64,000 nt of DNA. It comes from Parabacteroides gordonii MS-1 = DSM 23371. GTDB lineage: Bacteria > Bacteroidota > Bacteroidia > Bacteroidales > Tannerellaceae. A program made the translations under genes and the position numbers. The stretch spans positions 2,474,671-2,538,670 of the forward strand of contig NZ_KQ033919.1 in assembly GCF_000969825.1 (NCBI RefSeq). The letters are read 5' to 3'. Position 1 is the stretch's first letter, and every line of letters starts with the position of its first letter. The notes below the pieces were generated by a model, which was not told the origin of the DNA, did not search any database, and was given only the letters and a program-made list of their open reading frames with translations. Positions 1-64,000 of the stretch are shown piece after piece.

Positions 1-103
1 TGAAAGAGTTCTTATCGAACTCAGGTCAATTGTTAGTATTCTGACAAGTTTACTGTAAAGGGGATGCAATTGTATGCAGATATAAATCTAATAATTTAAA
101 TTT

Positions 104-3100
104 ATGAACAACGCTTTACTGAAAGAAAATTTTACTGCAAGAGCAGTGGATTCTCAGACGCGGAAGGTGTTATCAAGATCCGGTCTTATAGCTGGATTAT
201 GTATATCTTCCCTCGTTTCTTCGTATGCTATTCCTGGTGGAGTGGATGCAGCGAAAGCAAAGAATGAAAGTGTTATGGTCACTCAACAGGCTAAAAAGGT
301 GTCGGGTGTAGTAACGGACAGTGCCGGAGAGCCCATACCGGGTGCCAATGTTGTGCAGAAAGGAACCACAAATGGTACAGTTACTGATGTGGGCGGTAAG
401 TACACCCTAGATGTACCTAATAATGCAACTTTGGTTATTTCTTTTATTGGTTATACTACGAAAGAAATTAAAGTAGGTACCCAGCCTGTGGTAAATGTCA
501 GTTTGGCTGAAGAAGCAATCGGCCTGAATGAGGTGGTTGCGATTGGTTACGGCTATGTGAAGAAAAAAGATTTGACAGGTGCTGTTTCGACTGTATCGGC
601 TGATGATATGGTGATGGGTGGTACGGTAAGTAATGCAGCACAAGCACTGCAAGGTAAAACGGCCGGTGTACAAGTGTCGCAAAGTTCAAAAGCACCGGGA
701 GGTACTATTTCAGTACGTGTCCGTGGTAACAACTCAATCTCGTCTACAAATGAACCGCTTTATGTAGTGGATGGTTTCCCCTCTTCGGAAGGCTTGAATT
801 TGAACCCGAATGATATTGAGTCCATGCAAATACTGAAAGATGCGTCGGCCACGGCCATTTATGGAGCACGTGGGGCGAATGGTGTCGTATTGATTACGAC
901 GAAACGAGGAAAAGCGGGTGAAAATAAAATCTCTTACAGTGGTTATCTGGGAGCTCAGAAGGTGGATAATCCGTTCGATTTTATCAATGCAAAGGATTAT
1001 ATGAATTTGCAAAACGCGTTGTATCAGGAGATCGACGGCCAGGCGGGGAACCCGAACGGGGCTTATACGCCGTCGCAATTGCAGTCTACCGTAGATACCG
1101 ACTGGTTGGATGTCTGTACGCGGACTGCTTTGGTACAAGATCATAACATCCAGTTCCGTGGCGGCTCCGAAAAGACAAAAGTCTTGACCAGTCTTGGATA
1201 TTATAAGCAAGAGGGTGTTTTGAAGAATACGGATTTTAATCGTATTTCCGGACGTATAAATGTTGACCAAACTATCAACGATTTTATTAAGGCCGGTGCT
1301 ACGATGTATGCTCATCGTGAACGTTCGAATGCTCAGACTTATAGCGGTAATATTTTGGGCGAGAATGTAATGTTGAGTGTGATGGGTTACGATCCGACGG
1401 TAAAGCCTTACAACGAAGACGGCACGTACGGGCGTGTTCCTGGTGGTCGTGGAGATAACCCGCTGGCCAATTTGCTGGAACGTAAGAAAGAGGTGGTAAA
1501 TGACAAGTTCAACGGGACGGCTTTTCTTGAAATTCGTCCGTTTGAAGGATTTACGGCAAAAGCTACAGCCGGTGTTGAACTGTTACATAATTTCAAAGGC
1601 TCTTATTTGCCAAAATCTACTACTTATGCGGGAGAAATAGAAGGAGGTATTGCTTCTACGTATGATTTCAGGGCAACTCGGCAGGTATTTGAAGGTATTT
1701 TAAATTATATGAAGACTTTCAACAATATGCACGACTTGAATGTGATGTTGGGATATTCGTATGAGAAGTATAGTGCAGAATCTCGTTCAGCAAACGGAAA
1801 AGGCTTCTCTACCGACTTATTCGAATGGAACAATTTGGGAGCTGCTTCCATTAAAGGGGTTTCTTCTGCCAAGACTGAGAATTTGTTGGCTTCATTCTTC
1901 GGTCGTGTGAATTATACGTTCAATGATAAATATCTTGCAACGGTAACGGTTCGTCGGGATGGTTCTTCCCGGTTTGGAGCGAATAATCATTGGGGAACAT
2001 TCCCGTCGGGTTCTTTGGCTTGGCGTGCCAGTGAAGAAGATTTTGTGAAGAATTGGGATGTTTTTAGCAACTTGAAAGTACGTGCAGGTTACGGTGTCAC
2101 GGGTAACGAACGTATCGGCGACTATGCATCGTATGCTTTGGTTTCTACCAACCATGTCACTTTGGATGGTTCAAGCAATATGCCGGGTACGCATCTTAGC
2201 CAAAGTAGTCCTGAAAATGCCAGTTTGAAGTGGGAAACGACAACTCAGTATAATGTTGGTTTCGATATGGGATTTTTTGATAACCGTTTGTCTGTAACGT
2301 TGGATGGTTACTGGAAAAAGACAAAAGATTTATTGCTGAAAGTTTCCTTACCTTATTATACCGGCTTTACTTCCGGTCAGCAGAATGTTGGTGAGATCTC
2401 GAATCGTGGTTTTGAATTGGATATTACTTCTCATAATTTGACTGGTGATTTCGTTTGGGATACGAAGTTTAATTTGGCACTCAACCGGAATAAGGTATTA
2501 GACTTGGGGAGTAGTGGTGACATACGTATCACATCTTCAAAACCGGTGGGAACTGTATCGGAAAATGCTTATGCTATTGTACGTGAAGGAGAGCCTTTGG
2601 GCTCTTTGTATGGATGGAAATATATCGGTGTATTGCAGGAAGGAGAGACATATGCTCCACAACCCAATTCCAAACCGGGTGATCCGAAATTCGAAGATGT
2701 GAATAATGATGGTAAGATAGATGCCGATGACCGTACGATTATAGGTAATGCCAATCCGGATTTGATTTTTGGTTTGACCAACAACTTTGCCTGGAAAGGA
2801 TTTGATTTGTCTATTTTCTTCCAGGGATCTATCGGTAACGATTTGTTGAACATGACACGTATGAACTTGGAGTGGAAACGTACAACAGACGCATTGAATC
2901 GTTGGACGCCTTCGAACACGAATACGGATATTCCGCGTAACGGTTTCTACTATTCGCAGTATGGTGGATATGTGAACGATCATTTTATCGAAGATGCTTC
3001 ATTCCTTCGTCTGAAGAATTTGACATTGGGTTATACGATTCCGTTTAAAAAGGTGGTAAGTTCTTGCCGGGTATATTTCTCTGCAGAGAACTTGTTTACA

Positions 3101-3262
3101 ATCACAGGTTATTCCGGTTGGGATCCGGAAGTGGATACGAAAGCTAACGAGGCTGCCCAGTCAGGTGGAAGCCAACAAACGGCGAATGCTGGTGCTGGTA
3201 TGGATTTCAATGCTTATCCTGCTATGCGTACTTATACGGTAGGTTTGAATATTACGTTCTAA
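104..3262 (+). CDS. SusC-like TonB-dependent outer-membrane transporter
   Basis: This 1052-residue protein is a SusC/RagA-type TonB-dependent porin that imports glycan fragments across the outer membrane together with its SusD partner. A long basic N-terminal signal region ends near residue 49. A carboxypeptidase-regulatory-like domain follows (about residues 66-135, with GEPIPGANVVQKGT), then the plug domain (LNEVVAIGYG, then the SusC plug motif DASATAIYGARGANGV) and a beta-barrel ending in an aromatic-rich strand (YTVGLNITF). Length and order are typical of the family. No STN domain is present, so direct ECF anti-sigma signalling is not expected. The SusD gene starts about 20 bases downstream. 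The substrate cannot be read from the sequence; neighbours suggest a galactan- or glycoside-type ligand, possibly sulfated. Confidence 0.95.
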   Translation: MNNALLKENFTARAVDSQTRKVLSRSGLIAGLCISSLVSSYAIPGGVDAAKAKNESVMVTQQAKKVSGVVTDSAGEPIPGANVVQKGTTNGTVTDVGGKYTLDVPNNATLVISFIGYTTKEIKVGTQPVVNVSLAEEAIGLNEVVAIGYGYVKKKDLTGAVSTVSADDMVMGGTVSNAAQALQGKTAGVQVSQSSKAPGGTISVRVRGNNSISSTNEPLYVVDGFPSSEGLNLNPNDIESMQILKDASATAIYGARGANGVVLITTKRGKAGENKISYSGYLGAQKVDNPFDFINAKDYMNLQNALYQEIDGQAGNPNGAYTPSQLQSTVDTDWLDVCTRTALVQDHNIQFRGGSEKTKVLTSLGYYKQEGVLKNTDFNRISGRINVDQTINDFIKAGATMYAHRERSNAQTYSGNILGENVMLSVMGYDPTVKPYNEDGTYGRVPGGRGDNPLANLLERKKEVVNDKFNGTAFLEIRPFEGFTAKATAGVELLHNFKGSYLPKSTTYAGEIEGGIASTYDFRATRQVFEGILNYMKTFNNMHDLNVMLGYSYEKYSAESRSANGKGFSTDLFEWNNLGAASIKGVSSAKTENLLASFFGRVNYTFNDKYLATVTVRRDGSSRFGANNHWGTFPSGSLAWRASEEDFVKNWDVFSNLKVRAGYGVTGNERIGDYASYALVSTNHVTLDGSSNMPGTHLSQSSPENASLKWETTTQYNVGFDMGFFDNRLSVTLDGYWKKTKDLLLKVSLPYYTGFTSGQQNVGEISNRGFELDITSHNLTGDFVWDTKFNLALNRNKVLDLGSSGDIRITSSKPVGTVSENAYAIVREGEPLGSLYGWKYIGVLQEGETYAPQPNSKPGDPKFEDVNNDGKIDADDRTIIGNANPDLIFGLTNNFAWKGFDLSIFFQGSIGNDLLNMTRMNLEWKRTTDALNRWTPSNTNTDIPRNGFYYSQYGGYVNDHFIEDASFLRLKNLTLGYTIPFKKVVSSCRVYFSAENLFTITGYSGWDPEVDTKANEAAQSGGSQQTANAGAGMDFNAYPAMRTYTVGLNITF

Positions 3263-3281
3263 TGGAAAGGAGAATTTGAAA

Positions 3282-4820
3282 ATGAATTGTAAGAAATATT
3301 TATTAGGTCTGGTTACGATGGGGTTGGTTTCGGCTTGTACCGATCTGGATCCTGAAATATATAGTAATTTGACGACAGCGAATGCTTATGGTACGGAGTC
3401 GGATATTGAAGCAGCCGTCGTGGGTTTATATTCGGATATGAATCCTTATCCGGGAGATGCTTGGTTATATTACGGGGGGTATATGATTATGATTACCGAT
3501 TATGCTACCGATATAGGTTATTCTACTGCGGCTGGCGACCCGACTAAACTGAGTAATATGACGTATGATGCCAGCAACCGTTATTTCAGCAACAACTGGA
3601 GGGATATGTATAATGTGGTATCGAATGCCAATACGATTCTGGATAATGTAGATGCTGTCAATATGTCGGAAGAAAAGAAGAACTTGGTGAAGGGACAGGC
3701 TAAATTCTTGCGGGCGATGGCTTATCGTGATTTGACAGATGCATGGGGGGCAGTTCCTTTTATCACTTCGTTGGTGAAGAATCCGTTTACCATGAATGAT
3801 GCGACATTGACTCCGGTAGCCGAAATTGAAGCGACATTGATTTCTGATTTGAAAGAATGTATCAATCTTTTGCCTGCTAGTTGGAGTGGTCAGGATTTGG
3901 CTCGTGCCACGAGTGGAGCCGCCGCTACATTGCTGGGAAAGATCTACTTGCGTAATCATGATTATGCGAATGCGAAAACGTATATCGACATGGTGTTGAA
4001 CAGTGGCCAGTATGAATTGGAAAGTGATTTCAAATATGTATGGTCGGAAAACAACAAATATGGAAAGGAGATGATTTTTGCTTTATTGCATGAAACGGGA
4101 AATAATGCTGCCGAGATTGCCTGTCACTTTGGTCCCTCGGATCATCCGGAAGTACCGGGACGTTGGCAATATTATGGTGTATCCCTTCCATTTTGGCGTA
4201 GTTATGACAAAGAAGATCCTCGTCGTGAGTTCTTTTATTATGATTATACGGGGGATGCAAAACGTGATGATCAATCTGATTATGGTTTTCGTTACATGGT
4301 TCCGGATGAGGGTGTAACGGTTGTTCCGAATGATACGACGAAGTATATGCAAAACGTAGCTACCATGAAATATACCTACGATATGATTTCAGATGCTTAT
4401 TATGATGGGCGTACGGTTTGTATTTTCCGCTTATCGGATGTGATCCTTTGTAAGGCGGAAATCGAGAATAACTTGAATGGTCCGGCTGCAGCTCTTCCTT
4501 ACTTGAATCAGATTCGTGCTCGTGCCGGTGCTCCGGAATATGGAAAGCATAATCGTTTCCCGGCTCCTTCAACGAAAGAAGCAATGAACGATGCTATTCT
4601 TAAAGAACGTGGTTATGAACTTGTGTTTGAATTCCAGCGTCGTGCAGACTTGATTCGTTTTGGAAAATATGAGGAAGTCGTAAATGCGCATTTAAAGAAG
4701 CTGGGTATCGCTCAGCCGACAAATGTAACTTCTAGTTTGCGGTATTTCCCGTATCCGTTGAATGATGCTCAATTGAATCCGAATTTGGCAGCAGAGAATC
4801 CTTCACGGTTACCGAAATAA
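3282..4820 (+). CDS. SusD-like surface glycan-binding lipoprotein
   Basis: This SusD/RagB-family lipoprotein caps the SusC transporter and binds substrate at the cell surface. I start it at ATG 3282 rather than the in-frame TTG at 3276, because the ATG gives a clean signal peptide and an AAGGAG-like stretch lies just upstream. The lipobox ends at Cys19 (GLVSAC). The body shows the family pattern: an N-terminal TPR-like region (FLRAMAYRDLTDAWGAVPF) and a C-terminal SusD domain with DVILCKAEIENN and ERGYELVFEFQRRADLIRFGKY. At 512 residues it has normal length. It is co-directional with the preceding SusC, with about 20 bases between them, so the two are cotranscribed. Confidence 0.95.
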   Translation: MNCKKYLLGLVTMGLVSACTDLDPEIYSNLTTANAYGTESDIEAAVVGLYSDMNPYPGDAWLYYGGYMIMITDYATDIGYSTAAGDPTKLSNMTYDASNRYFSNNWRDMYNVVSNANTILDNVDAVNMSEEKKNLVKGQAKFLRAMAYRDLTDAWGAVPFITSLVKNPFTMNDATLTPVAEIEATLISDLKECINLLPASWSGQDLARATSGAAATLLGKIYLRNHDYANAKTYIDMVLNSGQYELESDFKYVWSENNKYGKEMIFALLHETGNNAAEIACHFGPSDHPEVPGRWQYYGVSLPFWRSYDKEDPRREFFYYDYTGDAKRDDQSDYGFRYMVPDEGVTVVPNDTTKYMQNVATMKYTYDMISDAYYDGRTVCIFRLSDVILCKAEIENNLNGPAAALPYLNQIRARAGAPEYGKHNRFPAPSTKEAMNDAILKERGYELVFEFQRRADLIRFGKYEEVVNAHLKKLGIAQPTNVTSSLRYFPYPLNDAQLNPNLAAENPSRLPK

Positions 4821-4828
4821 ATAATGGG

Positions 4829-4880
4829 GGAGGATGTGTGGAAAACCGGAAAGGGGTTAGGAGCACATCCTCTTTTTATT
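4829..4880 (+). terminator. Rho-independent terminator after susD
   Basis: GAGGATGTG (4830-4838) pairs with CACATCCTC (4864-4872) and is followed by a T tract. It separates the SusC/SusD pair from the sulfotransferase-like operon, perhaps as a partial terminator that keeps susCD expression higher. Confidence 0.8.
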
Positions 4881-4897
4881 TAATTTAATAGTTTAAG

Positions 4898-6391
4898 ATG
4901 GATATGAAGCGTTTGATTACAATGGTTGGTGTTATAGGTTGTGTCGTGTTGGTATTTTTTTGTTGGATGAAAAAAAACACATTGAAATCTATTACTTTGA
5001 CTTCTCCTAATAACACAGCGATGTATAATAAAGTCGATATCTTGTTGGCAAAGCCGGCTCCGGTATATATTGAATATACGGAAAAGAAGACTGGAAAATC
5101 GTATCGTTCCCGGATATCCCGAACAGACACGCTTCATCATATTGATTTGTTGCTTTTAAAGGCTAATACCGAATATACATATCGTGTTATTATAGATAAT
5201 TTATTTAAACAGAAATCGAAAGACTTGACTTTTAAGACCCGTGAACAATCACCTTGGTTGGTGAACCATTGGTTTAATGAGGGGCATCCCCATGACACGA
5301 CGGCTTTGGGAGACGGAATGATATTAGTATGTTTTGGCCGTCTGCCCGGTTATATGATGCTGATCGACAACGAGGGCGAGGTTCGTTGGTATTGGCAGGT
5401 TGAAGATATTGGCGTACGTGCCGTTTCACTGACTCCGCGGGGAACATTCCTGGCAATGTTGCGTCCGTTTGTGAAGGATGTTATAGATGATTATACGATG
5501 ACTCCGGAGCAAGTACGTAACGATGAACATAAAAAACCGATGCGGCGCGGTTCGATCGGGTTTGCCGGTGGAACTGGATTGGCAGAAGTGTCGCTGACGG
5601 GCGAAACGATGTGGCGTCTTGACTTGGATAAGATAGAAAAGGGAAAAGATTATCAAGTGATTCATCATGATATACTAATGGATGAGGATCATCATATACA
5701 TACATTGTACCGCCCGAAGAAAGTGGCAACAATTTCGGTCAATGGTAAAATGGAGACGGATACATTAGGAGGTGATGGTATTATGGTCATCGACACATTG
5801 GGGAATGTATTGAAAAAATGGTCTGCCTGGGATGTATGGGATATTGAGAAGGACCCATATATCGCAGAATATCGTTATGACCGTTTCCATATTAATGGGC
5901 TTTGCTTTGATAAAGATGGCAATTATTTATTGTCGGCCCCTATTGAAGATCAGATTTGGAAGGTGGATGCCAAAAGCGGCGAACTAGTCTGGCGTTTTGG
6001 GCGTGACGGAGACTTTAAAATGGATACAACGGCTTATTTCTCTTTTCAGCATTCGCCTTATATTATGGAGAATGGCGATCTGATGCTTTTCGATAATGGT
6101 TTACATAATCAGCGTTCCGGAGGGAAGGCTTTCCGGTTGGATGAAGAGAACCGTACGGCCGAAACAACAATCAATGCTTTATTACCTGCCGATAAATATA
6201 CTTCACGGATGGGCAATGCCTCTATGTTGCCAAATGGAAACTTGCTACAGTGCAGTTCGAAGACTGGTTCGGTGATGGTTACGGATAAGAAGGGAAAGGT
6301 ACTTTGGGAAAGTGTTTTGCACTTTGCACCCTATCGGGCGGTGTACGTACCGGTAGAAACCTGGGATCAATATTTTAAAGAAATCAAGTAA
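4898..6391 (+). CDS. Arylsulfate sulfotransferase (ASST)-like protein
   Basis: This 497-residue protein resembles the PAPS-independent arylsulfate sulfotransferases, periplasmic beta-propeller enzymes that move sulfate from a phenolic sulfate to an acceptor through a sulfo-histidine. The N-terminus carries one hydrophobic segment (about residues 6-22) without a convincing lipobox, so it may be a membrane anchor or signal peptide. Three histidine sites match the family: QVIHHDILMDEDHHIH (His256/257), RFHINGLCFDKDG (His331) and FSFQHSPYIMENGDLMLFDN (His385, in the position of the sulfated histidine). An Ig-like N-terminal domain (about 28-115) precedes the propeller, as in E. coli ASST. The next gene starts one base after the stop, so the two are cotranscribed. 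Alternative: a family member with another group-transfer role. Confidence 0.85.
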   Translation: MDMKRLITMVGVIGCVVLVFFCWMKKNTLKSITLTSPNNTAMYNKVDILLAKPAPVYIEYTEKKTGKSYRSRISRTDTLHHIDLLLLKANTEYTYRVIIDNLFKQKSKDLTFKTREQSPWLVNHWFNEGHPHDTTALGDGMILVCFGRLPGYMMLIDNEGEVRWYWQVEDIGVRAVSLTPRGTFLAMLRPFVKDVIDDYTMTPEQVRNDEHKKPMRRGSIGFAGGTGLAEVSLTGETMWRLDLDKIEKGKDYQVIHHDILMDEDHHIHTLYRPKKVATISVNGKMETDTLGGDGIMVIDTLGNVLKKWSAWDVWDIEKDPYIAEYRYDRFHINGLCFDKDGNYLLSAPIEDQIWKVDAKSGELVWRFGRDGDFKMDTTAYFSFQHSPYIMENGDLMLFDNGLHNQRSGGKAFRLDEENRTAETTINALLPADKYTSRMGNASMLPNGNLLQCSSKTGSVMVTDKKGKVLWESVLHFAPYRAVYVPVETWDQYFKEIK

Positions 6392-6392
6392 A

Positions 6393-7571
6393 ATGGGACA
6401 GGTTTCGCTTCTATATATATTCCTTACGTTCCTGAAATTGGGCGCTACGGCGTTTGGCGGTTATATGTCGCTTATTGCTGTCGTACAGAAGCAGTTAGTA
6501 GAAGTAGACAAGAAGCTGAAAGAAGAAGATTTGCTGGATGGCATTTCGTTGACGTCCGTATTACCGGGGCCTGTAGCGGTTAATACGATCGCTTATGTCG
6601 GGTACCGCCTGAGGGGAATTTCCGGAGCGATTGTCGCTTTTATCGGGATCATTATTCCTTCCTTTTTGTTGGTGATCCTTCTCTCCTGGTTGTATTTTTC
6701 CTATGGTAATATTCCGGCGGTTAAAAATATATTCAGCGGGATTACACCGGCTATCACGGCCCTGATCGTTACGGTAGCAATCGGGATGACGCGTAAGACC
6801 GTGAAAGTTCCTATACAATGGGTCATTTGTCTGCTGGCCGCTTTATTGCTGATCTTTATCGGAGGCTTTACGGTTACATTCTTATTGCTTGTAGGTAGTG
6901 GAGTAGCCGGCGCTTTCCTGTTCCGTCAGCCTGCCGGGACAGATACGATGTCTACCGGTAAGAATTTTATAGGCAGAAAACAACTGATCATATCCGGTAT
7001 AGTGTTGTTGTTATTGCTTTGCACGTTGTTATGGGGCGGACAAAGCCCGGAAGCTCCGAAAGATATTCAGATTTTATCTACTTTCTCCGGAATAAGTCTT
7101 ACCCTGTTTGGCGGAGGTTATGTCGTTATTCCGGCATTACATGAATTGTTCGTGGAGAATCTGAAATGGCTTACTTCGGCTGAGTTTGCGGATGGGATTG
7201 CTATCGGGCAGATCACTCCCGGGCCTATTTTTATTACGGCAGCCTTTATAGGCTATAAAGTGGCCGGGGTATTGGGGGCTTTGCTGGCTACTGTTGCCAT
7301 ATTTACTCCACCGGCTGCCCTGACAGTTTTGTTATCCCGTTTTGTAGAAGCGTTAAATCATTCTTCTGTAGTAAAAGCGGCGATGAAAGGTATCCGGGCG
7401 GCTGTTATCGGAATGATCTTTGCTTCGGCGATAACGATCGGGCAGACCATTACGCTGTCGGTTGCTGCTGCGGCTATTTTTGTTGTTACATTCTTTATCT
7501 CATTTAAATACACAATCAGCCCGATCTACCTGATCCTTGGAGCAGGTGTGGCGGGTTTTATCTTATTCTAA
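6393..7571 (+). CDS. chrA: CHR (chromate) family transporter, two-domain
   Basis: This 392-residue inner-membrane protein has the duplicated CHR fold. The first half contains LKLGATAFGGYMS and SVLPGPVAVNTIAYVGYRL; the second repeats the pattern with LTLFGGGYVVIPALHEL and QITPGPIFITAAFIGYK. Each half holds about five to six hydrophobic helices. Characterised members export chromate; the family is often assigned to oxyanion transport. It lies between two sulfate-transfer enzymes with almost no intergenic space (1 base upstream, 4 bases downstream), which makes a sulfate-related role plausible. That role is inference; the family assignment is firm. Confidence 0.88.
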   Translation: MGQVSLLYIFLTFLKLGATAFGGYMSLIAVVQKQLVEVDKKLKEEDLLDGISLTSVLPGPVAVNTIAYVGYRLRGISGAIVAFIGIIIPSFLLVILLSWLYFSYGNIPAVKNIFSGITPAITALIVTVAIGMTRKTVKVPIQWVICLLAALLLIFIGGFTVTFLLLVGSGVAGAFLFRQPAGTDTMSTGKNFIGRKQLIISGIVLLLLLCTLLWGGQSPEAPKDIQILSTFSGISLTLFGGGYVVIPALHELFVENLKWLTSAEFADGIAIGQITPGPIFITAAFIGYKVAGVLGALLATVAIFTPPAALTVLLSRFVEALNHSSVVKAAMKGIRAAVIGMIFASAITIGQTITLSVAAAAIFVVTFFISFKYTISPIYLILGAGVAGFILF

Positions 7572-7575
7572 TTCT

Positions 7576-8583
7576 ATGAATACAATACAAGGAATACAAA
7601 TGATTGGAACGCAGCGATCCGGTTCCAATCTGCTGCGTGTGATGCTGGATGGTATAGAACAGATTGTCGCTCCGCATCCACCGCATATTCTTCAGCGTTT
7701 CCTGCCCTTATTGCCGAAGTATGGCGACCTGTCGGATCAGTCGAATTTCCATCGGTTGGCAGCGGATATCTGCGAGCTGGTCACGGTAAATCCCGTACCC
7801 TGGGAGGGAATAAGCATCCGAACCGATGAAATACTGGCAGCCTGTAAACAGCAAACAGTCTATGAACTGTTCCGTGTAATCTATGAAACGGCAGCCCGTC
7901 AAACCGGAGCTTCTTTCTGGCTTTGCAAGAGTATGAAGAATATGTTTTATGCTGAAGGGATCGAGTCTACGGGTATTCAACCTTATTACATCTATCTCTA
8001 TCGTGACGGACGTGATGTCGCCCTTTCTTTTAAAAAAGCGATTGTAGGAGAAAAGCATATTTATGCGCTGGCTCAAAACTGGAAGAAAGACCAGGAGGCG
8101 GCACTTCGCTTAAAAGAAAAGACTGCGGAAGATCATTTTTTTATGCTGAATTATGAAACGCTGATTGCCTGTCCGGAAGAAACGATGCGCCGCCTTTGTA
8201 ACTTCCTGCATGTCCCTTATTCCGATCGGGTAATGGAGTACTATAAGAGCCGGGAGTCAGAAAATACAGCCGTAGCCGGTAAGATGTGGTCGAATGTAAC
8301 CAAGCCGATCCTAAAAGATAATACGAATAAGTTCCTGCGTGAATTATCTTCGGAAGATATTACTATCTTTGAATCCGTAGCCGGAGATCTTTTGCAGCAA
8401 CTGGGGTATTCCTTATGTACTCCCCCTGATCTACTGAGAGATAGCTTTTCCGACAGGGAGATAGCTGTTTTTAATGAAGAAAACAGTCGTTTAAAGAACG
8501 CTTTTATTCAGCAGGCCGATTCGACCGACCTCGAGAAAAGGCGTCCGCAGGATGAATTGATCAATCGAATAAAACAATATTAA
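7576..8583 (+). CDS. PAPS-dependent sulfotransferase family protein
   Basis: This cytosolic sulfotransferase-fold protein (335 residues) is expected to transfer sulfate from 3'-phosphoadenosine 5'-phosphosulfate. The 5'-phosphosulfate loop is at the N-terminus (MIGTQRSGSNLLRVML, residues 9-24) and the 3'-phosphate-binding segment is YLYRDGRDVALSF (about 141-153). I start at ATG 7576, four bases after the upstream stop; a longer in-frame start at 7537 would overlap the transporter gene and place 13 extra residues ahead of the P-loop strand. The C-terminal part (TKPILKDNTNKFLRELSSED) matches other bacterial members. No signal peptide is seen, so the acceptor should be cytoplasmic. Acceptor unknown. 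Confidence 0.88.
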   Translation: MNTIQGIQMIGTQRSGSNLLRVMLDGIEQIVAPHPPHILQRFLPLLPKYGDLSDQSNFHRLAADICELVTVNPVPWEGISIRTDEILAACKQQTVYELFRVIYETAARQTGASFWLCKSMKNMFYAEGIESTGIQPYYIYLYRDGRDVALSFKKAIVGEKHIYALAQNWKKDQEAALRLKEKTAEDHFFMLNYETLIACPEETMRRLCNFLHVPYSDRVMEYYKSRESENTAVAGKMWSNVTKPILKDNTNKFLRELSSEDITIFESVAGDLLQQLGYSLCTPPDLLRDSFSDREIAVFNEENSRLKNAFIQQADSTDLEKRRPQDELINRIKQY

Positions 8584-8596
8584 TCGTTAAAAACTA

Positions 8597-11587
8597 ATGC
8601 GTATGAAACAAATGCTATTTACTCTGCTTTGTTTGTTTACCTTCAGTAACTTACAAGCTCAAACCGTGCCTACCGACGAGTTGTACGGGCTGGGAACCTG
8701 GAATGCCGATTCCCTGGGAAACCATCGGGTAGTCGTTTCGGTAGAGAAACCGTCGGATGCCGTGTTGGCAACGATCGATTGGCGTCGCCGTGATTTGAAT
8801 CCGGAAGATAAGAATTTGATCGTGGTGGATGCTGCTACGGGAAAACGTATTACCAATGTATGTCGTTTTACAGTGAACCGGGAGAAAGGGGAAGTCGCTT
8901 TCCAACCGCAGACGGTTCCGGGCGAATATTATATCTATTACCTGAAGAATGTAATGAGCGGCAGCCCGTATTATCCGACCGTTAATTATCCGCCGTTCGA
9001 AAATACGGCTTCAGCCGATTGGGTGAAGAAGAATAAACTGTCGGGAAAGAAAGCGCCGTCGCTTCCGGCTGCGAAGGTGGTACAATTCCAGGCTATAAAC
9101 CAGTTGAACAGTTTCTATCCGATGGAAGTGATTGCTACGGCTGATGAAACGGCCCGCTTACTGAAAGGGCGTTCGGGAGAAAAATATATCCTGTTCACCG
9201 AAGACCGGGAATATCCGATCCGTATGACCACCGATATTCCTTATAAATGGATTGTCGACGACCGTCACGACCATTTCAGCGGCCAGGCGGACAAGGGCGA
9301 ATATTATGTTTTTCAGTTAGGCGTATGGGCTGCCCGTTCAAAGGTGGAGAACCTGCACGTAGACTTCTCTGCTCTGACAAATACAGCTACCGGCGAACAG
9401 ATTCCGGCATCTTCATTTACCTGTTTCAATACGGAAGGAACGGATGTAACGGGTACTGTTTTCAAGAAGAACTGTTCTGTTGAGCAAGGCAAGGTTCAGG
9501 CGTTATGGATTGGAACCCAGTTGCCCGAACACCTTTCTTCGGGAACGTATCAGGGAACGGTTATTGTGTCTGCCGCCAATGCCGAAAGTAAGACTGTACA
9601 GGTTACGTTGAATGTCTCTAAGAATATAATAGCCAATCATGGGGATAATGAACCCTGGCGTCATTCCCGCTTGCGTTGGCTGAACTCACAGATCGGTTTT
9701 GATGATGAGGTGATTGCTCCTTACACGCCATTAGTCCTGAAAGATAAAACGATCAGCTGTCTGGGACGTGAAGTGAAGCTGTCTTCTCTCGGACTACCGG
9801 CAGATATCACCAGTTACTTTAAAGAAACGATGACCGGTATCGGTACCGATGGCCGTTCTATCCTGGCCGCACCTATGGAACTGGCGGCAGACGGTGGTGC
9901 TTGGGAAAATCTGAACTTCGAAATCACAAAACATAAACAGGGAGCTATTGCCTGGAAGGCGTTGAACCAGAACAGCCGTTTTCTGATGGATCTGGAAGGA
10001 CAAATGGAGTCGGATGGAAATATCGAATATAAGGTGACGCTGGTTGCCCGCGAAAATGCATCCGTCGAAGATATCGGTCTGCGTACTCATCTGGCTCCCG
10101 GCATCGGACGTTATATGATGGGACTGGGAGAGAAAGGCGGCTATTGTCCTAACGACCTGCGTTGGAAATGGGATGTTGAAAAGAACCAGGACGGCCCGTG
10201 GGTAGGCGATGTAAATGCCGGCCTTCAGATCCGTTTCTACGATAATAAATACGAGCGTCCGCTGAATACGAATTTCTATCATCAGAAGCCATTACATATG
10301 CCTCTGTCCTGGTGTAATAACGGAAACGGAGGTATCGACATTAATAACGCTTCCGACGGAACACGGATCAATGCTTATTCCGGCAAACGGGAAGTAAAGA
10401 AAGGCGATAAGCTGTATTACTATTTCAATGTGGCAATTACCCCGTTCCGCCCGATCGATACGGATAAGCAATGGCGCGAACGTTATTATCATAGTTATGA
10501 CTTTATCGAAAAGGTAGAGAAGCTGGGTGCGAATGTGCTGAATATTCACCATGCAACGGGTATCAATCCGTTTATCAACTATCCGTTCCTTCGTACGAAG
10601 GAAATGAAGGCTTATATCGATGGCGCACATGCACGGGATATGAAGGTGAAGATCTATAATACTGTCCGCGAGTTGTCTAACAGTTGTGTGGAAATGTATG
10701 CCCTTCGCAGTCTAGGTAATGAGATCTTCTCGGAAGGCCCTGGCGGTGGTTTCTCCTGGTTGCAGGAGCATCTGGATCAAAATTATATCGGAGCCTGGTT
10801 CGTTCCCCACCTGAAAGATGCTGCGATTGTGAACAGTGGTGTTTCCCGCTGGCATAATTATTATCTGGAAGGACTCGACTGGCTGGTAAAGAATGTCGGT
10901 ATTGACGGTCTGTATATCGATGACCTGGCATTCGACCGTATGACGATGAAACGTATCCGTAAGGTACTGAACCGTACGAATCCGGGCGCAATGATCGACC
11001 TGCATTCCGCTAATCAGTATAATCCGAAGGACGGTTTTGCCAACAGTGCCAATCTTTATCTCGAGCATTTCCCGTATCTGGATCGTTTGTGGTTCGGTGA
11101 ATATTTTAATTATGATTTCCCACCCGAATTCTGGCTGATTGAAGTATCCGGCATCCCCTACGGATTGATGGGTGAAATGCTGGAAGGCGGCGGTAACCCC
11201 TGGCGCGGAATGTTGTATGGCATGACCGGGCGTAGTCCGCGGGTAGACAATGGGCCGTTGTGGCATCTTTGGGATTCATTCGGCATGCAGAAAAGTGAAA
11301 TGATCGGCTACTGGGTGAAAGATAATCCGGTGAAGACGAACAGCGATAAAACATTGGCAACCATTTACAGCCACCCGGGAGAGAAGACCTTGATCTCGCT
11401 GGCTACCTGGGAAGATGGCGATGCTAAGGTCACTCTTTCTGTCGATTGGGCGAAACTGGGTCTCGATCCGTCGAAAGTAACGTTGTATGCTCCGGCCATA
11501 GCTGATTTCCAGACCGAAGCAACCTGGAAACCGGGTGATGAGATCACAGTACCTAAAGGGAAAGGCTTGTTAATTATTGCAAAATAA
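8597..11587 (+). CDS. Large secreted glycoside-hydrolase-like protein (DUF6067/GH123-like)
   Basis: This 996-residue exported protein has a signal peptide (MKQMLFTLLCLFTFSNLQAQ after a short MR extension). The central part looks like a TIM-barrel glycosidase: EKLGANVLNIHHATGINPF, then DARDMKVKIYN-like strands, VGIDGLYIDDLAFDR (acidic pair after a hydrophobic strand, the usual place for catalytic acids) and MIDLHSANQYNPKDG. Beta-rich domains flank the barrel on both sides, as in the DUF6067 group related to GH123. In GH123 the catalytic pair is Asp-Glu, whereas here it is Asp-Asp, so I do not claim hexosaminidase activity. Gene order suggests it acts on the glycan imported by the upstream SusC/SusD. 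A strong hairpin follows the stop. Confidence 0.65.
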   Translation: MRMKQMLFTLLCLFTFSNLQAQTVPTDELYGLGTWNADSLGNHRVVVSVEKPSDAVLATIDWRRRDLNPEDKNLIVVDAATGKRITNVCRFTVNREKGEVAFQPQTVPGEYYIYYLKNVMSGSPYYPTVNYPPFENTASADWVKKNKLSGKKAPSLPAAKVVQFQAINQLNSFYPMEVIATADETARLLKGRSGEKYILFTEDREYPIRMTTDIPYKWIVDDRHDHFSGQADKGEYYVFQLGVWAARSKVENLHVDFSALTNTATGEQIPASSFTCFNTEGTDVTGTVFKKNCSVEQGKVQALWIGTQLPEHLSSGTYQGTVIVSAANAESKTVQVTLNVSKNIIANHGDNEPWRHSRLRWLNSQIGFDDEVIAPYTPLVLKDKTISCLGREVKLSSLGLPADITSYFKETMTGIGTDGRSILAAPMELAADGGAWENLNFEITKHKQGAIAWKALNQNSRFLMDLEGQMESDGNIEYKVTLVARENASVEDIGLRTHLAPGIGRYMMGLGEKGGYCPNDLRWKWDVEKNQDGPWVGDVNAGLQIRFYDNKYERPLNTNFYHQKPLHMPLSWCNNGNGGIDINNASDGTRINAYSGKREVKKGDKLYYYFNVAITPFRPIDTDKQWRERYYHSYDFIEKVEKLGANVLNIHHATGINPFINYPFLRTKEMKAYIDGAHARDMKVKIYNTVRELSNSCVEMYALRSLGNEIFSEGPGGGFSWLQEHLDQNYIGAWFVPHLKDAAIVNSGVSRWHNYYLEGLDWLVKNVGIDGLYIDDLAFDRMTMKRIRKVLNRTNPGAMIDLHSANQYNPKDGFANSANLYLEHFPYLDRLWFGEYFNYDFPPEFWLIEVSGIPYGLMGEMLEGGGNPWRGMLYGMTGRSPRVDNGPLWHLWDSFGMQKSEMIGYWVKDNPVKTNSDKTLATIYSHPGEKTLISLATWEDGDAKVTLSVDWAKLGLDPSKVTLYAPAIADFQTEATWKPGDEITVPKGKGLLIIAK

Positions 11588-11628
11588 CGCAGGCTGATAT
11601 AGTATAATTGACAGTAAATGTACTCCTT

Positions 11629-11671
11629 AATTGTATAGGGGGAGAATTGCTCCCCCTATACAATTGTTTAT
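11629..11671 (+). terminator. Strong hairpin terminator
   Basis: A perfect 16-bp stem (11629-11644 with 11650-11665, core TATAGGGGGAG/CTCCCCCTATA) with a 5-base loop is followed by a T-rich run. It lies between the glycosidase-like gene and the DUF5107 gene and ends 24 bases before the start of the latter, so it probably attenuates read-through. Confidence 0.75.
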
Positions 11672-11688
11672 TATTTAAAGAAATTACC

Positions 11689-14600
11689 ATGAAAAAGATT
11701 CTCATCCTTCTTTGTGCAACCGCTATATTGCAACCTTTATCTGCACAACAACAGGCTACTGTTTCTGAAAGTGTACAAACGGTTAAAACCTATCCATTCT
11801 CCGATCCTGATCCGGTGGCTGATCCTTCCGACCTGTTCTATCCCTATTTTCGTTTTGATGGCTTTGCCGCTAAAGGGGTGGATAAAGAGTGGAAAGTGGT
11901 GGCACTTGAAAATGACTATATCAAACTGACTCTTTTTCCCGAAATAGGAGGGAAGATATGGGGAGCAGTGGATAAGACTTCCCAAAAGGAATTTATTTAT
12001 AACAACCATGTCGTGAAGTTCCGTGATATTGCCATGCGTGGGCCGTGGACTTCCGGCGGTATCGAATTTAACTTCGGCATTATCGGTCATGCTCCGACTT
12101 CCAGTACACCTATCGATTACCTGACCCGCCAGAAAGCCGACGGAAGCGTAAGCTGTTATGTATCTTCCTACGATCTGGTGACCCGTACGCTCTGGACAGT
12201 GGAAGTAAACCTGCCGAAGGACAAAGCTTATTTTACAACAAAGACAACTTGGCATAACAGTTCTTCCATCGACCAGCCATATTATCAATGGATGAATGCG
12301 GGCTATAAGGCAGCCGGAAACGCACAGTTCTGTTATCCCGGAACTAATTATATCGGTCATGGGGGCGAACTATTTTCTTTCCCGCTCGATGAACAGGGCC
12401 GTGATATCTCCTGGTATGAAAAGAATGACTTCGGAAACTCCAAATCCTATCATGTGCTGGGTAAATACAACGACTTCTACGGCGCTTATTGGCACGATGA
12501 CGATTTCGGTTCCATCCATCATGCCGATTACGACGAGAAGCTGGGTATGAAGATATTCCTTTGGGGACTGTCCCGTGAAGGCGGTATCTGGGAAGACCTG
12601 CTGACAGATACGGATGGCCAGTATATCGAACTGCAATCCGGCCGCATGTATAACCAACCGGCATCGGGCAGTAGCTTTACTCCGTATAAGCATACCGCAT
12701 TCGGCCCGCAGGCAACCGACCAGTGGACGGAATACTGGTTTCCGGTGAAAGGCATAAAAGGCGTATCCAAAGCCGGACGTATCGGTGCGTTGAATGTGTT
12801 GAGGGAAGACGGTTTCCTGAAACTATATTTCTCTCCGTTGCAACAGCTGTCCACAGAGGTCAAGCTTTATGATGGTGATAAGATGGTTCGTTCCGTTCCT
12901 CTTCGTTGTGGCGTTTTGGAGACATGGAAGGATTCTGTTCCATTGGATAATGCGGTTGCTGCCGGAAAGCTGAAAGTGGTAGTCGGCAACGACCTGCTGG
13001 TTTATTCGGAAGTCCCGTCGGATAATATTACCAACCGCCCGAAACAATTGCCGTCGGACTTTGACTGGAATTCTGTTTACGGCCTTTATACGCAGGGCGA
13101 TCAGTGGATGAACCAGAAAGTATACGATAAGGCAGAGAAATACCTCTCCGCTTCATTGGAGAAAGATCCTTATTTCCTTCCGGCGCTGACAAGCCTGGCT
13201 TCCCTGTATTACCGGGAAGGACGGTACGAAGAGGCATTGAAGCATTGCCGTACGGCGTTGAGCATTAATACATATCAAGGAGAAGCCAACTATCTGTATG
13301 GCTTATGTAACAAGGCGCTTGGAAATAATACCGATGCTAAGGACGGTTTCTCTGTTGCTTCTTATTCCCCATCGGTACGCAGTGCCGCTTATGAAAAGCT
13401 GGCGGAAATGTTCCTGATCGATCAGAACTGGGAGAAAGCGGAACATTATGCGTTGAAGAGCCTTGACTTCAATACGCTGAACCTGAGTGCCGATCATGTG
13501 CTGATGGTTGTCTATCGTAAGACAAATCAACCGGAAAAAGCGAAAGCGATCATCTCTTCGCTCTTGGAGGAACTTCCGTTGTATCATGTTGCACGGTTTG
13601 AAAACTATCTGCTGAATGGTGCGGATAAAAATGACTTCGGATCGTTGATCCGCAACGAACTTCCTTTCGAAACATATATGGAGTTGGCCGAATGGTATGA
13701 GTCTGCCGGCTGTGACGAAGAAGCATTGACATTACTGTCTTTTGTCCCCGATTATCCGGTGGCAAACTATAAGAAGGCCTATCTCCTGCATAAGCAAGGC
13801 GATGAAGCCGGAAGTCTGGCCGCTCTGGAGAAGGCAAACGCCGGATCTCCCCAGTCGGTATTTCCTTTCCGTCCTTCCACACTGGAAGCATTGAAGTGGG
13901 CTGAAACGGTTCGCCCCGACTGGAAGATCGGTTATTATCAAGGTCTTATTTATTGGGCAAACCATAATAAGGAGAAAGCACTCGAACTCTTTAACGGCTG
14001 TGGTGAAGCGGATTATGCTCCTTTCTACCTGAGCCGTGCGTCATTGAAGAGCGGCGAAGCCCGGTTGGCCGACCTACTGAAAGCGGAGCAGACAGAAATG
14101 TCATGGCGCACCGGTTTTGCATTGATCAACTATTATATCTCCAATAACCAATGGCAGCAAGCGGTTGAAACAGGAAAGAAATACACTAAAAAGTATCCGT
14201 CGAACTACTATATCGGTTTGAAGTATGCAAAAGCATTGTGTGAGACAGGCCAGTATCAGCCGTGTATCTCCTTATTAAGTAAGATACAGGTTCTTCCCAA
14301 TGAAGGTTCTTATGCCGGACGGGCTGTCTACCGTGAAGCCAATTTGTATAAGGCAATGGAACAACTGGGTAAAAAGAGTTATAAACAGGTTTTGAAGAAT
14401 GTGGAAACATCGAAGGAATGGCCGGAAAACTTAGGCGTAGGCAAGCCTTACGACAATATGATCGACAGTCGCCTGGAAGATTATATGGAAGCGCAGGCAT
14501 ATGCGGGATTGGGCGATAAGCAGAAAGCGGAAGCTTTATTGGCATCCGTTGCCGGTTATCCCTGCGCCCGTTCTCATTTCGGTTCCGGAAACCTATTAAG

Positions 14601-14856
14601 TGCACTTGCTTTGCGTGAATCGGGAAAACAGGCCGAAGCGGATCGTATGGTGGCTTCATGGGCTACTAGTTTCCCGGAAAATCGTATCGTCCAATGGTGT
14701 GCCGCCATTTATAACGGTGAAAAGGAGAAAGCCGCCGGAATGCTTAAATCCCGCAATGATCAGGCGGATACTACGCCGTGGGAAACTTCTTTCCGCGACG
14801 CTAACTTTGATTTGATCGTCCGTCTGTTTTCAAATGACGGTAATAGCTTCCGCTAA
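11689..14856 (+). CDS. DUF5107 domain and TPR repeat exported protein
   Basis: I start this 1055-residue protein at ATG 11689, where a standard signal peptide begins (MKKILILLCATAILQPLSAQ); an upstream in-frame TTG at 11608 would run through the terminator hairpin. The N-terminal half is a DUF5107 region with a galactose-mutarotase-like beta-sandwich pattern (IKLTLFPEIGGKIWGAVDK, FRDIAMRGPWTSGGIEFNFG, YQWMNAGYKA). From about residue 435 onward the protein is made of TPR helices (EKYLSASLEKDPYFLPALTS, EALKHCRTALSINTYQGEAN and more). Related proteins occur in many Bacteroidota polysaccharide loci. The enzymatic or binding function is not known to me; periplasmic glycan processing is the likely setting. 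Confidence 0.75.
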   Translation: MKKILILLCATAILQPLSAQQQATVSESVQTVKTYPFSDPDPVADPSDLFYPYFRFDGFAAKGVDKEWKVVALENDYIKLTLFPEIGGKIWGAVDKTSQKEFIYNNHVVKFRDIAMRGPWTSGGIEFNFGIIGHAPTSSTPIDYLTRQKADGSVSCYVSSYDLVTRTLWTVEVNLPKDKAYFTTKTTWHNSSSIDQPYYQWMNAGYKAAGNAQFCYPGTNYIGHGGELFSFPLDEQGRDISWYEKNDFGNSKSYHVLGKYNDFYGAYWHDDDFGSIHHADYDEKLGMKIFLWGLSREGGIWEDLLTDTDGQYIELQSGRMYNQPASGSSFTPYKHTAFGPQATDQWTEYWFPVKGIKGVSKAGRIGALNVLREDGFLKLYFSPLQQLSTEVKLYDGDKMVRSVPLRCGVLETWKDSVPLDNAVAAGKLKVVVGNDLLVYSEVPSDNITNRPKQLPSDFDWNSVYGLYTQGDQWMNQKVYDKAEKYLSASLEKDPYFLPALTSLASLYYREGRYEEALKHCRTALSINTYQGEANYLYGLCNKALGNNTDAKDGFSVASYSPSVRSAAYEKLAEMFLIDQNWEKAEHYALKSLDFNTLNLSADHVLMVVYRKTNQPEKAKAIISSLLEELPLYHVARFENYLLNGADKNDFGSLIRNELPFETYMELAEWYESAGCDEEALTLLSFVPDYPVANYKKAYLLHKQGDEAGSLAALEKANAGSPQSVFPFRPSTLEALKWAETVRPDWKIGYYQGLIYWANHNKEKALELFNGCGEADYAPFYLSRASLKSGEARLADLLKAEQTEMSWRTGFALINYYISNNQWQQAVETGKKYTKKYPSNYYIGLKYAKALCETGQYQPCISLLSKIQVLPNEGSYAGRAVYREANLYKAMEQLGKKSYKQVLKNVETSKEWPENLGVGKPYDNMIDSRLEDYMEAQAYAGLGDKQKAEALLASVAGYPCARSHFGSGNLLSALALRESGKQAEADRMVASWATSFPENRIVQWCAAIYNGEKEKAAGMLKSRNDQADTTPWETSFRDANFDLIVRLFSNDGNSFR

Positions 14857-14938
14857 TAGTTTCTCTATAGTGAAACAGTTGTTTCTTCTAGGTGAAACAA
14901 CTGTTTCATGCCTATGAAACTTTTCTTTTACCTATAGG
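14849..14938. repeat. 22-nt-period degenerate array (locus 1)
   Basis: Three head-to-tail units of exactly 22 nt lie at 14871-14892, 14893-14914 and 14915-14936, with a partial unit (14849-14870) overlapping the stop codon. Unit pattern: TGAAAC, four variable bases, GTTTC, then CTA near the unit end. The first two units can also pair with each other (GAAACAGTTGTTTC with GAAACAACTGTTTC), so the array may act as a hairpin after the upstream gene. There are no spacers, so it is not CRISPR. Confidence 0.75.
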
Positions 14939-15013
14939 ATACCGCATAGATATATGGAACCGATGATAGCTGTATAGGCGTTGGAACTTGTCTAATCTTA
15001 AATTAAAAATAGT

Positions 15014-16255
15014 ATGTGCAGAATAATTAATCTTCTGTTTGGCTTGTTGCTGGTTCTTCCGGTAATGGGACAAACCGGTCAGAGAACTTCTAATCCGGAC
15101 GATCCTTCCAGGATAACGACAAACCGCAAAGATGGCCGCTTCTTAAGCTCGAGAGGAACTGTCCAGTATATGTTGAAAGAGATGAAACCGGCGTATGCTT
15201 TCAATCCGGATTTTACTGAAACAGAATTTAAAGAATGGCAGGCCGGCTTACGTTCTGCAATGCAAGAGCTGATGCATTTCCCGGAGATCGCGGATTCACC
15301 CGCCCCTGTTTGTGTCAGGACAGTAAAGCGGGATGGTTACCGGATCGAGAAATGGGAGTCTTATCCGTTACCCGGTAGCGTTGTTCCCTATCTGGTATTG
15401 ATACCGGATGGTGTCGGTTCCGGACATAAAGTTCCTGCTATGCTTTGTATACCTGGATTTGGTGGTAGCAAAGAAGGGCTGGCAGGTGAGACGGAGGGCG
15501 ATTATGAACTGACTTCATCACCCGTGGAACCGGTAAAAAAGAATGCGATGGCTTTACATTACGTAAAGAAGGGTTTTGTTGCGGTCGCTGTGGATAATCC
15601 GTCATGTGCCGAACTTTCGGACAACGGGCATTTCGACTATCTCAACACTTCGCGTATCTTGCTGGAGATGGGATGGAGTTATCTCGGCCTTACCGCCTGG
15701 CAGGACTGGAATATCCTTAACTGGATGAAAACACAAAACTATGTGGATAAAGAACGGATTGTTGTCAGCGGTTTCTCTTTGGGAACCGAGCCGTTAATGG
15801 TTCTGGGAGCTTTGGATCCTTCTATCTATGCCTTTGTTTATAATGATTTTATGTGCCGTACGCTCGAACGGATACTCGTAATGACCCAGCCGGATTCGAA
15901 GGGAGTTCGTCCTTTCCCCAACTCGATCGAACACCTGATCCCCGGTTTTCTGAAGCAATTCGACTTTCCCGATCTGGTTGCCGCTTTGGCTCCCCGCCCG
16001 GTGATCTGTACCGAAGGCGGATTGGATCGTGATTTCAACCTCATAAAGAAAGCGTATCGGTTGTCAGGTAAACCGGATAACTTTACCTTCTATCATTATA
16101 AAAAGTTTGCCGATCCGAAAGACCGGAAACAACTGGAGCAGGTTCCGGAAGGAGTGGATCGGGATACTTACTTTAATCTGGCGAATGTAGATCCGAAGAA
16201 TCATTATTTTAAAGAAGAATGGGTATTGCCCTGGCTGGATGAGTTATTGAAGTAG
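15014..16255 (+). CDS. Exported alpha/beta hydrolase (esterase-like)
   Basis: This 413-residue protein has a signal peptide (IINLLFGLLLVLPVMGQ) and an alpha/beta-hydrolase fold. The nucleophile elbow is VVSGFSLGTEP, with Ser255 as candidate nucleophile. An oxyanion-type strand is AMLCIPGFGGSKEG, and ALAPRPVICTEGGLDRDF holds a candidate acidic residue. The pattern fits the Abhydrolase_7/acetylxylan-esterase-like exported hydrolases common in Bacteroidota glycan loci. The likely role is removal of ester groups from a plant or host glycan before backbone cleavage. The substrate is unknown. The next gene has its own promoter-like sequence. Confidence 0.75.
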   Translation: MCRIINLLFGLLLVLPVMGQTGQRTSNPDDPSRITTNRKDGRFLSSRGTVQYMLKEMKPAYAFNPDFTETEFKEWQAGLRSAMQELMHFPEIADSPAPVCVRTVKRDGYRIEKWESYPLPGSVVPYLVLIPDGVGSGHKVPAMLCIPGFGGSKEGLAGETEGDYELTSSPVEPVKKNAMALHYVKKGFVAVAVDNPSCAELSDNGHFDYLNTSRILLEMGWSYLGLTAWQDWNILNWMKTQNYVDKERIVVSGFSLGTEPLMVLGALDPSIYAFVYNDFMCRTLERILVMTQPDSKGVRPFPNSIEHLIPGFLKQFDFPDLVAALAPRPVICTEGGLDRDFNLIKKAYRLSGKPDNFTFYHYKKFADPKDRKQLEQVPEGVDRDTYFNLANVDPKNHYFKEEWVLPWLDELLK

Positions 16256-16267
16256 ATTTATTTTACT

Positions 16268-16275
16268 TATATTTG
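16268..16275 (+). promoter_or_regulatory. Putative -7 promoter element (TAnnTTTG)
   Basis: TATATTTG matches the Bacteroidota -7 consensus, 31 bases before the isomerase-like gene. No clear -33 element was identified. Confidence 0.5.
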
Positions 16276-16306
16276 TAGCATCTAATTAATTATCAATTCT
16301 AATAGC

Positions 16307-17191
16307 ATGGAAAACATTTCAAGAAGAACTGCAATTAAGACCGCATTAGTTGGAGGAGCAGCGATAGCTGTATCCGGCCTGGAGGCTGCAAATCCGGCAA
16401 AAAAGAAAAAAGCGGAAGCTCCCCAACCCCTGAAAGGGAATATCCGCCATTCCGTAAGTAAATGGTGCTTTGGCGATTATGAGTTGGAAGAGTTTTGCGA
16501 AATATGTAAGAAGATTGGTATCGAATCCATCGAATTGCTCGATCCGAAGGACTGGCCAATCGTTCAGAAGCACGGCCTTACCGTGGCGATGGCACAGGGT
16601 GCCGGCCTGGGTATCGACAGAGGATTTAATGATCCGAAGCTGCATGACGAGTTAGTTGCCAGCTATGAACAGGTGATCCCGTTGGTTGCCGAAGCCGGAC
16701 TGACCAATCTGATCTGCTTCTCCGGTAAACGAAACGGACTGACAGACCTGCAAGGTTGGGAAAATTGCGAAAAGGGCTTGAAACGCCTGATGCCGCTGGC
16801 TGAAAAACATAATGTGGTCCTTACTATGGAATTACTGAACAGCGTAGGGCATAAAGATTATCAGTGCGATCATACGGTCTGGGGTGTTGAATTATGCCGC
16901 CGTGTAGGTTCACCCAACTTCAAATTATTGTATGATATCTACCACATGCAGATCATGGAAGGGAATATCATCGAAAATATCCAGAAGTATCACCAATATT
17001 TCTCCCATATTCATACCGGAGGTAACCCTGGTCGGGCGGAGATCGATGAAACACAGGAATTGTATTATCCGGCTATCATGAAAGCGATAGTAGAGACCGG
17101 CTATAAAGGATTTGTAGGGCAGGAGTTTGTTCCCCGCCAGCCGGATAAGATCGCTTCCCTTGAAAAATGTATCCGTATCTGTGATGTCTGA
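16307..17191 (+). CDS. Hydroxypyruvate isomerase-like TIM-barrel protein, Tat-exported
   Basis: This 294-residue protein starts with a twin-arginine signal (NISRRTAIKTALVGGAA), so it should be exported folded, consistent with a metal cofactor. The rest is a xylose-isomerase-like TIM barrel of the hydroxypyruvate isomerase type: VVLTMELLNSVGHKDYQCD, FKLLYDIYHMQIMEGN, HIHTGGNPGRAEIDETQELY and GFVGQEFVPR contain the expected Glu, Asp, His and Glu metal ligands. In periplasmic members of this superfamily the substrate is often a 3-keto-sugar or another unusual sugar, not hydroxypyruvate itself, so a sugar isomerase or epimerase is a safe call. It overlaps or abuts the next gene, pointing to cotranscription. 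Confidence 0.82.
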   Translation: MENISRRTAIKTALVGGAAIAVSGLEAANPAKKKKAEAPQPLKGNIRHSVSKWCFGDYELEEFCEICKKIGIESIELLDPKDWPIVQKHGLTVAMAQGAGLGIDRGFNDPKLHDELVASYEQVIPLVAEAGLTNLICFSGKRNGLTDLQGWENCEKGLKRLMPLAEKHNVVLTMELLNSVGHKDYQCDHTVWGVELCRRVGSPNFKLLYDIYHMQIMEGNIIENIQKYHQYFSHIHTGGNPGRAEIDETQELYYPAIMKAIVETGYKGFVGQEFVPRQPDKIASLEKCIRICDV

Positions 17192-17195
17192 TAAG

Positions 17196-18317
17196 ATGAG
17201 TAAGATAAGAATGATACAGCTTTGCATCCTGTTCTTCGCTCTCGTGTTCGCAGGATGTAAACCCGAAGGATCGTTTACTCCGGGTGAATTGTGGCCGGAC
17301 AATAACGGCGTGCATATTAACGCTCACGGTGGCGGTATCTTGCATGTCGGAGATACTTATTACTGGCTTGGTGAACATAAGACAGAAGGAACTGCCGGGA
17401 ATAATGCGTTGGTGGGTGTCCATTGCTATTCTTCCAAAGATTTATATAACTGGAAAGATGAAGGCGTCGCTTTATCCGTTGTGAAAGACGATCCTACGCA
17501 TAGTATTGCGGAAGGTTGTATCCTGGAACGTCCTAAGGTGATCTATAACAAAAAGAATAATAACTATGTGATGTGGTTCCATCTGGAACCTAAAGGAGCT
17601 GGTTATTCCGGTGCGCTTAGCGGTATCGCTGTCAGCGACCAGGCGGCAGGCCCTTATAAATTTCTCCGTGCCGTTCGTCCGAATGCCGGTTACTGGCCGC
17701 AGAATGTGCAGGATGTACATAAGACTAAGGTGCCTTTGACTGATCGTGAAGGTTTTACAGGCGGTAGTCTGCCTGCACATCCCGATAGCCTGAACCTCTT
17801 GGGACGGGATATGGAAGGCGGCCAGATGGCGCGCGATATGAATCTTTTCGTAGACGACGATGGTAAAGCGTATCATATCTACTCTTCCGAGGAGAATAGT
17901 ACATTGCATATCTCTCAACTGACAGATGATTATACAAACTATTCCGGTACTTATTCCCGCTTCTTCCCCGGACGTTTTATGGAGGCGCCGGCCATGTTCA
18001 AACGTGACGGTAAATATTATCTGATCATGTCCGGTTGTACAGGTTGGGCACCGAATGCCGGTCGTTCGGCTGTAGCTTCTTCTATCTGGGGGCCTTGGGA
18101 AGAACTTGAAAATCCGTTTGTCGGATCGGATGCCGACCTTTCTTTCCATTCGCAGAGTACGTATGTATTACCTGCTCCGGGCAAACCGGGACAGTTCATC
18201 TATATGGGCGACCGCTGGACTCCCGAGAATGCGATCGATGGCCGTTATATCTGGCTTCCCATCCGCTTTGAAGGTGACCAGCCTGTCATAGAATGGCTGG
18301 ATAAATGGAGCTACTGA
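17196..18317 (+). CDS. GH43-like lipoprotein (exo-beta-1,3-galactanase-type)
   Basis: From ATG 17196 the product is 373 residues with a lipobox at Cys21 (FFALVFAGC). An ATG at 17184 that overlaps the upstream stop is also possible. It is a five-bladed propeller of the GH43 type: NNGVHINAHGGGILHVGDTYYWLGEH in the first blade, RDMNLFVDDDGKAYHIYSSE, and FMEAPAMFKRDGKYYLIMSG, whose Glu is the likely general acid. The first blade has HINAHGGG where most GH43 enzymes have an aspartate base; this is a feature of exo-beta-1,3-galactanase subfamilies, in which a glutamine (here within SFHSQSTYVLP) is thought to replace the base. Galactan or arabinogalactan side chains are therefore plausible substrates. 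Confidence 0.78.
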   Translation: MSKIRMIQLCILFFALVFAGCKPEGSFTPGELWPDNNGVHINAHGGGILHVGDTYYWLGEHKTEGTAGNNALVGVHCYSSKDLYNWKDEGVALSVVKDDPTHSIAEGCILERPKVIYNKKNNNYVMWFHLEPKGAGYSGALSGIAVSDQAAGPYKFLRAVRPNAGYWPQNVQDVHKTKVPLTDREGFTGGSLPAHPDSLNLLGRDMEGGQMARDMNLFVDDDGKAYHIYSSEENSTLHISQLTDDYTNYSGTYSRFFPGRFMEAPAMFKRDGKYYLIMSGCTGWAPNAGRSAVASSIWGPWEELENPFVGSDADLSFHSQSTYVLPAPGKPGQFIYMGDRWTPENAIDGRYIWLPIRFEGDQPVIEWLDKWSY

Positions 18318-18370
18318 TTTTTTTTATAAATTCATCAGGGCCATATCAATAAATTGATTTAATCTTGATT

Positions 18371-18412
18371 AATTTTGCAGCTTCGCTTTCGCGGGGCTGC
18401 AAAATTTGTTTT
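18371..18412 (+). terminator. Terminator hairpin
   Basis: AATTTTGCAGC (18371-18381) pairs with GCTGCAAAATT (18396-18406) and is followed by TGTTTTG. It closes the first polysaccharide locus. Confidence 0.8.
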
Positions 18413-18449
18413 GTGGCAATAGATCTTTAATACATAATAAACATTTGAA

Positions 18450-19340
18450 ATGAAACCTTCTTTATCAGTTACTTCACGACAATTAATGTGGAGGGAAATG
18501 CATGATTATCTGATGATCGCTCTGGGAATGCTTTCCTATGCCATCGGGTGGACTGTCTTTCTGTTGCCCAATGACATTACTACCGGAGGGGTGCCGGGTA
18601 TTGCTTCTATTGTATATTGGGCAACCGGCCTGAATGTACAGTATACCTATTTTGCGATTAACGGTGGCCTACTGATCGCTTCTCTGGTTGTTCTTGGATG
18701 GAAGTTCAGTGTGAAAACTATTTTTGCCGTATTGGTCATGACTTTTATCCTGCCTATTATCCAGAGTGCGACATCCGGTTTGCACTTACTTGGTGATCAG
18801 CCGTTCATGGCTTGCGTGATCGGTGCTTCTTTTTGTGGAAGTGGTATCGGTATCGCTTTTTCTGCCAACGGCAGTTCGGGAGGTACGGATATTATTGCCG
18901 CAATCATCAATAAGTACCGTGATATTACATTGGGACGCGTGATCCTGATGACGGATATGATTATTATTTCTTCCAGTTATTTCGTACTGCACGATTGGGA
19001 GAAGGTTGTTTATGGTTTTGCCACCCTTTATATTTCCAGCTTTGTGCTCGACCAGGTGGTGAACAGTGCGCGTCAGTCTGTACAGTTCTTCATCATTTCC
19101 AAGCAATATGAAGAGATTGGACGCCGTATCAATAAAGATCTGCACCGTGGGGTGACGGTGATTGACGGAACCGGACTGTACACCGGCCTGGGGATTAAGA
19201 TGATGTTCGTTCTGGCCAAAAAGCGCGAATCGACCACTATCTTCCGCTTGATCAAGGATATAGACCCGGAAGCATTCGTCTCACAGAGTTCTGTCATCGG
19301 TGTGTACGGGGAAGGGTTCGACCATATTAAAGTGAAATAA
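18450..19340 (+). CDS. YitT family membrane protein
   Basis: This 296-residue integral membrane protein belongs to the YitT/DUF161 family. It has five to six hydrophobic helices in the first 200 residues (for example MIALGMLSYAIGWTVFLLPN, with ITTGGVPGIASIVYW as the family signature, and SANGSSGGTDIIAAIINKY). A C-terminal cytoplasmic DUF2179 domain follows (VQFFIISKQYEEIGRRINKD, GLYTGLGIKMMFVLAKK). The transport function of the family is not established. It has its own terminators on both sides and probably is not part of the glycan locus. Confidence 0.9.
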   Translation: MKPSLSVTSRQLMWREMHDYLMIALGMLSYAIGWTVFLLPNDITTGGVPGIASIVYWATGLNVQYTYFAINGGLLIASLVVLGWKFSVKTIFAVLVMTFILPIIQSATSGLHLLGDQPFMACVIGASFCGSGIGIAFSANGSSGGTDIIAAIINKYRDITLGRVILMTDMIIISSSYFVLHDWEKVVYGFATLYISSFVLDQVVNSARQSVQFFIISKQYEEIGRRINKDLHRGVTVIDGTGLYTGLGIKMMFVLAKKRESTTIFRLIKDIDPEAFVSQSSVIGVYGEGFDHIKVK

Positions 19341-19361
19341 TGACTCTCTATAATAACTTTT

Positions 19362-19405
19362 ATTCAGGCACGGATCTCACAAATTCCGTGCCTGAATAGT
19401 TTGTT
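19362..19405 (+). terminator. Terminator after the YitT gene
   Basis: ATTCAGGCACGGA (19362-19374) pairs perfectly with TCCGTGCCTGAAT (19385-19397), followed by AGTTTGTTG. Confidence 0.85.
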
Positions 19406-19428
19406 GAAAAGCTTTTGTACATAGTTTT

Positions 19429-19519
19429 CCCCACTACAATGGGGATAATGCCCCACTATAATGGGTATGAATCCCCGCTTATATGGGGAAAACTCCCCAC
19501 TCTAAAAAAATAAATGGGG
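19429..19519. repeat. 22-nt-period degenerate array (locus 2)
   Basis: Units start at 19429, 19451, 19473 and 19495, each with CCCC at its first position and a spacing of exactly 22 nt. The first three units contain CCCC, eight AT-rich bases, then GGG(G), so each could fold as a small hairpin; the fourth is distorted by an A run before its GGGG. It lies between the YitT terminator and the sigma-factor promoter region. There are no spacers between units. Confidence 0.75.
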
Positions 19520-19820
19520 AATTTTGATGACAATTTAGGACATTCATTCTTCTTCCCAATTTAACCTATTATAATAAAAATGAGTTATATTTGCAGTTGT
19601 TGGTGTGTTTGTTCTAACAGAACTATTTCTCCAACCGTTTAATTTAAAAGAGATAGATATGTTTTGATGAATAATACTATTGGGAAATTTTCAAATTATA
19701 TAATCTTAATACTAATGCTTACTTAATTTTGATGTAATGTGAGTGTAATACAGTGTCTCTATTTTTGCGCACCCAATTGCCGTTGAGGCGCTATTACAAT
19801 AATTATAAGTAGTTGTTTAT
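19520..19820 (+). promoter_or_regulatory. Leader/promoter region of the ECF sigma operon
   Basis: This non-coding stretch contains two -7-like words, TATATTTG (19586-19593) and TATTTTTG (19760-19767). Between them a hairpin-capable segment (GTTGG...GTTCTaacAGAAC...CCAAC, about 19600-19640) could form in a long leader transcript. No clear -33 elements are visible, and I find no reading frame in it. Confidence 0.4.
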
Positions 19821-20369
19821 ATGCAAATATCCGATGAAAAGTTATGGGAATCATGCTTGACGGGGAATAAAGAGGCTTTTAAGGAAATCTACTGCCGCTT
19901 TTATTCTCTGTTATATAATTATGGTTCTAAATTAGTCTCAGACCAGGATTTGGTGAAAGATTGCATACAGGATATTTTCATTAAACTGATTCAGAATTAT
20001 CAGTCTCTTTCTTCGACTCCGAATGTAAGAGGATATCTGTTAAAAGCCCTGCGTAACAAATTATATGATACATTGGAAAAGGAAAGAACCACCGATGATA
20101 TATCCCTTTATGAAGAAACGTTTATAACTGACGAATTACTCCCTTTACTTTCTTTCGATGATTCGGATACAGATCATCGCGCTAAACATTTGATGAAGGT
20201 TTTTTCCGAATTGTCCCCTCATCAGCAGGAGATCATCTATCTTTATTATGTAAATGAACTGAAGCATGAAGAGATTGCAGAGATTATGGAAATAAATTAT
20301 CAATCCAGTAAAAACCTATTATTCAGGTCTTTGTCTAAGCTGAGAAGATTATATTTGAAAAATAATTGA
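19821..20369 (+). CDS. ECF-type RNA polymerase sigma factor
   Basis: This 182-residue protein has sigma region 2 (NKEAFKEIYCRFYSLLYNYG, then LVKDCIQDIFIKLIQN) and region 4 (LSPHQQEIIYLYYVNELKHE, then EIAEIMEINYQSSKNLLFRS), with nothing between, as in ECF sigma factors. It is followed by a FecR-type anti-sigma gene and an STN-containing SusC, the standard Bacteroidota trans-envelope cascade: ligand binding by SusC is passed through the STN domain to FecR, which releases sigma to transcribe the locus. Confidence 0.95.
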   Translation: MQISDEKLWESCLTGNKEAFKEIYCRFYSLLYNYGSKLVSDQDLVKDCIQDIFIKLIQNYQSLSSTPNVRGYLLKALRNKLYDTLEKERTTDDISLYEETFITDELLPLLSFDDSDTDHRAKHLMKVFSELSPHQQEIIYLYYVNELKHEEIAEIMEINYQSSKNLLFRSLSKLRRLYLKNN

Positions 20370-20435
20370 TTTTTATTCCGGAAAGTGAGTACCAAATGAA
20401 AATTTCCCCGTAATAAAGGCAAAAAGGGGTTACTC

Positions 20436-21518
20436 GTGGATAAAAAACAAAATATATCAGATAAACAATCATTTGAACAGGCTGGCCAGGACTTGCTTAA
20501 AAAGGTGCGTGTGGCGGAGAAAAAGGAGTTGCGTGAGGCGTTGAACTCATGGCAGGAAATAGAGGCACATTTGGAAAAGCCCCGTTCCGCATCCGGCTTT
20601 TATATCCGTCGTATCCTTTCCATTGCTGCTTCTATTGCGGTTCTTCTCTCGATTGGAATTTACTATTGGATGGAGACAGAGAATGACTCATTCATGTCAT
20701 TGGCTTTGTTGGAAACGCCAGCTTCTTCCTTGTCCGGTGATGAGATCGTCCTGATAGAAAATGAAGATAAAATGCAATTGAAAGACGAATCTTCTATCCG
20801 ATATGATGCCCAAGGTAAATCGAATGTGGAAGAGCATGTTATCAAGAAGGAAGCGGCTGTCGAAAGAGAAGAGAAGAAAGATGAAGTAAACCAAATCATT
20901 GTGCCGAAGGGGAGAAGGGCTAATGTTACATTTTCAGATGGTACCAGAATGCATGTAAATGCCGGTACGCGGGTTATTTATCCGGCTGTATTCAAAAAAG
21001 ATAAAAGGGAAATATTGGTGGAAGGTGAAGTTTATCTGGAGGTTGAGAAAGATCCTTCACGTCCTTTTATAGTCAAGACGAATGGATTTGACGTGAAAGT
21101 GCTTGGGACTGAATTCAATGTATGTGCATATAAAGAGGATACTTCAGCCTCTGTGGTTCTGGTGAACGGAAGTGTGGAGGTTCGGATGGGTAGGAATAAA
21201 AAATCACAGCTTTCTCCCAGCCAGCGGATTGAAATCGATGAGAAGGGTTCGAATATAAGCGAAGTAGATGTATTTGAATATATTTGTTGGAAAGATAATA
21301 TGATGTTACTGAACGGTCGGAAAGCTGGAGAGACTCTCGACCGTCTTTCGCGCTATTATGGACGTGGTATCTGGTATAATGAAGAAATAGGAAATATTCC
21401 TCTTTCCGGAAAACTGGACTTGCGTGAGAACATTGAAGATGTGATCAATATCCTTTGTCAGTCTTTGTTCCTGCAATACAAAACTGATGCGAACAATAAC
21501 ATAATAATATCAAAATAG
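20436..21518 (+). CDS. FecR family anti-sigma factor
   Basis: This 360-residue single-pass membrane protein starts at GTG 20436; the next in-frame Met lies beyond the transmembrane segment, so GTG is needed. An N-terminal cytoplasmic part (about 1-50) should hold the sigma factor. One membrane helix follows (about 51-72, ILSIAASIAVLLSIGIYYW). The periplasmic part has a FecR domain (IIVPKGRRANVTFSDGTRMH, FKKDKREILVEGEVYLEVEK) and a C-terminal DUF4974 domain (GRKAGETLDRLSRYYGRGIW). An acidic, lysine-rich linker of about 70 residues between the helix and FecR is longer than usual. It pairs with the sigma gene upstream and the STN-SusC gene downstream. Confidence 0.93.
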   Translation: MDKKQNISDKQSFEQAGQDLLKKVRVAEKKELREALNSWQEIEAHLEKPRSASGFYIRRILSIAASIAVLLSIGIYYWMETENDSFMSLALLETPASSLSGDEIVLIENEDKMQLKDESSIRYDAQGKSNVEEHVIKKEAAVEREEKKDEVNQIIVPKGRRANVTFSDGTRMHVNAGTRVIYPAVFKKDKREILVEGEVYLEVEKDPSRPFIVKTNGFDVKVLGTEFNVCAYKEDTSASVVLVNGSVEVRMGRNKKSQLSPSQRIEIDEKGSNISEVDVFEYICWKDNMMLLNGRKAGETLDRLSRYYGRGIWYNEEIGNIPLSGKLDLRENIEDVINILCQSLFLQYKTDANNNIIISK

Positions 21519-21551
21519 AATGCCTATGTAAAAGACGTCGAGTAAAAAAAC

Positions 21552-21595
21552 GAACCGAATGATACGGCCATATCACCCGGTTCAATAGTTTTTGT
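21552..21595 (+). terminator. Hairpin between fecR and susC (possible attenuator)
   Basis: GAACC (21552-21556) with GGTTC (21579-21583), plus an inner TGATA/TATCA pair, precedes AGTTTTTG. It could terminate or attenuate transcription between the regulators and susC. Confidence 0.5.
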
Positions 21596-21639
21596 TTAAT
21601 CTATTAATTTATGTATCAAAGAAAAAACATTACAAATGT

Positions 21640-24600
21640 ATGAAAAAGAATGAAGAATTCAGCCGAAAACCGGCTCATTTTCTTAAAAGTGCATGTCTAG
21701 CCTTATGTCTGGTAAGTTATGGAGGATCTGCTATCTGTGCAGCATCAGTCTATGCGGAGCAAACCACATTGACTGTCCGCATGAACAACCGGACTGTAAA
21801 AGATGTATTTAATTACATTGAAAAGAACAGTGAATTTATTTTTGTGTACCATGGTTCAAATATTAATTTGAACAGGAGGGTGAGTGTGGACGTTAACAGC
21901 AAACCTGTTGAAACCATTTTGGATAATATGTTTGCCGGAACGGATATTGAGTATATTATTAATGACCGTCAGATTATCATCCGTAGAAATGAAACGAAAG
22001 TAAAGCAAATGCCTGTGGCGGCTCCTCAACAGGAAAAGAAAATTACTGTAACAGGAAATGTCAAAGATGGGACAGGCGAGCCACTGATCGGTGTGAATGT
22101 CTTGGTGAAAGGTACAACTATCGGTGGTATAACGGATATAGATGGTAATTTCTCTTTATCGGAAGTGAATCCCGATGCAACGATCAGTATTTCTTATATA
22201 GGTTACAGGACACAAGATATTGCGTTGAAAGGGAAAAGTGCGCTGAATATCACCCTGAGCGAAGATAGCGAATCGCTGGATGAAGTGGTTGTTATCGGTT
22301 ACGGTACACAGAAGAAAGTGGATTTATCCGGAGCGGTGGCAACTGTTTCAACAAAAGTATTGGAAAACCGTCCGGTTTTGACAGTCGGACAAGCTCTGCA
22401 GGGATCGGTTGCTAACATGACAGTTTCGATCGGTAGTGGTCAGGCTACGGATTCTCCAACATTTAACATACGTGGTACAACCTCTATTAACGGCGGTGAT
22501 CCGTTGATCGTTATCGATGGAGTAGTTTCTACCTCGGAAGAATTAAACCGTATGAATCCTTCCGATATTGGAAGCATCTCCGTTCTGAAGGACGCTGCTT
22601 CGGCTGCTATCTATGGTTCACGTGCAGCATTCGGTGTAATTTTGGTGACAACGAAGACGGCAGGACAGGAAAAACTGACCGTTAATTATAGTAACAATTT
22701 TGCCATGCGTAAGTTGAGTAGTATGGCAGAGGTGATTACTGACCCTTATACAGTGGCAACGGCACGTAATGATTTCTACTATCCCTGGGGTGTTAATCAT
22801 AATCAGGAAGAGTTAGAATATGCGAAACGTGTTTCGTCTGATCCGAGCGTATCTCCTTATTTCTTGAAGCCGGATGGAACTTATGCTTATTTCGGTCAGA
22901 CCGATTGGTTTGGTGAAGCCTATAAAAACCTGGCATTCTCAACGAACCACACTGTCGATGTCTCTGGAAAGACCGACCGGCTGAACTACTATTTCTCTGC
23001 CGGTTATAACTTCCAGGATGGTATGGTTTCGCAAGGAACAGATAAGTTCAACCGATACAATCTTCGTTCCAAACTGGACTTCAAACTGACTGATTGGTGG
23101 ACGTTGGGCAATAATACTAGTTTGGTAATTTCTGATTATGATGCTCCTTACTTTTTGGGAGATGATTATTATTGGGCTGTGAACCGTCGTAATGCATTGG
23201 TGCCTATAAAGAATCCGGATGGTTCTTATACTGAAGACGGCGCCGCTATCATGGGACGTTTTGCGGAAGGTGGACGTAAGAAAGAAAACAAAACAACCTT
23301 GACAACGCAGTTTACGACTAAGCTGGACATTATTAAAGATGTTCTTTTTGTTAACGGTTCGTTTGCCTATGTCGCTAACCGGAATAATAAGGACGGTGCG
23401 CAATTGTCTGTTCCTTACCGGAAAGGTCCGGAAACTCCTATTCTGTATCAGAACTCGGTTTCTTCCGCTTTCTTTGATAATACGGAAGCGTCAACGGTTA
23501 CTTTCGATGCGTATGCAACTTTCCATAAGTTGTTTAATGACAAGCACGATTTCACGGCGATGGCGGGTTACAACCAGGAAAGCTGGAGTGAATCTTATGA
23601 GTATGCTCAGCGCAAAGAGCTGATTACTGACGGACTGCCTACACCGAATCTGGCTACGGGTGACATGACTGTTACTCAACGTATTAGAGAGTTGTCTTTC
23701 CGAAGTGTTTTTGGGCGTTTGAATTATACGTATGATAATCGTTATATCTTGGCGGTGAATGCCCGTTATGATGGAACCTCACGTTTCCCGACAGATTCCC
23801 GCTTTGTGTTCAACCCGTCCGGATCTGCTGCATGGGTCATTTCACAGGAAGGTTTCTTTGAGCCTCTTAGAGATGTGGTTAACTTCCTGAAATTACGTTT
23901 TTCTTATGGTAGTTTGGGTAATCAATATCTGAAAGACAATTATTATCCTTATTTGGCAACGATGAGTTCCGATAAGTCGAAAGTCATATTGGATGGCAAA
24001 CAACCTGTCTATGTTTCTTCTCCGGGATTGGTTGCCGGCGACTTAACTTGGGAAACGGTGACGACTGCTGACTGGGGTATGGATGTCAACTTCTTCAATA
24101 ATCGTTTGACGGCAACAGTTGATGGGTATATTCGTCGTACGAAAGACATGTTGAGAACTGGTGCGAAGCTACCGTCAGTATTGGGTACGGCTGTTCCGTT
24201 GGAAAATGCTGCTGACCTGAAAACTACCGGTTGGGATTTGACAATCAATTGGCGTGACCAATTCAAGCTGGCAGGCAAACCATTTAATTATGGTGTGAGC
24301 TTTAATATTGGTGACAGCCGTTCTTGGATTACGAAGTATGCAAATACGACAGGTAGTTTAAGTGATGGCGAACATTATGTAGGAAAAGAATGGGGTGAAA
24401 TCTGGGGGTTGGTGAATGATGGTTTCTTTACTTCTCAGGAAGATATCAATAATAGTGCCGACCATACAGAGGTTGATCCGTATCCCGGTACACCTCCTAT
24501 GGCTCCTGGTGACGTTAAATATAAAGATTTAAACGGCGATGGCAAGATTAATAAAGGCGCTAACACATTGGCCGACCATGGTGACTATACGGTCATAGGT

Positions 24601-25107
24601 AATGATCAGGCTCGTTATGCTTTCGGTTTCACTGCTAATGGCGATTGGAACGGATTCGATTTCAGTATATTTATACAGGGTATTATGAAAAAGGATTATT
24701 ATCCGACTCGCGACCCATATTTCTGGGGTATGTATTATGATCCGTGGACAAATCTTACGTATGGTAACTACAACGACCATTGGACAACCGAAAATACGAA
24801 TGGATTCTTCCCGCGTGTTAAGTCTTACCAAGCGTATGTTGCCGATAGGGGGCTGGCTATTCCGCAGACACGTTACTTGCAGAATGCAGCTTATGCTCGT
24901 CTGAAGAACCTGACGGTCGGTTATACGCTTCCGCAAAAATGGGTGGAAAAGGTTAATATCAGTCGCCTTCGTATTTTCTTCTCCGGCGATAACCTGTGTG
25001 AAATCACTGGTCTTTACAAATACTATAAGATGGATCCGGAATGTTTGGGCGGACAGATTTATCCGTTGCAGCGCTCCTATTCTTTCGGTTTAAATGTTAC
25101 ATTCTAA
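21640..25107 (+). CDS. SusC-like TonB-dependent transporter with STN domain
   Basis: I start this 1155-residue receptor at ATG 21640 (MKKNEEFSRK), not at the in-frame TTG 21592, which lies in the leader. After the signal region it has a secretin/TonB N-terminal STN domain (about 45-115, LTVRMNNRTVKDVFNYIEKN), a carboxypeptidase-regulatory-like domain (GEPLIGVNVLVKGTT), the plug (LDEVVVIGYGTQKK, then AASAAIYGSRAAFGVILV) and a barrel ending YSFGLNVTF. The STN domain is the hallmark of transducers that signal to FecR-type anti-sigma factors, and the two regulator genes sit directly upstream. The SusD gene begins 19 bases after the stop. Confidence 0.95.
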   Translation: MKKNEEFSRKPAHFLKSACLALCLVSYGGSAICAASVYAEQTTLTVRMNNRTVKDVFNYIEKNSEFIFVYHGSNINLNRRVSVDVNSKPVETILDNMFAGTDIEYIINDRQIIIRRNETKVKQMPVAAPQQEKKITVTGNVKDGTGEPLIGVNVLVKGTTIGGITDIDGNFSLSEVNPDATISISYIGYRTQDIALKGKSALNITLSEDSESLDEVVVIGYGTQKKVDLSGAVATVSTKVLENRPVLTVGQALQGSVANMTVSIGSGQATDSPTFNIRGTTSINGGDPLIVIDGVVSTSEELNRMNPSDIGSISVLKDAASAAIYGSRAAFGVILVTTKTAGQEKLTVNYSNNFAMRKLSSMAEVITDPYTVATARNDFYYPWGVNHNQEELEYAKRVSSDPSVSPYFLKPDGTYAYFGQTDWFGEAYKNLAFSTNHTVDVSGKTDRLNYYFSAGYNFQDGMVSQGTDKFNRYNLRSKLDFKLTDWWTLGNNTSLVISDYDAPYFLGDDYYWAVNRRNALVPIKNPDGSYTEDGAAIMGRFAEGGRKKENKTTLTTQFTTKLDIIKDVLFVNGSFAYVANRNNKDGAQLSVPYRKGPETPILYQNSVSSAFFDNTEASTVTFDAYATFHKLFNDKHDFTAMAGYNQESWSESYEYAQRKELITDGLPTPNLATGDMTVTQRIRELSFRSVFGRLNYTYDNRYILAVNARYDGTSRFPTDSRFVFNPSGSAAWVISQEGFFEPLRDVVNFLKLRFSYGSLGNQYLKDNYYPYLATMSSDKSKVILDGKQPVYVSSPGLVAGDLTWETVTTADWGMDVNFFNNRLTATVDGYIRRTKDMLRTGAKLPSVLGTAVPLENAADLKTTGWDLTINWRDQFKLAGKPFNYGVSFNIGDSRSWITKYANTTGSLSDGEHYVGKEWGEIWGLVNDGFFTSQEDINNSADHTEVDPYPGTPPMAPGDVKYKDLNGDGKINKGANTLADHGDYTVIGNDQARYAFGFTANGDWNGFDFSIFIQGIMKKDYYPTRDPYFWGMYYDPWTNLTYGNYNDHWTTENTNGFFPRVKSYQAYVADRGLAIPQTRYLQNAAYARLKNLTVGYTLPQKWVEKVNISRLRIFFSGDNLCEITGLYKYYKMDPECLGGQIYPLQRSYSFGLNVTF

Positions 25108-25126
25108 TTTTAGCAAGACATAAGTT

Positions 25127-26914
25127 ATGATCAAGAATAATATAAAAATATGGATGTTCGGGTGCATCGGTCTTTTAGGTTTAAGCGGATGTAACGACTC
25201 TTTTCTGGAAAAACATCTGGAAACTTCAATCACGGAAGACGGTTTTTTCAACAATACTAGTGACTTGGAAGCCTATACAAACGGTTTGTATGAGAAGATT
25301 ACTTCGGGTTATACGGATGCTCCTTCCGATAATATGATTTATACGGAAAGTAAGGATATTTACAGTATGATGCGCGGAGAGGTGAACCCGGATAACCGGA
25401 GCACCTGGGATTGGGAAGATATTCGGGATGTCAATTTTATGTTGGCCAGAGCCGACAAGGCACAAGGTGATCCTGCTGAAATTAATCATTATATCGGATT
25501 GGCTCGTATGTTCCGTGCGAAACTGTATTATGACAAGGTTTTGTCTTTTTCAGATGTGCCTTGGTACAGCCGTGACTTGCAGACAACGGATAAGGACTTG
25601 CTCTATAAGACACAAGATCCCCGCTCATTGGTCGTAGATTCTATTATGGCAGATTTGGAGTTTGCTGTTAATAATATGACAAACGGAACCAGCCGGACTC
25701 GTTGGTTTAAGAATGGTGCTTTGGCCATGCAGGCTCGTATTGCCCTGGATGAAGGCTGCTGGCGCAAATATCATCCGGAATTGAACCTGAATGACTCAGA
25801 GCGTTTCTTGCAGGTGGTGGTAGAAGCTTGCCAAAAGATTATGGATTCAGGCATGTATGAATTGTCAACAGCCAAATCTGGTGAGATAGATGCTTATGAA
25901 GCCTTGTTCTGTAGTCAGGATTTGAGTAACAATAAGGAAATGATTATCTATGAGGATTATGATAAAGCATTGGGACGTACTCATAATGCCGGAGGATCAT
26001 TATTCGACTTCAATTCCAGTATGTCACGTGATTTAATGGAAGATTATCTGGTGGTAGAAGATGGAAAAACGAAACGATTCCAGGATATATCGGGGTATGC
26101 AACTAAAAAATATACAGAGGTGTTCGAAAATCGAGATCCTCGTATGCGACAGACTTTTATGACACCGGGTTTTGTTCGGGCAGATAAAGTAGATGCATAT
26201 CGTCCGAAGTTAACTATGGGTGGTTATCCGCAAGTGAAATTCTCCCCTCGTACAGCTGATCAAATAACTTGGAATAACTCCTATACAGACCTTCCTTTGA
26301 TTCGTTATGCCGAAGTATTGTTGATGTATGCCGAAGCAAAGGCTGAACTGGGAGAGTTAACGCAGGATGATATAGATCGGACGATCAATTTGCTACGTGA
26401 TCGTGTAGGAATGCCACGTGCTTCATTGACTGATTGGTTGAGTAATATAGATCCGGTTCAAGCTAACCGTTATTCGAATGTTTCTTCCTCACAAAAAGGG
26501 GCGGTTTATGAGATACGCCGTGAACGTCGTATTGAGTTGGCTTGTGAAGGTTTTCGTTATGGTGATTTGAGACGTTGGGGCTGTGGTAAATTGCTTGCCA
26601 ACGTTCCGGAAGGTGTTTATTTGGAACCTGGCTATTTGGATGTGACTGGTGATGGACAACCGGATTATGCTATCGTAGCTACAAAGGCAGATGCAGATGC
26701 TATTCCCCAGGAGGATAAGGATAAATATAATTTGCAGGTTGAAATATTGGATGGTAATACGTATTCGCTTACCAATGGTGATAAGGGATATGTTCGCATG
26801 ATTTCACAAGTTGGTCGATGGACCTTTGTTGATCCTAAATATTACTATACTCCGATTGCAACTGAAGACTTGACTTATAATCCGAACTTGGTTCAGAACC
26901 AATACTGGAAGTGA
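25127..26914 (+). CDS. SusD-like lipoprotein
   Basis: This 595-residue SusD/RagB lipoprotein has a lipobox at Cys22 (GLLGLSGC) followed by NDSFLE. Family signatures include IGLARMFRAKLYYDKVLSFSD in the TPR-like part and YAEVLLMYAEAKAELG with RRERRIELACEGFRYGDLRR in the C-terminal part. It should cap the upstream STN-SusC and bind its substrate at the cell surface. It is longer than the other two SusD proteins of the window. A terminator hairpin follows, so the phosphoesterase genes downstream have their own promoter. Confidence 0.95.
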   Translation: MIKNNIKIWMFGCIGLLGLSGCNDSFLEKHLETSITEDGFFNNTSDLEAYTNGLYEKITSGYTDAPSDNMIYTESKDIYSMMRGEVNPDNRSTWDWEDIRDVNFMLARADKAQGDPAEINHYIGLARMFRAKLYYDKVLSFSDVPWYSRDLQTTDKDLLYKTQDPRSLVVDSIMADLEFAVNNMTNGTSRTRWFKNGALAMQARIALDEGCWRKYHPELNLNDSERFLQVVVEACQKIMDSGMYELSTAKSGEIDAYEALFCSQDLSNNKEMIIYEDYDKALGRTHNAGGSLFDFNSSMSRDLMEDYLVVEDGKTKRFQDISGYATKKYTEVFENRDPRMRQTFMTPGFVRADKVDAYRPKLTMGGYPQVKFSPRTADQITWNNSYTDLPLIRYAEVLLMYAEAKAELGELTQDDIDRTINLLRDRVGMPRASLTDWLSNIDPVQANRYSNVSSSQKGAVYEIRRERRIELACEGFRYGDLRRWGCGKLLANVPEGVYLEPGYLDVTGDGQPDYAIVATKADADAIPQEDKDKYNLQVEILDGNTYSLTNGDKGYVRMISQVGRWTFVDPKYYYTPIATEDLTYNPNLVQNQYWK

Positions 26915-26956
26915 TGTTTTATTGCTTCTTACTCTCAGTAAGAGCTGATAATTCTT

Positions 26957-27015
26957 ATATCTCAAAAGCTGTATCTTTTGCATTAACAGATACAGACTTT
27001 TGAGATATATTTTTG
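26957..27015 (+). terminator. Long-stem terminator
   Basis: ATATCTCAAAAG pairs with CTTTTGAGATAT (26997-27008), and an inner TGTATCT/AGATACA pair extends the stem; ATTTTTG follows. It ends the sigma/FecR/susCD unit. Confidence 0.85.
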
Positions 27016-27040
27016 ATTCGTTTTTATCTTTCTATCTTTG
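27012..27040 (+). promoter_or_regulatory. Putative promoter of the phosphoesterase operon
   Basis: A -33-like TTTG (27012-27015) and a -7 element TATCTTTG (27033-27040) are 17 bases apart, 36 bases before the next gene. Confidence 0.6.
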
Positions 27041-27075
27041 TGATTGAATTATATTAATATCGATAAGTTATATAC

Positions 27076-28017
27076 ATGAAAACACAAATTCTTACCAGTG
27101 TTACATTGGTAATACTCCTTCTGGGCATGTTCACCTCTTGTTCAGAACAACAAAAAGAGCAGCACCTCACCGTCCTCTCCTGGAATATCTGGCATGGCGG
27201 ACATTCTAAAACCTATGGGCAGAAAGCCTGTGACGGGATTATCGGCGTGCTGAAGAAAAGTCAGGCCGATGTCATCCTGATGGTCGAAACTTACGGATCC
27301 GCCCCTATGGTTGCCGATTCGCTGGGCTATAACTATCACCTGATATCGGATAACCTCTGCATCTACAGCCGCTATCCGATCGTAAAGAAATATGCATTCC
27401 CCGATCAGATCGGGACATTCAACTTCGGCGGGGTGGAGATCGATATGGACGGTACACCTGTCCGCCTGTTCGATACCTGGATACATTACCTACCCGATAT
27501 GCGTCTTGTTCCGACAGACAAAACGGAAGAAGAGATACTGGCCTGGGATGATGCCGGCACTCGCGACGAAGAGATCCGTAAGATCCTTTCCGTCCTGAAA
27601 CCGATGATCGCAGAAACCGACAGTATTCCTCTTATCATGGGCGGCGACTTCAACAGCCATTCGCATCTTGACTGGACGGAAGCGACCAAAGATATGTATA
27701 ACCACGGTGGTGCCGTTGTCAACTGGACTGTCTCCAAGGAGATCGCAGCCGCTAACTTTAAAGACAGCTTCCGTGAGATCAACCCCGACCCGGTGAAGAA
27801 TATCGGCACTACCTGGCTGACTGATGCCGACTCGCTGGAAACCGTCAACCGCCAGGATCGCATTGACTTCATCTATTATCAGGGCAAGACCATACAGGCT
27901 ACCGAGTCTGAATGCTATGATAATATCCTCGGTGAAACGTTTTCCTTCAAGGGAGAAGACTTCTTCTATGCTTCCGATCACGGATTTGTACTGACAACCT
28001 TTAAAATCAAGAAATAA
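27076..28017 (+). CDS. Endonuclease/exonuclease/phosphatase-fold lipoprotein
   Basis: This 313-residue lipoprotein (lipobox Cys22, LLGMFTSC) has the DNase I/sphingomyelinase/inositol-phosphatase fold. Expected active-site motifs are present in order: LSWNIWHGG, ILMVETYG (metal Glu), IMGGDFNSHS, DRIDFIYY and ASDHGFVL. Family members hydrolyse phosphodiester or phosphomonoester bonds with a divalent metal; the target can be DNA, lipid head groups or inositol phosphates. It is the first gene of a three-gene phosphoesterase operon (4 bases to the next gene). Its GC content is visibly higher than that of the island genes further on. Confidence 0.88.
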   Translation: MKTQILTSVTLVILLLGMFTSCSEQQKEQHLTVLSWNIWHGGHSKTYGQKACDGIIGVLKKSQADVILMVETYGSAPMVADSLGYNYHLISDNLCIYSRYPIVKKYAFPDQIGTFNFGGVEIDMDGTPVRLFDTWIHYLPDMRLVPTDKTEEEILAWDDAGTRDEEIRKILSVLKPMIAETDSIPLIMGGDFNSHSHLDWTEATKDMYNHGGAVVNWTVSKEIAAANFKDSFREINPDPVKNIGTTWLTDADSLETVNRQDRIDFIYYQGKTIQATESECYDNILGETFSFKGEDFFYASDHGFVLTTFKIKK

Positions 28018-28021
28018 TCAG

Positions 28022-28981
28022 ATGAAACACTTATTCTTATCCCTTCTTGTCTGTCTGGGCTTTGCCGCCTGCCAGAAAGAAATGAAACCCGTTACGTTCG
28101 CCGTCGTCTCCGACCTTCATCAGGATATAGCACATGATGCGGAAGAACGCCTGAGTACTTTCCTGCGTGCAGCCAACGATAACCAGGTCGACTTCATTAT
28201 CGAGCTGGGCGACTTCTGTATGCCCAAGGAAGAGAACAAACCTTTCCTGAAACGCTGGCAGGATTACGCCGGCGAGAAATACATGCTGCTGGGTAACCAT
28301 GATATGGATAACTGCTCGAAAGAGGAAGTCATGCAGTTTATCGGTATGAACAACCGCTATTATTCCTTTGATAAAGGAGACTTCCATTTCGTCATCCTCG
28401 ACCCTAATAATATATATGATGGGGAAAAGTATATCCCATACGAGAACGGTAACTACTTCGGTTACGGCGAGAAAGTTTCTTACGTCGACCCCGAACAGGT
28501 CGAATGGCTGAAGAAAGATCTTCAGGCTACCGATAAACGATGCATCATCTTCTCCCACCAGAGCTTTGAATGCTCCTCACAGAACCGCGAAGAGATACGC
28601 AAGATCTTTGAGGACGAGAACCTGCGTGCCGGTTATAAGAAAGTAGCAGTGGCCTTCAGTGGCCATGATCATACCAATTATATGAAAGAGATTAACGGCA
28701 TTGCTTATATCCAGATCAACAGCGCCTCTAACCAGTGGGTGGGAGAGAAGTACGCCTGCCCGGAACGTTTCAGCGACGAGATCAATCAGAAGCGGCCTGC
28801 TCTGAAATACACCTTACCTTATAAGGATGCCCTCTACGGGATCGTTACACTGACTGGCGACGGCATGCAGTTGAAAGGCGTAAAAAGCGAATTCATCGCC
28901 CCCGGCCCCGAAGAACTGGGTATTACCGACCGTTCGCAACCGCTGGTGCCCTGGATTGAAGACTTACAACTCACATTCTAA
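28022..28981 (+). CDS. Metallophosphoesterase lipoprotein
   Basis: This 319-residue lipoprotein (lipobox Cys17, LGFAAC) is a calcineurin-like metallophosphoesterase. All dimetal-site motifs are visible: VVSDLHQD, IIELGDFC, LLGNHDMDN, IIFSHQSF and AFSGHDHTNYM. It lies 4 bases after the EEP-fold lipoprotein and 18 bases before the next phosphoesterase, so the three are cotranscribed. It should act at the outer membrane or cell surface on a phosphate ester. Substrate unknown. Confidence 0.9.
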   Translation: MKHLFLSLLVCLGFAACQKEMKPVTFAVVSDLHQDIAHDAEERLSTFLRAANDNQVDFIIELGDFCMPKEENKPFLKRWQDYAGEKYMLLGNHDMDNCSKEEVMQFIGMNNRYYSFDKGDFHFVILDPNNIYDGEKYIPYENGNYFGYGEKVSYVDPEQVEWLKKDLQATDKRCIIFSHQSFECSSQNREEIRKIFEDENLRAGYKKVAVAFSGHDHTNYMKEINGIAYIQINSASNQWVGEKYACPERFSDEINQKRPALKYTLPYKDALYGIVTLTGDGMQLKGVKSEFIAPGPEELGITDRSQPLVPWIEDLQLTF

Positions 28982-28999
28982 ATATAAACATTGAGAAAC

Positions 29000-31477
29000 A
29001 TGAAAAAGACATTTCTGAACATCGCCTTGTTGAGCTGTGTGGCATTCTCTGCCAGTGCCGCTTATACAGGACGTGTATTTGTAGACAAGAACAACAACGG
29101 CGTCTTTGATAAAGGCGAAAAACCGATGGCAGGTGTAGCCGTCTCCGACGGCCTGAATGTCGTAAAGACGGCATCCGACGGTACTTTCTCCCTTCCCGGT
29201 CACGACCGTGAACGTTTTATCTTTATCACGACCCCTTCCGGATATAAGACAGACAACAAGCATTACCACCGAATCAATGGCGACCAGGTATCTTATGACT
29301 TCGGCCTGCAATCCTACAACGGTGGCATCAAGAAAGACGGTAGCCATAAATACGTGCATATCGCCGACACTGAGATCTTCAACACCGAAAATCACGGTGA
29401 CTGGGTGAACAACGTCCGCGACTATGTCGCTAATGAACAGGCTGCTTTCATTATTCACACCGGTGATATTTGTTATGATAACGGCCTGAAAGCCCATATC
29501 AAACTGATGAACACTGCCAATATGGATTGCCCGATGTTCTATTGCATCGGTAACCACGACCTCGTAAAAGGCAAATACGGTGAAGAGCTTTTTGAAAGTA
29601 TCTACGGCCCGGTCTATTACTCTTTCGATGCCGGAAGTACCCATTATATCGTCACCCCGATGGCCGGAGGAGACTATCAGCCGGGCTATACCAAGGAAGA
29701 TGTCTACCGCTGGTTAAAGAACGATCTGGCACAGGTTCCGCAGGGAAAACCTATCGTTGTCTTCAACCACGACCTGCTGACTTACGGTGACCAGTTCATC
29801 TTCGGTATCAACGATCAGGAACAGATCAACCTGAATGAACATAACCTGAAAGCCTGGGTCTACGGTCATTGGCATATCAATTATATGAAGAAGCAGGGCG
29901 ATGTCTATTCCATCTCCACGGCTACGCTCGACAAAGGCGGTATCGACCACTCGACAAGCGCTTTCCGTGTGCTGCATGTAGACAAGAAAGGCGACTTCGT
30001 ATCCGAACTTCGCTATACGTATCTGGATAAGAACATACAGATCGCTTCTCCCGTAGAAGGCCAGGTACCTGTTCTGGCATCCGGCGCCGTCCCGCTGGCG
30101 GTGAATGTATATTCGTCGGTCACTCCGGTAAAGGAAGTGACTTATACCTGCCTGGTAGACGGTAAAGCCATCTTCTCCAACAAGAAGCTGCAACAGGCTA
30201 CCGACTGGTGCTGGAACACGGAAGTCCCTCTGACCGCCAAGCAGGAAGGTAAAGTCGTCACCCTAAAACTGAAAGCCCGCTTCAACAACGGCGAAGTAGC
30301 AGAGACGGAAAGCGCTTTCACCTACCACGCCACTCCGGCAGAAGTAAAGCTGGCCGGTAATTGGGAGAACCTGCTCGGAAACCCGCAGCACGCCGCCACC
30401 GCCCAGCCTGCGCTAAACCAACCTTTGCAGCTGGCCTGGATCAAAAACGTCGGTGCCAATATCTATATGACTTCTCCTCTCGTTCATAACGGCAAAGTCT
30501 ATATTGCTTCCGTCGACGAGAACCTGCAGGGTGAAGGCCATGTATATGCCCTCGATGGTAAAACCGGTGAACTGGTTTGGAAATACCCCGTGCGCAACTC
30601 CATCAAGAACACGATCGTAGTAGACAATGGCCGTGTGCTGGCACAGGATGCACAAGGCTGGCTCTACGCCATCGATGCGGCAAGCGGTAAGCTCAGCTGG
30701 GAGAAGCAGTTGCCTATCAATGGTCTGCCCGCCCTGATCGAAGGACTGGTGGCTGCCGACGGTGTTGTTTATGCCGGAACAGGCAAAGGCCTTTGTGCCA
30801 TCGACACCAAAGACGGTCGCGAGATCTGGCGGAACAAAGGATGGGGGCAAGGCGAAGGTACAACTTCCACCTTCTCTGTCGCCAACAACATACTGGTCGG
30901 CTCTTCCCAATGGCGTGCCCTCTACGGCAACGACCTGAAAACCGGCGAGCTGAAATGGGAAGCCAACACGAACGGCTTGCGTAACCGCGGTGCCTCGGCA
31001 GCCGTCCACGGAGGTCTGCTTTATATCATCTCGGATAAGTCATTCTTTATCCTGGATGCTGAGAATGGCCGTGTGATTGTGCGTAAGGAGTTGCCGTTCA
31101 GTGTGGATGTCACTTCTACTCCTTTGCTGACGGATAAGGAGATCATCTTCGGTTCGGCGAAAGACGGCCTGATCGCTTTGGATAATGAGACGCTGGAACT
31201 GAAATGGAAGTTCGCGACGGAGAATGCCCTTGTCTATACTTCCCCTTATTCCCGCAAACCGGCTTCGACTATCGAAACCAGCCCGGTACTGGCCGGAAAG
31301 ACCGTCTATGTCGGTGCTTCCGACGGTACGATCTACGGGATCAATAAGGAAGACGGCCAGTTGGTATGGAAACATGCCACAGGTGCCCCGGTATTCGGTT
31401 CGGTGGCCGTATCGGGTAATGCGCTGATCGCGGTCGACTTCGGAGGGAATGTGTATACCTTCGTAGCCGGAGAATAA
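29000..31477 (+). CDS. Calcineurin-like phosphoesterase fused to PQQ-type beta-propeller
   Basis: This 825-residue exported protein starts at ATG 29000 (MKKTFLNIALLSCVAFSASA); the in-frame TTG at 28991 adds three residues only. Three parts follow the signal peptide: a small beta-sandwich (about 20-90, VFVDKNNNGVFDKGEKPMAG), a metallophosphoesterase domain (about 105-345; HIADTE, IIHTGDICYDNG, YCIGNHDLV, VVFNHDLL, VYGHWHIN), and after a beta-rich linker a PQQ-like propeller (about 470-825) with repeats such as VYALDGKTGELVWKYP, LYAIDAASGKLSWEK and IYGINKEDGQLVWKH. The propeller probably binds substrate or partner, since such repeats rarely hold the cofactor when placed like this. The gene ends its operon at a bidirectional terminator. 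Confidence 0.88.
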   Translation: MKKTFLNIALLSCVAFSASAAYTGRVFVDKNNNGVFDKGEKPMAGVAVSDGLNVVKTASDGTFSLPGHDRERFIFITTPSGYKTDNKHYHRINGDQVSYDFGLQSYNGGIKKDGSHKYVHIADTEIFNTENHGDWVNNVRDYVANEQAAFIIHTGDICYDNGLKAHIKLMNTANMDCPMFYCIGNHDLVKGKYGEELFESIYGPVYYSFDAGSTHYIVTPMAGGDYQPGYTKEDVYRWLKNDLAQVPQGKPIVVFNHDLLTYGDQFIFGINDQEQINLNEHNLKAWVYGHWHINYMKKQGDVYSISTATLDKGGIDHSTSAFRVLHVDKKGDFVSELRYTYLDKNIQIASPVEGQVPVLASGAVPLAVNVYSSVTPVKEVTYTCLVDGKAIFSNKKLQQATDWCWNTEVPLTAKQEGKVVTLKLKARFNNGEVAETESAFTYHATPAEVKLAGNWENLLGNPQHAATAQPALNQPLQLAWIKNVGANIYMTSPLVHNGKVYIASVDENLQGEGHVYALDGKTGELVWKYPVRNSIKNTIVVDNGRVLAQDAQGWLYAIDAASGKLSWEKQLPINGLPALIEGLVAADGVVYAGTGKGLCAIDTKDGREIWRNKGWGQGEGTTSTFSVANNILVGSSQWRALYGNDLKTGELKWEANTNGLRNRGASAAVHGGLLYIISDKSFFILDAENGRVIVRKELPFSVDVTSTPLLTDKEIIFGSAKDGLIALDNETLELKWKFATENALVYTSPYSRKPASTIETSPVLAGKTVYVGASDGTIYGINKEDGQLVWKHATGAPVFGSVAVSGNALIAVDFGGNVYTFVAGE

Positions 31478-31495
31478 TAGCAAAACAGATTGAAG

Positions 31496-31531
31496 TGAAA
31501 AGGTATGCTTCTTATGGGGCATACCTTTTCA
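31496..31531. terminator. Bidirectional terminator
   Basis: TGAAAAGGTATGC (31496-31508) pairs perfectly with GCATACCTTTTCA (31519-31531) between two convergent genes; A- and T-rich flanks allow use in both directions. Confidence 0.85.
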
Positions 31532-31573
31532 TTTATAAATTTTACTTCACTTCCTTAAGGAAAGGATGAGTAG

Positions 31574-33811
31574 TTATTTCAATTCAAATGCTACTTTGCT
31601 GCGGATGTCGGTTGCTGATGCACCGATCAGTGTCTCGAACTGTCCCGGTTCGGCTACCCATTCGTGCTTGCCGTCGTCGAAGAAGCTCAGGGCATCGGTG
31701 CCGATGGTGAAGGAGACTTGTTTCTCTTCGCCCGGTTGCAGGTAGACTTTTTGGAAACCTTTCAGTTCCTTTACGGGGCGGGGCAAGGACGACTTCTTGT
31801 CGCTGATATAAAGCTGCACGACTTCTGCTCCTTCGCGGTTGCCTGTGTTCTTGACGGTCAGGGTGAAGGTGATCGGTTCGCCCGGGGCGATCGTTTTCTT
31901 GTCGGCAGTCACCTTGCCGTATTCGAAGGTGGTATAGCTCAGGCCGTGGCCGAAGCTGAAGAGCGGTTTGGCTTTCTGCTTGTCGGCCCAGCGGTAACCG
32001 ACGAAGATACCTTCGTTGTATTTCTGGTCTACTATATGGCTTCCGTCGTTTCTGGGAGTACCCGGATATTCGCCCAGTTTATGCGCACCTACATCTTGCA
32101 AAGAGACAGGGAAAGTGAACGGCAGCTTGCCGGACGGATTTACGTCACCTACCAATACCGAAGCAATGGCACTGCCTGCTTCCGATCCTAGATACCAGGC
32201 CTGTACGATGGCCGGAACCTCTTTCACCCACGGCATGGAGATGGCATTACCGGAGATATTAACCATAATCAGGTTCTTATTAGCTTGAGCCAGAGCTTCT
32301 ATTACCTGATCCTGTCCGTAAGACAAGCCTAGTTCCTTGCGGTCTGCATCCTCGCAGTCCTGGTGTGCGCTCTTGTTCAGGCCACCGATAAAGATCACAT
32401 AGTCGGCTTCCCTGGCCACAGCCACGGCTTCGGCCAGCAGTTCTTCCGGCGAACGGTTGTCTTCCAGGTCTTGCCCGGACTTCACCCCATTGTATTCACC
32501 GCTCGGATCACCCACATAACCACGTGCATAAACGACCTCGGCTTGGTCGCCCACCCGCTTGCGGATACCATCCAGCGGGGATAATTCGTATTTCACTTTC
32601 AGGGAAGAAGAGCCGCCGCCTACGGTCATCATCTTGATGGCATTTTCACCGATAACGGCTATTTTCTTTGCACGGCTGAGGTCGATAGGCAGTACATTAT
32701 TGTTGTTCTGCAACAAGACAATACCTTCTTCACCGATTTGGCGGGCTGCGGCGAAATGGGCTTCCGAGCAGAGCGCCCCGTAAGGACGGTTTCTATCCAT
32801 ATTGGTGCGGTAGGCCAGGCGAAGGATACGCCTTACCTTGTCGTCGAGTTCTTTCGTCCCGACTTTACCTTCCCGGATCAATTGGAGATAGGGGTTTGCC
32901 AGGTAATAATTATCGTAGGCGTTGCTTGCCCCGTTGGATAATCCGTTGGTCCAGCTTCCGAACTCCATGTCGAGCCCGTTGGTGATTGCTTCCTGCGTAT
33001 TATGAACGCCACCCCAGTCGGAAACGACAACGCCGTCGAAGCCCCATTCGCCTTTCAGGATGTCATTCAGCAGATACTGGTTATGGCAGCCGTGCTGGTC
33101 TTTATACAGGTTATACGAGCCCATGATAGCCCAGGTCTTTCCTTCCTGGACAGCGGCTTTGAAGGCCGGCAGGTAGATTTCATACAGGGCGCGGTCGTCT
33201 ACGATTACGTTGGTCGTGTGGCGGTTCACTTCCTGGTTATTCAGTGCGTAGTGTTTCACACAGGCGGCTACACCGTTCTGCTGAACGCCTTGTATGTAGG
33301 GAACCACCATCTTTCCGGCCAGGTAAGGGTCTTCGCCCATATATTCGAAGTTACGACCGTTCAGTGGTGAGCGATATATGTTCACACCGGGGCCCAGCAA
33401 TACCGTTTTGTTGCGGTAGCGGGCTTCTTCGCCGATATTCTTTCCGTACAGCAAAGCTATTTGAGGGTTCCAGGTTGCCGCCAGGCAGGTTAGTGCCGGG
33501 AAGGCAACACAAGAGTCGTTCGTCCATCCGGCCTGTTCCCATTCATCCCATAATACTTCGGGGCGGATGCCGTGAGGGCCGTCGGTCATCCAGAACTCGG
33601 GAATGCCTAAACGGGCCACTCCCGGCGAACAGAACTTGGATTGCGCATGTGTCAGCGCTACTTTCTCTTCGAGTGTCAGGCGCGACAAGGCGTCTTCCAC
33701 ACGTTCTTCTATCGGTTTGCTGTTATCCAGGTAAACCGGGACTTCCTGCTGCGCCTGTGCAAAAGCGGGCAACAATAGCAGGGAACAGGCTATGTACTTG
33801 ATCAGTTTCAT
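31574..33811 (-). CDS. GH3 beta-glucosidase-like glycoside hydrolase
   Basis: This 745-residue exported glycosidase (signal peptide ending in AFAQA) belongs to family GH3. The substrate-binding and catalytic region is in order: DGPHGIRPE, FEYMGEDPYLAG, CVKHYALNNQE, and GFDGVVVSDWGG with Asp265 as the nucleophile. An alpha/beta sandwich domain and a fibronectin-III-like C-terminal domain follow (VQLYISDKKSSLPRPVKELK), as in beta-glucosidases of this family. It is the last gene of a minus-strand polysaccharide locus and begins one base after the GH5 stop. A periplasmic beta-glucosidase that trims imported oligosaccharides is the likely role. Confidence 0.92.
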   Translation of the reverse strand: MKLIKYIACSLLLLPAFAQAQQEVPVYLDNSKPIEERVEDALSRLTLEEKVALTHAQSKFCSPGVARLGIPEFWMTDGPHGIRPEVLWDEWEQAGWTNDSCVAFPALTCLAATWNPQIALLYGKNIGEEARYRNKTVLLGPGVNIYRSPLNGRNFEYMGEDPYLAGKMVVPYIQGVQQNGVAACVKHYALNNQEVNRHTTNVIVDDRALYEIYLPAFKAAVQEGKTWAIMGSYNLYKDQHGCHNQYLLNDILKGEWGFDGVVVSDWGGVHNTQEAITNGLDMEFGSWTNGLSNGASNAYDNYYLANPYLQLIREGKVGTKELDDKVRRILRLAYRTNMDRNRPYGALCSEAHFAAARQIGEEGIVLLQNNNNVLPIDLSRAKKIAVIGENAIKMMTVGGGSSSLKVKYELSPLDGIRKRVGDQAEVVYARGYVGDPSGEYNGVKSGQDLEDNRSPEELLAEAVAVAREADYVIFIGGLNKSAHQDCEDADRKELGLSYGQDQVIEALAQANKNLIMVNISGNAISMPWVKEVPAIVQAWYLGSEAGSAIASVLVGDVNPSGKLPFTFPVSLQDVGAHKLGEYPGTPRNDGSHIVDQKYNEGIFVGYRWADKQKAKPLFSFGHGLSYTTFEYGKVTADKKTIAPGEPITFTLTVKNTGNREGAEVVQLYISDKKSSLPRPVKELKGFQKVYLQPGEEKQVSFTIGTDALSFFDDGKHEWVAEPGQFETLIGASATDIRSKVAFELK

Positions 33812-33812
33812 C

Positions 33813-35081
33813 TTATTCGTGTATTTTTAAACTTAGTGAGCGGATATATTCTTTCTGGATGATGCAGTTCGACAGGCGGCTGTTGCGGATGAACTCCATC
33901 AGGGCAGCCCTGGCTTCTTCCTGATCCGGACGGGCGTCGCGGATCTCCTGGTAAGTGCCGCGCGGGGCTTCGGAGAAGGCGACCACCCGTTCCCAGTTCT
34001 TCGGAGGTTTGATGCCGGCGAATGCGGAGTCGTTGATCTTCTTATACGGCCAGAATGTCCAGCCGATATTGTTCTCTTGCATTGTATGGCAGAAAGCGTT
34101 CATCCAGGTAGACGTGTTGTGTCCGATCTCTCCCATATACATCGGCAGGTTGACGCGGTCGCGGAAGTCGATGATCTCCTGAATGGCCGCTTTGGTGGCC
34201 TCGCCGCCGTAACGGTGGCAGGTGTACATGATCTTGTCGTCGAAGGTGGAGTCGGTGAAAGGACGGAAATTGCCGTTCCACTGGGCACCGCCCAACAGGA
34301 TGATATGGTTGGTATCTACTTCGCGGATAGCGGCGGTGGCCCGTTTGTACAACGGTTCCAGTTTACCATTCAGCTCTTCCATATTACTGAAATAGGGGGC
34401 GATAGGCTCGTTCATCAGTTCGTAGCCCAAGATAACGGGTTCGTTCTTGTAGTAGGCGGCGATCTTTTTCCAGATGTCGCAGAACTGCTGCTGGCTGGCT
34501 TCGCTTTCGAATAGCCAGGGATACCCGTAGCTGTCGTCGATGTTATCACCGGTCTGTCCGCCCGGGGCATCATGCATGTCGAGGATCAGGTAGAGGCCTG
34601 TTTCCCGACACCAGTTCACAACGCTGTCTATGCGGGCGAAACCGTCCTGGTTGGCGGTCAGTCCCATATAATCCTCGTCGGTGAACAGTTTATAATGGAA
34701 GGGGAGACGGATGGTGTTGGCTCCCGTCCCGGCGATGAACTGTACATCTTCACGGGTGATATAGTTGTCTTTGAATGCTTTCCAGAATTCGGCGGTGAAG
34801 TCGGGGCCTACCATTTCACAGAATAGCTGGTTGATGCGTCCCGGGGAGTTCGTCTTGCTGAAACCGAACATATAGCCTTCCGGATTCAGCCAGTTGCCGA
34901 GGTTTGTCCCTTTGATAAAGAACTTCTGTCCTTTGGGAGTGATCAGGTCGGTTCCGGATATGCGGATAAAGGCTTCCGGAGGCAGGGCAGAGATTTCCGC
35001 CTCGCCCGGCCCTGTATGCTGCCGACATCCGGTGAAGGAAACCAGCAGGAGCAGTATCGTTATATATATATTCTTTTTCAT
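33813..35081 (-). CDS. GH5 family lipoprotein glycosidase
   Basis: This 422-residue lipoprotein (lipobox at Cys19, VSFTGC) is a family GH5 TIM barrel. Visible motifs are FFIKGTNLGNWLNPEG near the start of the barrel, NTIRLPFHY, LILDMHDAPG, GYELMNEPIAP (acid/base Glu225), CHRYGG and MYMGEIGHN (nucleophile Glu318). The GTNLGNWL opening resembles exo-beta-1,3-glucanase-type GH5 proteins, but I cannot assign a subfamily. It sits between two GH3 genes and acts with them, most likely on a beta-glucan at the surface or in the periplasm. Confidence 0.9.
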   Translation of the reverse strand: MKKNIYITILLLLVSFTGCRQHTGPGEAEISALPPEAFIRISGTDLITPKGQKFFIKGTNLGNWLNPEGYMFGFSKTNSPGRINQLFCEMVGPDFTAEFWKAFKDNYITREDVQFIAGTGANTIRLPFHYKLFTDEDYMGLTANQDGFARIDSVVNWCRETGLYLILDMHDAPGGQTGDNIDDSYGYPWLFESEASQQQFCDIWKKIAAYYKNEPVILGYELMNEPIAPYFSNMEELNGKLEPLYKRATAAIREVDTNHIILLGGAQWNGNFRPFTDSTFDDKIMYTCHRYGGEATKAAIQEIIDFRDRVNLPMYMGEIGHNTSTWMNAFCHTMQENNIGWTFWPYKKINDSAFAGIKPPKNWERVVAFSEAPRGTYQEIRDARPDQEEARAALMEFIRNSRLSNCIIQKEYIRSLSLKIHE

Positions 35082-35099
35082 ATCAGTTGTTTTTTGTTG

Positions 35100-37352
35100 T
35101 TATTCGATGGTGAATGATGTTTGTAACCCTTCTGCGCTGTTGGGGCCTACCCATAAGTTGAACTCTCCGGGCTCGACCACTCTCTGCATGTCTATGTTCC
35201 AGAATGCCAGTTCTTCGATAGGAAGGGAGAAGGAGACTGTTTTCTTTTCCCCCTGCTTCAGGGATACGCGTTGGAACCCTTTCAGTTCTTTTACCGGGCG
35301 GGTGACGGAGCCGGTTTTATCTTGTACGTATAGTTGTACGACTTCCGTGCCGTCGTACTTGCCGGTATTTGTCAGGTCGAAGCTGATTTCCAGCGTACCG
35401 TTCGCAGACGGTTTATCGGTAGCCAGCCGCAGGTTATCGTATCCGAAAGTGGTATAGGATAATCCGTAACCGAAGGGAAATAAGGGATCGAAGCCGGCAT
35501 CCATATAGAAAGAGGTGCAACCTAAAGAGGTCTGACCTGCTTCCAACGGGATATCGTCGATCAATGTCTCCTGGCGGGAAGCGGGGCGGCCTGTGTTCGT
35601 ATGGGCATAGTAAACGGGGATCTGTCCGACCATCTTCGGAAAGGTGACGGGCGTTTTGCCACTGGGTACCGCTTTACCGAAAAGCAGGTCGGCGATGGCC
35701 GGGCCCCCCATCGTTCCCGGATGGAAAGCGTAGAGGACGGCGTCCGATTGCTTTACTTCCTGTTCGATCGTCAGCGGACGGCCTGCCATAACCACCGTCA
35801 CGAGCGGTTTCCCTGTCTTTGCCAGGGCGGCTATCAGTTCGCTTTGTGCTCCCTGCAGGTGCAGGTCGGCCAGCGAATGGGCTTCACCGGAAAGGATGGA
35901 TTCTTCTCCGACACAGGCTAGTACGGCGTCGGCACGCATGGCGGCGCTGACGGCTTTGGAGATATTGGCGGTGTTCTTGTCGCGACTGTAACCTAAAGCC
36001 GGTTCGTAGATGAATGTAACTTTGTCGCCATACATTTCTTTCAAGGCGGGCAGTAGCGTTTGGGTATGGGCTTTCTCCCCGTCGAATACCCAGGTTCCCA
36101 TCTGGTCGTGGGCGGCATCAGCCAACGGGCCTACGACGGCAATGGTGCGGATCTTATCTGTAAAAGGCAAAGTCTCCCCGTCATTTTTCAGTAAGATTAC
36201 CGATTGCTCGACCGCTTCTTTGGCCTTTGCCAGATGGGTGGGGGCATATTTTACATCTTGGTCTGTATTTACATAAGGATTGTCGAACAACCCCAGGCGG
36301 AACTTAAGGCGTAGGATGTTGCGTACCGCTTCATCGATCGCTGCTTCCGATACTTTCTTTTCTTTTACGAGCGCTTCCAGGTGGCGGATAAAGGTGCCGC
36401 TCACCATTTCCATATCGACTCCGGCGTTGACAGACTTCATGGCTGCTTCTTTTTCGTCTTTACAGAAACCGTGGGAGATCATTTCGGCAGTCGATGCCCA
36501 GTCGGTCACAACCATGCCGTCGTAGTTCCATTCGTCGCGCAATACATCTTTCAGGATAAAGCTGTTGCCTGTCGAAGGCACACCGTCGTTATCATTAAAA
36601 GAGGTCATAAAGGTGGCACATCCGGCTTTGGCGGCTGCTTCAAACGGGGGGAAGTAGACGTTGCGTAACTGGCGTTCGGGGATAGAGGTCGAATTATAAT
36701 CGCGTCCCCCTTCTGCGGCTCCATAACCTACGAAGTGCTTGGCACAGGCTGCTATCGAAGTAGGATCATTCAGGGAGTCGCCCTGGAAACCTTTCACCAT
36801 AGCTACACCCATAACGGCGCTCAGGTACGGGTCTTCGCCACAACTCTCGGCTATACGTCCCCAGCGGGGATCACGTGAAATATCGATCATCGGGGCAAAT
36901 GTCCAGCGGATACCGTCGGCAGACGCTTCGATGGCTGCCACACGGGCGCCGTCTTCCACGATCTGCGGATTGAAGGTAGCTGCTTGTCCCAAGGGGATAG
37001 GAAAAATAGTTTTATACCCATGAATAACATCGCGCGACATTAATACAGGAATGCCGAGCCGGGATTCTTCCACCGCTATTTTCTGTATCCGGTTGACAAC
37101 GTCCGGATCTGTCACGTTCAGTAAAGATCCGATCTCTCCTTTACGTATCTGTTCCGCTACCTCTTCCGGGCCGCCGAACGGACTGAGCTGGTTCATCTGC
37201 CCGATCTTTTCCTGTAAAGTCATTTTACCGAGCAGTTCCTCTACCTGCCTGTCGACAGAGGCCTCCTTCCCTGATCCCGAAGGTTGGCTGCACGCCGTTA
37301 GGGAGAGCGCCAGCAGGCCTGTATAGAAAATGGTTGATCCTGATGTTTTCAT
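35100..37352 (-). CDS. GH3 beta-glucosidase-like lipoprotein (BglX-type)
   Basis: This 750-residue lipoprotein (lipobox Cys21, ALSLTAC) is a second GH3 enzyme of BglX architecture. Motifs in order: PVLMSRDVIHGY, DPRWGRIAESCGEDPYL, AACAKHFVGYGAAEGGRDYN, and YDGMVVTDWAST with Asp284 as nucleophile. The sandwich domain and an FnIII-like domain complete it (VQLYVQDKTGSVTRPVKELK). It differs clearly from the other GH3 of the locus (about 745 residues, not a lipoprotein), so the two may cut different linkages or act in different compartments. It is 24 bases downstream of the SusD gene. Confidence 0.92.
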   Translation of the reverse strand: MKTSGSTIFYTGLLALSLTACSQPSGSGKEASVDRQVEELLGKMTLQEKIGQMNQLSPFGGPEEVAEQIRKGEIGSLLNVTDPDVVNRIQKIAVEESRLGIPVLMSRDVIHGYKTIFPIPLGQAATFNPQIVEDGARVAAIEASADGIRWTFAPMIDISRDPRWGRIAESCGEDPYLSAVMGVAMVKGFQGDSLNDPTSIAACAKHFVGYGAAEGGRDYNSTSIPERQLRNVYFPPFEAAAKAGCATFMTSFNDNDGVPSTGNSFILKDVLRDEWNYDGMVVTDWASTAEMISHGFCKDEKEAAMKSVNAGVDMEMVSGTFIRHLEALVKEKKVSEAAIDEAVRNILRLKFRLGLFDNPYVNTDQDVKYAPTHLAKAKEAVEQSVILLKNDGETLPFTDKIRTIAVVGPLADAAHDQMGTWVFDGEKAHTQTLLPALKEMYGDKVTFIYEPALGYSRDKNTANISKAVSAAMRADAVLACVGEESILSGEAHSLADLHLQGAQSELIAALAKTGKPLVTVVMAGRPLTIEQEVKQSDAVLYAFHPGTMGGPAIADLLFGKAVPSGKTPVTFPKMVGQIPVYYAHTNTGRPASRQETLIDDIPLEAGQTSLGCTSFYMDAGFDPLFPFGYGLSYTTFGYDNLRLATDKPSANGTLEISFDLTNTGKYDGTEVVQLYVQDKTGSVTRPVKELKGFQRVSLKQGEKKTVSFSLPIEELAFWNIDMQRVVEPGEFNLWVGPNSAEGLQTSFTIE

Positions 37353-37376
37353 GGGTATAATAGTTATTCCTGGTTA

Positions 37377-38942
37377 TTAATACGGATTTTGTGTGATGGT
37401 TCCTTTCGATGCTTCAATTTCACTCTGTGGGATAGGAAGATACTTCTTATTTACCGTCCATTGAACGCGTTCGGGGATACCGTCTTTTACATAGCTGCCG
37501 CCTCTCTTATCCAATACTTTTCCGCCTTTGGCTTTCAGTACGTCTTCCGCTTTGTTGAAACGAACCAGGTCGAAGTAGCGTTTCCCTTCGCCTACAAATT
37601 CGCGGCGGCGTTCATTCAGGATATTATCGAGGTTGGCATCGATCGGGGCAACGCCTGCACGTTCGCGAACCTGATCCAGATAGCCTTTGGCTGTTCCTGT
37701 GTCGCCGGTGCGCAGGGACAGTTCAGCGGCATTCAGCAGTGTTTCCGCATAGCGGTAGATACGAAGGTTGTTGTCCCAGTTGAGGTCGGCATCACCAACG
37801 CAACCTGCATTGCCGCCGATGCGTCCCAGATACTTGCGCATGAAGAGTCCGGTGTTCTGGTAACGGCCTCCGTAGGTAACGGTTATGCCTTTGGCTGCAT
37901 TGTCTGCGATATACTTATCCATATTCAGGATACCGATGTCACGGCGCTTATCGTTTTCTTCGTAAGCATCGTATGCCTCTTTGGCAACCGCTTCGAATCC
38001 CCAGCCTCCTACATAATCGGGACTACCGCTCAGGCCGTCGATGCCGATCATGGCGGGAACTACGGTACCTCCGGTGAAGTTGGCATCTCCCCAGGTTCTC
38101 TTACCGCCTTTGGAGATATAATTGATGTCGAAGATCGTTTCATTGTTCCATTCGAATTCAGCTTCCCACAAGTTCTCAAACGGTTGCAGGGAGTATTGGC
38201 CTGAAGAAATAACGCTCTTCATATAACCCAGCGCTTTGGCATATTTGCTTTCGTCCTGCTGGTACATAACGTATTCGGCGTATAGCATGGACGCCATTGC
38301 CTGGGTCACGCGGCCGGCCCATTCTGCCGGTTGTTTCATCGGAAGCACATTGCTGTCGAGCACATCGGCCAGATCTGCTTCTATCAGGTCGTACACTTCT
38401 TTAGCCGTTTTCTGTTCGGCTATGTAAGGGAAAGTCAGGTTTACATCGTAATAAGGAACATTACCCCACAGTTTCCACAGGACGGAATAGTACCAGGCAC
38501 GCAACACCCGGGCTTCGGCTATCAATTTCTTCTTATCCGTTTCACCCATTTCGGATGCTTCCACATCGGCGATCACCAGGTTTGAACGGTTGATACCGGA
38601 ATAGCTGGTTGTCCATGCGCCGGCGATCGTCTTGATCGGGTCGGACAAGTATTGTGAGATCAGATGGAGCTCGCCCTGGTCGCTGGTGCTACCGCCACCT
38701 ACATATACATCGTCGCTCATGCAATCGTACACCAGGCTTAAAGGAGCCCAACCGCTGAAATAATCGTACCATTGCAAGGGGTCGTAAGCAGCGGTAACCG
38801 CTTCCATGATACGGCTTTCCGAATTGTAATATCCGTCGATAGGTACGCTGCTGGAGGGTTCAACGGACAGGAAATCGTCTCCGCATGAGGTCGCTCCGAA
38901 GATAGTCAGAGCTGCACAGGATGTTATTATTATCTTTTTCAT
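37377..38942 (-). CDS. SusD-like lipoprotein
   Basis: This 521-residue SusD/RagB lipoprotein has its lipobox at Cys20 (ALTIFGATSC) followed by GDDFLSVEPSS, a typical mature SusD start. Family signatures are ARVLRAWYYSVLWKLWGNVP and YAETLLNAAELSLRTGD with ERRREFVGEGKRYFDLVRFN. It starts 21 bases after the SusC stop and is the binding partner for that transporter in the GH3/GH5 locus. Confidence 0.95.
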   Translation of the reverse strand: MKKIIITSCAALTIFGATSCGDDFLSVEPSSSVPIDGYYNSESRIMEAVTAAYDPLQWYDYFSGWAPLSLVYDCMSDDVYVGGGSTSDQGELHLISQYLSDPIKTIAGAWTTSYSGINRSNLVIADVEASEMGETDKKKLIAEARVLRAWYYSVLWKLWGNVPYYDVNLTFPYIAEQKTAKEVYDLIEADLADVLDSNVLPMKQPAEWAGRVTQAMASMLYAEYVMYQQDESKYAKALGYMKSVISSGQYSLQPFENLWEAEFEWNNETIFDINYISKGGKRTWGDANFTGGTVVPAMIGIDGLSGSPDYVGGWGFEAVAKEAYDAYEENDKRRDIGILNMDKYIADNAAKGITVTYGGRYQNTGLFMRKYLGRIGGNAGCVGDADLNWDNNLRIYRYAETLLNAAELSLRTGDTGTAKGYLDQVRERAGVAPIDANLDNILNERRREFVGEGKRYFDLVRFNKAEDVLKAKGGKVLDKRGGSYVKDGIPERVQWTVNKKYLPIPQSEIEASKGTITQNPY

Positions 38943-38963
38943 GTTGTCTTATCTTTTTGAATG

Positions 38964-41900
38964 TTAGAAATTAAGGTTTAAACCAACTGTAAACGTACGG
39001 GCTTGCGGGTAGATACCCCGGTCGATACCTGAAGATGCGTCGTAAGAGATCTCCGGATCGAAACCTTTGTAACCGGTCAGTGTCAGCAGGTTCTCAGCCG
39101 CTACATATACGCGTAGGCTGGAAATGAATGCTTTTGAAGTCAGCGTCTTAGGCAATGTATAACCTAACTGGATATTCTTCAGGCGCATATAGGAACCGTT
39201 CTTGATGTAAAGGTCTGAAACACGGTAGTTGTCGTTGTTGTTGGCCCAGGTGAAACGGGGAACGGAGTTGGATGTCCCTTCGCCGTGCCAGCGATCCATC
39301 ATTTCAGATGACAGGTTCACGTAACGCAGGTCGATACGGCGGGTGGCATCGAAAATATCGTTGCCGATAGATCCTGCGATCAACATGCTGAAGTCGAAAT
39401 CTTTCCAGGCAGCCTGGAAGTTAAGACCATATGTCCAGTCCGGTGTACCTTTACCGATTTTTGTGCGGTCGGTATCGCTGATCTTTCCGTCTTCATTTAC
39501 ATCGACGAAGATAACATCACCGGGCTCGGCATTGGGCTGAAGTTTTTCTCCCTTACTGTTTACATACGCATCGATCTGTGCTTGGTTCTGGAAGATACCG
39601 GCTGTCTTATAACCGTAGAAGAACGGGTAGACTTCACCGTTTTCCGCACGGCTGACATTTCCCAGCTGGTGAACGTTGTCCTTCATTTCGAAGCCGTCCG
39701 AGTTACCCAGGTTGATCAGTTTGTTCTTCAGGTAACTGATATTACCGCCCACCTTGAAGCTCCAGTCGCCTGCTCCGAACTTATACCCCAGGTCTACTTC
39801 AACACCCGAGTTTTCCATGCTACCCACGTTACCCCAGGGTTTGGATTCACCCAAATAGGAAGGTATGCTCATTTCTTTCAACATGCCGTTCGTTTTCTTC
39901 TTGAAGTAATCTGCGCTCAATGTCAGGGCATTATCGAAGAAGCCGAAGTCGAGACCTGCGTCGTACTGTTCCGATTCTTCCCATTTCAGGTCGGCATTGG
40001 GCGTGCCCGACGGCTTGCTACCCATGATGATCTGCTGGTTTGTTCCGCCACCGAATACATAGTTGTTGCCGGTTGCTACGTTGGCAGTATATCTGAAGGC
40101 TCCGATGTTCTCGTTACCGTTCTTACCCCACGACAGGCGCAGTTTGGTACTGGTCAGCCAGTCCGGGCGTTTTTCCATAAATGATTCGTTGGTGATATTC
40201 CATCCTAAAGAGACGGAAGGGAAAGTTGCCCATTTATTATTCGGGCCGAAGTTGGAAGAACCGTCACGGCGTACGGTCATCTGCAACATATAACGTTCGT
40301 TGTAGTTGTAGCTGATACGGCCAAAATACGAAGCCAGGGTGGAAGGGTCGAACATACCGCCGTATACATCGCGTTTACCGTCGGATGCCAGTCCGGATGT
40401 GAAATCGAGGTTGGCTTTGTCTTCCATTTCCGCGATCATATCATAAGCGCTACCGCCAATCTTACGACCGGTATATTTCTTTGCCGACTGTCCTAATACG
40501 ACTGCAAACGAATGGGCACCGAATGTTTTGTCGTAAGTCAGGATATTTTCAAGCTGCCAGGTGCAGCCACGGTTCATTTCCGACCATACTTTCGATTTGT
40601 CGTTGTGGCTGTTTACTGCCAGGTAATAAGCCTTGCTCCATCCGTCTTTGCCCCAGAAGGCCAGGTCGGTACCGTAAGATGTCTTGAACTTCAGGTTATC
40701 CCAAAGGGTTACTTCTGCATAGAAGTTGGCAACGAACTTATCTGAGTTGTTCGTTTCTCCCGGCAGGGAAAGATATCCCAGCGGGTTGCTGATCTCGTTG
40801 AAATCTTTGCTGGGGATAGTGACCAACCGGCCGCTTTTCTTGTCTCTTACCAGATCGCCGTATTGCTTGATCTCCTCGGCATATTGTTTGTACATAGCTG
40901 CTTCATCATCTGCATATACGCCATCCAGCGGAGAGAGGAACATGGCATTACCCAATGCGGAACCGGTCAATGAGTTAGTCTCGATACCGGTATTCTTAAT
41001 GCGGGAATAAGCGGCATTCACACCGATAACCATTTTACTTAGCCAATTGCGCTTTTTGCTTTCATCAAACAGGGTATAAGTCGTATTGGAACGCATGGTC
41101 ATACGTTTGTAGTTGGAACGGTCGTAGTCGCCACCCACAATACCTTCCTGGTTGTAGTAACCCAGAGACAGGAAATAATTGATCTTTTCCGTGGCACCGC
41201 TTACACTTACCTGGTGGTTCTGTACCGGAGCGTTGTAGTTGAAAGTTTCTTTCTGCCAGTTTGTACCTGCTCCGTACTGGGCAGGATTGTCATACATATT
41301 CCCTTCACCGGCATAGTTGCTGGCCTCGTTCATCAAAGTGGCATACTGTGTGCCGTTGAGGAGTTCGCGTTCTTTCCAGGGACGCTGCCATCCGAAAGAA
41401 AAATCGTAAGTCACTCTTACCTTACCTTCTTTACCGCTTTTGGTGGTCACCAAAACAACGCCGTTGGCGGCACGTGCCCCGTAAACAGCTCCGGAAGCCG
41501 CATCTTTCAGCACTTCGATAGAAGCGATGTCATTCGGGTTCAGATAGTCAATACCGCCGTCGATAGCCATACCGTCAACAATATAAAGGGGGTCGGAATT
41601 GTTGATGGTACCGGTACCACGTATACGGATCTTGGCCTCTGAACCCGGCTGACCATTGGTCGTCGTTACCTGTACACCTGATGCCAGACCTTTCAGCGCA
41701 TTATCCACACGAACGGGGGCTGTCGTGCTTAAATCGTCGGCCGAAACCCGGGCGATAGAGGCAGTAACCACACTCTTTTTCTGGACACCGTAACCGATAA
41801 CGACTACTTCATCCAATGCCTGGTTATCTTCTTTCAGGATAATAGATAAAGGGTTATTGTTCGCCGCTTTTACTGTCTGGCCCAAATAACCTATAAAAGA

Positions 41901-42143
41901 GATTTCCACGATGGAGCCTTGCTCGACATCCGGAATTGAGAACATTCCATCCAGATCCGTTATCGTACCGGTGGTAGTGCCTTTTATCGCAACATTCGCA
42001 CCGGTGATCGGTTCACCCTGGGTGTCTTTTACTTGTCCGTTAACTGTAAGTTTCTGGGCAAACACTAATGTAGGAAATAATAACAGGCATAATAGAGGAA
42101 TGATCCCTTTACAAAGCCTTCTTTTTGGTAAAATGCTTTTCAT
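38964..42143 (-). CDS. SusC-like TonB-dependent transporter
   Basis: This 1059-residue SusC-family transporter starts with a signal peptide (IPLLCLLLFPTLVFAQ). A carboxypeptidase-regulatory-like domain follows (GEPITGANVAIKGTTTGT), then the plug (LDEVVVIGYGVQKK, then AASGAVYGARAANGVVLV) and the barrel, ending FTVGLNLNF. It has no STN domain, in keeping with control by the SusR-like regulator upstream rather than by a sigma/anti-sigma pair. It heads the minus-strand operon SusC-SusD-GH3-GH5-GH3. Confidence 0.95.
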   Translation of the reverse strand: MKSILPKRRLCKGIIPLLCLLLFPTLVFAQKLTVNGQVKDTQGEPITGANVAIKGTTTGTITDLDGMFSIPDVEQGSIVEISFIGYLGQTVKAANNNPLSIILKEDNQALDEVVVIGYGVQKKSVVTASIARVSADDLSTTAPVRVDNALKGLASGVQVTTTNGQPGSEAKIRIRGTGTINNSDPLYIVDGMAIDGGIDYLNPNDIASIEVLKDAASGAVYGARAANGVVLVTTKSGKEGKVRVTYDFSFGWQRPWKERELLNGTQYATLMNEASNYAGEGNMYDNPAQYGAGTNWQKETFNYNAPVQNHQVSVSGATEKINYFLSLGYYNQEGIVGGDYDRSNYKRMTMRSNTTYTLFDESKKRNWLSKMVIGVNAAYSRIKNTGIETNSLTGSALGNAMFLSPLDGVYADDEAAMYKQYAEEIKQYGDLVRDKKSGRLVTIPSKDFNEISNPLGYLSLPGETNNSDKFVANFYAEVTLWDNLKFKTSYGTDLAFWGKDGWSKAYYLAVNSHNDKSKVWSEMNRGCTWQLENILTYDKTFGAHSFAVVLGQSAKKYTGRKIGGSAYDMIAEMEDKANLDFTSGLASDGKRDVYGGMFDPSTLASYFGRISYNYNERYMLQMTVRRDGSSNFGPNNKWATFPSVSLGWNITNESFMEKRPDWLTSTKLRLSWGKNGNENIGAFRYTANVATGNNYVFGGGTNQQIIMGSKPSGTPNADLKWEESEQYDAGLDFGFFDNALTLSADYFKKKTNGMLKEMSIPSYLGESKPWGNVGSMENSGVEVDLGYKFGAGDWSFKVGGNISYLKNKLINLGNSDGFEMKDNVHQLGNVSRAENGEVYPFFYGYKTAGIFQNQAQIDAYVNSKGEKLQPNAEPGDVIFVDVNEDGKISDTDRTKIGKGTPDWTYGLNFQAAWKDFDFSMLIAGSIGNDIFDATRRIDLRYVNLSSEMMDRWHGEGTSNSVPRFTWANNNDNYRVSDLYIKNGSYMRLKNIQLGYTLPKTLTSKAFISSLRVYVAAENLLTLTGYKGFDPEISYDASSGIDRGIYPQARTFTVGLNLNF

Positions 42144-42201
42144 AAGATAAATACATTTTTTAAAGTTAACATACTAATCGTTTTTACTTTTGTTGTACTT
42201 G

Positions 42202-42209
42202 CAAAAGTA
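42202..42209 (-). promoter_or_regulatory. Putative susC promoter -7 element
   Basis: On the minus strand this reads TACTTTTG, a full match to TAnnTTTG, about 59 bases upstream of the susC start. A TATTGA-like -33 region lies 19 bases further upstream. Confidence 0.6.
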
Positions 42210-42279
42210 GTGTGTGGCTTATTGGGTTCAATAGGCTGGTAAACCGGAGAAGTAAGTTGATAATTTTTGTATATTATTG

Positions 42280-42318
42280 TTACACAGCTGTGTAAGCTTT
42301 TTGCAAATGTGCAAAAAG
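42280..42318. promoter_or_regulatory. Paired palindromes upstream of susC (operator candidate)
   Basis: TTACACAGCTGTGTAA (42280-42295) is a perfect 16-bp palindrome; next to it CTTTTTGCA (42297-42305) pairs with TGCAAAAAG (42310-42318). On the minus strand they lie about 70-110 bases upstream of the susC -7 element and just after the regulator gene. No T run follows on the minus strand, so an activator-binding site is more likely than a terminator. Confidence 0.5.
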
Positions 42319-42358
42319 TAAGTTGTTATACGAAGCAAAGGAGGCTTTGAGAACTGTT

Positions 42359-44068
42359 TCAGCGCTCTATTTTTCCTAAAGATTTTACAATTTCCGCAAA
42401 ATTCTCTCTGGGGACGATCGCTTTACTTCGTGTTTTCAGCCGGTTGTTGTAGACAGTCTGGGCAGAGCAGTGCAGGAACTCGGCTATCTTTACACTGTCA
42501 CTGATCCCCAGCCGCACGAGCGCATAGATACGGAGTTCGGTATTCAGTAATTCCCCTTCCTTGGGTATGATTTGCTTGTCCGGTTGCAGCAACGCATTGA
42601 AATCGGAAACAAAGTCAGGATAGATATGCAGGAAGATGGCATCGAAATTGGCATAGAATTCTTTCAGTTCGTTAGAAGCCAACGAAGAGGCATCTGTCAT
42701 CTTTTTTACCTCTTCCACCATACCGGCTTTGATCTTCCGGTTTATGTTTTTCCTGTATTCATCGAGCTTGCTGATATAGCTGGAACAGATATTGAATACA
42801 TAACCGATATATTCTTCCTTGACGTAATTTGATTCGGTCAGTTTGTTGTTGGCTTCCAGCAACTGTCCGTTCAACGACTGAAGCTGGTTGTTTGCTTCGG
42901 CCAGTTGCACATGTGCCAGTTCCAGTTCGTCCACATGATTATTCAACGCCTGATTGGCGACATTGAGCTTCTTTCGTGAATCTTTCAACCTCTTCATTTG
43001 TAGGGCAATAAAGAAGATGGCCGCAAGCAGGACTAACGACAACATACTGACGATAAGCAAATAACGGCGTAGATCGGCTTCCTGTTTCTTATTTCTCTGT
43101 TCGTAGGTTTTATGAATGGCATCCAGGGCAGAGGAGATACCGATCATCCGTATCCTGTTCTTGTAGAGTTGTGCACAACTCAGGCAATAATTCAGGTAAG
43201 AATATCCCCGGTCTATCTCTCCCTTCTCATAGAGTATTTTCCCTAACTCCTCCAATGATGCAATATCATGGTTGGCAGACCTTATATCGGCCATTGACGA
43301 GAGAATCAGATAACGGAGAAATTCTTCTTCCTTGTTCTCCTCTTTATATAGCTGGGCCAGGATATAAGAATTCATGGCGTCCGGACGTGAATTGAATTTG
43401 GAAGTAGCCAGTACGTGGGACAGCTGATCTCTTACCTCTGCGGCCTGAGGCGTTCCTTTGGACTGCCATCCTCTGTACCACAAATATAAAGGATGGTCGC
43501 CGGGAATATGAAAATAGACGGAGTCGCGGTATGATTTTTCCTGTATGTTGTAAAGAGCGGTCTGGCTGGAGTTCTCTCCCGAGTATTGTCCGTAGTGTGA
43601 ATACAGATACATCATCTGTCCGTAATAATCTGTCTTGGCATAGGATGACAGGTTTTCTACTTTTATCTCGTTCAGCAGATCCAGTCCCTCTTTCAGAAAG
43701 CCGGTAGCGGATGATATGAATGATTGTTCTATTTTCCATTGTGCCACCCATTGGAGATTATTCAGCCGTTGGGCAATATCCAGGTTCTTATGTATATAGC
43801 TCAGGGCAGAGTCACTGTCATATACCATATATTCCTCGTAAAACAGTTTGTTCATCCAGTATTGTTCTTCCTCTGTCTGAACCTTTTTCTCCATTTTCCT
43901 CAACTCTTCGATCCGTTTCTCTTTGGCAACAACAAATGTTTCCTTTTCTACAACCAGAGAGTCAAGACTTTGCAGCATCCTTTCTATATTGTCGGATATT
44001 ATTTGTCCTGTGGCATACCCTGAAAAGATAGATAAAGCGGTAATAAATAGTATTATTCTGATATACAT
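42359..44068 (-). CDS. SusR-like membrane-spanning regulator (DUF6377-type)
   Basis: This 569-residue protein has a signal peptide, a long periplasmic region rich in TPR-like helices (about 25-325), one membrane helix (about 337-357, [20 protein letters not shown]), a coiled coil (about 360-420, repeated [18 protein letters not shown]) and a C-terminal cytoplasmic domain. Near its end, [20 protein letters not shown] and [20 protein letters not shown] resemble a helix-turn-helix. This layout matches the DUF6377/SusR-like regulators that sense oligosaccharides in the periplasm and activate polysaccharide loci. It lies directly upstream of, and parallel to, the SusC operon and is the probable activator. 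Confidence 0.8.
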
Positions 44069-44094
44069 TGTTGTCTAATTTAAGGTTTACGGGT

Positions 44095-44102
44095 CAAAGA
44101 TA
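44095..44102 (-). promoter_or_regulatory. Putative -7 element of the SusR-like gene
   Basis: The minus strand reads TATCTTTG, matching TAnnTTTG, 26 bases before the start codon. It overlaps the edge of the adjacent terminator palindrome. Confidence 0.55.
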
Positions 44103-44133
44103 AAAAAAGAGGATGAATTCATCCTCTTTTTTT
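44102..44133. terminator. Perfect-palindrome terminator
   Basis: A fully symmetrical 32-bp sequence with core GAGGATGAATTCATCCTC, flanked by seven A and seven T. It lies after the M16 gene 3' end on the minus strand and probably was the native terminator of that gene before the island was acquired. Confidence 0.85.
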
Positions 44134-44163
44134 ACTACTTATAAACAATCTGCTATTTTAGTC

Positions 44164-44757
44164 TTACGGCTCCATCACCACCTCGATACTATTCCCCTGA
44201 CCAAGCAGCTTTTTGGTAAAAGCCTGTATTTTAGCCGGAGTAATACCATTCAGCGTTTCGACATACTTTGTTGCGCCGTCGAAGCCTTTGTAGTAATAAT
44301 TATCCAGTGTATTCAGCCAGTAGCTGTTTTCCTGTTGGTTTTCTGCATGACGTTTCAGGATATTGTCCTGCGTCTTTTTGAAATCTTCGGGACGCGGGCC
44401 GATGTCGGAGATACGTTTCAGTTCGTTGCGGACGATTGTGTTCATCTGTTCGCGTTTGCCCGGGTCGGTATCGAAGTAAGCCTGCAGGAATGTTTGTCCC
44501 TCGGGGAAAGTGGAGATACGTGCGGAAGTCTGTACACCGTATGTTCCACCTTCTTCTTCGCGTACCTTTTCCATATAAACAAGGTCGAGCACCTGTTTTA
44601 ACATGGTTGCCGTAAGGATGTTTTCCAGGTTGTAATCCATCTGACCGGAATAGAAGTTTACGACGGAAGCTTTCGGGGTTTCCATCTGGCGTTTGAAACG
44701 GTTGACGTATTCGCCTTTGCGGATGGGCGGGACTTCTTTTACATTTCCTTTTTCAAT
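44164..44757 (-). pseudogene. Orphan 3' fragment of an M16 peptidase gene (direct repeat, left copy)
   Basis: These 594 bases (198 codons to the stop) duplicate the 3' end of the complete M16 peptidase gene at 53027-55840, in the same orientation. By hand alignment I count about 23 nucleotide differences (about 96 percent identity) but only three amino-acid changes in the last 173 codons (Met/Ile, Gly/Asp, Gly/Ser). Identity stops at 44757, where IS66-like sequence begins. An internal ATG gives a 173-codon frame, but it lacks the signal peptide and the zinc site, so it is not a working gene. The native terminator still follows this copy. Confidence 0.92.
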
Positions 44758-44986
44758 AATAGCTTTATTGAGAAAAAACTTCTTGTTTTGTGGGAATCAT
44801 CAGGCGGCGGAAAACACAGCTGTTATATGTTCATTGTTAGTATCATGCAAAGCATCTCAAGTTAATCCCAGAGAATGGCTTATCGATATAATTGCTTGGC
44901 TACCATATTACACAAGAGATAAGGGAAAAGACCTAAAAGAGTTGCTACCCAATTACTGGAAACAGAGAAAATCCAAAGAAATCTAA
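44758..44986 (+). mobile_element. IS66-family transposase C-terminal remnant
   Basis: The + strand frame ending at 44986 reads RKNFLFCGNHQAAENTAVIC, then VNPREWLIDIIAWLPYY and DLKELLPNYW. This matches the conserved C-terminal end of IS66-family transposases (FxGxxxAAENxAvxySL ... DLxELLPxxw). The rest of the transposase is missing; the frame upstream reads straight into the antisense of the M16 fragment. It marks the left junction of the island. Confidence 0.8.
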
Positions 44987-45019
44987 CAATACTCTAATGA
45001 AAAGCATCTTATAAACAGA

Positions 45020-45058
45020 GAATCGCTATAAACTTATTAGATTTATATAGCGATTCTA
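45020..45058. repeat. Inverted repeat after the IS66 remnant
   Basis: AGAATCGCTATA (45020-45031) pairs perfectly with TATAGCGATTCT (45047-45058). It may be a terminator or part of the old element end; only weak T tracts follow. Confidence 0.5.
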
Positions 45059-45086
45059 TAATTTATACGGATACTTTATCGGGGGC

Positions 45087-45170
45087 TTGCGAAATAAGCT
45101 GGTAAAAGTTCTTGTAGGTCAGCATCGTTCTGGTAAAGGATTGTTTATGATGAGGTATGAAGTTGAAAGT
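45087..45170 (+). pseudogene. Fragment of an AAA/DUF4143 ATPase gene
   Basis: The frame NKLVKVLVGQHRSGKGLFMM corresponds to GNKLIKVLVGQRRVGKSYLL in the complete ATPase gene at 62023-63291, and the nucleotide match is clear over about 55 bases. The Walker A loop is altered (RRVGKS to HRSGKG) and homology then stops. This is a relic, not a gene. Confidence 0.7.
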
Positions 45171-45327
45171 AAGCGATTTATAGAGGGGCATATGAAGCAT
45201 ACTTTAGTGACTTGCTCATTTAATAATGTCCAAGTTACTAAAGTCTGTTTCTTTAATGTTGTCTGTTAGCATTTTATTGTCTATATCTTAAATTACCTGG
45301 CCTCTGATGAAGGACTTAGGTCACTAA

Positions 45328-46749
45328 TTAATCCCATCCGAATTTTTTTGTTCCTAAAATGCGATAATATGGACTTTCCTTAAGAGTATACGAATGGTAT
45401 CTATCCCACATATCTACTTGACCAACACTATGAGATTGATTATATCTGGCTTCAGATACTACTTTTAATGTTGTCTTATGACTACTGTTTTTAATTTTTA
45501 TATCTTCATATGATATAGTTTCCTTATGATTTGGTCGATAAGTAATAAATTTATTTCTATGAGAAATTTCGAATTGTATAAAAGATGGTGCAATTGTTGG
45601 AATTTTAGAAGAATTTTTATAAAAAGTCAAATAAAGGTTTTTAAATGAACTTTCAAGACTTTCTTCTGTCATTTCAACATAAACCGGTATTATTTTAATA
45701 TTATAAGTGAATTTTATTAATAGTGGTGAATTGTCTCTAGCATGAGCGTAAGTTACAAATATGGGTACTCCTGGTTCATTTTTGCTAAAGGTTCCCTTTT
45801 TTATATGGTTTAAGAAGCCAGTTAAACCAGTAAATGATTGAGCCGAACTCATCCCATTCCCTGCAACTAAATATACTTTAAAATCACAACTTTGTAGAAA
45901 ATCTTTCTCTTCTTTAGTGAAATTCGTTGAATTATTTATAAAAATTGATTTAAATACTTTATTGATATATTCCTTAGATGTATTAACAGAAGAATCAGTC
46001 TCCAATGTTAAAACACCTAATCGTCCGTAAGCAATAGAATTCATATAGACAGCTTCGTCAATTTCATTTTCAGGTATAGAAGCTATACCGTTTTGAGGAT
46101 AGTCCATAATGGCTTTAAAACTGGTTTGGTAAAATCTTACAGTAAGTCCGGTTGATTTAGAAATGGTTATATCCTCTCCACCTTCTTCTGTCGAATAACC
46201 CCAGAATAGCCCTGATACGTCTTTGTTGCTTCCAAATGAACTTTTGAGTTCATTATATGAAGTGAATTGTTCTACAGAAAAATTGAATTCCTGATTCTGA
46301 CTGAAATTACCTTTTTGAGTTTGAGATTCAACATATTGGCCAATGGTTATATAAGAAGGATTATTGATTGTACTAGCTGTTGTTCCAAGTAAAGTTAATC
46401 CCACTCTTATCGGATTTCTTTGATATGTTAAGGGTTTATAATCCAAATCAGCTACTGAACTTTTCTTTATGATATTTCCAAGCCATACATGAGGCAAAAG
46501 CTCAGGAAGCACAATAGATTCTGATGTTTCAACATTTCTTACCTGTATTAAAGGATTTCCAGAAGATTTTGTTAATAAGCTAATTGAATCTATGTTTTCT
46601 ATATTTCTATATGTAGATATATCAATTGATAGAGGAGTGTTTTTTACTGATTCTATCATACTAGTGATGTCGTTTTCATCTTCGTTTGAACATGATAAAA
46701 CAATTGTGAAACAGAAAATTAACGCTGTTATATTTATATAGTTTTTCAT
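45328..46749 (-). CDS. Cholesterol-dependent-cytolysin-like toxin, long component (CDCL-L)
   Basis: This 473-residue lipoprotein (lipobox Cys20, then SNEDEND, an acidic surface-export type start) belongs to the thiol-activated cytolysin family. Diagnostic stretches match pneumolysin and perfringolysin: AVYMNSIAYGRLGVLTLET (residues 233-251; family VxYGRxxxxxLET), DFKVYLVAGNGMSS (289-302), and HIKKGTFSKNEPGVPIFVTY followed by ARDN (315-340). Upstream, FYQTSFKAIMDYP matches the start of the membrane-insertion region. A C-terminal domain (about 350-473) takes the place of domain 4 but lacks the tryptophan-rich undecapeptide, so cholesterol binding is not expected. It follows the short component by two bases. 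By analogy with characterised Bacteroidota CDCLs, the pair forms a pore in competing bacteria after proteolytic activation. Confidence 0.88.
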   Translation of the reverse strand: MKNYINITALIFCFTIVLSCSNEDENDITSMIESVKNTPLSIDISTYRNIENIDSISLLTKSSGNPLIQVRNVETSESIVLPELLPHVWLGNIIKKSSVADLDYKPLTYQRNPIRVGLTLLGTTASTINNPSYITIGQYVESQTQKGNFSQNQEFNFSVEQFTSYNELKSSFGSNKDVSGLFWGYSTEEGGEDITISKSTGLTVRFYQTSFKAIMDYPQNGIASIPENEIDEAVYMNSIAYGRLGVLTLETDSSVNTSKEYINKVFKSIFINNSTNFTKEEKDFLQSCDFKVYLVAGNGMSSAQSFTGLTGFLNHIKKGTFSKNEPGVPIFVTYAHARDNSPLLIKFTYNIKIIPVYVEMTEESLESSFKNLYLTFYKNSSKIPTIAPSFIQFEISHRNKFITYRPNHKETISYEDIKIKNSSHKTTLKVVSEARYNQSHSVGQVDMWDRYHSYTLKESPYYRILGTKKFGWD

Positions 46750-46751
46750 GA

Positions 46752-47789
46752 TTAATTGGTTGTAAATGATGTTGAAAATATAGAGTTATCACTTGCGTAA
46801 TTACAAGTAAAGAATATAGGTACACCAGGAACTTCTTTTGAAAATTCTCCCCCATTTACAATAAATTCTTGAAATTTGTCGAATCCCATTACTAATTTTG
46901 CTACTTCTGAGCCTGCTCCACCGTAAACTAAAATCCGAATTTCTGCTTTTTCGAGTAATTCTTTGGATGTGGCATCTAGTTGTAACTCACCTCCGACAGC
47001 TTTTACGGTTAAAGCTAATTTAAAAGCCTTCTTTACTTCTTCATAATTTGATTCGCTTTCTATTGATATTATACCCATTCTTCCAAAAGTGACTGAATTA
47101 ATATACACAGGGGATAGATGAGATGTTGCAGCTAAATCTGATTGATTCTTGAAAATATTACCATCAGTAGGATAATCCATGATTACAGAGAAATTCTTCT
47201 GTAGGATTCTTGCAAATAGACCAGTTTTTTGCTTTATTTTACCGCTTTCGTATGTTGCATCTATTTTTAAAATATTGAAAATATTGATATTTCCTCCAAA
47301 TGCTAATTTCATTTCATTATAATATGAGAACTGTCGAAAATCATATTCAAATGACAATGATTGTTGTCCTGAAAATTTAGGAGATTCTACAGCTTTACCT
47401 AAAGATGTATACATAGATACAACTCCAGGAGTTGGAATTACGTCTGTAAAAAATCCTGGAAAAGTATAAGCTACAGAAATTGATTTTACAGGTTTATTTA
47501 TAGGATTTATAGTTAAATCATTTATAGAAGCTGCAGTATAGACTCCTCCAATAAATAAATTAACAGAGGTAATTGCTATTTCAGAACTTTGATTTTGTCC
47601 TTTACTTATTATTCCATAAGGATGAAAAGATTCATCCCAATCAAGAGTTTTGGAAGGGATAATAATGGGATCTGGTGTGTAGATCTTGTCTGAACTACTT
47701 TCACTGATATCACTATATTCCAGATCTTCTTTAGAACAAGATGCAAAAATAAGTAATAAAATTGCAAAATAATAAATTTTCTTTTTCAT
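46752..47789 (-). CDS. Cholesterol-dependent-cytolysin-like toxin, short component (CDCL-S)
   Basis: This 345-residue lipoprotein (lipobox Cys18, LLIFASC, then SKEDLE) is a second thiol-activated-cytolysin-family protein. PVYINSVTFGRMGIISIES (227-245), IRILVYGGAGSE (with the family Gly-Gly at 290-291), then VNGGEFSKEVPGVPIFFT and YASDNS (311-336) align with both the long component and classical CDCs. The protein stops right after this block, so it has domains 1-3 and no domain 4, as in the short subunits of two-component CDCL toxins. It is more like its partner than like any classical CDC and is cotranscribed with it. The short subunit probably makes up most of the pore ring; this is by analogy. 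Confidence 0.88.
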   Translation of the reverse strand: MKKKIYYFAILLLIFASCSKEDLEYSDISESSSDKIYTPDPIIIPSKTLDWDESFHPYGIISKGQNQSSEIAITSVNLFIGGVYTAASINDLTINPINKPVKSISVAYTFPGFFTDVIPTPGVVSMYTSLGKAVESPKFSGQQSLSFEYDFRQFSYYNEMKLAFGGNINIFNILKIDATYESGKIKQKTGLFARILQKNFSVIMDYPTDGNIFKNQSDLAATSHLSPVYINSVTFGRMGIISIESESNYEEVKKAFKLALTVKAVGGELQLDATSKELLEKAEIRILVYGGAGSEVAKLVMGFDKFQEFIVNGGEFSKEVPGVPIFFTCNYASDNSIFSTSFTTN

Positions 47790-47829
47790 AATCTTCGCTT
47801 TTTAATTGTTTGATATTATTTAGCTTATA

Positions 47830-48432
47830 CTAATTCATTTTCTTAAACCTATAATATATATTGCACCAAGCAGCTATATCATTGTTATTTAACATATCAC
47901 TAGGTTTTTCAAAATAACCATTTTTGTGAAATATTTTATTAAATGATTGTAAATCAAAATCACTTCCTTTCCATAAACTGACTCCCAATGCGTTATTAGA
48001 TTTGCGCACAATATAAAAACCGAGATGTGTTGTAATTTCGTCATTGTTGTTATCTACTGTACAGAAAAAGGTGTATGATTGATCATTTCTTAAAATGAAT
48101 ATAGAATCATTATGTTTGTGTGTTTCAAAGTAAATTGGATCCATTGATTTGATTTTCAGAATTAGTGAATCTGAATTTTCGTTAATTATTATTGTATCAG
48201 AGTAAGGCATTTTAATATTAGGCCAAAAGGTTAATGCTTTTTGTTCATTAAAATCTTTTATTAATCCCCTTTTTCCAAGGTATAAATTTAAATCTGTTAA
48301 TAAATAACTGCCATCAAAGACATAGGTCTTATTAATAGATGATTCTATTGATATTGTTTCTTTATTACAAGAAAAAAGAGTGAGAGTAATGAATAATAAT
48401 AATATTGTAAATGTTTTATGAATTGAAAGCAT
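47830..48432 (-). CDS. Small lipoprotein upstream of the CDCL pair; candidate immunity protein
   Basis: I do not recognise a family for this 200-residue lipoprotein (lipobox Cys22, TLTLFSC, then NKE). The mature part is rich in beta-type sequence (TYVFDGSYLLTDLNLYLGK, DSLILKIKSMDPIYF, SIFILRNDQSYTFF). It is the first gene of the CDCL operon, 40 bases before the short component, on the same strand. Published CDCL producers protect themselves with a surface lipoprotein that blocks pore assembly; position, size and lipidation make this protein the best candidate here. That is inference. It could instead be a third toxin component or an accessory factor. Confidence 0.75.
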   Translation of the reverse strand: MLSIHKTFTILLLFITLTLFSCNKETISIESSINKTYVFDGSYLLTDLNLYLGKRGLIKDFNEQKALTFWPNIKMPYSDTIIINENSDSLILKIKSMDPIYFETHKHNDSIFILRNDQSYTFFCTVDNNNDEITTHLGFYIVRKSNNALGVSLWKGSDFDLQSFNKIFHKNGYFEKPSDMLNNNDIAAWCNIYYRFKKMN

Positions 48433-48474
48433 GGACTATATTTGTTTTAATGTGATAAATTCTTGTTTTCACTT

Positions 48475-48482
48475 CAAAATTA
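48475..48482 (-). promoter_or_regulatory. Putative -7 element of the CDCL operon
   Basis: The minus strand reads TAATTTTG, 42 bases before the first lipoprotein start. The same word with two more shared bases (TAATTTTGAA) precedes the protease gene at 52842-52849. No -33 element is clear. Confidence 0.4.
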
Positions 48483-48613
48483 AGTAATATTATGCATGGC
48501 TAAGATGAATATGTATTCATAATTTGACTATGAATCTGAATTTTCATTAATTTATATAGTTGTTTATATTGAGTTGTTGATTTATGAGTATTAATTAACT
48601 ACATTTTGTATTT

Positions 48614-48715
48614 GTCAACCTTACTTTTGGTAAATGAGACTAAACACTTTGTGTGCAAGAGCCTGAGATCGAACAACGGATGCCCGAGACTTTTCGTTTG
48701 ACTTCTTGATAAGAT
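48614..48715 (-). pseudogene. Possible transposase C-terminal remnant
   Basis: The minus strand holds a 33-codon open tail ending in TAA with KKSNEKSRASVVRSQALAHK in it. The patch is richer in GC than its surroundings and reads like the basic C-terminus of a transposase, but I cannot name the family. Rest of the gap 48433-48889: AT-rich, no gene seen. Confidence 0.3.
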
Positions 48716-48766
48716 GGTAACATCAAGATTCTTACGTGACTAGATTTATAGAGGAAAGATATAAAC

Positions 48767-48840
48767 GGGTGTGCCAAACTAAAGTGAATTCCAAAAGTTT
48801 TTTGTCTAATTTTTAGAGTTCATTTTAGTTTGGCACACCC
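48767..48840. repeat. 74-bp MITE-like inverted repeat
   Basis: A 22-bp arm (48767-48788, starting GGGTGTGCCAAACTAAA) and its reverse complement (48819-48840) match at 21 of 22 positions around a 30-base AT-rich loop. It resembles two insertion-sequence tips joined together; it could also work as a bidirectional terminator after the synthase gene. Confidence 0.7.
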
Positions 48841-48889
48841 TCATTAAATTTAATAATTTAACATTTCTATATATGTTTTCATAGCAGTA

Positions 48890-50143
48890 TTATTCTTTTA
48901 TTAGATTATATGTGCTCTTAATTGATTCAAGAATATCCAACGTTTGATCCAAATCTTCTGTTGTATGCATGGCTGTTACGCTGAAACGTAACCGGGATAA
49001 CTTCTCAGGGACAACCGGATAACTAATCGGATTTACATATATACCTCGATCGAACAATACACGAGCAGCCTCTTTTACATTTTGTTCACTACGCACCATA
49101 ACAGGAAATATAGCTGATTCTGTATTCCCGAAATCCAGGTGTAGTTGCTCAAGTCCTTTCTTAAAGTAATTGATGTTATCAAGTAGGTTGTTTCTTAATT
49201 GCGGTTCCTTATCAACGAGCTGGATCGCTTTAATGGCGGAAGCAGCCGTTTGCGGAGTGGCAGCAGCGGAGAATATATTTTGTCTTGAATAATATCTTAA
49301 TAAAGTTATGATTTCTTTTCTGGCAATTGCATATCCGCCAACACATCCAAAAGACTTGCTGAATGTTCCGGTTATCATATCTACCTTATCCAATAGGTCA
49401 TAATCTTCAATAATTCCTCTTCCTGTTTTTCCTAAGACACCAATTCCATGTGCATCATCCACAATTAAGTAAGCACCAAATTCCTTACAGACCGTATATA
49501 TTTTATCTAACGGAGCGATATCGCCATCTTGTGAATACACGCCGTCTATAATAACAAACTTATTTTTGAAATCTCCTGCGTTTTTTAGTACATGAATAAG
49601 TGAATCTACATTGTTATGGAGAAATCTTTTCGTATTGGTACATAAGCAACCATCAAAAACACTGGCATGTGTGAACATATCCATTATTGCAATATCCTGT
49701 TTTCCCATTAATGAGAGTAAGGTGCTTGAATTGGCTGCATATCCGGAAGTGTATGATAGAGCGTATTCGTTTTTCATGAAACGGGCGATTTCCTGCTCTA
49801 ATTGCTCATGTAAAAAATTATGTCCCCCGATTAATGGACTGGCACCAGCACCGGCTCCATACTGTTCTAGTGCTTTTATACCGGCTTTTATTACTTCCGG
49901 ATGGTGTGATATCCCTAGATAATCATTTGATACGTAGCTGATTACTTCTTTTTCTTTATTGGAGTAAGGATCTATCAATTTCATTCGTGCATTGGAACCT
50001 GTTAATGAGATAACACGGTAGGGCAAATGTTGGATTTGATGTCTATATGAAATATAATCATCTATTTGTTTGGCTCTGGTCAAAAGGTCTTCTCCCCGGT
50101 TCTCAAAGTCTTTTAATGTCATGTTGTCGAATTTGTTTTGCAT
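48890..50143 (-). CDS. Alpha-oxoamine synthase family PLP enzyme
   Basis: This 417-residue cytosolic enzyme belongs to the alpha-oxoamine synthases (2-amino-3-ketobutyrate CoA ligase, serine palmitoyltransferase, 8-amino-7-oxononanoate synthase, CqsA), which condense an amino acid with an acyl-CoA. Motifs: YVSNDYLGISHHPEVIKAG, GAGASPLIGGHNFLHEQLE, DMFTHASVFDG (His159 stacking on PLP), IVDDAHGIGVLG, and TGTFSKSFGCVGGY with Lys263 as the Schiff-base lysine. The members cannot be separated by eye; no biotin genes or threonine dehydrogenase are nearby, so a serine-palmitoyltransferase-like or signal-molecule synthase role is as likely as any. It lies 47 bases after a Crp/Fnr regulator gene, inside the AT-rich island. 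Confidence 0.88.
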   Translation of the reverse strand: MQNKFDNMTLKDFENRGEDLLTRAKQIDDYISYRHQIQHLPYRVISLTGSNARMKLIDPYSNKEKEVISYVSNDYLGISHHPEVIKAGIKALEQYGAGAGASPLIGGHNFLHEQLEQEIARFMKNEYALSYTSGYAANSSTLLSLMGKQDIAIMDMFTHASVFDGCLCTNTKRFLHNNVDSLIHVLKNAGDFKNKFVIIDGVYSQDGDIAPLDKIYTVCKEFGAYLIVDDAHGIGVLGKTGRGIIEDYDLLDKVDMITGTFSKSFGCVGGYAIARKEIITLLRYYSRQNIFSAAATPQTAASAIKAIQLVDKEPQLRNNLLDNINYFKKGLEQLHLDFGNTESAIFPVMVRSEQNVKEAARVLFDRGIYVNPISYPVVPEKLSRLRFSVTAMHTTEDLDQTLDILESIKSTYNLIKE

Positions 50144-50190
50144 AAGGTAAACTGTTTTTGGAATTATAACTATAAAAGGAAATAATATAT

Positions 50191-50802
50191 TTAATGGATC
50201 TTTTTACGGATCTGGCTTAGTGTTTGAGGAGCTACTCCTATATAAGAAGCTATATATTTTAAAGGAATTTGTTGAATAAAATCTTTGTTTTTAGTCATTA
50301 GCTCTTTATATATTTCTTCACATGAAAGTCCCAATAATTGTATTTCTCGGTTAATCTTTCGTACTAAAGCATCTTCTAGAACGATTCGTGCGATTTTATT
50401 TATATTCAAGGAGGTTTCATATAAGTTGACCAGGTCTTGCTTTGCCAATTTCCAGATTATACAGTTAGTCAGAGCTTGAATATTTATGATAGAGGGTTCT
50501 TTTTGCTTAAGAGAGAAATAGGAATTCGCAAATTCTCCGGGAAAGGAGAACCAAAAAGTAATTTCCTTATCAGGATCATTATGACTAGTAGTAGTCCAAT
50601 AACGGAGGATACCTTTTTCTATGAAGTAAAGATAGTTCTCAAAATCACCGATTTTGATGGAAAATTCATTTTTCTTTATTTCTTCTCGTTTGAAGTGTTC
50701 ACAGAAAAAGGATTGTTCTTCCGTGGTAAGCCGTAAACCTTTGTTCAAGGAGTCAAGCTCATTTACGGACTGTTCTATTAGTAAGGCTATATTCGTTTTC
50801 AT
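50191..50802 (-). CDS. Crp/Fnr family transcriptional regulator
   Basis: This 203-residue protein has an N-terminal cyclic-nucleotide-binding-like beta-roll (FSIKIGDFENYLYFIEKGIL, then DKEITFWFSFPGEFANSY) and a C-terminal winged helix (IPLKYIASYIGVAPQTLSQI). No cysteines for an iron-sulfur cluster are arranged as in Fnr, and the usual cAMP-binding residues are not obvious, as in many Bacteroidota members. It is transcribed towards the synthase gene and probably controls it, alone or with other island genes. Confidence 0.88.
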   Translation of the reverse strand: MKTNIALLIEQSVNELDSLNKGLRLTTEEQSFFCEHFKREEIKKNEFSIKIGDFENYLYFIEKGILRYWTTTSHNDPDKEITFWFSFPGEFANSYFSLKQKEPSIINIQALTNCIIWKLAKQDLVNLYETSLNINKIARIVLEDALVRKINREIQLLGLSCEEIYKELMTKNKDFIQQIPLKYIASYIGVAPQTLSQIRKKIH

Positions 50803-50967
50803 ACAATTTCTTTTTTGTTAAATGGTGTTTATGTGGCGTCTTATTTTCAACGTATCAACGCAAAGTAAGAATAATGTCTGAACCGTCAAACAAAAAATGA
50901 AAAAATTATGGGAATGCCTTGTATTTATTAATATAGATTCATTATGCAGGGAGTAAATATGAAATAT

Positions 50968-51600
50968 TTACTCTGTTATTATTATGGGAGCATTAGGATC
51001 CTCTTTTATAAAGACGATACATTTATCATTTAAAATAGTGTTTTTAAAGGCATTTATAATGGTATCACTACATTCTTTCAGGCTTACATATATGTGATTA
51101 TCTTCAAAATTCAGCATATGACCTACTATCTTGATACTATCTATAATAGAACTGTTCTTTTTATCTTGAAGAAATTGGGTTAATATACTATCTACCTTTG
51201 TCAGATGGTTATACGAAAAATTACATGATTTAATAGAAAAGTCTGTACTATTAAGAATTTTGGTCATTTCTTTTTTCCCTTTCAATGTATCTCCTACAAT
51301 ATAGATTATGAGATTATAATCATCATCAGTAAAATTCCCACCATAGAAATCCGGGTATTTTTTCTTCTCTCTATAATAATCTCTGATTGTTAATAAGTTT
51401 TTTCTATATGTAGCCAATGAAATTCTTCTTGGCCAATTTTCGGGTTTAAGGGGATAAGCTTCACCCTCTGATTTATTCCTTTGCTCCAAAATCTTTTTTT
51501 GAGCAAAATCCTGATTGGAGTTGATGGAACTATCCTTGTTGGGACTTGTACAATAACAAAGGAATAGTATTATAATTAGTATTGTTAGGAGTTGTTTCAT
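50968..51600 (-). CDS. Lipoprotein homologous to the pro-domain of the adjacent protease
   Basis: This 210-residue lipoprotein has a Cys17 lipobox (ILFLCYC). Its residues 82-197 align over their whole length with residues 67-181 of the trypsin-like protease encoded just upstream: YPDFYGGNFTDDDYNLIIYI against YPDYYCGAYIDNNNFVILVN, then NHIYVSLKECSDTIINAFK against NRIFIELNDCNEEKITQFK. The protease region is its pro-domain, of a kind resembling alpha-lytic/streptogrisin pro-regions. A free-standing lipidated pro-domain suggests an inhibitor or folding helper for the protease, kept on the cell surface. No catalytic domain is present. This is homology I can see; the function is inference. Confidence 0.8.
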   Translation of the reverse strand: MKQLLTILIIILFLCYCTSPNKDSSINSNQDFAQKKILEQRNKSEGEAYPLKPENWPRRISLATYRKNLLTIRDYYREKKKYPDFYGGNFTDDDYNLIIYIVGDTLKGKKEMTKILNSTDFSIKSCNFSYNHLTKVDSILTQFLQDKKNSSIIDSIKIVGHMLNFEDNHIYVSLKECSDTIINAFKNTILNDKCIVFIKEDPNAPIIITE

Positions 51601-51674
51601 ACTTTGTATATAGTGGATGATAAAAATACGAAAGTATTATGGTTTTCCATAGTACTTTCGTATTTATTATAGGT

Positions 51675-52808
51675 TTAGTATGTTGTGAGATTCATTGTTC
51701 TATTTATTTCTGACGCAGAAATGAAGTATGAATAGCCACCACCTGCAGCTTCATGTATTCCATAAATATTATTACTACCTGAATAAACGATTCCACCACT
51801 ATCTCCGTCTTGACTAGGATAATTCGCTTTAGTTAGTCCGTAAAGTGTTACTTTTATTCCCATACTAGGAATAGTTATTGTTCCGGTAACATTAGTTGCA
51901 ATGACTTGTGATCTTAATCCTGCATGATTATTTTTACCCTCCATAGTTACATTTGCTCCTTGAAAAGGAGTTTCTACATAAGATGATATATAGATATTTT
52001 GCCAAAATGTGTAGTTGCTAGGATTATTCGTTTGTACAAAAGCTGCATCAACTGAACCACCAATCATTGTATTTGTACATGTTCCAATAAAGCCTTCAGG
52101 CCCATAAACAGACTCTCCATAACTCCTTACAACATGGCCTGATGCTACTATGCCATTGGATCCATTTGAACGTGCTCGATATCCAAAAGACCCGACCCCA
52201 GAACCTTGGCATTCTTCTCCAGGATAAACCTCTGCATGTGCCATTATTTTGTCAACTGATTTTTCAAATACTAGCATTGGCGAATCCATAACAAGACCTT
52301 TGAATTGAGTGATTTTTTCCTCGTTGCAATCATTCAATTCAATGAATATTCTATTTTTGTTAGGAAGAAGTCCAAAACTTTCTAATCCGCATTTTTCAAT
52401 TATAGATTTATTTACTTCGTTGAACATAAATGAATTTAGTAAATCTAATGTTTCATTTAATTCATTCATTGAATATGTTGCTAATTTCAGAATAAAATCG
52501 TTACTTTTTGTTCTCTGTATGAAATTATCTTTATACAGAGCCGTGTCTTTATTAACAAGAATAACAAAATTATTATTATCAATGTATGCACCGCAGTAAT
52601 AATCAGGATAAAGCAGGGTATTAGAACGTAATGGAGTTGCATTAAATGATTCCATTAAATTTATTCCTATTGCTGTAAGATCTTTCTGTTCGGTGGAAGA
52701 TGCTTTTGTTACAGGAATACTACCATCATCAGATAATATATTATCTGAACAAGATGTCATTGCACATATGGCTGTCAGTACCATAATTTTGAATAGTAAT
52801 TTTTTCAT
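51675..52808 (-). CDS. Trypsin-like (S1) serine protease lipoprotein with pro-domain
   Basis: This 377-residue lipoprotein (lipobox Cys20, ICAMTSC) has a pro-domain (about 60-185) and a chymotrypsin-fold protease (about 198-377) of the alpha-lytic/streptogrisin type. The triad is visible: GIVASGHVV (His225), GGSVDAAFVQ (Asp254) and PSQDGDSGGIVY (Ser337). GECQGSG opens the mature enzyme, and a substrate-pocket strand IYGIHEAAGG follows the Ser. It lies 74 bases upstream of the free pro-domain lipoprotein on the same strand, in the CDCL island. Since CDCL toxins need proteolysis to form pores, this enzyme is a candidate activator or a processing factor; direct evidence is lacking. Confidence 0.9.
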   Translation of the reverse strand: MKKLLFKIMVLTAICAMTSCSDNILSDDGSIPVTKASSTEQKDLTAIGINLMESFNATPLRSNTLLYPDYYCGAYIDNNNFVILVNKDTALYKDNFIQRTKSNDFILKLATYSMNELNETLDLLNSFMFNEVNKSIIEKCGLESFGLLPNKNRIFIELNDCNEEKITQFKGLVMDSPMLVFEKSVDKIMAHAEVYPGEECQGSGVGSFGYRARSNGSNGIVASGHVVRSYGESVYGPEGFIGTCTNTMIGGSVDAAFVQTNNPSNYTFWQNIYISSYVETPFQGANVTMEGKNNHAGLRSQVIATNVTGTITIPSMGIKVTLYGLTKANYPSQDGDSGGIVYSGSNNIYGIHEAAGGGYSYFISASEINRTMNLTTY

Positions 52809-52841
52809 GACTTATAATTTAAATGATTAATAAATACAATT

Positions 52842-52849
52842 CAAAATTA
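52842..52849 (-). promoter_or_regulatory. Putative -7 element of the protease gene
   Basis: TAATTTTG on the minus strand, 33 bases before the start. Shares TAATTTTGAA with the CDCL operon promoter candidate. Confidence 0.4.
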
Positions 52850-52973
52850 CTTTTGTATATTTTATTATTCGATAAACATATATTCAATTGCAAATAGATT
52901 AAATGAAGATATATTAATAAATATGATTATTTAGTATAGAATAGTGATTTTTTGTGTTGTAATGAATAGAAGT

Positions 52974-53023
52974 AAGAGCAAATTGAGAATATTTTTTTAC
53001 TTGTAGTTTCTCAATTTGCTCTT
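52974..53023. terminator. Hairpin at the right island junction
   Basis: A perfect 16-bp stem (52974-52989 with 53008-53023; core GAGCAAATTGAGAA) with an 18-base AT-rich loop lies 3 bases beyond the M16 stop codon. It probably terminates the intact M16 gene and differs entirely from the terminator at the left copy. Confidence 0.75.
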
Positions 53024-53026
53024 TAT

Positions 53027-53620
53027 TTACGGCTCCATCACCACCTCGATACTATTTCCCTGACCAAGTAGCTTTTTGGTAAAAGCCTGTATTTTAGCCG
53101 GAGTAATACTATTCAGCGTTTCGACATACTTTGTTGCACCGTCGAAGCCTTTGTAGTAATAATTATCCAGCGTATTCAGCCAGTAACTGTTTTCCTGTTG
53201 GTTTTCTGCATGACGTTTCAGAATATTGTCCTGCGTCTTTTTGAAATCTTCGGGACGCGGGCCGATATCGGAGATACGTTTCAGCTCGTTGCGGACGATT
53301 GTGTTCATCTGTTCCCGTTTATCCGGGTCGGTATCGAAGTAAGCCTGCAGGAAGGTTTGTCCCTCGGGGAAAGTGGAGATACGTGCAGATGTTTGTACAC
53401 CGTATGTTCCACCCTCTTCCTCACGTACCTTTTCCATATAAACAAGGTCAAGCACCTGCTTCAACATGGTTGCCGTAAGGATGTTTTCCAGGTTGTAATC
53501 TATCTGACCGGAATAGAAGTTTACGACGGAAGCTTTCGGGGTTTCCATCTGGCGTTTGAAACGGTTGACGTATTCGCCTTTGCGGATGGGCGGGACTTCT
53601 TTTACATTTCCTTTTTCAAT
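53027..53620. repeat. 594-bp direct repeat, right copy
   Basis: Offset from the left copy (44164-44757) is a constant 8863 bases without gaps. Identity begins at the stop codon and ends at 53620. The sequence between the copies is the AT-rich island. Confidence 0.92.
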
Positions 53621-55840
53621 TTTACCGTTGGCCGGCAAGGTTGCCAGGTATTGTTCTACCAGCGGACGGATACTATCGGTATCGATATTTCCTACGAAAG
53701 TGAAGACGAAGCCGGAAGCATCACCGAAACGCTCTTTATACATTTCCATGATACGCGGGTAACTTATGTTTTTGAAATCAGCTGGCTCGATACGCATGGC
53801 GCGCGGGTTGTTATTGTAAATAGCCTTGGTCAGCGAGTCGCTGAAAGCCACCATCGGGTTCAGTTCCACGTTTTTTAGCTGGGCGATCATACGGTTCTCG
53901 AACGATGCGTATGCCTCTTCGTCCATTCTTGGAGCGGTGAAATAGAGATAGATCAGTTCGAACAACGTTTTCAGGTCGGAAGGTGTGGAAGAACCGTTCA
54001 TATTTTCACTATCCATTCCCAGTGATGGAGAACAGGACACTTTCTTTCCGGCCAGAAGTTTGTTCAGGTCGGTTGACGAGAAGTTACCCAGGCCACCCAA
54101 ATCGATGACTTCGTTGAATATTTTCAGGTTGTCGATGTCCTTGTTGCCGAACAGCGTGCTTCCGCCCGGGCTGGTTGCCGTCATAACGATTTCATCTTTT
54201 TTGAAGTCGGTATGTTTCAATACCACTTTGATGCCGTTGCTTAAAGTCAATACGGTTGCACCGAACAGCGGATCTTCTTTACTCTCCGTAATCTTGCCGG
54301 GAGCAGGCAGTTCAGAGATCAGCGGCTCGTTGGAAAGAGTTTCCTTATAGGGTTCGACAGGGATACGTTGCGCTTTCATAAAGTCGCGAAGCAGCTCCTC
54401 GTCCGTAGGGTAAGTGATGCCCTCTTTTTCAGGCCCGGTCAAGCTGATAACGATATTCTTTTCGTCGATCATATCCTGAATATATTTGTTGACCTGTTCC
54501 ACCGGAACCGCCTGGGCGATCTGCCCGATCAGTGCATATTCGGTTTCGATCCCCGGGATATATCCGCCTTCTGTGAAATGGCGCACATATTCATTGGTGA
54601 AGGCACTGTTGCGTTGTTTATCGCGGTCGTTATAAATAGACTCGTACTGTTTCAGCACATTGATACGGGCACGGTCGTATTCCGAAGGTGTGAAACCGAA
54701 ACGTTTTACACGCTCCGTCTCTGTCACCAATGCATTCATCGCTGAGTCCACTTCGTTTTCCTTCACCAGTGCGGCAACCGACCAGGCACCTTTCGTCTTC
54801 GAGATCATATAATCGCCGTCTGAAGCCTGGGCTGCAACGAACGGGGGATTGGCTTTCTGTACCATTTCGTTGAAACGTTCGTTCATCATTGTGGCGGCTA
54901 CGCTCTGGATATAATCTTTTACCACGCCGGCAATCGTTCCGTACATATCCTGCGGCATCTTCTCATGTTTGTAGAAGATGGATAAGATGGTGTTTGATGC
55001 TTCCTTATCCGTTGCAATGGAGATCAGCGGCATATCGTTGTCGGCTACTTCGAACATTTTACGCGGAGCCGGGTTTACCGGAGCCGGAATATCAGCAAAT
55101 ATCTTTTTAACGGCCGCTTCTACCCGGTCGACATTAATATCTCCTACAATAATGATAGCCTGCAGATCCGGACGGTACCATTTATGATAATAATCGCGTA
55201 GTTCATCCGGTTTGAAATTGTTGATTACATCGATCGTTCCGATCGGCATCCGATGGGCATAACGGCTGTTCGGATACATTTTCGGCAATTGTTGTTCCCA
55301 GAGACGAGCCTGTGCATCCTGTCGTGTACGCCATTCTTCACGGATCACGCCGCGTTCCTTTTCGATCGCAGAGTCGGCCAGCGTAATGAAGTTCGACCAG
55401 TCGTGCAGGATCAGCAGGCAGGAGTCGACTACGCTTTCACGGGTTACCGGTGCATTCATGATCATATACACCGTTTCATCGAAGCTGGTATAAGCATTAA
55501 AGTTTTCACCGCCACGCATACCGACACTTTCGGTAAATTCATCCATCCCTTTATCGGGGAAGTTTTTCGATCCGTTAAAGGCCATGTGTTCCAGGAAGTG
55601 AGCCAGTCCGCGCTGGTTTTCTTCTTCCAGCATGGAACCTACATTCTGGGCGATATAGAAGTCCGCCCGTTCTTTCGGCAGTTTGTTGTGACGGATATAA
55701 TACGTTAATCCGTTGGGTAACTTACCATAACGAACCTGCGGATCGATAGGCAGTGGTTGCAGTTCCTGCTGTTGTGCTGCCAGCTGGAAAAGGCTGAAGA
55801 AGGTCAGCAGGAAAAGACAGAGGAGTCGTTGTTGTCTCAT
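53027..55840 (-). CDS. M16 family zinc metallopeptidase (pitrilysin-like)
   Basis: This 937-residue exported peptidase (signal peptide ending QLAAQ) has the inverted zinc motif in RGLAHFLEHMAFNG (His81, Glu84, His85) with a downstream acidic ligand near EKERGVIREEW. Two tandem M16 units follow, the second without a zinc site, as is normal for the clamshell of this family. It should degrade peptides in the periplasm. Its last 198 codons (53027-53620) are the right copy of the 594-bp direct repeat whose left copy lies at 44164. It is preceded on the same strand by the HU-like gene, 25 bases away. Confidence 0.95.
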   Translation of the reverse strand: MRQQRLLCLFLLTFFSLFQLAAQQQELQPLPIDPQVRYGKLPNGLTYYIRHNKLPKERADFYIAQNVGSMLEEENQRGLAHFLEHMAFNGSKNFPDKGMDEFTESVGMRGGENFNAYTSFDETVYMIMNAPVTRESVVDSCLLILHDWSNFITLADSAIEKERGVIREEWRTRQDAQARLWEQQLPKMYPNSRYAHRMPIGTIDVINNFKPDELRDYYHKWYRPDLQAIIIVGDINVDRVEAAVKKIFADIPAPVNPAPRKMFEVADNDMPLISIATDKEASNTILSIFYKHEKMPQDMYGTIAGVVKDYIQSVAATMMNERFNEMVQKANPPFVAAQASDGDYMISKTKGAWSVAALVKENEVDSAMNALVTETERVKRFGFTPSEYDRARINVLKQYESIYNDRDKQRNSAFTNEYVRHFTEGGYIPGIETEYALIGQIAQAVPVEQVNKYIQDMIDEKNIVISLTGPEKEGITYPTDEELLRDFMKAQRIPVEPYKETLSNEPLISELPAPGKITESKEDPLFGATVLTLSNGIKVVLKHTDFKKDEIVMTATSPGGSTLFGNKDIDNLKIFNEVIDLGGLGNFSSTDLNKLLAGKKVSCSPSLGMDSENMNGSSTPSDLKTLFELIYLYFTAPRMDEEAYASFENRMIAQLKNVELNPMVAFSDSLTKAIYNNNPRAMRIEPADFKNISYPRIMEMYKERFGDASGFVFTFVGNIDTDSIRPLVEQYLATLPANGKIEKGNVKEVPPIRKGEYVNRFKRQMETPKASVVNFYSGQIDYNLENILTATMLKQVLDLVYMEKVREEEGGTYGVQTSARISTFPEGQTFLQAYFDTDPDKREQMNTIVRNELKRISDIGPRPEDFKKTQDNILKRHAENQQENSYWLNTLDNYYYKGFDGATKYVETLNSITPAKIQAFTKKLLGQGNSIEVVMEP

Positions 55841-55865
55841 TACTATATATTTATTATTTAGTTAC

Positions 55866-56456
55866 TTATTTATTATCATTATCATCGGGTAACACAAACA
55901 TAATGTGTGTACCACTTCCCAATTGATATATTTCTTTATCGGTTACTAACAGTTTCAAATCCTTCTGTGCCTGATAGCGTGAACAATCGTTGAGAATGGA
56001 GTATCCTCGTGTTGTGATATGTTCGTTTCGCTCCAGATATTTGATTAGCTTGGCTTTACGTTGGGGAAAAGTCTGTTTGGCGGGTGGACTGACCTGTTCC
56101 AGTTTGGCTGCTTTCAATGTCTCTTTCAACTTTTTAGAACAGCGGAAATTTACATTGTCTACTGTCACCCGCATTTTTCCGTCCGGTAGTGGATGGGTAC
56201 GTAGGGAAGGAGAGAAATGTCCCAAGTCTTCCAGTTCTACGTTGTCTCCATATTTTAATGAATGTCCGATTGCCCATACAAACGAGTCGAGTACGGCTTT
56301 GACATCGGCGGAAGAAATCGATCCGCGTTGGCAGATAATTTCGCAAAGATCATCCATTTTCACAGTCCCGCGTGATAAAGCCCGGGCATGGCTTAGAGCC
56401 TTTCCTTTCCTGCCGTTGGGCTGTGGAGTGTCGTGTATCTTGAATTTTATTCCCAT
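55866..56456 (-). CDS. HU-family DNA-binding protein with C-terminal wing
   Basis: This 196-residue protein belongs to the Bacteroidota HU-like group. Residues about 1-125 carry the HU fold: TVKMDDLCEIICQRGSISSA, then WAIGHSLKYGDNVELEDLGH and the DNA-binding arm region (FSPSLRTHPLPDGKMRVTVD). An extra C-terminal part (about 130-190; RKAKLIKYLERNEHITTRGY, SRYQAQKDLKLLVTDKEIYQ) looks like a winged helix. It is probably an architectural or regulatory DNA-binding protein. The upstream region holds the third 22-nt array. Confidence 0.85.
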   Translation of the reverse strand: MGIKFKIHDTPQPNGRKGKALSHARALSRGTVKMDDLCEIICQRGSISSADVKAVLDSFVWAIGHSLKYGDNVELEDLGHFSPSLRTHPLPDGKMRVTVDNVNFRCSKKLKETLKAAKLEQVSPPAKQTFPQRKAKLIKYLERNEHITTRGYSILNDCSRYQAQKDLKLLVTDKEIYQLGSGTHIMFVLPDDNDNK

Positions 56457-56540
56457 ATCTGTTTATTTGGGTTACGATCTGTTTGTAATTATTCTTAGGA
56501 GTAATCTCTTTTTTTCGCCGGGTAATTGCTGGCTGATAAT

Positions 56541-56616
56541 TGTCGGCCAGCCTGCTCACATTTATCAGCCAACTGGCTCATAACTATCGGCCAGTTGGTC
56601 GACAATTATCGGCCAC
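56541..56616. repeat. 22-nt-period degenerate array (locus 3)
   Basis: Units at 56541-56562, 56563-56584 and 56585-56606, plus a partial unit to about 56616. Consensus: TATCGGCCA, two bases, TGG, then a variable tail. The second unit contains the near-palindrome GCCAACTGGC. It sits between the divergent HU-like and AraC genes, so it may be an operator for either. Confidence 0.75.
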
Positions 56617-56761
56617 TGAATAAGTTGGCTACAAATATACAAAACAACGGGGTGAATTGTTCAGGAGATCGGGATCTTTTTGGAATATATACGAAATAAT
56701 TATCCGTAAGGGAAGAAGAATGAAAATATAACTTTCTGTCCTTGACTTTCAGTTTTTTCAA

Positions 56762-56769
56762 TACCTTTG
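56762..56769 (+). promoter_or_regulatory. Putative -7 element of the AraC gene
   Basis: TACCTTTG matches TAnnTTTG, 36 bases before the start; TTGA at 56742 is a possible -33 element. The rest of the gap 56457-56804 holds the repeat array and no gene. Confidence 0.5.
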
Positions 56770-56804
56770 TATTGTGTAACTATAAGTATAACAAGTAAAA
56801 AACA

Positions 56805-57704
56805 ATGATAGATATTGTTAGACAAAAATTGCAGACCATACAACTTACAGATCTTTTAAGTGGGGGAAAATGTATGAATTTCGGGGTGGATAGCTTTCCT
56901 GACGCAATGTATGTTCACCCCGAAGAGTTGCATCGGCATGATTATTATCAAATAGTATTGCTGACAAAAGGTTCGGCTATTCATACAATCGATTTTGTTA
57001 CACATTCCATTGAGTCACCTGCTGCAGCTGTCGTTTTCCCTCAGCAAATACACAAATGTAAGTTTTCTGCGGATGCAGAAGGTAAGGTTGTTTTATTTGA
57101 CAAGACAGTGTTTTGTTCGGAGATACTTGCCAATGAATTGAAAGAATATAATTTGGATATTCACAAAAGGCTAAACTCAATCTCTTTTAATGGTAAAGAA
57201 AAAGAGTTTTTAAGTTTACTCACCATCGAACAAAATATTCGTGAATTGTATGCAGAACTTAATCTGATTCGAAAAATGCAGATTAAGTTCATGATGAAGA
57301 TACTTCTTCTAAAATTAATAGACCAAGCCCCAACCTATCATTCACCTTCAGGTGCGGATAAGGATATTCAACATTACATTCATTTTCGATCCTTGATAGA
57401 CGAGTATTATGCCACGGAGCGTAAATTGAATTTTTATACCACTCGATTAGGGGTGTCTGCCAAAAAACTGACAGCTTTATGCCTGCTTTATAGTGGAATA
57501 TCCCCATCCGTATTAATTCATGAACGTTTATCGTTGGAAATTAAGAAATGTTTCTTGTATGAAGACATCACGTTGAAAGAAATGGCATTCAGGTTTGGCT
57601 TTTCCTCACAGTCAGCTTTGAATAAATATATTGCCACTAAATTCTCAATGACACCATCGGAGTTGAAAGAACATGTTTTGCGATTGTCTGCAGGAAAGTT
57701 GTAG
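56805..57704 (+). CDS. AraC family transcriptional regulator
   Basis: This 299-residue regulator has an N-terminal cupin-like sensor (HPEELHRHDYYQIVLLTKGS) and a C-terminal pair of AraC helix-turn-helix units (RLGVSAKKLTALCLLYSGIS, then DITLKEMAFRFGFSSQSALN and KYIATKFSMTPSELKEH). It is followed by an alcohol dehydrogenase gene whose promoter contains two direct repeats spaced by 21 bp, a spacing used by AraC proteins. It most likely activates that gene in response to a small molecule. Confidence 0.92.
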   Translation: MIDIVRQKLQTIQLTDLLSGGKCMNFGVDSFPDAMYVHPEELHRHDYYQIVLLTKGSAIHTIDFVTHSIESPAAAVVFPQQIHKCKFSADAEGKVVLFDKTVFCSEILANELKEYNLDIHKRLNSISFNGKEKEFLSLLTIEQNIRELYAELNLIRKMQIKFMMKILLLKLIDQAPTYHSPSGADKDIQHYIHFRSLIDEYYATERKLNFYTTRLGVSAKKLTALCLLYSGISPSVLIHERLSLEIKKCFLYEDITLKEMAFRFGFSSQSALNKYIATKFSMTPSELKEHVLRLSAGKL

Positions 57705-57710
57705 TTGTTT

Positions 57711-57747
57711 CCCTATTTTATAAATCATCAGCCCTATTTTATAAATC
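57711..57747 (+). promoter_or_regulatory. Direct repeats, probable AraC-type operator
   Basis: CCCTATTTTATAAATC occurs at 57711-57726 and 57732-57747, identical over 16 bases and spaced by 21 (two helical turns). The second copy ends where the -33 region of the next promoter should lie, as in activator sites that contact RNA polymerase. Confidence 0.75.
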
Positions 57748-57766
57748 CGGCTACAAAGAACAGCGG

Positions 57767-57774
57767 TAACTTTG
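57767..57774 (+). promoter_or_regulatory. Putative -7 element of the alcohol dehydrogenase gene
   Basis: TAACTTTG matches TAnnTTTG, 27 bases before the start codon. No -33 TTTG is present, which fits dependence on an activator. Confidence 0.6.
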
Positions 57775-57800
57775 CGGCATAATTCTAAAGATAAAATAGT

Positions 57801-58952
57801 ATGGCTAAATTATTTGGAACTCCGGAGCTTTATCACGGAGTAGGTTCACTTGGTGAACTTAAAAACATTAAAGGTAAAAAGGCTGTCATTGTAATTGGCG
57901 GTAGTTCGGTGGTTAAAAACGGAAGTTTACAGAAGGTTGCGGCTCTTTTAGATGAAGCCGGATTGCAACATACCGTATTTAGTGGCGTAGAGGCAGACCC
58001 GTCCATTGAAACAGCCCGACGGGGCGCAACCCTTTTTATGGAGTTTCAACCCGATTGGGTGATCGGATTAGGTGGTTGTTCGGCAATTGATGCAGCAAAA
58101 GCTATGTGGGCTTTGTATGAACATCCTGAACTGACGTTTGAAACAATGACTCAAATTGGTGGTATTCCACCGTTGCGTAACAAGGCACGCTTTATTGCTA
58201 TCCCTTCAACCAGCGGAACAGGTACGGAAATTACAGCATTGGCAGTTATTACTGATCGTACGAACAATGTGAAATACCCGTTAGTTTCGTATGAGTTGCT
58301 TCCAGATATATCAATCGTCGATGGAGTATTATGTAAATCGATGCCTGCTGATGTTACTGCAAATACAGGACTTGATGCGCTGACTCACTGCGTGGAAGCC
58401 TACGTTTCTAATATTGACGATAATTATGCTGATGCATTTGCCAAAGGTGGTATTGAACTTATCTTTAATAATCTCAAACAAGCAATAGCTGATCCTCAAA
58501 ACGAAACTGTAAGACAGAATATGCACGATGCTTCTTGTCTTGGAGGATATGCCTTTACTAATGCGTGGTTGGGTATTGCTCATTCGATGGCTCATCAGAT
58601 TGGTGGAACTTTTGGTATTCCTCACGGTTGTGCCAATGCGATTGTTCTGCCGAGTGTAATTCGTTATAATGCTGCTGTAACCGGACGTTACGCAGACCTT
58701 GCACGTTTGTTGGGAAAAAGCACTAGTGAGGAGTTTGCTACAGCAATAGAGGTGTTGCGCACAGAAGTAAATGTTGCACCGTCGGTAAAGGCTTGTGGTA
58801 TTGAGCAAGAGACTTGGGATCAGGAAGTAAAGCGTATGGCTGAACATGCAATGTCTGATCCGTGTACAGGATTCAATCCACGTAAGTTGAAACTGGAAGA
58901 AATGGAACGTCTTTTTATGGCTGTTTACGAAGGTGTAAGAGTAAATTTTTAA
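57801..58952 (+). CDS. Iron-containing alcohol dehydrogenase
   Basis: This 383-residue cytosolic enzyme belongs to the group III (iron-type) alcohol dehydrogenases. The NAD(P)-binding part includes IVIGGSSVVKNG and GLGGCSAIDAAKAMW; the metal ligands are found in TGLDALTHCVEAY (Asp192, His196), WLGIAHSMAHQIGG (His261 or His265) and IPHGCANAIVLP (His275). It reduces an aldehyde or ketone, or oxidises an alcohol. The AraC gene upstream and the direct repeats in its promoter suggest induction by an aldehyde or similar signal; that is inference. Confidence 0.93.
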   Translation: MAKLFGTPELYHGVGSLGELKNIKGKKAVIVIGGSSVVKNGSLQKVAALLDEAGLQHTVFSGVEADPSIETARRGATLFMEFQPDWVIGLGGCSAIDAAKAMWALYEHPELTFETMTQIGGIPPLRNKARFIAIPSTSGTGTEITALAVITDRTNNVKYPLVSYELLPDISIVDGVLCKSMPADVTANTGLDALTHCVEAYVSNIDDNYADAFAKGGIELIFNNLKQAIADPQNETVRQNMHDASCLGGYAFTNAWLGIAHSMAHQIGGTFGIPHGCANAIVLPSVIRYNAAVTGRYADLARLLGKSTSEEFATAIEVLRTEVNVAPSVKACGIEQETWDQEVKRMAEHAMSDPCTGFNPRKLKLEEMERLFMAVYEGVRVNF

Positions 58953-58979
58953 TCAGTTAGTCAACAAGGAGCAAAATAC

Positions 58980-59020
58980 AAGGGAAAGAAGTGGGCATAA
59001 TTCCATCTTTTTCCCTTTCT
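58980..59020 (+). terminator. Probable terminator after the alcohol dehydrogenase gene
   Basis: AAGGGAAAGAAG (58980-58991) pairs with CTTTTTCCCTT (59007-59017) with one irregularity, followed by TCTTAG. Confidence 0.55.
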
Positions 59021-59136
59021 TAGATTGAAAAAAGAGATGTTGTAAGTACAAGTGTTAAAGAATCGGGTCTATTCCTATGATTTATTCTATATAATAGTAC
59101 CTGAATTAGTGGAAAAATTACTAATTTTCCACTTTG

Positions 59137-59279
59137 AATAACACACGATAAATGAATGAAAAGCGCTTTTTACCTTATATCCTGTCTGTTAACTTTTGTG
59201 ATGTGTAATAAACGCTTTGAAGTGTTGTCGCTTGAATTAGTACATGCCGAATCTTTTATGTTAAGTCATTCGGACATCA
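59137..59279 (+). pseudogene. Truncated 5' end of a TPR lipoprotein gene (direct repeat, left copy)
   Basis: Bases 59137-59276 match 63301-63440 over 140 gap-free positions with about 16 differences (near 89 percent by hand count). The frame from ATG 59156 reads MKSAFYLISCLLTFVMCNKR, a lipoprotein signal peptide, and keeps the family sequence to about codon 40. It then runs into the 3' end of the ATPase gene and stops at codon 53. The intact copy begins at 63320. The stretch 59021-59136 shows nothing else. Confidence 0.85.
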
Positions 59280-60488
59280 TTAAACATACAATAAAGAGGC
59301 GGCAGGCATCATTTTGATGATTATGCCGTCTTTTTCAAATGTGTCACTCTGGTTAAGGGTTACAATAGTACCTTGTTTTATGCCGAGATTTTGTATGGCT
59401 TCCAATAAGCCGTTATATTCACGGTCGAAGTTTTCATTGGTGATAGTCAAACAGACTTGTATGGCTTCTTTTACAGTGCTTTTCTCAATTGCGATAAAAT
59501 CGCACTCGCCACGGTCTTTATAATAGAAAATATGTTTGTATTTTCTGCGCAGATGTAAGAAAACGAGGTTTTCCAGGCGCCTGCCCATATTGTCACTGGT
59601 TGATAGGGCGTTTTCAGTGTAGAGCCCCATATCTGTCACATACACTTTTTTGGGGTTACGTGCCTGTATCTTCAGTGAATGGCTGAACATGGGGATGAAA
59701 TCCAGTAGATAAGCGTCTTTCAGGAATGAAAAGTATTCCAGAAAGGTTGCCGGCGATTTTATATCGAACATTCCTGCCAACTTATTTGCGGAAACAAGAT
59801 TTCCAATATTGGTTATCAGGTATGCAGTGAGTTGACGCAGTGAATTAACATCCCGAACAGAATGTCTGATTGCTATATCACGCATTAATATATCATCCAC
59901 TAAAGCATTCAGTACGTATGAAACGCTACTTTTCACATACTCGGGAATTCCTCCTGTCTTCAGATAATCGATCACTGCATTTTCGTCATTGTTCAATTTT
60001 TTGAAACGAATAAACTCGGAGTAGGAAAACGGAAACAGTTCCATTGATAAATATCTGCCTGTAAGGTGTGTGCCTAGCTCTACACTAAGCATAGAGGCAT
60101 TAGAACCGGTAATAAAAACTTTATAACCTTCACGTAATAATTGGTTAATAAACTTTTCCCAGTTTTCTATGACCTGCACTTCATCGAAGAATAATACCCG
60201 TATTTCTCTACGTTCAATTTCTTTGTGCAGACGGGTAAAGTCGGCTGTTTCAAAACCGGAAAGACGTATATCGTCAAAATTAAGATATATGGCATTCTGA
60301 TAATCCCGGCGAAGTAATTGTAGCAATAATGTACTTTTCCCGCAACGACGTATCCCGGTTATGATGGTCGCGAATGAATTCACTATTGGTATCTGGGACA
60401 AGGCATCGCGGCTAAAGCCAGAATCTTGTTTCAAAAACACTTCCCGCTGTGAGTCTATCACCAGGCTTATTTCTTCTTGTCTTATCAT
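59280..60488 (-). CDS. AAA ATPase with DUF4143 C-terminal domain (copy 1)
   Basis: This 402-residue protein has an AAA-type ATPase domain with Walker A GIRRCGKSTLLLQL (residues 45-52 core), Walker B VLFFDEVQVIENW and sensor FITGSNASMLSVELGTHLTG, then a DUF4143 domain. The C-terminal part resembles a degenerate PD-(D/E)XK nuclease core (GECDFIAIEKS, then EAIQVCLTI). Function unknown; these genes occur in many copies in Bacteroidales genomes. It is divergent from copy 2. The gene ends exactly where the truncated TPR gene breaks off. Confidence 0.88.
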   Translation of the reverse strand: MIRQEEISLVIDSQREVFLKQDSGFSRDALSQIPIVNSFATIITGIRRCGKSTLLLQLLRRDYQNAIYLNFDDIRLSGFETADFTRLHKEIERREIRVLFFDEVQVIENWEKFINQLLREGYKVFITGSNASMLSVELGTHLTGRYLSMELFPFSYSEFIRFKKLNNDENAVIDYLKTGGIPEYVKSSVSYVLNALVDDILMRDIAIRHSVRDVNSLRQLTAYLITNIGNLVSANKLAGMFDIKSPATFLEYFSFLKDAYLLDFIPMFSHSLKIQARNPKKVYVTDMGLYTENALSTSDNMGRRLENLVFLHLRRKYKHIFYYKDRGECDFIAIEKSTVKEAIQVCLTITNENFDREYNGLLEAIQNLGIKQGTIVTLNQSDTFEKDGIIIKMMPAASLLYV

Positions 60489-60521
60489 AGCCGTAATCTT
60501 AACAGGAATAACCTTTTGCTA

Positions 60522-60580
60522 CAAAGATAAAATATCTTTCGATAATAATGAATGATATCTTTCATTTTGAATGAAAGAAA
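60522..60580 (-). promoter_or_regulatory. Promoter and repeats of ATPase copy 1
   Basis: On the minus strand TATCTTTG (60522-60529) is a -7 element. Upstream of it TATCTTTC occurs twice (60534 and 60556 on the + strand), and CTTTCATT/AATGAAAG form an inverted pair at 60559-60577. The layout is that of an operator on a self-regulated promoter. Confidence 0.55.
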
Positions 60581-60610
60581 GTACGACGATACTGCTGTAT
60601 CATTGTTGGG

Positions 60611-60709
60611 TTATCAAACATAACTTATATATAGTTATATTTTCTGTTGTTTATAAGTTATGATTGATAAAAATGCTATATTTGCTTCGTTTATCAAGTA
60701 TAACTTATA
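60611..60709. promoter_or_regulatory. Three-copy 19-bp operator candidate
   Basis: TTATCAANNATAACTTATA occurs at 60611-60629 (+), 60652-60670 (inverted) and 60691-60709 (+), with 17 of 19 positions identical in all three and starts 41 and 39 bases apart. A -7 element TATATTTG (60677-60684, +) lies between the second and third copies. Confidence 0.8.
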
Positions 60710-60714
60710 AAATT

Positions 60715-61923
60715 ATGAAGATAATAGAGCGGCCTGTTTATAGCAAACGAATAAAACCTTTTATTGGTAAAGGCATTATAAAAGTGCTCACCGGTCAACG
60801 CCGAGTGGGTAAAAGCTACATCATGATGCAGTTGATGGAAGATATTCGTAAGGAAAATGTGGATGCCAACATCATATATATCAATATGGAACATGAGGAG
60901 TTTCGTATGATCCATAATGAAGATGATTTGTTTGCTTACCTGAAAGATAAAATAATAGAAGGGGGTGACAATTATCTTTTTATTGATGAAATACAAGATA
61001 TTGAAGGGTTTGAACATGTGCTACGCAGTTTGCAGGCGAAAGAAAGTTGTGATATATTTTGTACGGGTAGTAATGCCCGGATGTTGTCAGGTGAGCTTTC
61101 AACCTTCCTTTCCGGACGTTATATAGAATTTCATATACATAGCCTGAGTTATACGGAATTTCTTGTTTTCCACCAATTACCGGATAATAATCAGAGCTTG
61201 CTCCTGTATCTTACTTACGGAGGGATGCCCTATCTTTCAAAGTTGGCATTGACGGATGAACTGGCGTTCGAATATCTTCGAAATGTCTATGCTACCATTT
61301 TATTGAAGGATGTAGTCAAGCGCGAGGGTATCCGTAATGTTGATTTCCTGGAAACGCTGGCTCTTTATGCAGCAGATAATGTCGGCAATTTGTTCTCGGC
61401 CAATAATATCAGTAAATATCTTAAATCTCAACGGGTAGATATTTCAACAACACAGGTGATAAATTATTTGAAAGCATTAGGTAATGCTTATTTGATCAAT
61501 AAAGTAGGGCGGGTAGATGTAAACGGATTGAAGAAATTTGAAATAGGGGATAAATATTTCTTTGAAGATCTGGGGTTGCGTAATTGCCGTTTGGGCTTTA
61601 ACCTGCAACGAGATATTCATAAATTGTTGGAGAATGCTGTTTATCTACATCTTTCTTTTCTTCAATATGAAATATATGTCGGTCAGAAAGATAATCAAGA
61701 GATTGATTTTGTTGCCTTAAAGCAGGGGAAGAAAGTGTATATACAGGTGACTTATCTGATTCCGGATGAAAAAACCCGGGAACGTGAATTTGGGAACCTG
61801 ATGGCTATCCAGGATAATTATCCGAAATATGTAGTTAGTCTGGATGAGTTCAACAGAGGAAGCGATGTGGAAGGGATTATGCATCTTCATCTTTCGGATT
61901 TCCTGAAAAAGGAGCTTTTGTAA
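60715..61923 (+). CDS. AAA ATPase with DUF4143 C-terminal domain (copy 2)
   Basis: I start this 402-residue protein at ATG 60715 (MKIIERPVYSKRIKPFIGKG); an in-frame TTG at 60664 lies upstream of the -7 element. Walker A is GQRRVGKSYIMMQL (27-34 core), Walker B YLFIDEIQDIEGFEH, then FCTGSNARMLSGELSTFLSG. The DUF4143 part ends in a nuclease-like core (DNQEIDFVALKQGKK, then YIQVTYLI) in which the usual (D/E)XK is replaced by QVT, so cleavage activity is doubtful. It is followed after 99 bases by copy 3 and is likely cotranscribed with it. Confidence 0.88.
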   Translation: MKIIERPVYSKRIKPFIGKGIIKVLTGQRRVGKSYIMMQLMEDIRKENVDANIIYINMEHEEFRMIHNEDDLFAYLKDKIIEGGDNYLFIDEIQDIEGFEHVLRSLQAKESCDIFCTGSNARMLSGELSTFLSGRYIEFHIHSLSYTEFLVFHQLPDNNQSLLLYLTYGGMPYLSKLALTDELAFEYLRNVYATILLKDVVKREGIRNVDFLETLALYAADNVGNLFSANNISKYLKSQRVDISTTQVINYLKALGNAYLINKVGRVDVNGLKKFEIGDKYFFEDLGLRNCRLGFNLQRDIHKLLENAVYLHLSFLQYEIYVGQKDNQEIDFVALKQGKKVYIQVTYLIPDEKTREREFGNLMAIQDNYPKYVVSLDEFNRGSDVEGIMHLHLSDFLKKELL

Positions 61924-61970
61924 AGTAGACAAATCAGAAATAAGACCGGAAACATGATTTTGACACTGTG

Positions 61971-62031
61971 ATATTTTCGAGTATGGAAGAATATTCTTAC
62001 ATTTGAAGAAATATTTTCGAGTATGGAAGAA
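61971..62031 (+). promoter_or_regulatory. 40-nt tandem duplication with 7-codon upstream frame
   Basis: The same 21 bases (starting ATATTTTCGAGTATGG) occur at 61971-61991 and 62011-62031. The ATG in the second copy is the start of ATPase copy 3; the ATG in the first (61983) opens a 7-codon frame (MEEYSYI, stop TGA at 62004). A partial inverted version (TTCTTACATTTGAAGAA) lies between them. Confidence 0.6.
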
Positions 62032-63291
62032 AATTTTGCATTACTGAGTCAATACAATTTTTGGAATGGGAATGTTCCTGAATTAGGTTTTATACGGGTT
62101 GGTTATACAGATAAGATTTTTGATTACACAGGAAATAAGCTGATCAAAGTTCTTGTAGGACAGCGTCGTGTAGGGAAAAGCTATCTGCTTCGGCAAATTG
62201 CTTACCGGTTAATTCAAAGTGGAATAAATCCTCGGAATATATTTTATATCAATAAAGAATTTACTGATTTTGACTGTGTACAAGATTATCATGATTTGGA
62301 AACTTTGTTGAAACAGTATAAAGAAGCTTTGAATCCTGATGGGAAAGTTTGGTTGTTCATAGATGAAATACAAAATATATCTGGCTGGGAGCATTTTGTA
62401 AACTCTTATTCTCAGAACTTTATAGATAGTTATGAAATCTTTATCAGTGGTTCGAACTCGAAAATGTTATCGGGAGAATTGGCTACCCTTCTGTCCGGGC
62501 GATATGTGAATTTTGAAATATTTCCATTTAGCTTTCAAGAATATGCAGGCATAACTGGTAAAAGTGAGAGCAGACAAAGCTATATTGAATATATGGAAAG
62601 CGGGGCTTTGCCGGAGTTATTTATTTTACCCAATAATGAAACCAAGCGTAATTATATCGCGGCAATAAAAGATACTGTCTTATTAAGGGATATTATTCAA
62701 CGAAACAGTATAAAAGATCCGAAGTTGCTGGAAGATATTTTTATTTATCTTATAAATAATGCCTCCAACCTGGTTTCGATCACTAATATTCTGAACTTCT
62801 TTAAAAGCAATAAAAGGAAAACTACTTATGATACAATATCTAACTATATAAGTTATATTGAGAATACTTTTTTGATTCATAAGGCTGAACGCTATGATAT
62901 AAAAGGGAAAGATACTGTATCGGGTAATTGTAAGTATTATATTAACGATCTTGCTTTTAAGAATTATCTTTATTCTGGTTTTGCCTACGGAATTGGTTAT
63001 AAACTGGAAAATCTTATTTATTTACAATTGCGACGTTCCGGATATAATGTGTATGTGGGCGCGATGCGGGATAAAGAGGTCGATTTTGTGGCCAGTAAAG
63101 GTGATCGTATTATTTATTTGCAAAGTACGTATCTGCTTTCGGACGAACAAACTGTCCGTCGCGAATATGCTTCTTTGGAAGCGATTCAGGATAACTATGA
63201 AAAGTATGTTGTGTCTCTTGATGATTTCTCTTTTCCTTCCAATAAAGGGATACAGCATATTCAGGCTTGGAAGCTGACGGAAATTATCTGA
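62023..63291 (+). CDS. AAA ATPase with DUF4143 C-terminal domain (copy 3)
   Basis: This 422-residue protein has Walker A GQRRVGKSYLLRQI (46-53 core), Walker B WLFIDEIQNISGWEH and FISGSNSKMLSGELATLLSG, followed by the DUF4143 domain and the degenerate nuclease-like core (DKEVDFVASKGDR, IIYLQSTYLL). It is more like copy 2 than copy 1, and the relic at 45087 in the island derives from a gene of this type. The start codon lies within the second copy of a short tandem repeat. It ends 10 bases before the right copy of the 140-bp repeat. Confidence 0.88.
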   Translation: MEENFALLSQYNFWNGNVPELGFIRVGYTDKIFDYTGNKLIKVLVGQRRVGKSYLLRQIAYRLIQSGINPRNIFYINKEFTDFDCVQDYHDLETLLKQYKEALNPDGKVWLFIDEIQNISGWEHFVNSYSQNFIDSYEIFISGSNSKMLSGELATLLSGRYVNFEIFPFSFQEYAGITGKSESRQSYIEYMESGALPELFILPNNETKRNYIAAIKDTVLLRDIIQRNSIKDPKLLEDIFIYLINNASNLVSITNILNFFKSNKRKTTYDTISNYISYIENTFLIHKAERYDIKGKDTVSGNCKYYINDLAFKNYLYSGFAYGIGYKLENLIYLQLRRSGYNVYVGAMRDKEVDFVASKGDRIIYLQSTYLLSDEQTVRREYASLEAIQDNYEKYVVSLDDFSFPSNKGIQHIQAWKLTEII

Positions 63292-63319
63292 TTAACTTAT
63301 AATGACACACGATAAACGA

Positions 63320-64000
63320 ATGAAAAGCGCTTTTTACTTTATACTCTGTCTGTTAACTTTTGTGATGTGTAATAAACACTCTGAAGTATTGCCGCCTGAG
63401 TTAGTACATGCCGAATCTTTAATGTTGAGCCATCCGGACAGTGCTCTGGCTATTCTTGATTCAATGAAGATACCGTCTCCAGAAAATGAATTACAGTATG
63501 CTACCTGGTGTTTGCTTATTACACAGGCTCGAGATAAAAATTACCTGAAACATACGTCGGATTCTTTAATAAATAGAGCTCTCGAATATTTTGAAAAACA
63601 GGATGATCCGCTCAGAAAGGCAACAGCCTTGTATTATGAAGGACGTGTGAACTACGATATGAATAGGGCAGAGGAAGCTGCAACATTCTATTTACGTGCA
63701 CGGGATGTAGCAAAGAATACAACGGATTATAATTTGCTCTGTTTGATAAATTCCCATCTGGGAACATTGTATCTTCATAGGGACTTATGTACTCAAACAA
63801 CTGAGGCCTATAAGCTTGCTCATGATTACTCCCTGTTATTGGGAGACAGTGCAACTATATCATACTCTTTTTCATATTTAGGGCGTGCTTCTATAATTTG
63901 TGGCGATATGGATAAAGCTGTGGGCTATTATAAGGAAGCTATAGATATTGCCGAAAAATGTCGAAGTCAAAGAGCTTTAACTTCGGCTTGTGCAGAAATA
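63320..64000 (+). CDS. TPR-repeat lipoprotein, 3' end beyond window
   Basis: At least 227 codons are open to the window end. The signal peptide (MKSAFYFILCLLTFVMC) ends at a lipobox cysteine at residue 17. The mature part is all-helical with TPR-like units: AESLMLSHPDSALAILDSMK, RKATALYYEGRVNYDMNRAE and FSYLGRASIICGDMDKAVGY. Start at 63320 is preferred over the in-frame ATG 63302, because the truncated copy at 59137 keeps only the 63320 equivalent. Such proteins in Bacteroidales often continue into a membrane helix and a regulatory C-terminus, which cannot be checked here. Confidence 0.85.
   Translation, partial: MKSAFYFILCLLTFVMCNKHSEVLPPELVHAESLMLSHPDSALAILDSMKIPSPENELQYATWCLLITQARDKNYLKHTSDSLINRALEYFEKQDDPLRKATALYYEGRVNYDMNRAEEAATFYLRARDVAKNTTDYNLLCLINSHLGTLYLHRDLCTQTTEAYKLAHDYSLLLGDSATISYSFSYLGRASIICGDMDKAVGYYKEAIDIAEKCRSQRALTSACAEI

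Follow-up and report, generated by a model that had tools for sequence, protein, structure and literature searches.

We analysed a window of 64,000 nucleotides from Parabacteroides gordonii MS-1, whose genome comprises 6.79 Mb in 8 contigs, following a first-pass annotation that had read in it a two-component, pore-forming toxin operon of the CDC-like (CDCL) type on an AT-rich island. The features of the locus are collected in Table 1. Three lipoprotein genes, LP200, CDCL-S and CDCL-L, follow one another on the minus strand, separated by 40 and 2 bases, with the order lipoprotein-short-long and all coordinates as the annotation had given them, and the layout of a single operon holds. Near the N-terminus each of the three proteins has a lipobox-like VLSC, FASC or LFSC (VLSC and FASC in the toxin pair), recognised as a pattern only. 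The AT-rich character was also borne out: the G+C content is 0.300 for CDCL-L, 0.306 for CDCL-S and 0.255 for LP200, against 0.48 and 0.433 for the flanking M16 and DUF6377 genes. As the AT-rich stretch spans approximately 45 to 53 kb of the window, the island is larger than the toxin operon.

Table 1. Features of the locus (window positions, unless a locus is named)
Feature	Position	Strand	Description
DUF6377 gene	42359..44068	-	downstream edge of island
M16 fragment	44146..44757	-	second copy of M16 peptidase gene 3' end; direct repeat with 53012-53620
IS66 remnant	44831..44950	+	C-terminus of IS66-type transposase, between CDCL-L and M16 fragment
CDCL-L	45328..46749	-	473 aa lipoprotein; CDC core (domains 1-3) and C-terminal beta domain (~354-473)
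CDCL-S	46752..47789	-	345 aa lipoprotein; CDC core without domain 4
LP200	47830..48432	-	200 aa lipoprotein, candidate immunity (antidote) protein; first gene of operon
Inverted repeat	48767..48840	.	33-nt arms, 88% complementary; downstream of AONS gene
AONS	48890..50143	-	417 aa AONS-family PLP-dependent acyltransferase (BioF/KBL/SPT-like)
Crp	50191..50802	-	203 aa Crp/Fnr-like regulator; PF00027 39.6 bits, cut-off 27.5
Prodomain-like lipoprotein	50968..51600	-	210 aa, related to pro-region of neighbouring protease; possible inhibitor
Putative protease	51675..52808	-	377 aa lipoprotein; pro-region and probable S1-type serine protease domain
M16 peptidase gene	53027..55840	-	complete; upstream edge of island
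TPR proteins near CDCL genes	L171:5069-6775, L172:3612-5354, L174:4037-5716, L038:13653-15359

Both toxin proteins carry the thiol-activated-cytolysin core assigned to them earlier, since in the Pfam search the PF01289 profile matched CDCL-S with 66.9 bits (E 1.9e-18) and CDCL-L with 41 bits (E 1.4e-10), significant in both cases against a gathering cut-off of 25 bits. When the PDB was searched with phmmer, the best match of CDCL-S was 8g32 (EaCDCL-S of Elizabethkingia anophelis, E 4.2e-86), and those of CDCL-L were 6xd4 and 8g33 (EaCDCL-L, E 6.4e-73 and 6.6e-73), which upholds the proposed long/short arrangement; the EaCDCL pair is divided in the same manner. The NCBIfam search returned no model for CDCL-S and a chance match only for CDCL-L (E 0.15). 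In a phylogenetic tree CDCL-S clusters with CDCL-S proteins; this tree leaves out the contig-cut short protein of L053 and CDCL-like proteins scoring below 140 bits (those of L033, L034, L035, L173 and L174, and the upstream protein of L037). The toxin pair belongs to the known type of two-component CDCL toxins.

A motif of the form F/Y-F/Y-Xn-YGR together with a glycine pair is a CDCL feature (excerpts of PMC7527733). We found YY...FGR and the glycine pair GG in CDCL-S, and SY...YGR in CDCL-L, in which the pair is replaced by Ala296-Gly297 (the family consensus at 296 is Gly). Of the motif blocks named by the first-pass annotation, YGR is present in the long protein and PGVPI in both, FGR in CDCL-S and Ala-Gly in CDCL-L being small departures from the family. 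Its description of domain 4 as absent from the short protein and of a non-CDC type in the long one agrees with our data, as does the lack of the CDC signature undecapeptide, which was not found in either protein. Structure prediction was performed for CDCL-L, CDCL-S being assessed by sequence alone, and the model has the CDC core fold, shared with EaCDCL-L, at low confidence (mean pLDDT 61.9). Its C-terminal domain, searched within the whole protein, gave no good match to CDC domain 4, and the sequence alignment with EaCDCL-L ends at residue 400 of 473.

Proteolytic activation is required by CDCLs (excerpts of PMC11169675). Arg71 of CDCL-L shares an alignment column with the Thr-Lys of EaCDCL-L, which by our own mapping seems to be the published cleavage site. 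This presumed activation column holds Lys or Arg in 9 of the 13 aligned long proteins and no basic residue in the remaining four, from Empedobacter, two Phocaeicola and the genus genome G394. The activation region of CDCL-S gave no alignment to EaCDCL-S.

Matches to PF01289 occurred in 25 of 393 genomes of the order and in 15 of 231 genomes of the family of B. ihuae. Within the genus they were found in 3 of 38 genomes and exceeded the cut-off in two, the window's and G394, both times as pairs. Since just two of the 38 genomes exceed it, the locus is probably the CDCL 'pattern 14', a pair in P. gordonii listed in PMC11169675 (excerpts), and hence already catalogued. Several other genes were noted around CDCL loci. 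In Dysgonomonas and B. ihuae a BACON-domain protein is encoded immediately before CDCL-S (L037:8641-9921, L038:8785-9903), the Dysgonomonas protein having a weak match to the CDCL-L profile (48.6 bits). TPR proteins of 559-580 aa stand beside CDCL genes or at most about 2 kb from them in four Bacteroidaceae genomes, and two of them have a weak LuxR-type HTH match. A run of lipoprotein genes, several of them CDCL-like, is present in the Bacteroidaceae genome G846 (L173:8123-18491).

The first gene of the operon belongs to a family linked to CDCLs. LP200 was recovered at E 1.6e-21 by a family profile built without it, and the family, found in both Bacteroidales and Flavobacteriales, lies beside 16 of the 22 CDCL pairs examined and is confined to CDCL neighbourhoods among 715 reading frames from 43 loci. 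Six pairs had no LP200 in the examined stretch, one of which (L053) is cut by a contig end. The AlphaFold model of LP200 is mostly beta and barrel-like (mean pLDDT 85.6); the protein had no Pfam match above cut-off and no PDB match below E 0.29. A profile search of the class (395 genomes) yielded 12 matches, of which the two strong ones (G000 and B. ihuae) are rows of the profile itself. The other ten had E values of 3e-5 to 8.8e-4, and nine of them begin at profile positions 1-5, within the signal peptide. By tblastn of the 12 loci (about 1.5 kb on each side) CDCLs were detected beside the two strong matches only, and reading frames were inspected at four of the ten weak loci. On the basis of this class search an occurrence of LP200 in non-CDCL contexts was rejected, the ten weak matches being likely due to chance.

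We consider LP200 a good candidate for the antidote of the toxin pair. In our search of the open-access literature, the sole CDCL antidote found described was BcdI (excerpts of PMC11169675), which accompanies the BfCDCL pair on the element MGE1 of Bacteroides fragilis YCH46 in the order lipoprotein-S-L, as in the window. BcdI has a mass of 30.4 kDa and LP200 a length of 200 aa, the two being compared by size alone. The E. anophelis operon, in contrast to that of the window, which is led by the LP200 gene, is described in the same excerpts as having no other co-transcribed gene, and the BcdI authors there regard operons of this type as devoid of an obvious immunity gene. Alternatively, LP200 could be a third working part of the pair, e.g., a receptor, chaperone or export helper. 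We hold this to be possible, though unlikely: CDCL pairs without LP200 exist, so not every pair needs it, and the one characterised lipoprotein known to adjoin such a pair is an immunity protein (excerpts of PMC11169675). The members of B. ihuae and Bacteroides G966 are 93% identical though their toxins are far apart, which is not as strict toxin-specific immunity predicts. A second lipoprotein family, with one DUF4377-bearing member, occurs upstream of CDCL-S of the G394 and P. vulgatus types (L080:6346-7116, L051:9129-9968); it is another immunity candidate and perhaps related to BcdI.

Approximately 4 kb upstream of the toxin genes and on the same strand, the island encodes a putative protease in which His225, Asp254 and Ser337 are conserved in all three homologues. 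It had no Pfam match and weak profile matches, the best being to the lytic endopeptidase 5mrt (E 5.8e-4). The neighbouring 210 aa lipoprotein resembles the pro-region of this protease alone, without the protease domain (BLASTP E 2e-13, 30% over 118 aa). A gene for a putative secreted S1-like protease with one to three pro-region-like genes was present in 3 of 38 genus genomes (window 50968-52808; L078:4845-8274; L147:1501-4147), G395 having two of the latter genes and G402 three. Given that CDCLs need proteolytic cleavage (excerpts of PMC11169675), the position, strand and conserved residues of this gene would fit an enzyme that cuts and activates the CDCLs, with the 210 aa lipoprotein restraining it on the producer. 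However, no CDCL match was found in two of the three genomes with the cassette, G395 and G402, and nothing matching the protease turned up in G394, the genus genome with the second CDCL pair. In view of the cassette's presence in genomes that gave no CDCL match, we keep such a role as a weak rival only and judge it quite improbable; by sequence, the cassette looks like a protease with dedicated inhibitors that is independent of CDCLs.

The interval between M16 and DUF6377 is a variable site: G402 and G427 carry other cargo there, so that its contents differ among three species of the genus (window 42359-55840; L078; L079). The M16 gene and the second copy of its 3' end bound the island. The two copies are 95.4% identical over 612 aligned positions, a repeat that may have arisen when DNA that included the end of M16 was inserted by a single crossover. 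MGE1 differs in having a recombinase and a tRNA-Ser target (excerpts of PMC11169675); a tRNA search of the 64-kb window found none. The inverted repeat at 48767 is present at one place in the genome and may be a terminator or an element end. A phage origin was rejected, as 97 stretches of viral contigs matched a search pattern and none was confirmed as a relative; so was a plasmid origin, three records of a plasmid collection having matched, one of them full-length, in Chryseobacterium. A large deletion as the origin of the CDCL-free state of G402 found no support, the end of its AONS running past that of the window with a one-base shift. Further along, three neighbouring AAA_14/DUF4143 ATPase genes lie at window 59280-63291. 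Flanked by the M16 fragment and by the IS66 remnant (PF13817 E 8.4e-7, 29.5 bits, just under the cut-off of 30), and with Ala-Gly in place of the glycine pair of CDCL-L, the operon could be seen as a decayed remnant without activity, but its three frames are open and tightly spaced and keep most of the positions conserved in the family, and we think decay very unlikely.

Between the operon and the protease cassette lie the genes for the AONS enzyme and the Crp/Fnr-like regulator. The enzyme scored 175.6 bits with PF00155 and 358.4 bits with the bioF model, below the cut-off of 426.45. It is in the same PLP enzyme family as SPT, KBL, BioF and CqsA; the closest solved enzymes are SPT (309 bits) and KBL (300 bits), while CqsA reached 138 bits only. 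Its subfamily has its own N-terminal 60 residues and forms a branch apart: 16 members were split with support (99/96) from 20 other AONS rows, of which L108 is an off-frame artefact (branch length 10), leaving 19 sound outgroup rows. Fetched locus L125 was left out of the analysis. Copies with at least 40% identity occurred in 8 of 393 genomes of the order. Two other genus genomes have the window-type AONS, G394 and G402, with 84-92% identity for AONS and 77-93% for Crp. In G394, from another species of the genus, both genes immediately precede a CDCL operon that differs from the window's, the short proteins of the two operons sharing 32% identity; in G402 they occupy the window's site, without CDCL. 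Empedobacter has an AONS (49%) that is oriented divergently from the adjacent CDCL-S gene and flanked on the opposite side by a TetR-like gene.

A Crp- or TetR-like gene adjoins AONS in 10 of the 16 subfamily loci (the TetR calls in L050, L119 and L120 being below the Pfam cut-off), and a CDCL is present in the examined stretch at three: the window, G394 and Empedobacter, all of which had entered via the window, genus or CDCL search. The 13 loci without CDCL are G402 and 12 from AONS-led samples of the order and class, some of them on short contigs. Conversely, AONS adjoins 3 of 22 CDCL pair loci, or 2 of 21 when the window is excluded. The idea of AONS as a dedicated CDCL partner is weakened by these counts; a regulator accompanies AONS more constantly than a CDCL does, and the link to CDCLs is suggestive only. 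No such link was found in the open-access literature searched.

Taken as a whole, we favour, with a probability of roughly three in four, the reading of the gene trio as a two-component CDCL toxin operon that includes a protective lipoprotein and whose pore mechanism would be as in E. anophelis and B. fragilis. It is directly supported by the family, the predicted fold of CDCL-L, the gene order, the lipobox-like signals, the basic residue at the presumed activation site of CDCL-L and the recurrent linkage of LP200 to CDCLs. Secretion, target, activation, pore formation and immunity we infer by analogy. Both toxins would be exported to the cell surface as lipoproteins and then reach an adjacent cell, where the C-terminal domain of CDCL-L would bind a surface receptor and a protease of the target cell would cleave CDCL-L and CDCL-S near the N-terminus. 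One CDCL-L may then recruit many CDCL-S, which together would build a large beta-barrel pore through the outer membrane, while LP200, remaining on the producer surface, would block pore assembly. By analogy with the CDCL family (excerpts of PMC11169675), the pair most likely kills rival bacteria. That it targets eukaryotic cells, like the CDCs with which it has the core fold in common, is extremely unlikely, since the cholesterol-binding undecapeptide is absent, the C-terminal domain has no good match to CDC domain 4, the B. fragilis pair is active against bacteria, and no lysis of sheep erythrocytes was seen with the native E. anophelis pair (the last two from excerpts of PMC11169675).

Counted against the toxin-plus-antidote model are the six LP200-free pairs of 22 and the sharing of LP200 across distant toxins; the Ala-Gly pair of CDCL-L and the FGR of CDCL-S; the unaligned activation region of CDCL-S and the 4 of 13 long proteins without the basic residue; and the pLDDT of 61.9 for CDCL-L together with the placement of CDCL-S by sequence only.

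What this work adds to the first-pass annotation is the CDCL-linked family of LP200 and the identities of the upstream Crp, AONS and protease genes. Only as a hypothesis, Crp and AONS may control the toxin or the membrane of the producer. More specifically, we would tentatively propose, while thinking it rather unlikely, that in Parabacteroides and some Flavobacteriales a product of the regulator-AONS genes times the pore or shields the producer membrane, and that LP200 represents a second, BcdI-independent class of antidote shared between toxin types; the postulated small product might be an alpha-aminoketone or a related signal or lipid. CDCLs are a complement-like bacterial weapon of common gut species, and the toxin pair itself is of a known type. 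The parts worth following are the LP200 family, a concrete candidate for the immunity gene that is not obvious in the E. anophelis-type operon, and the regulator-AONS neighbours, as an AONS gene linked to Crp or TetR raises the testable question of whether some species control the weapon chemically.
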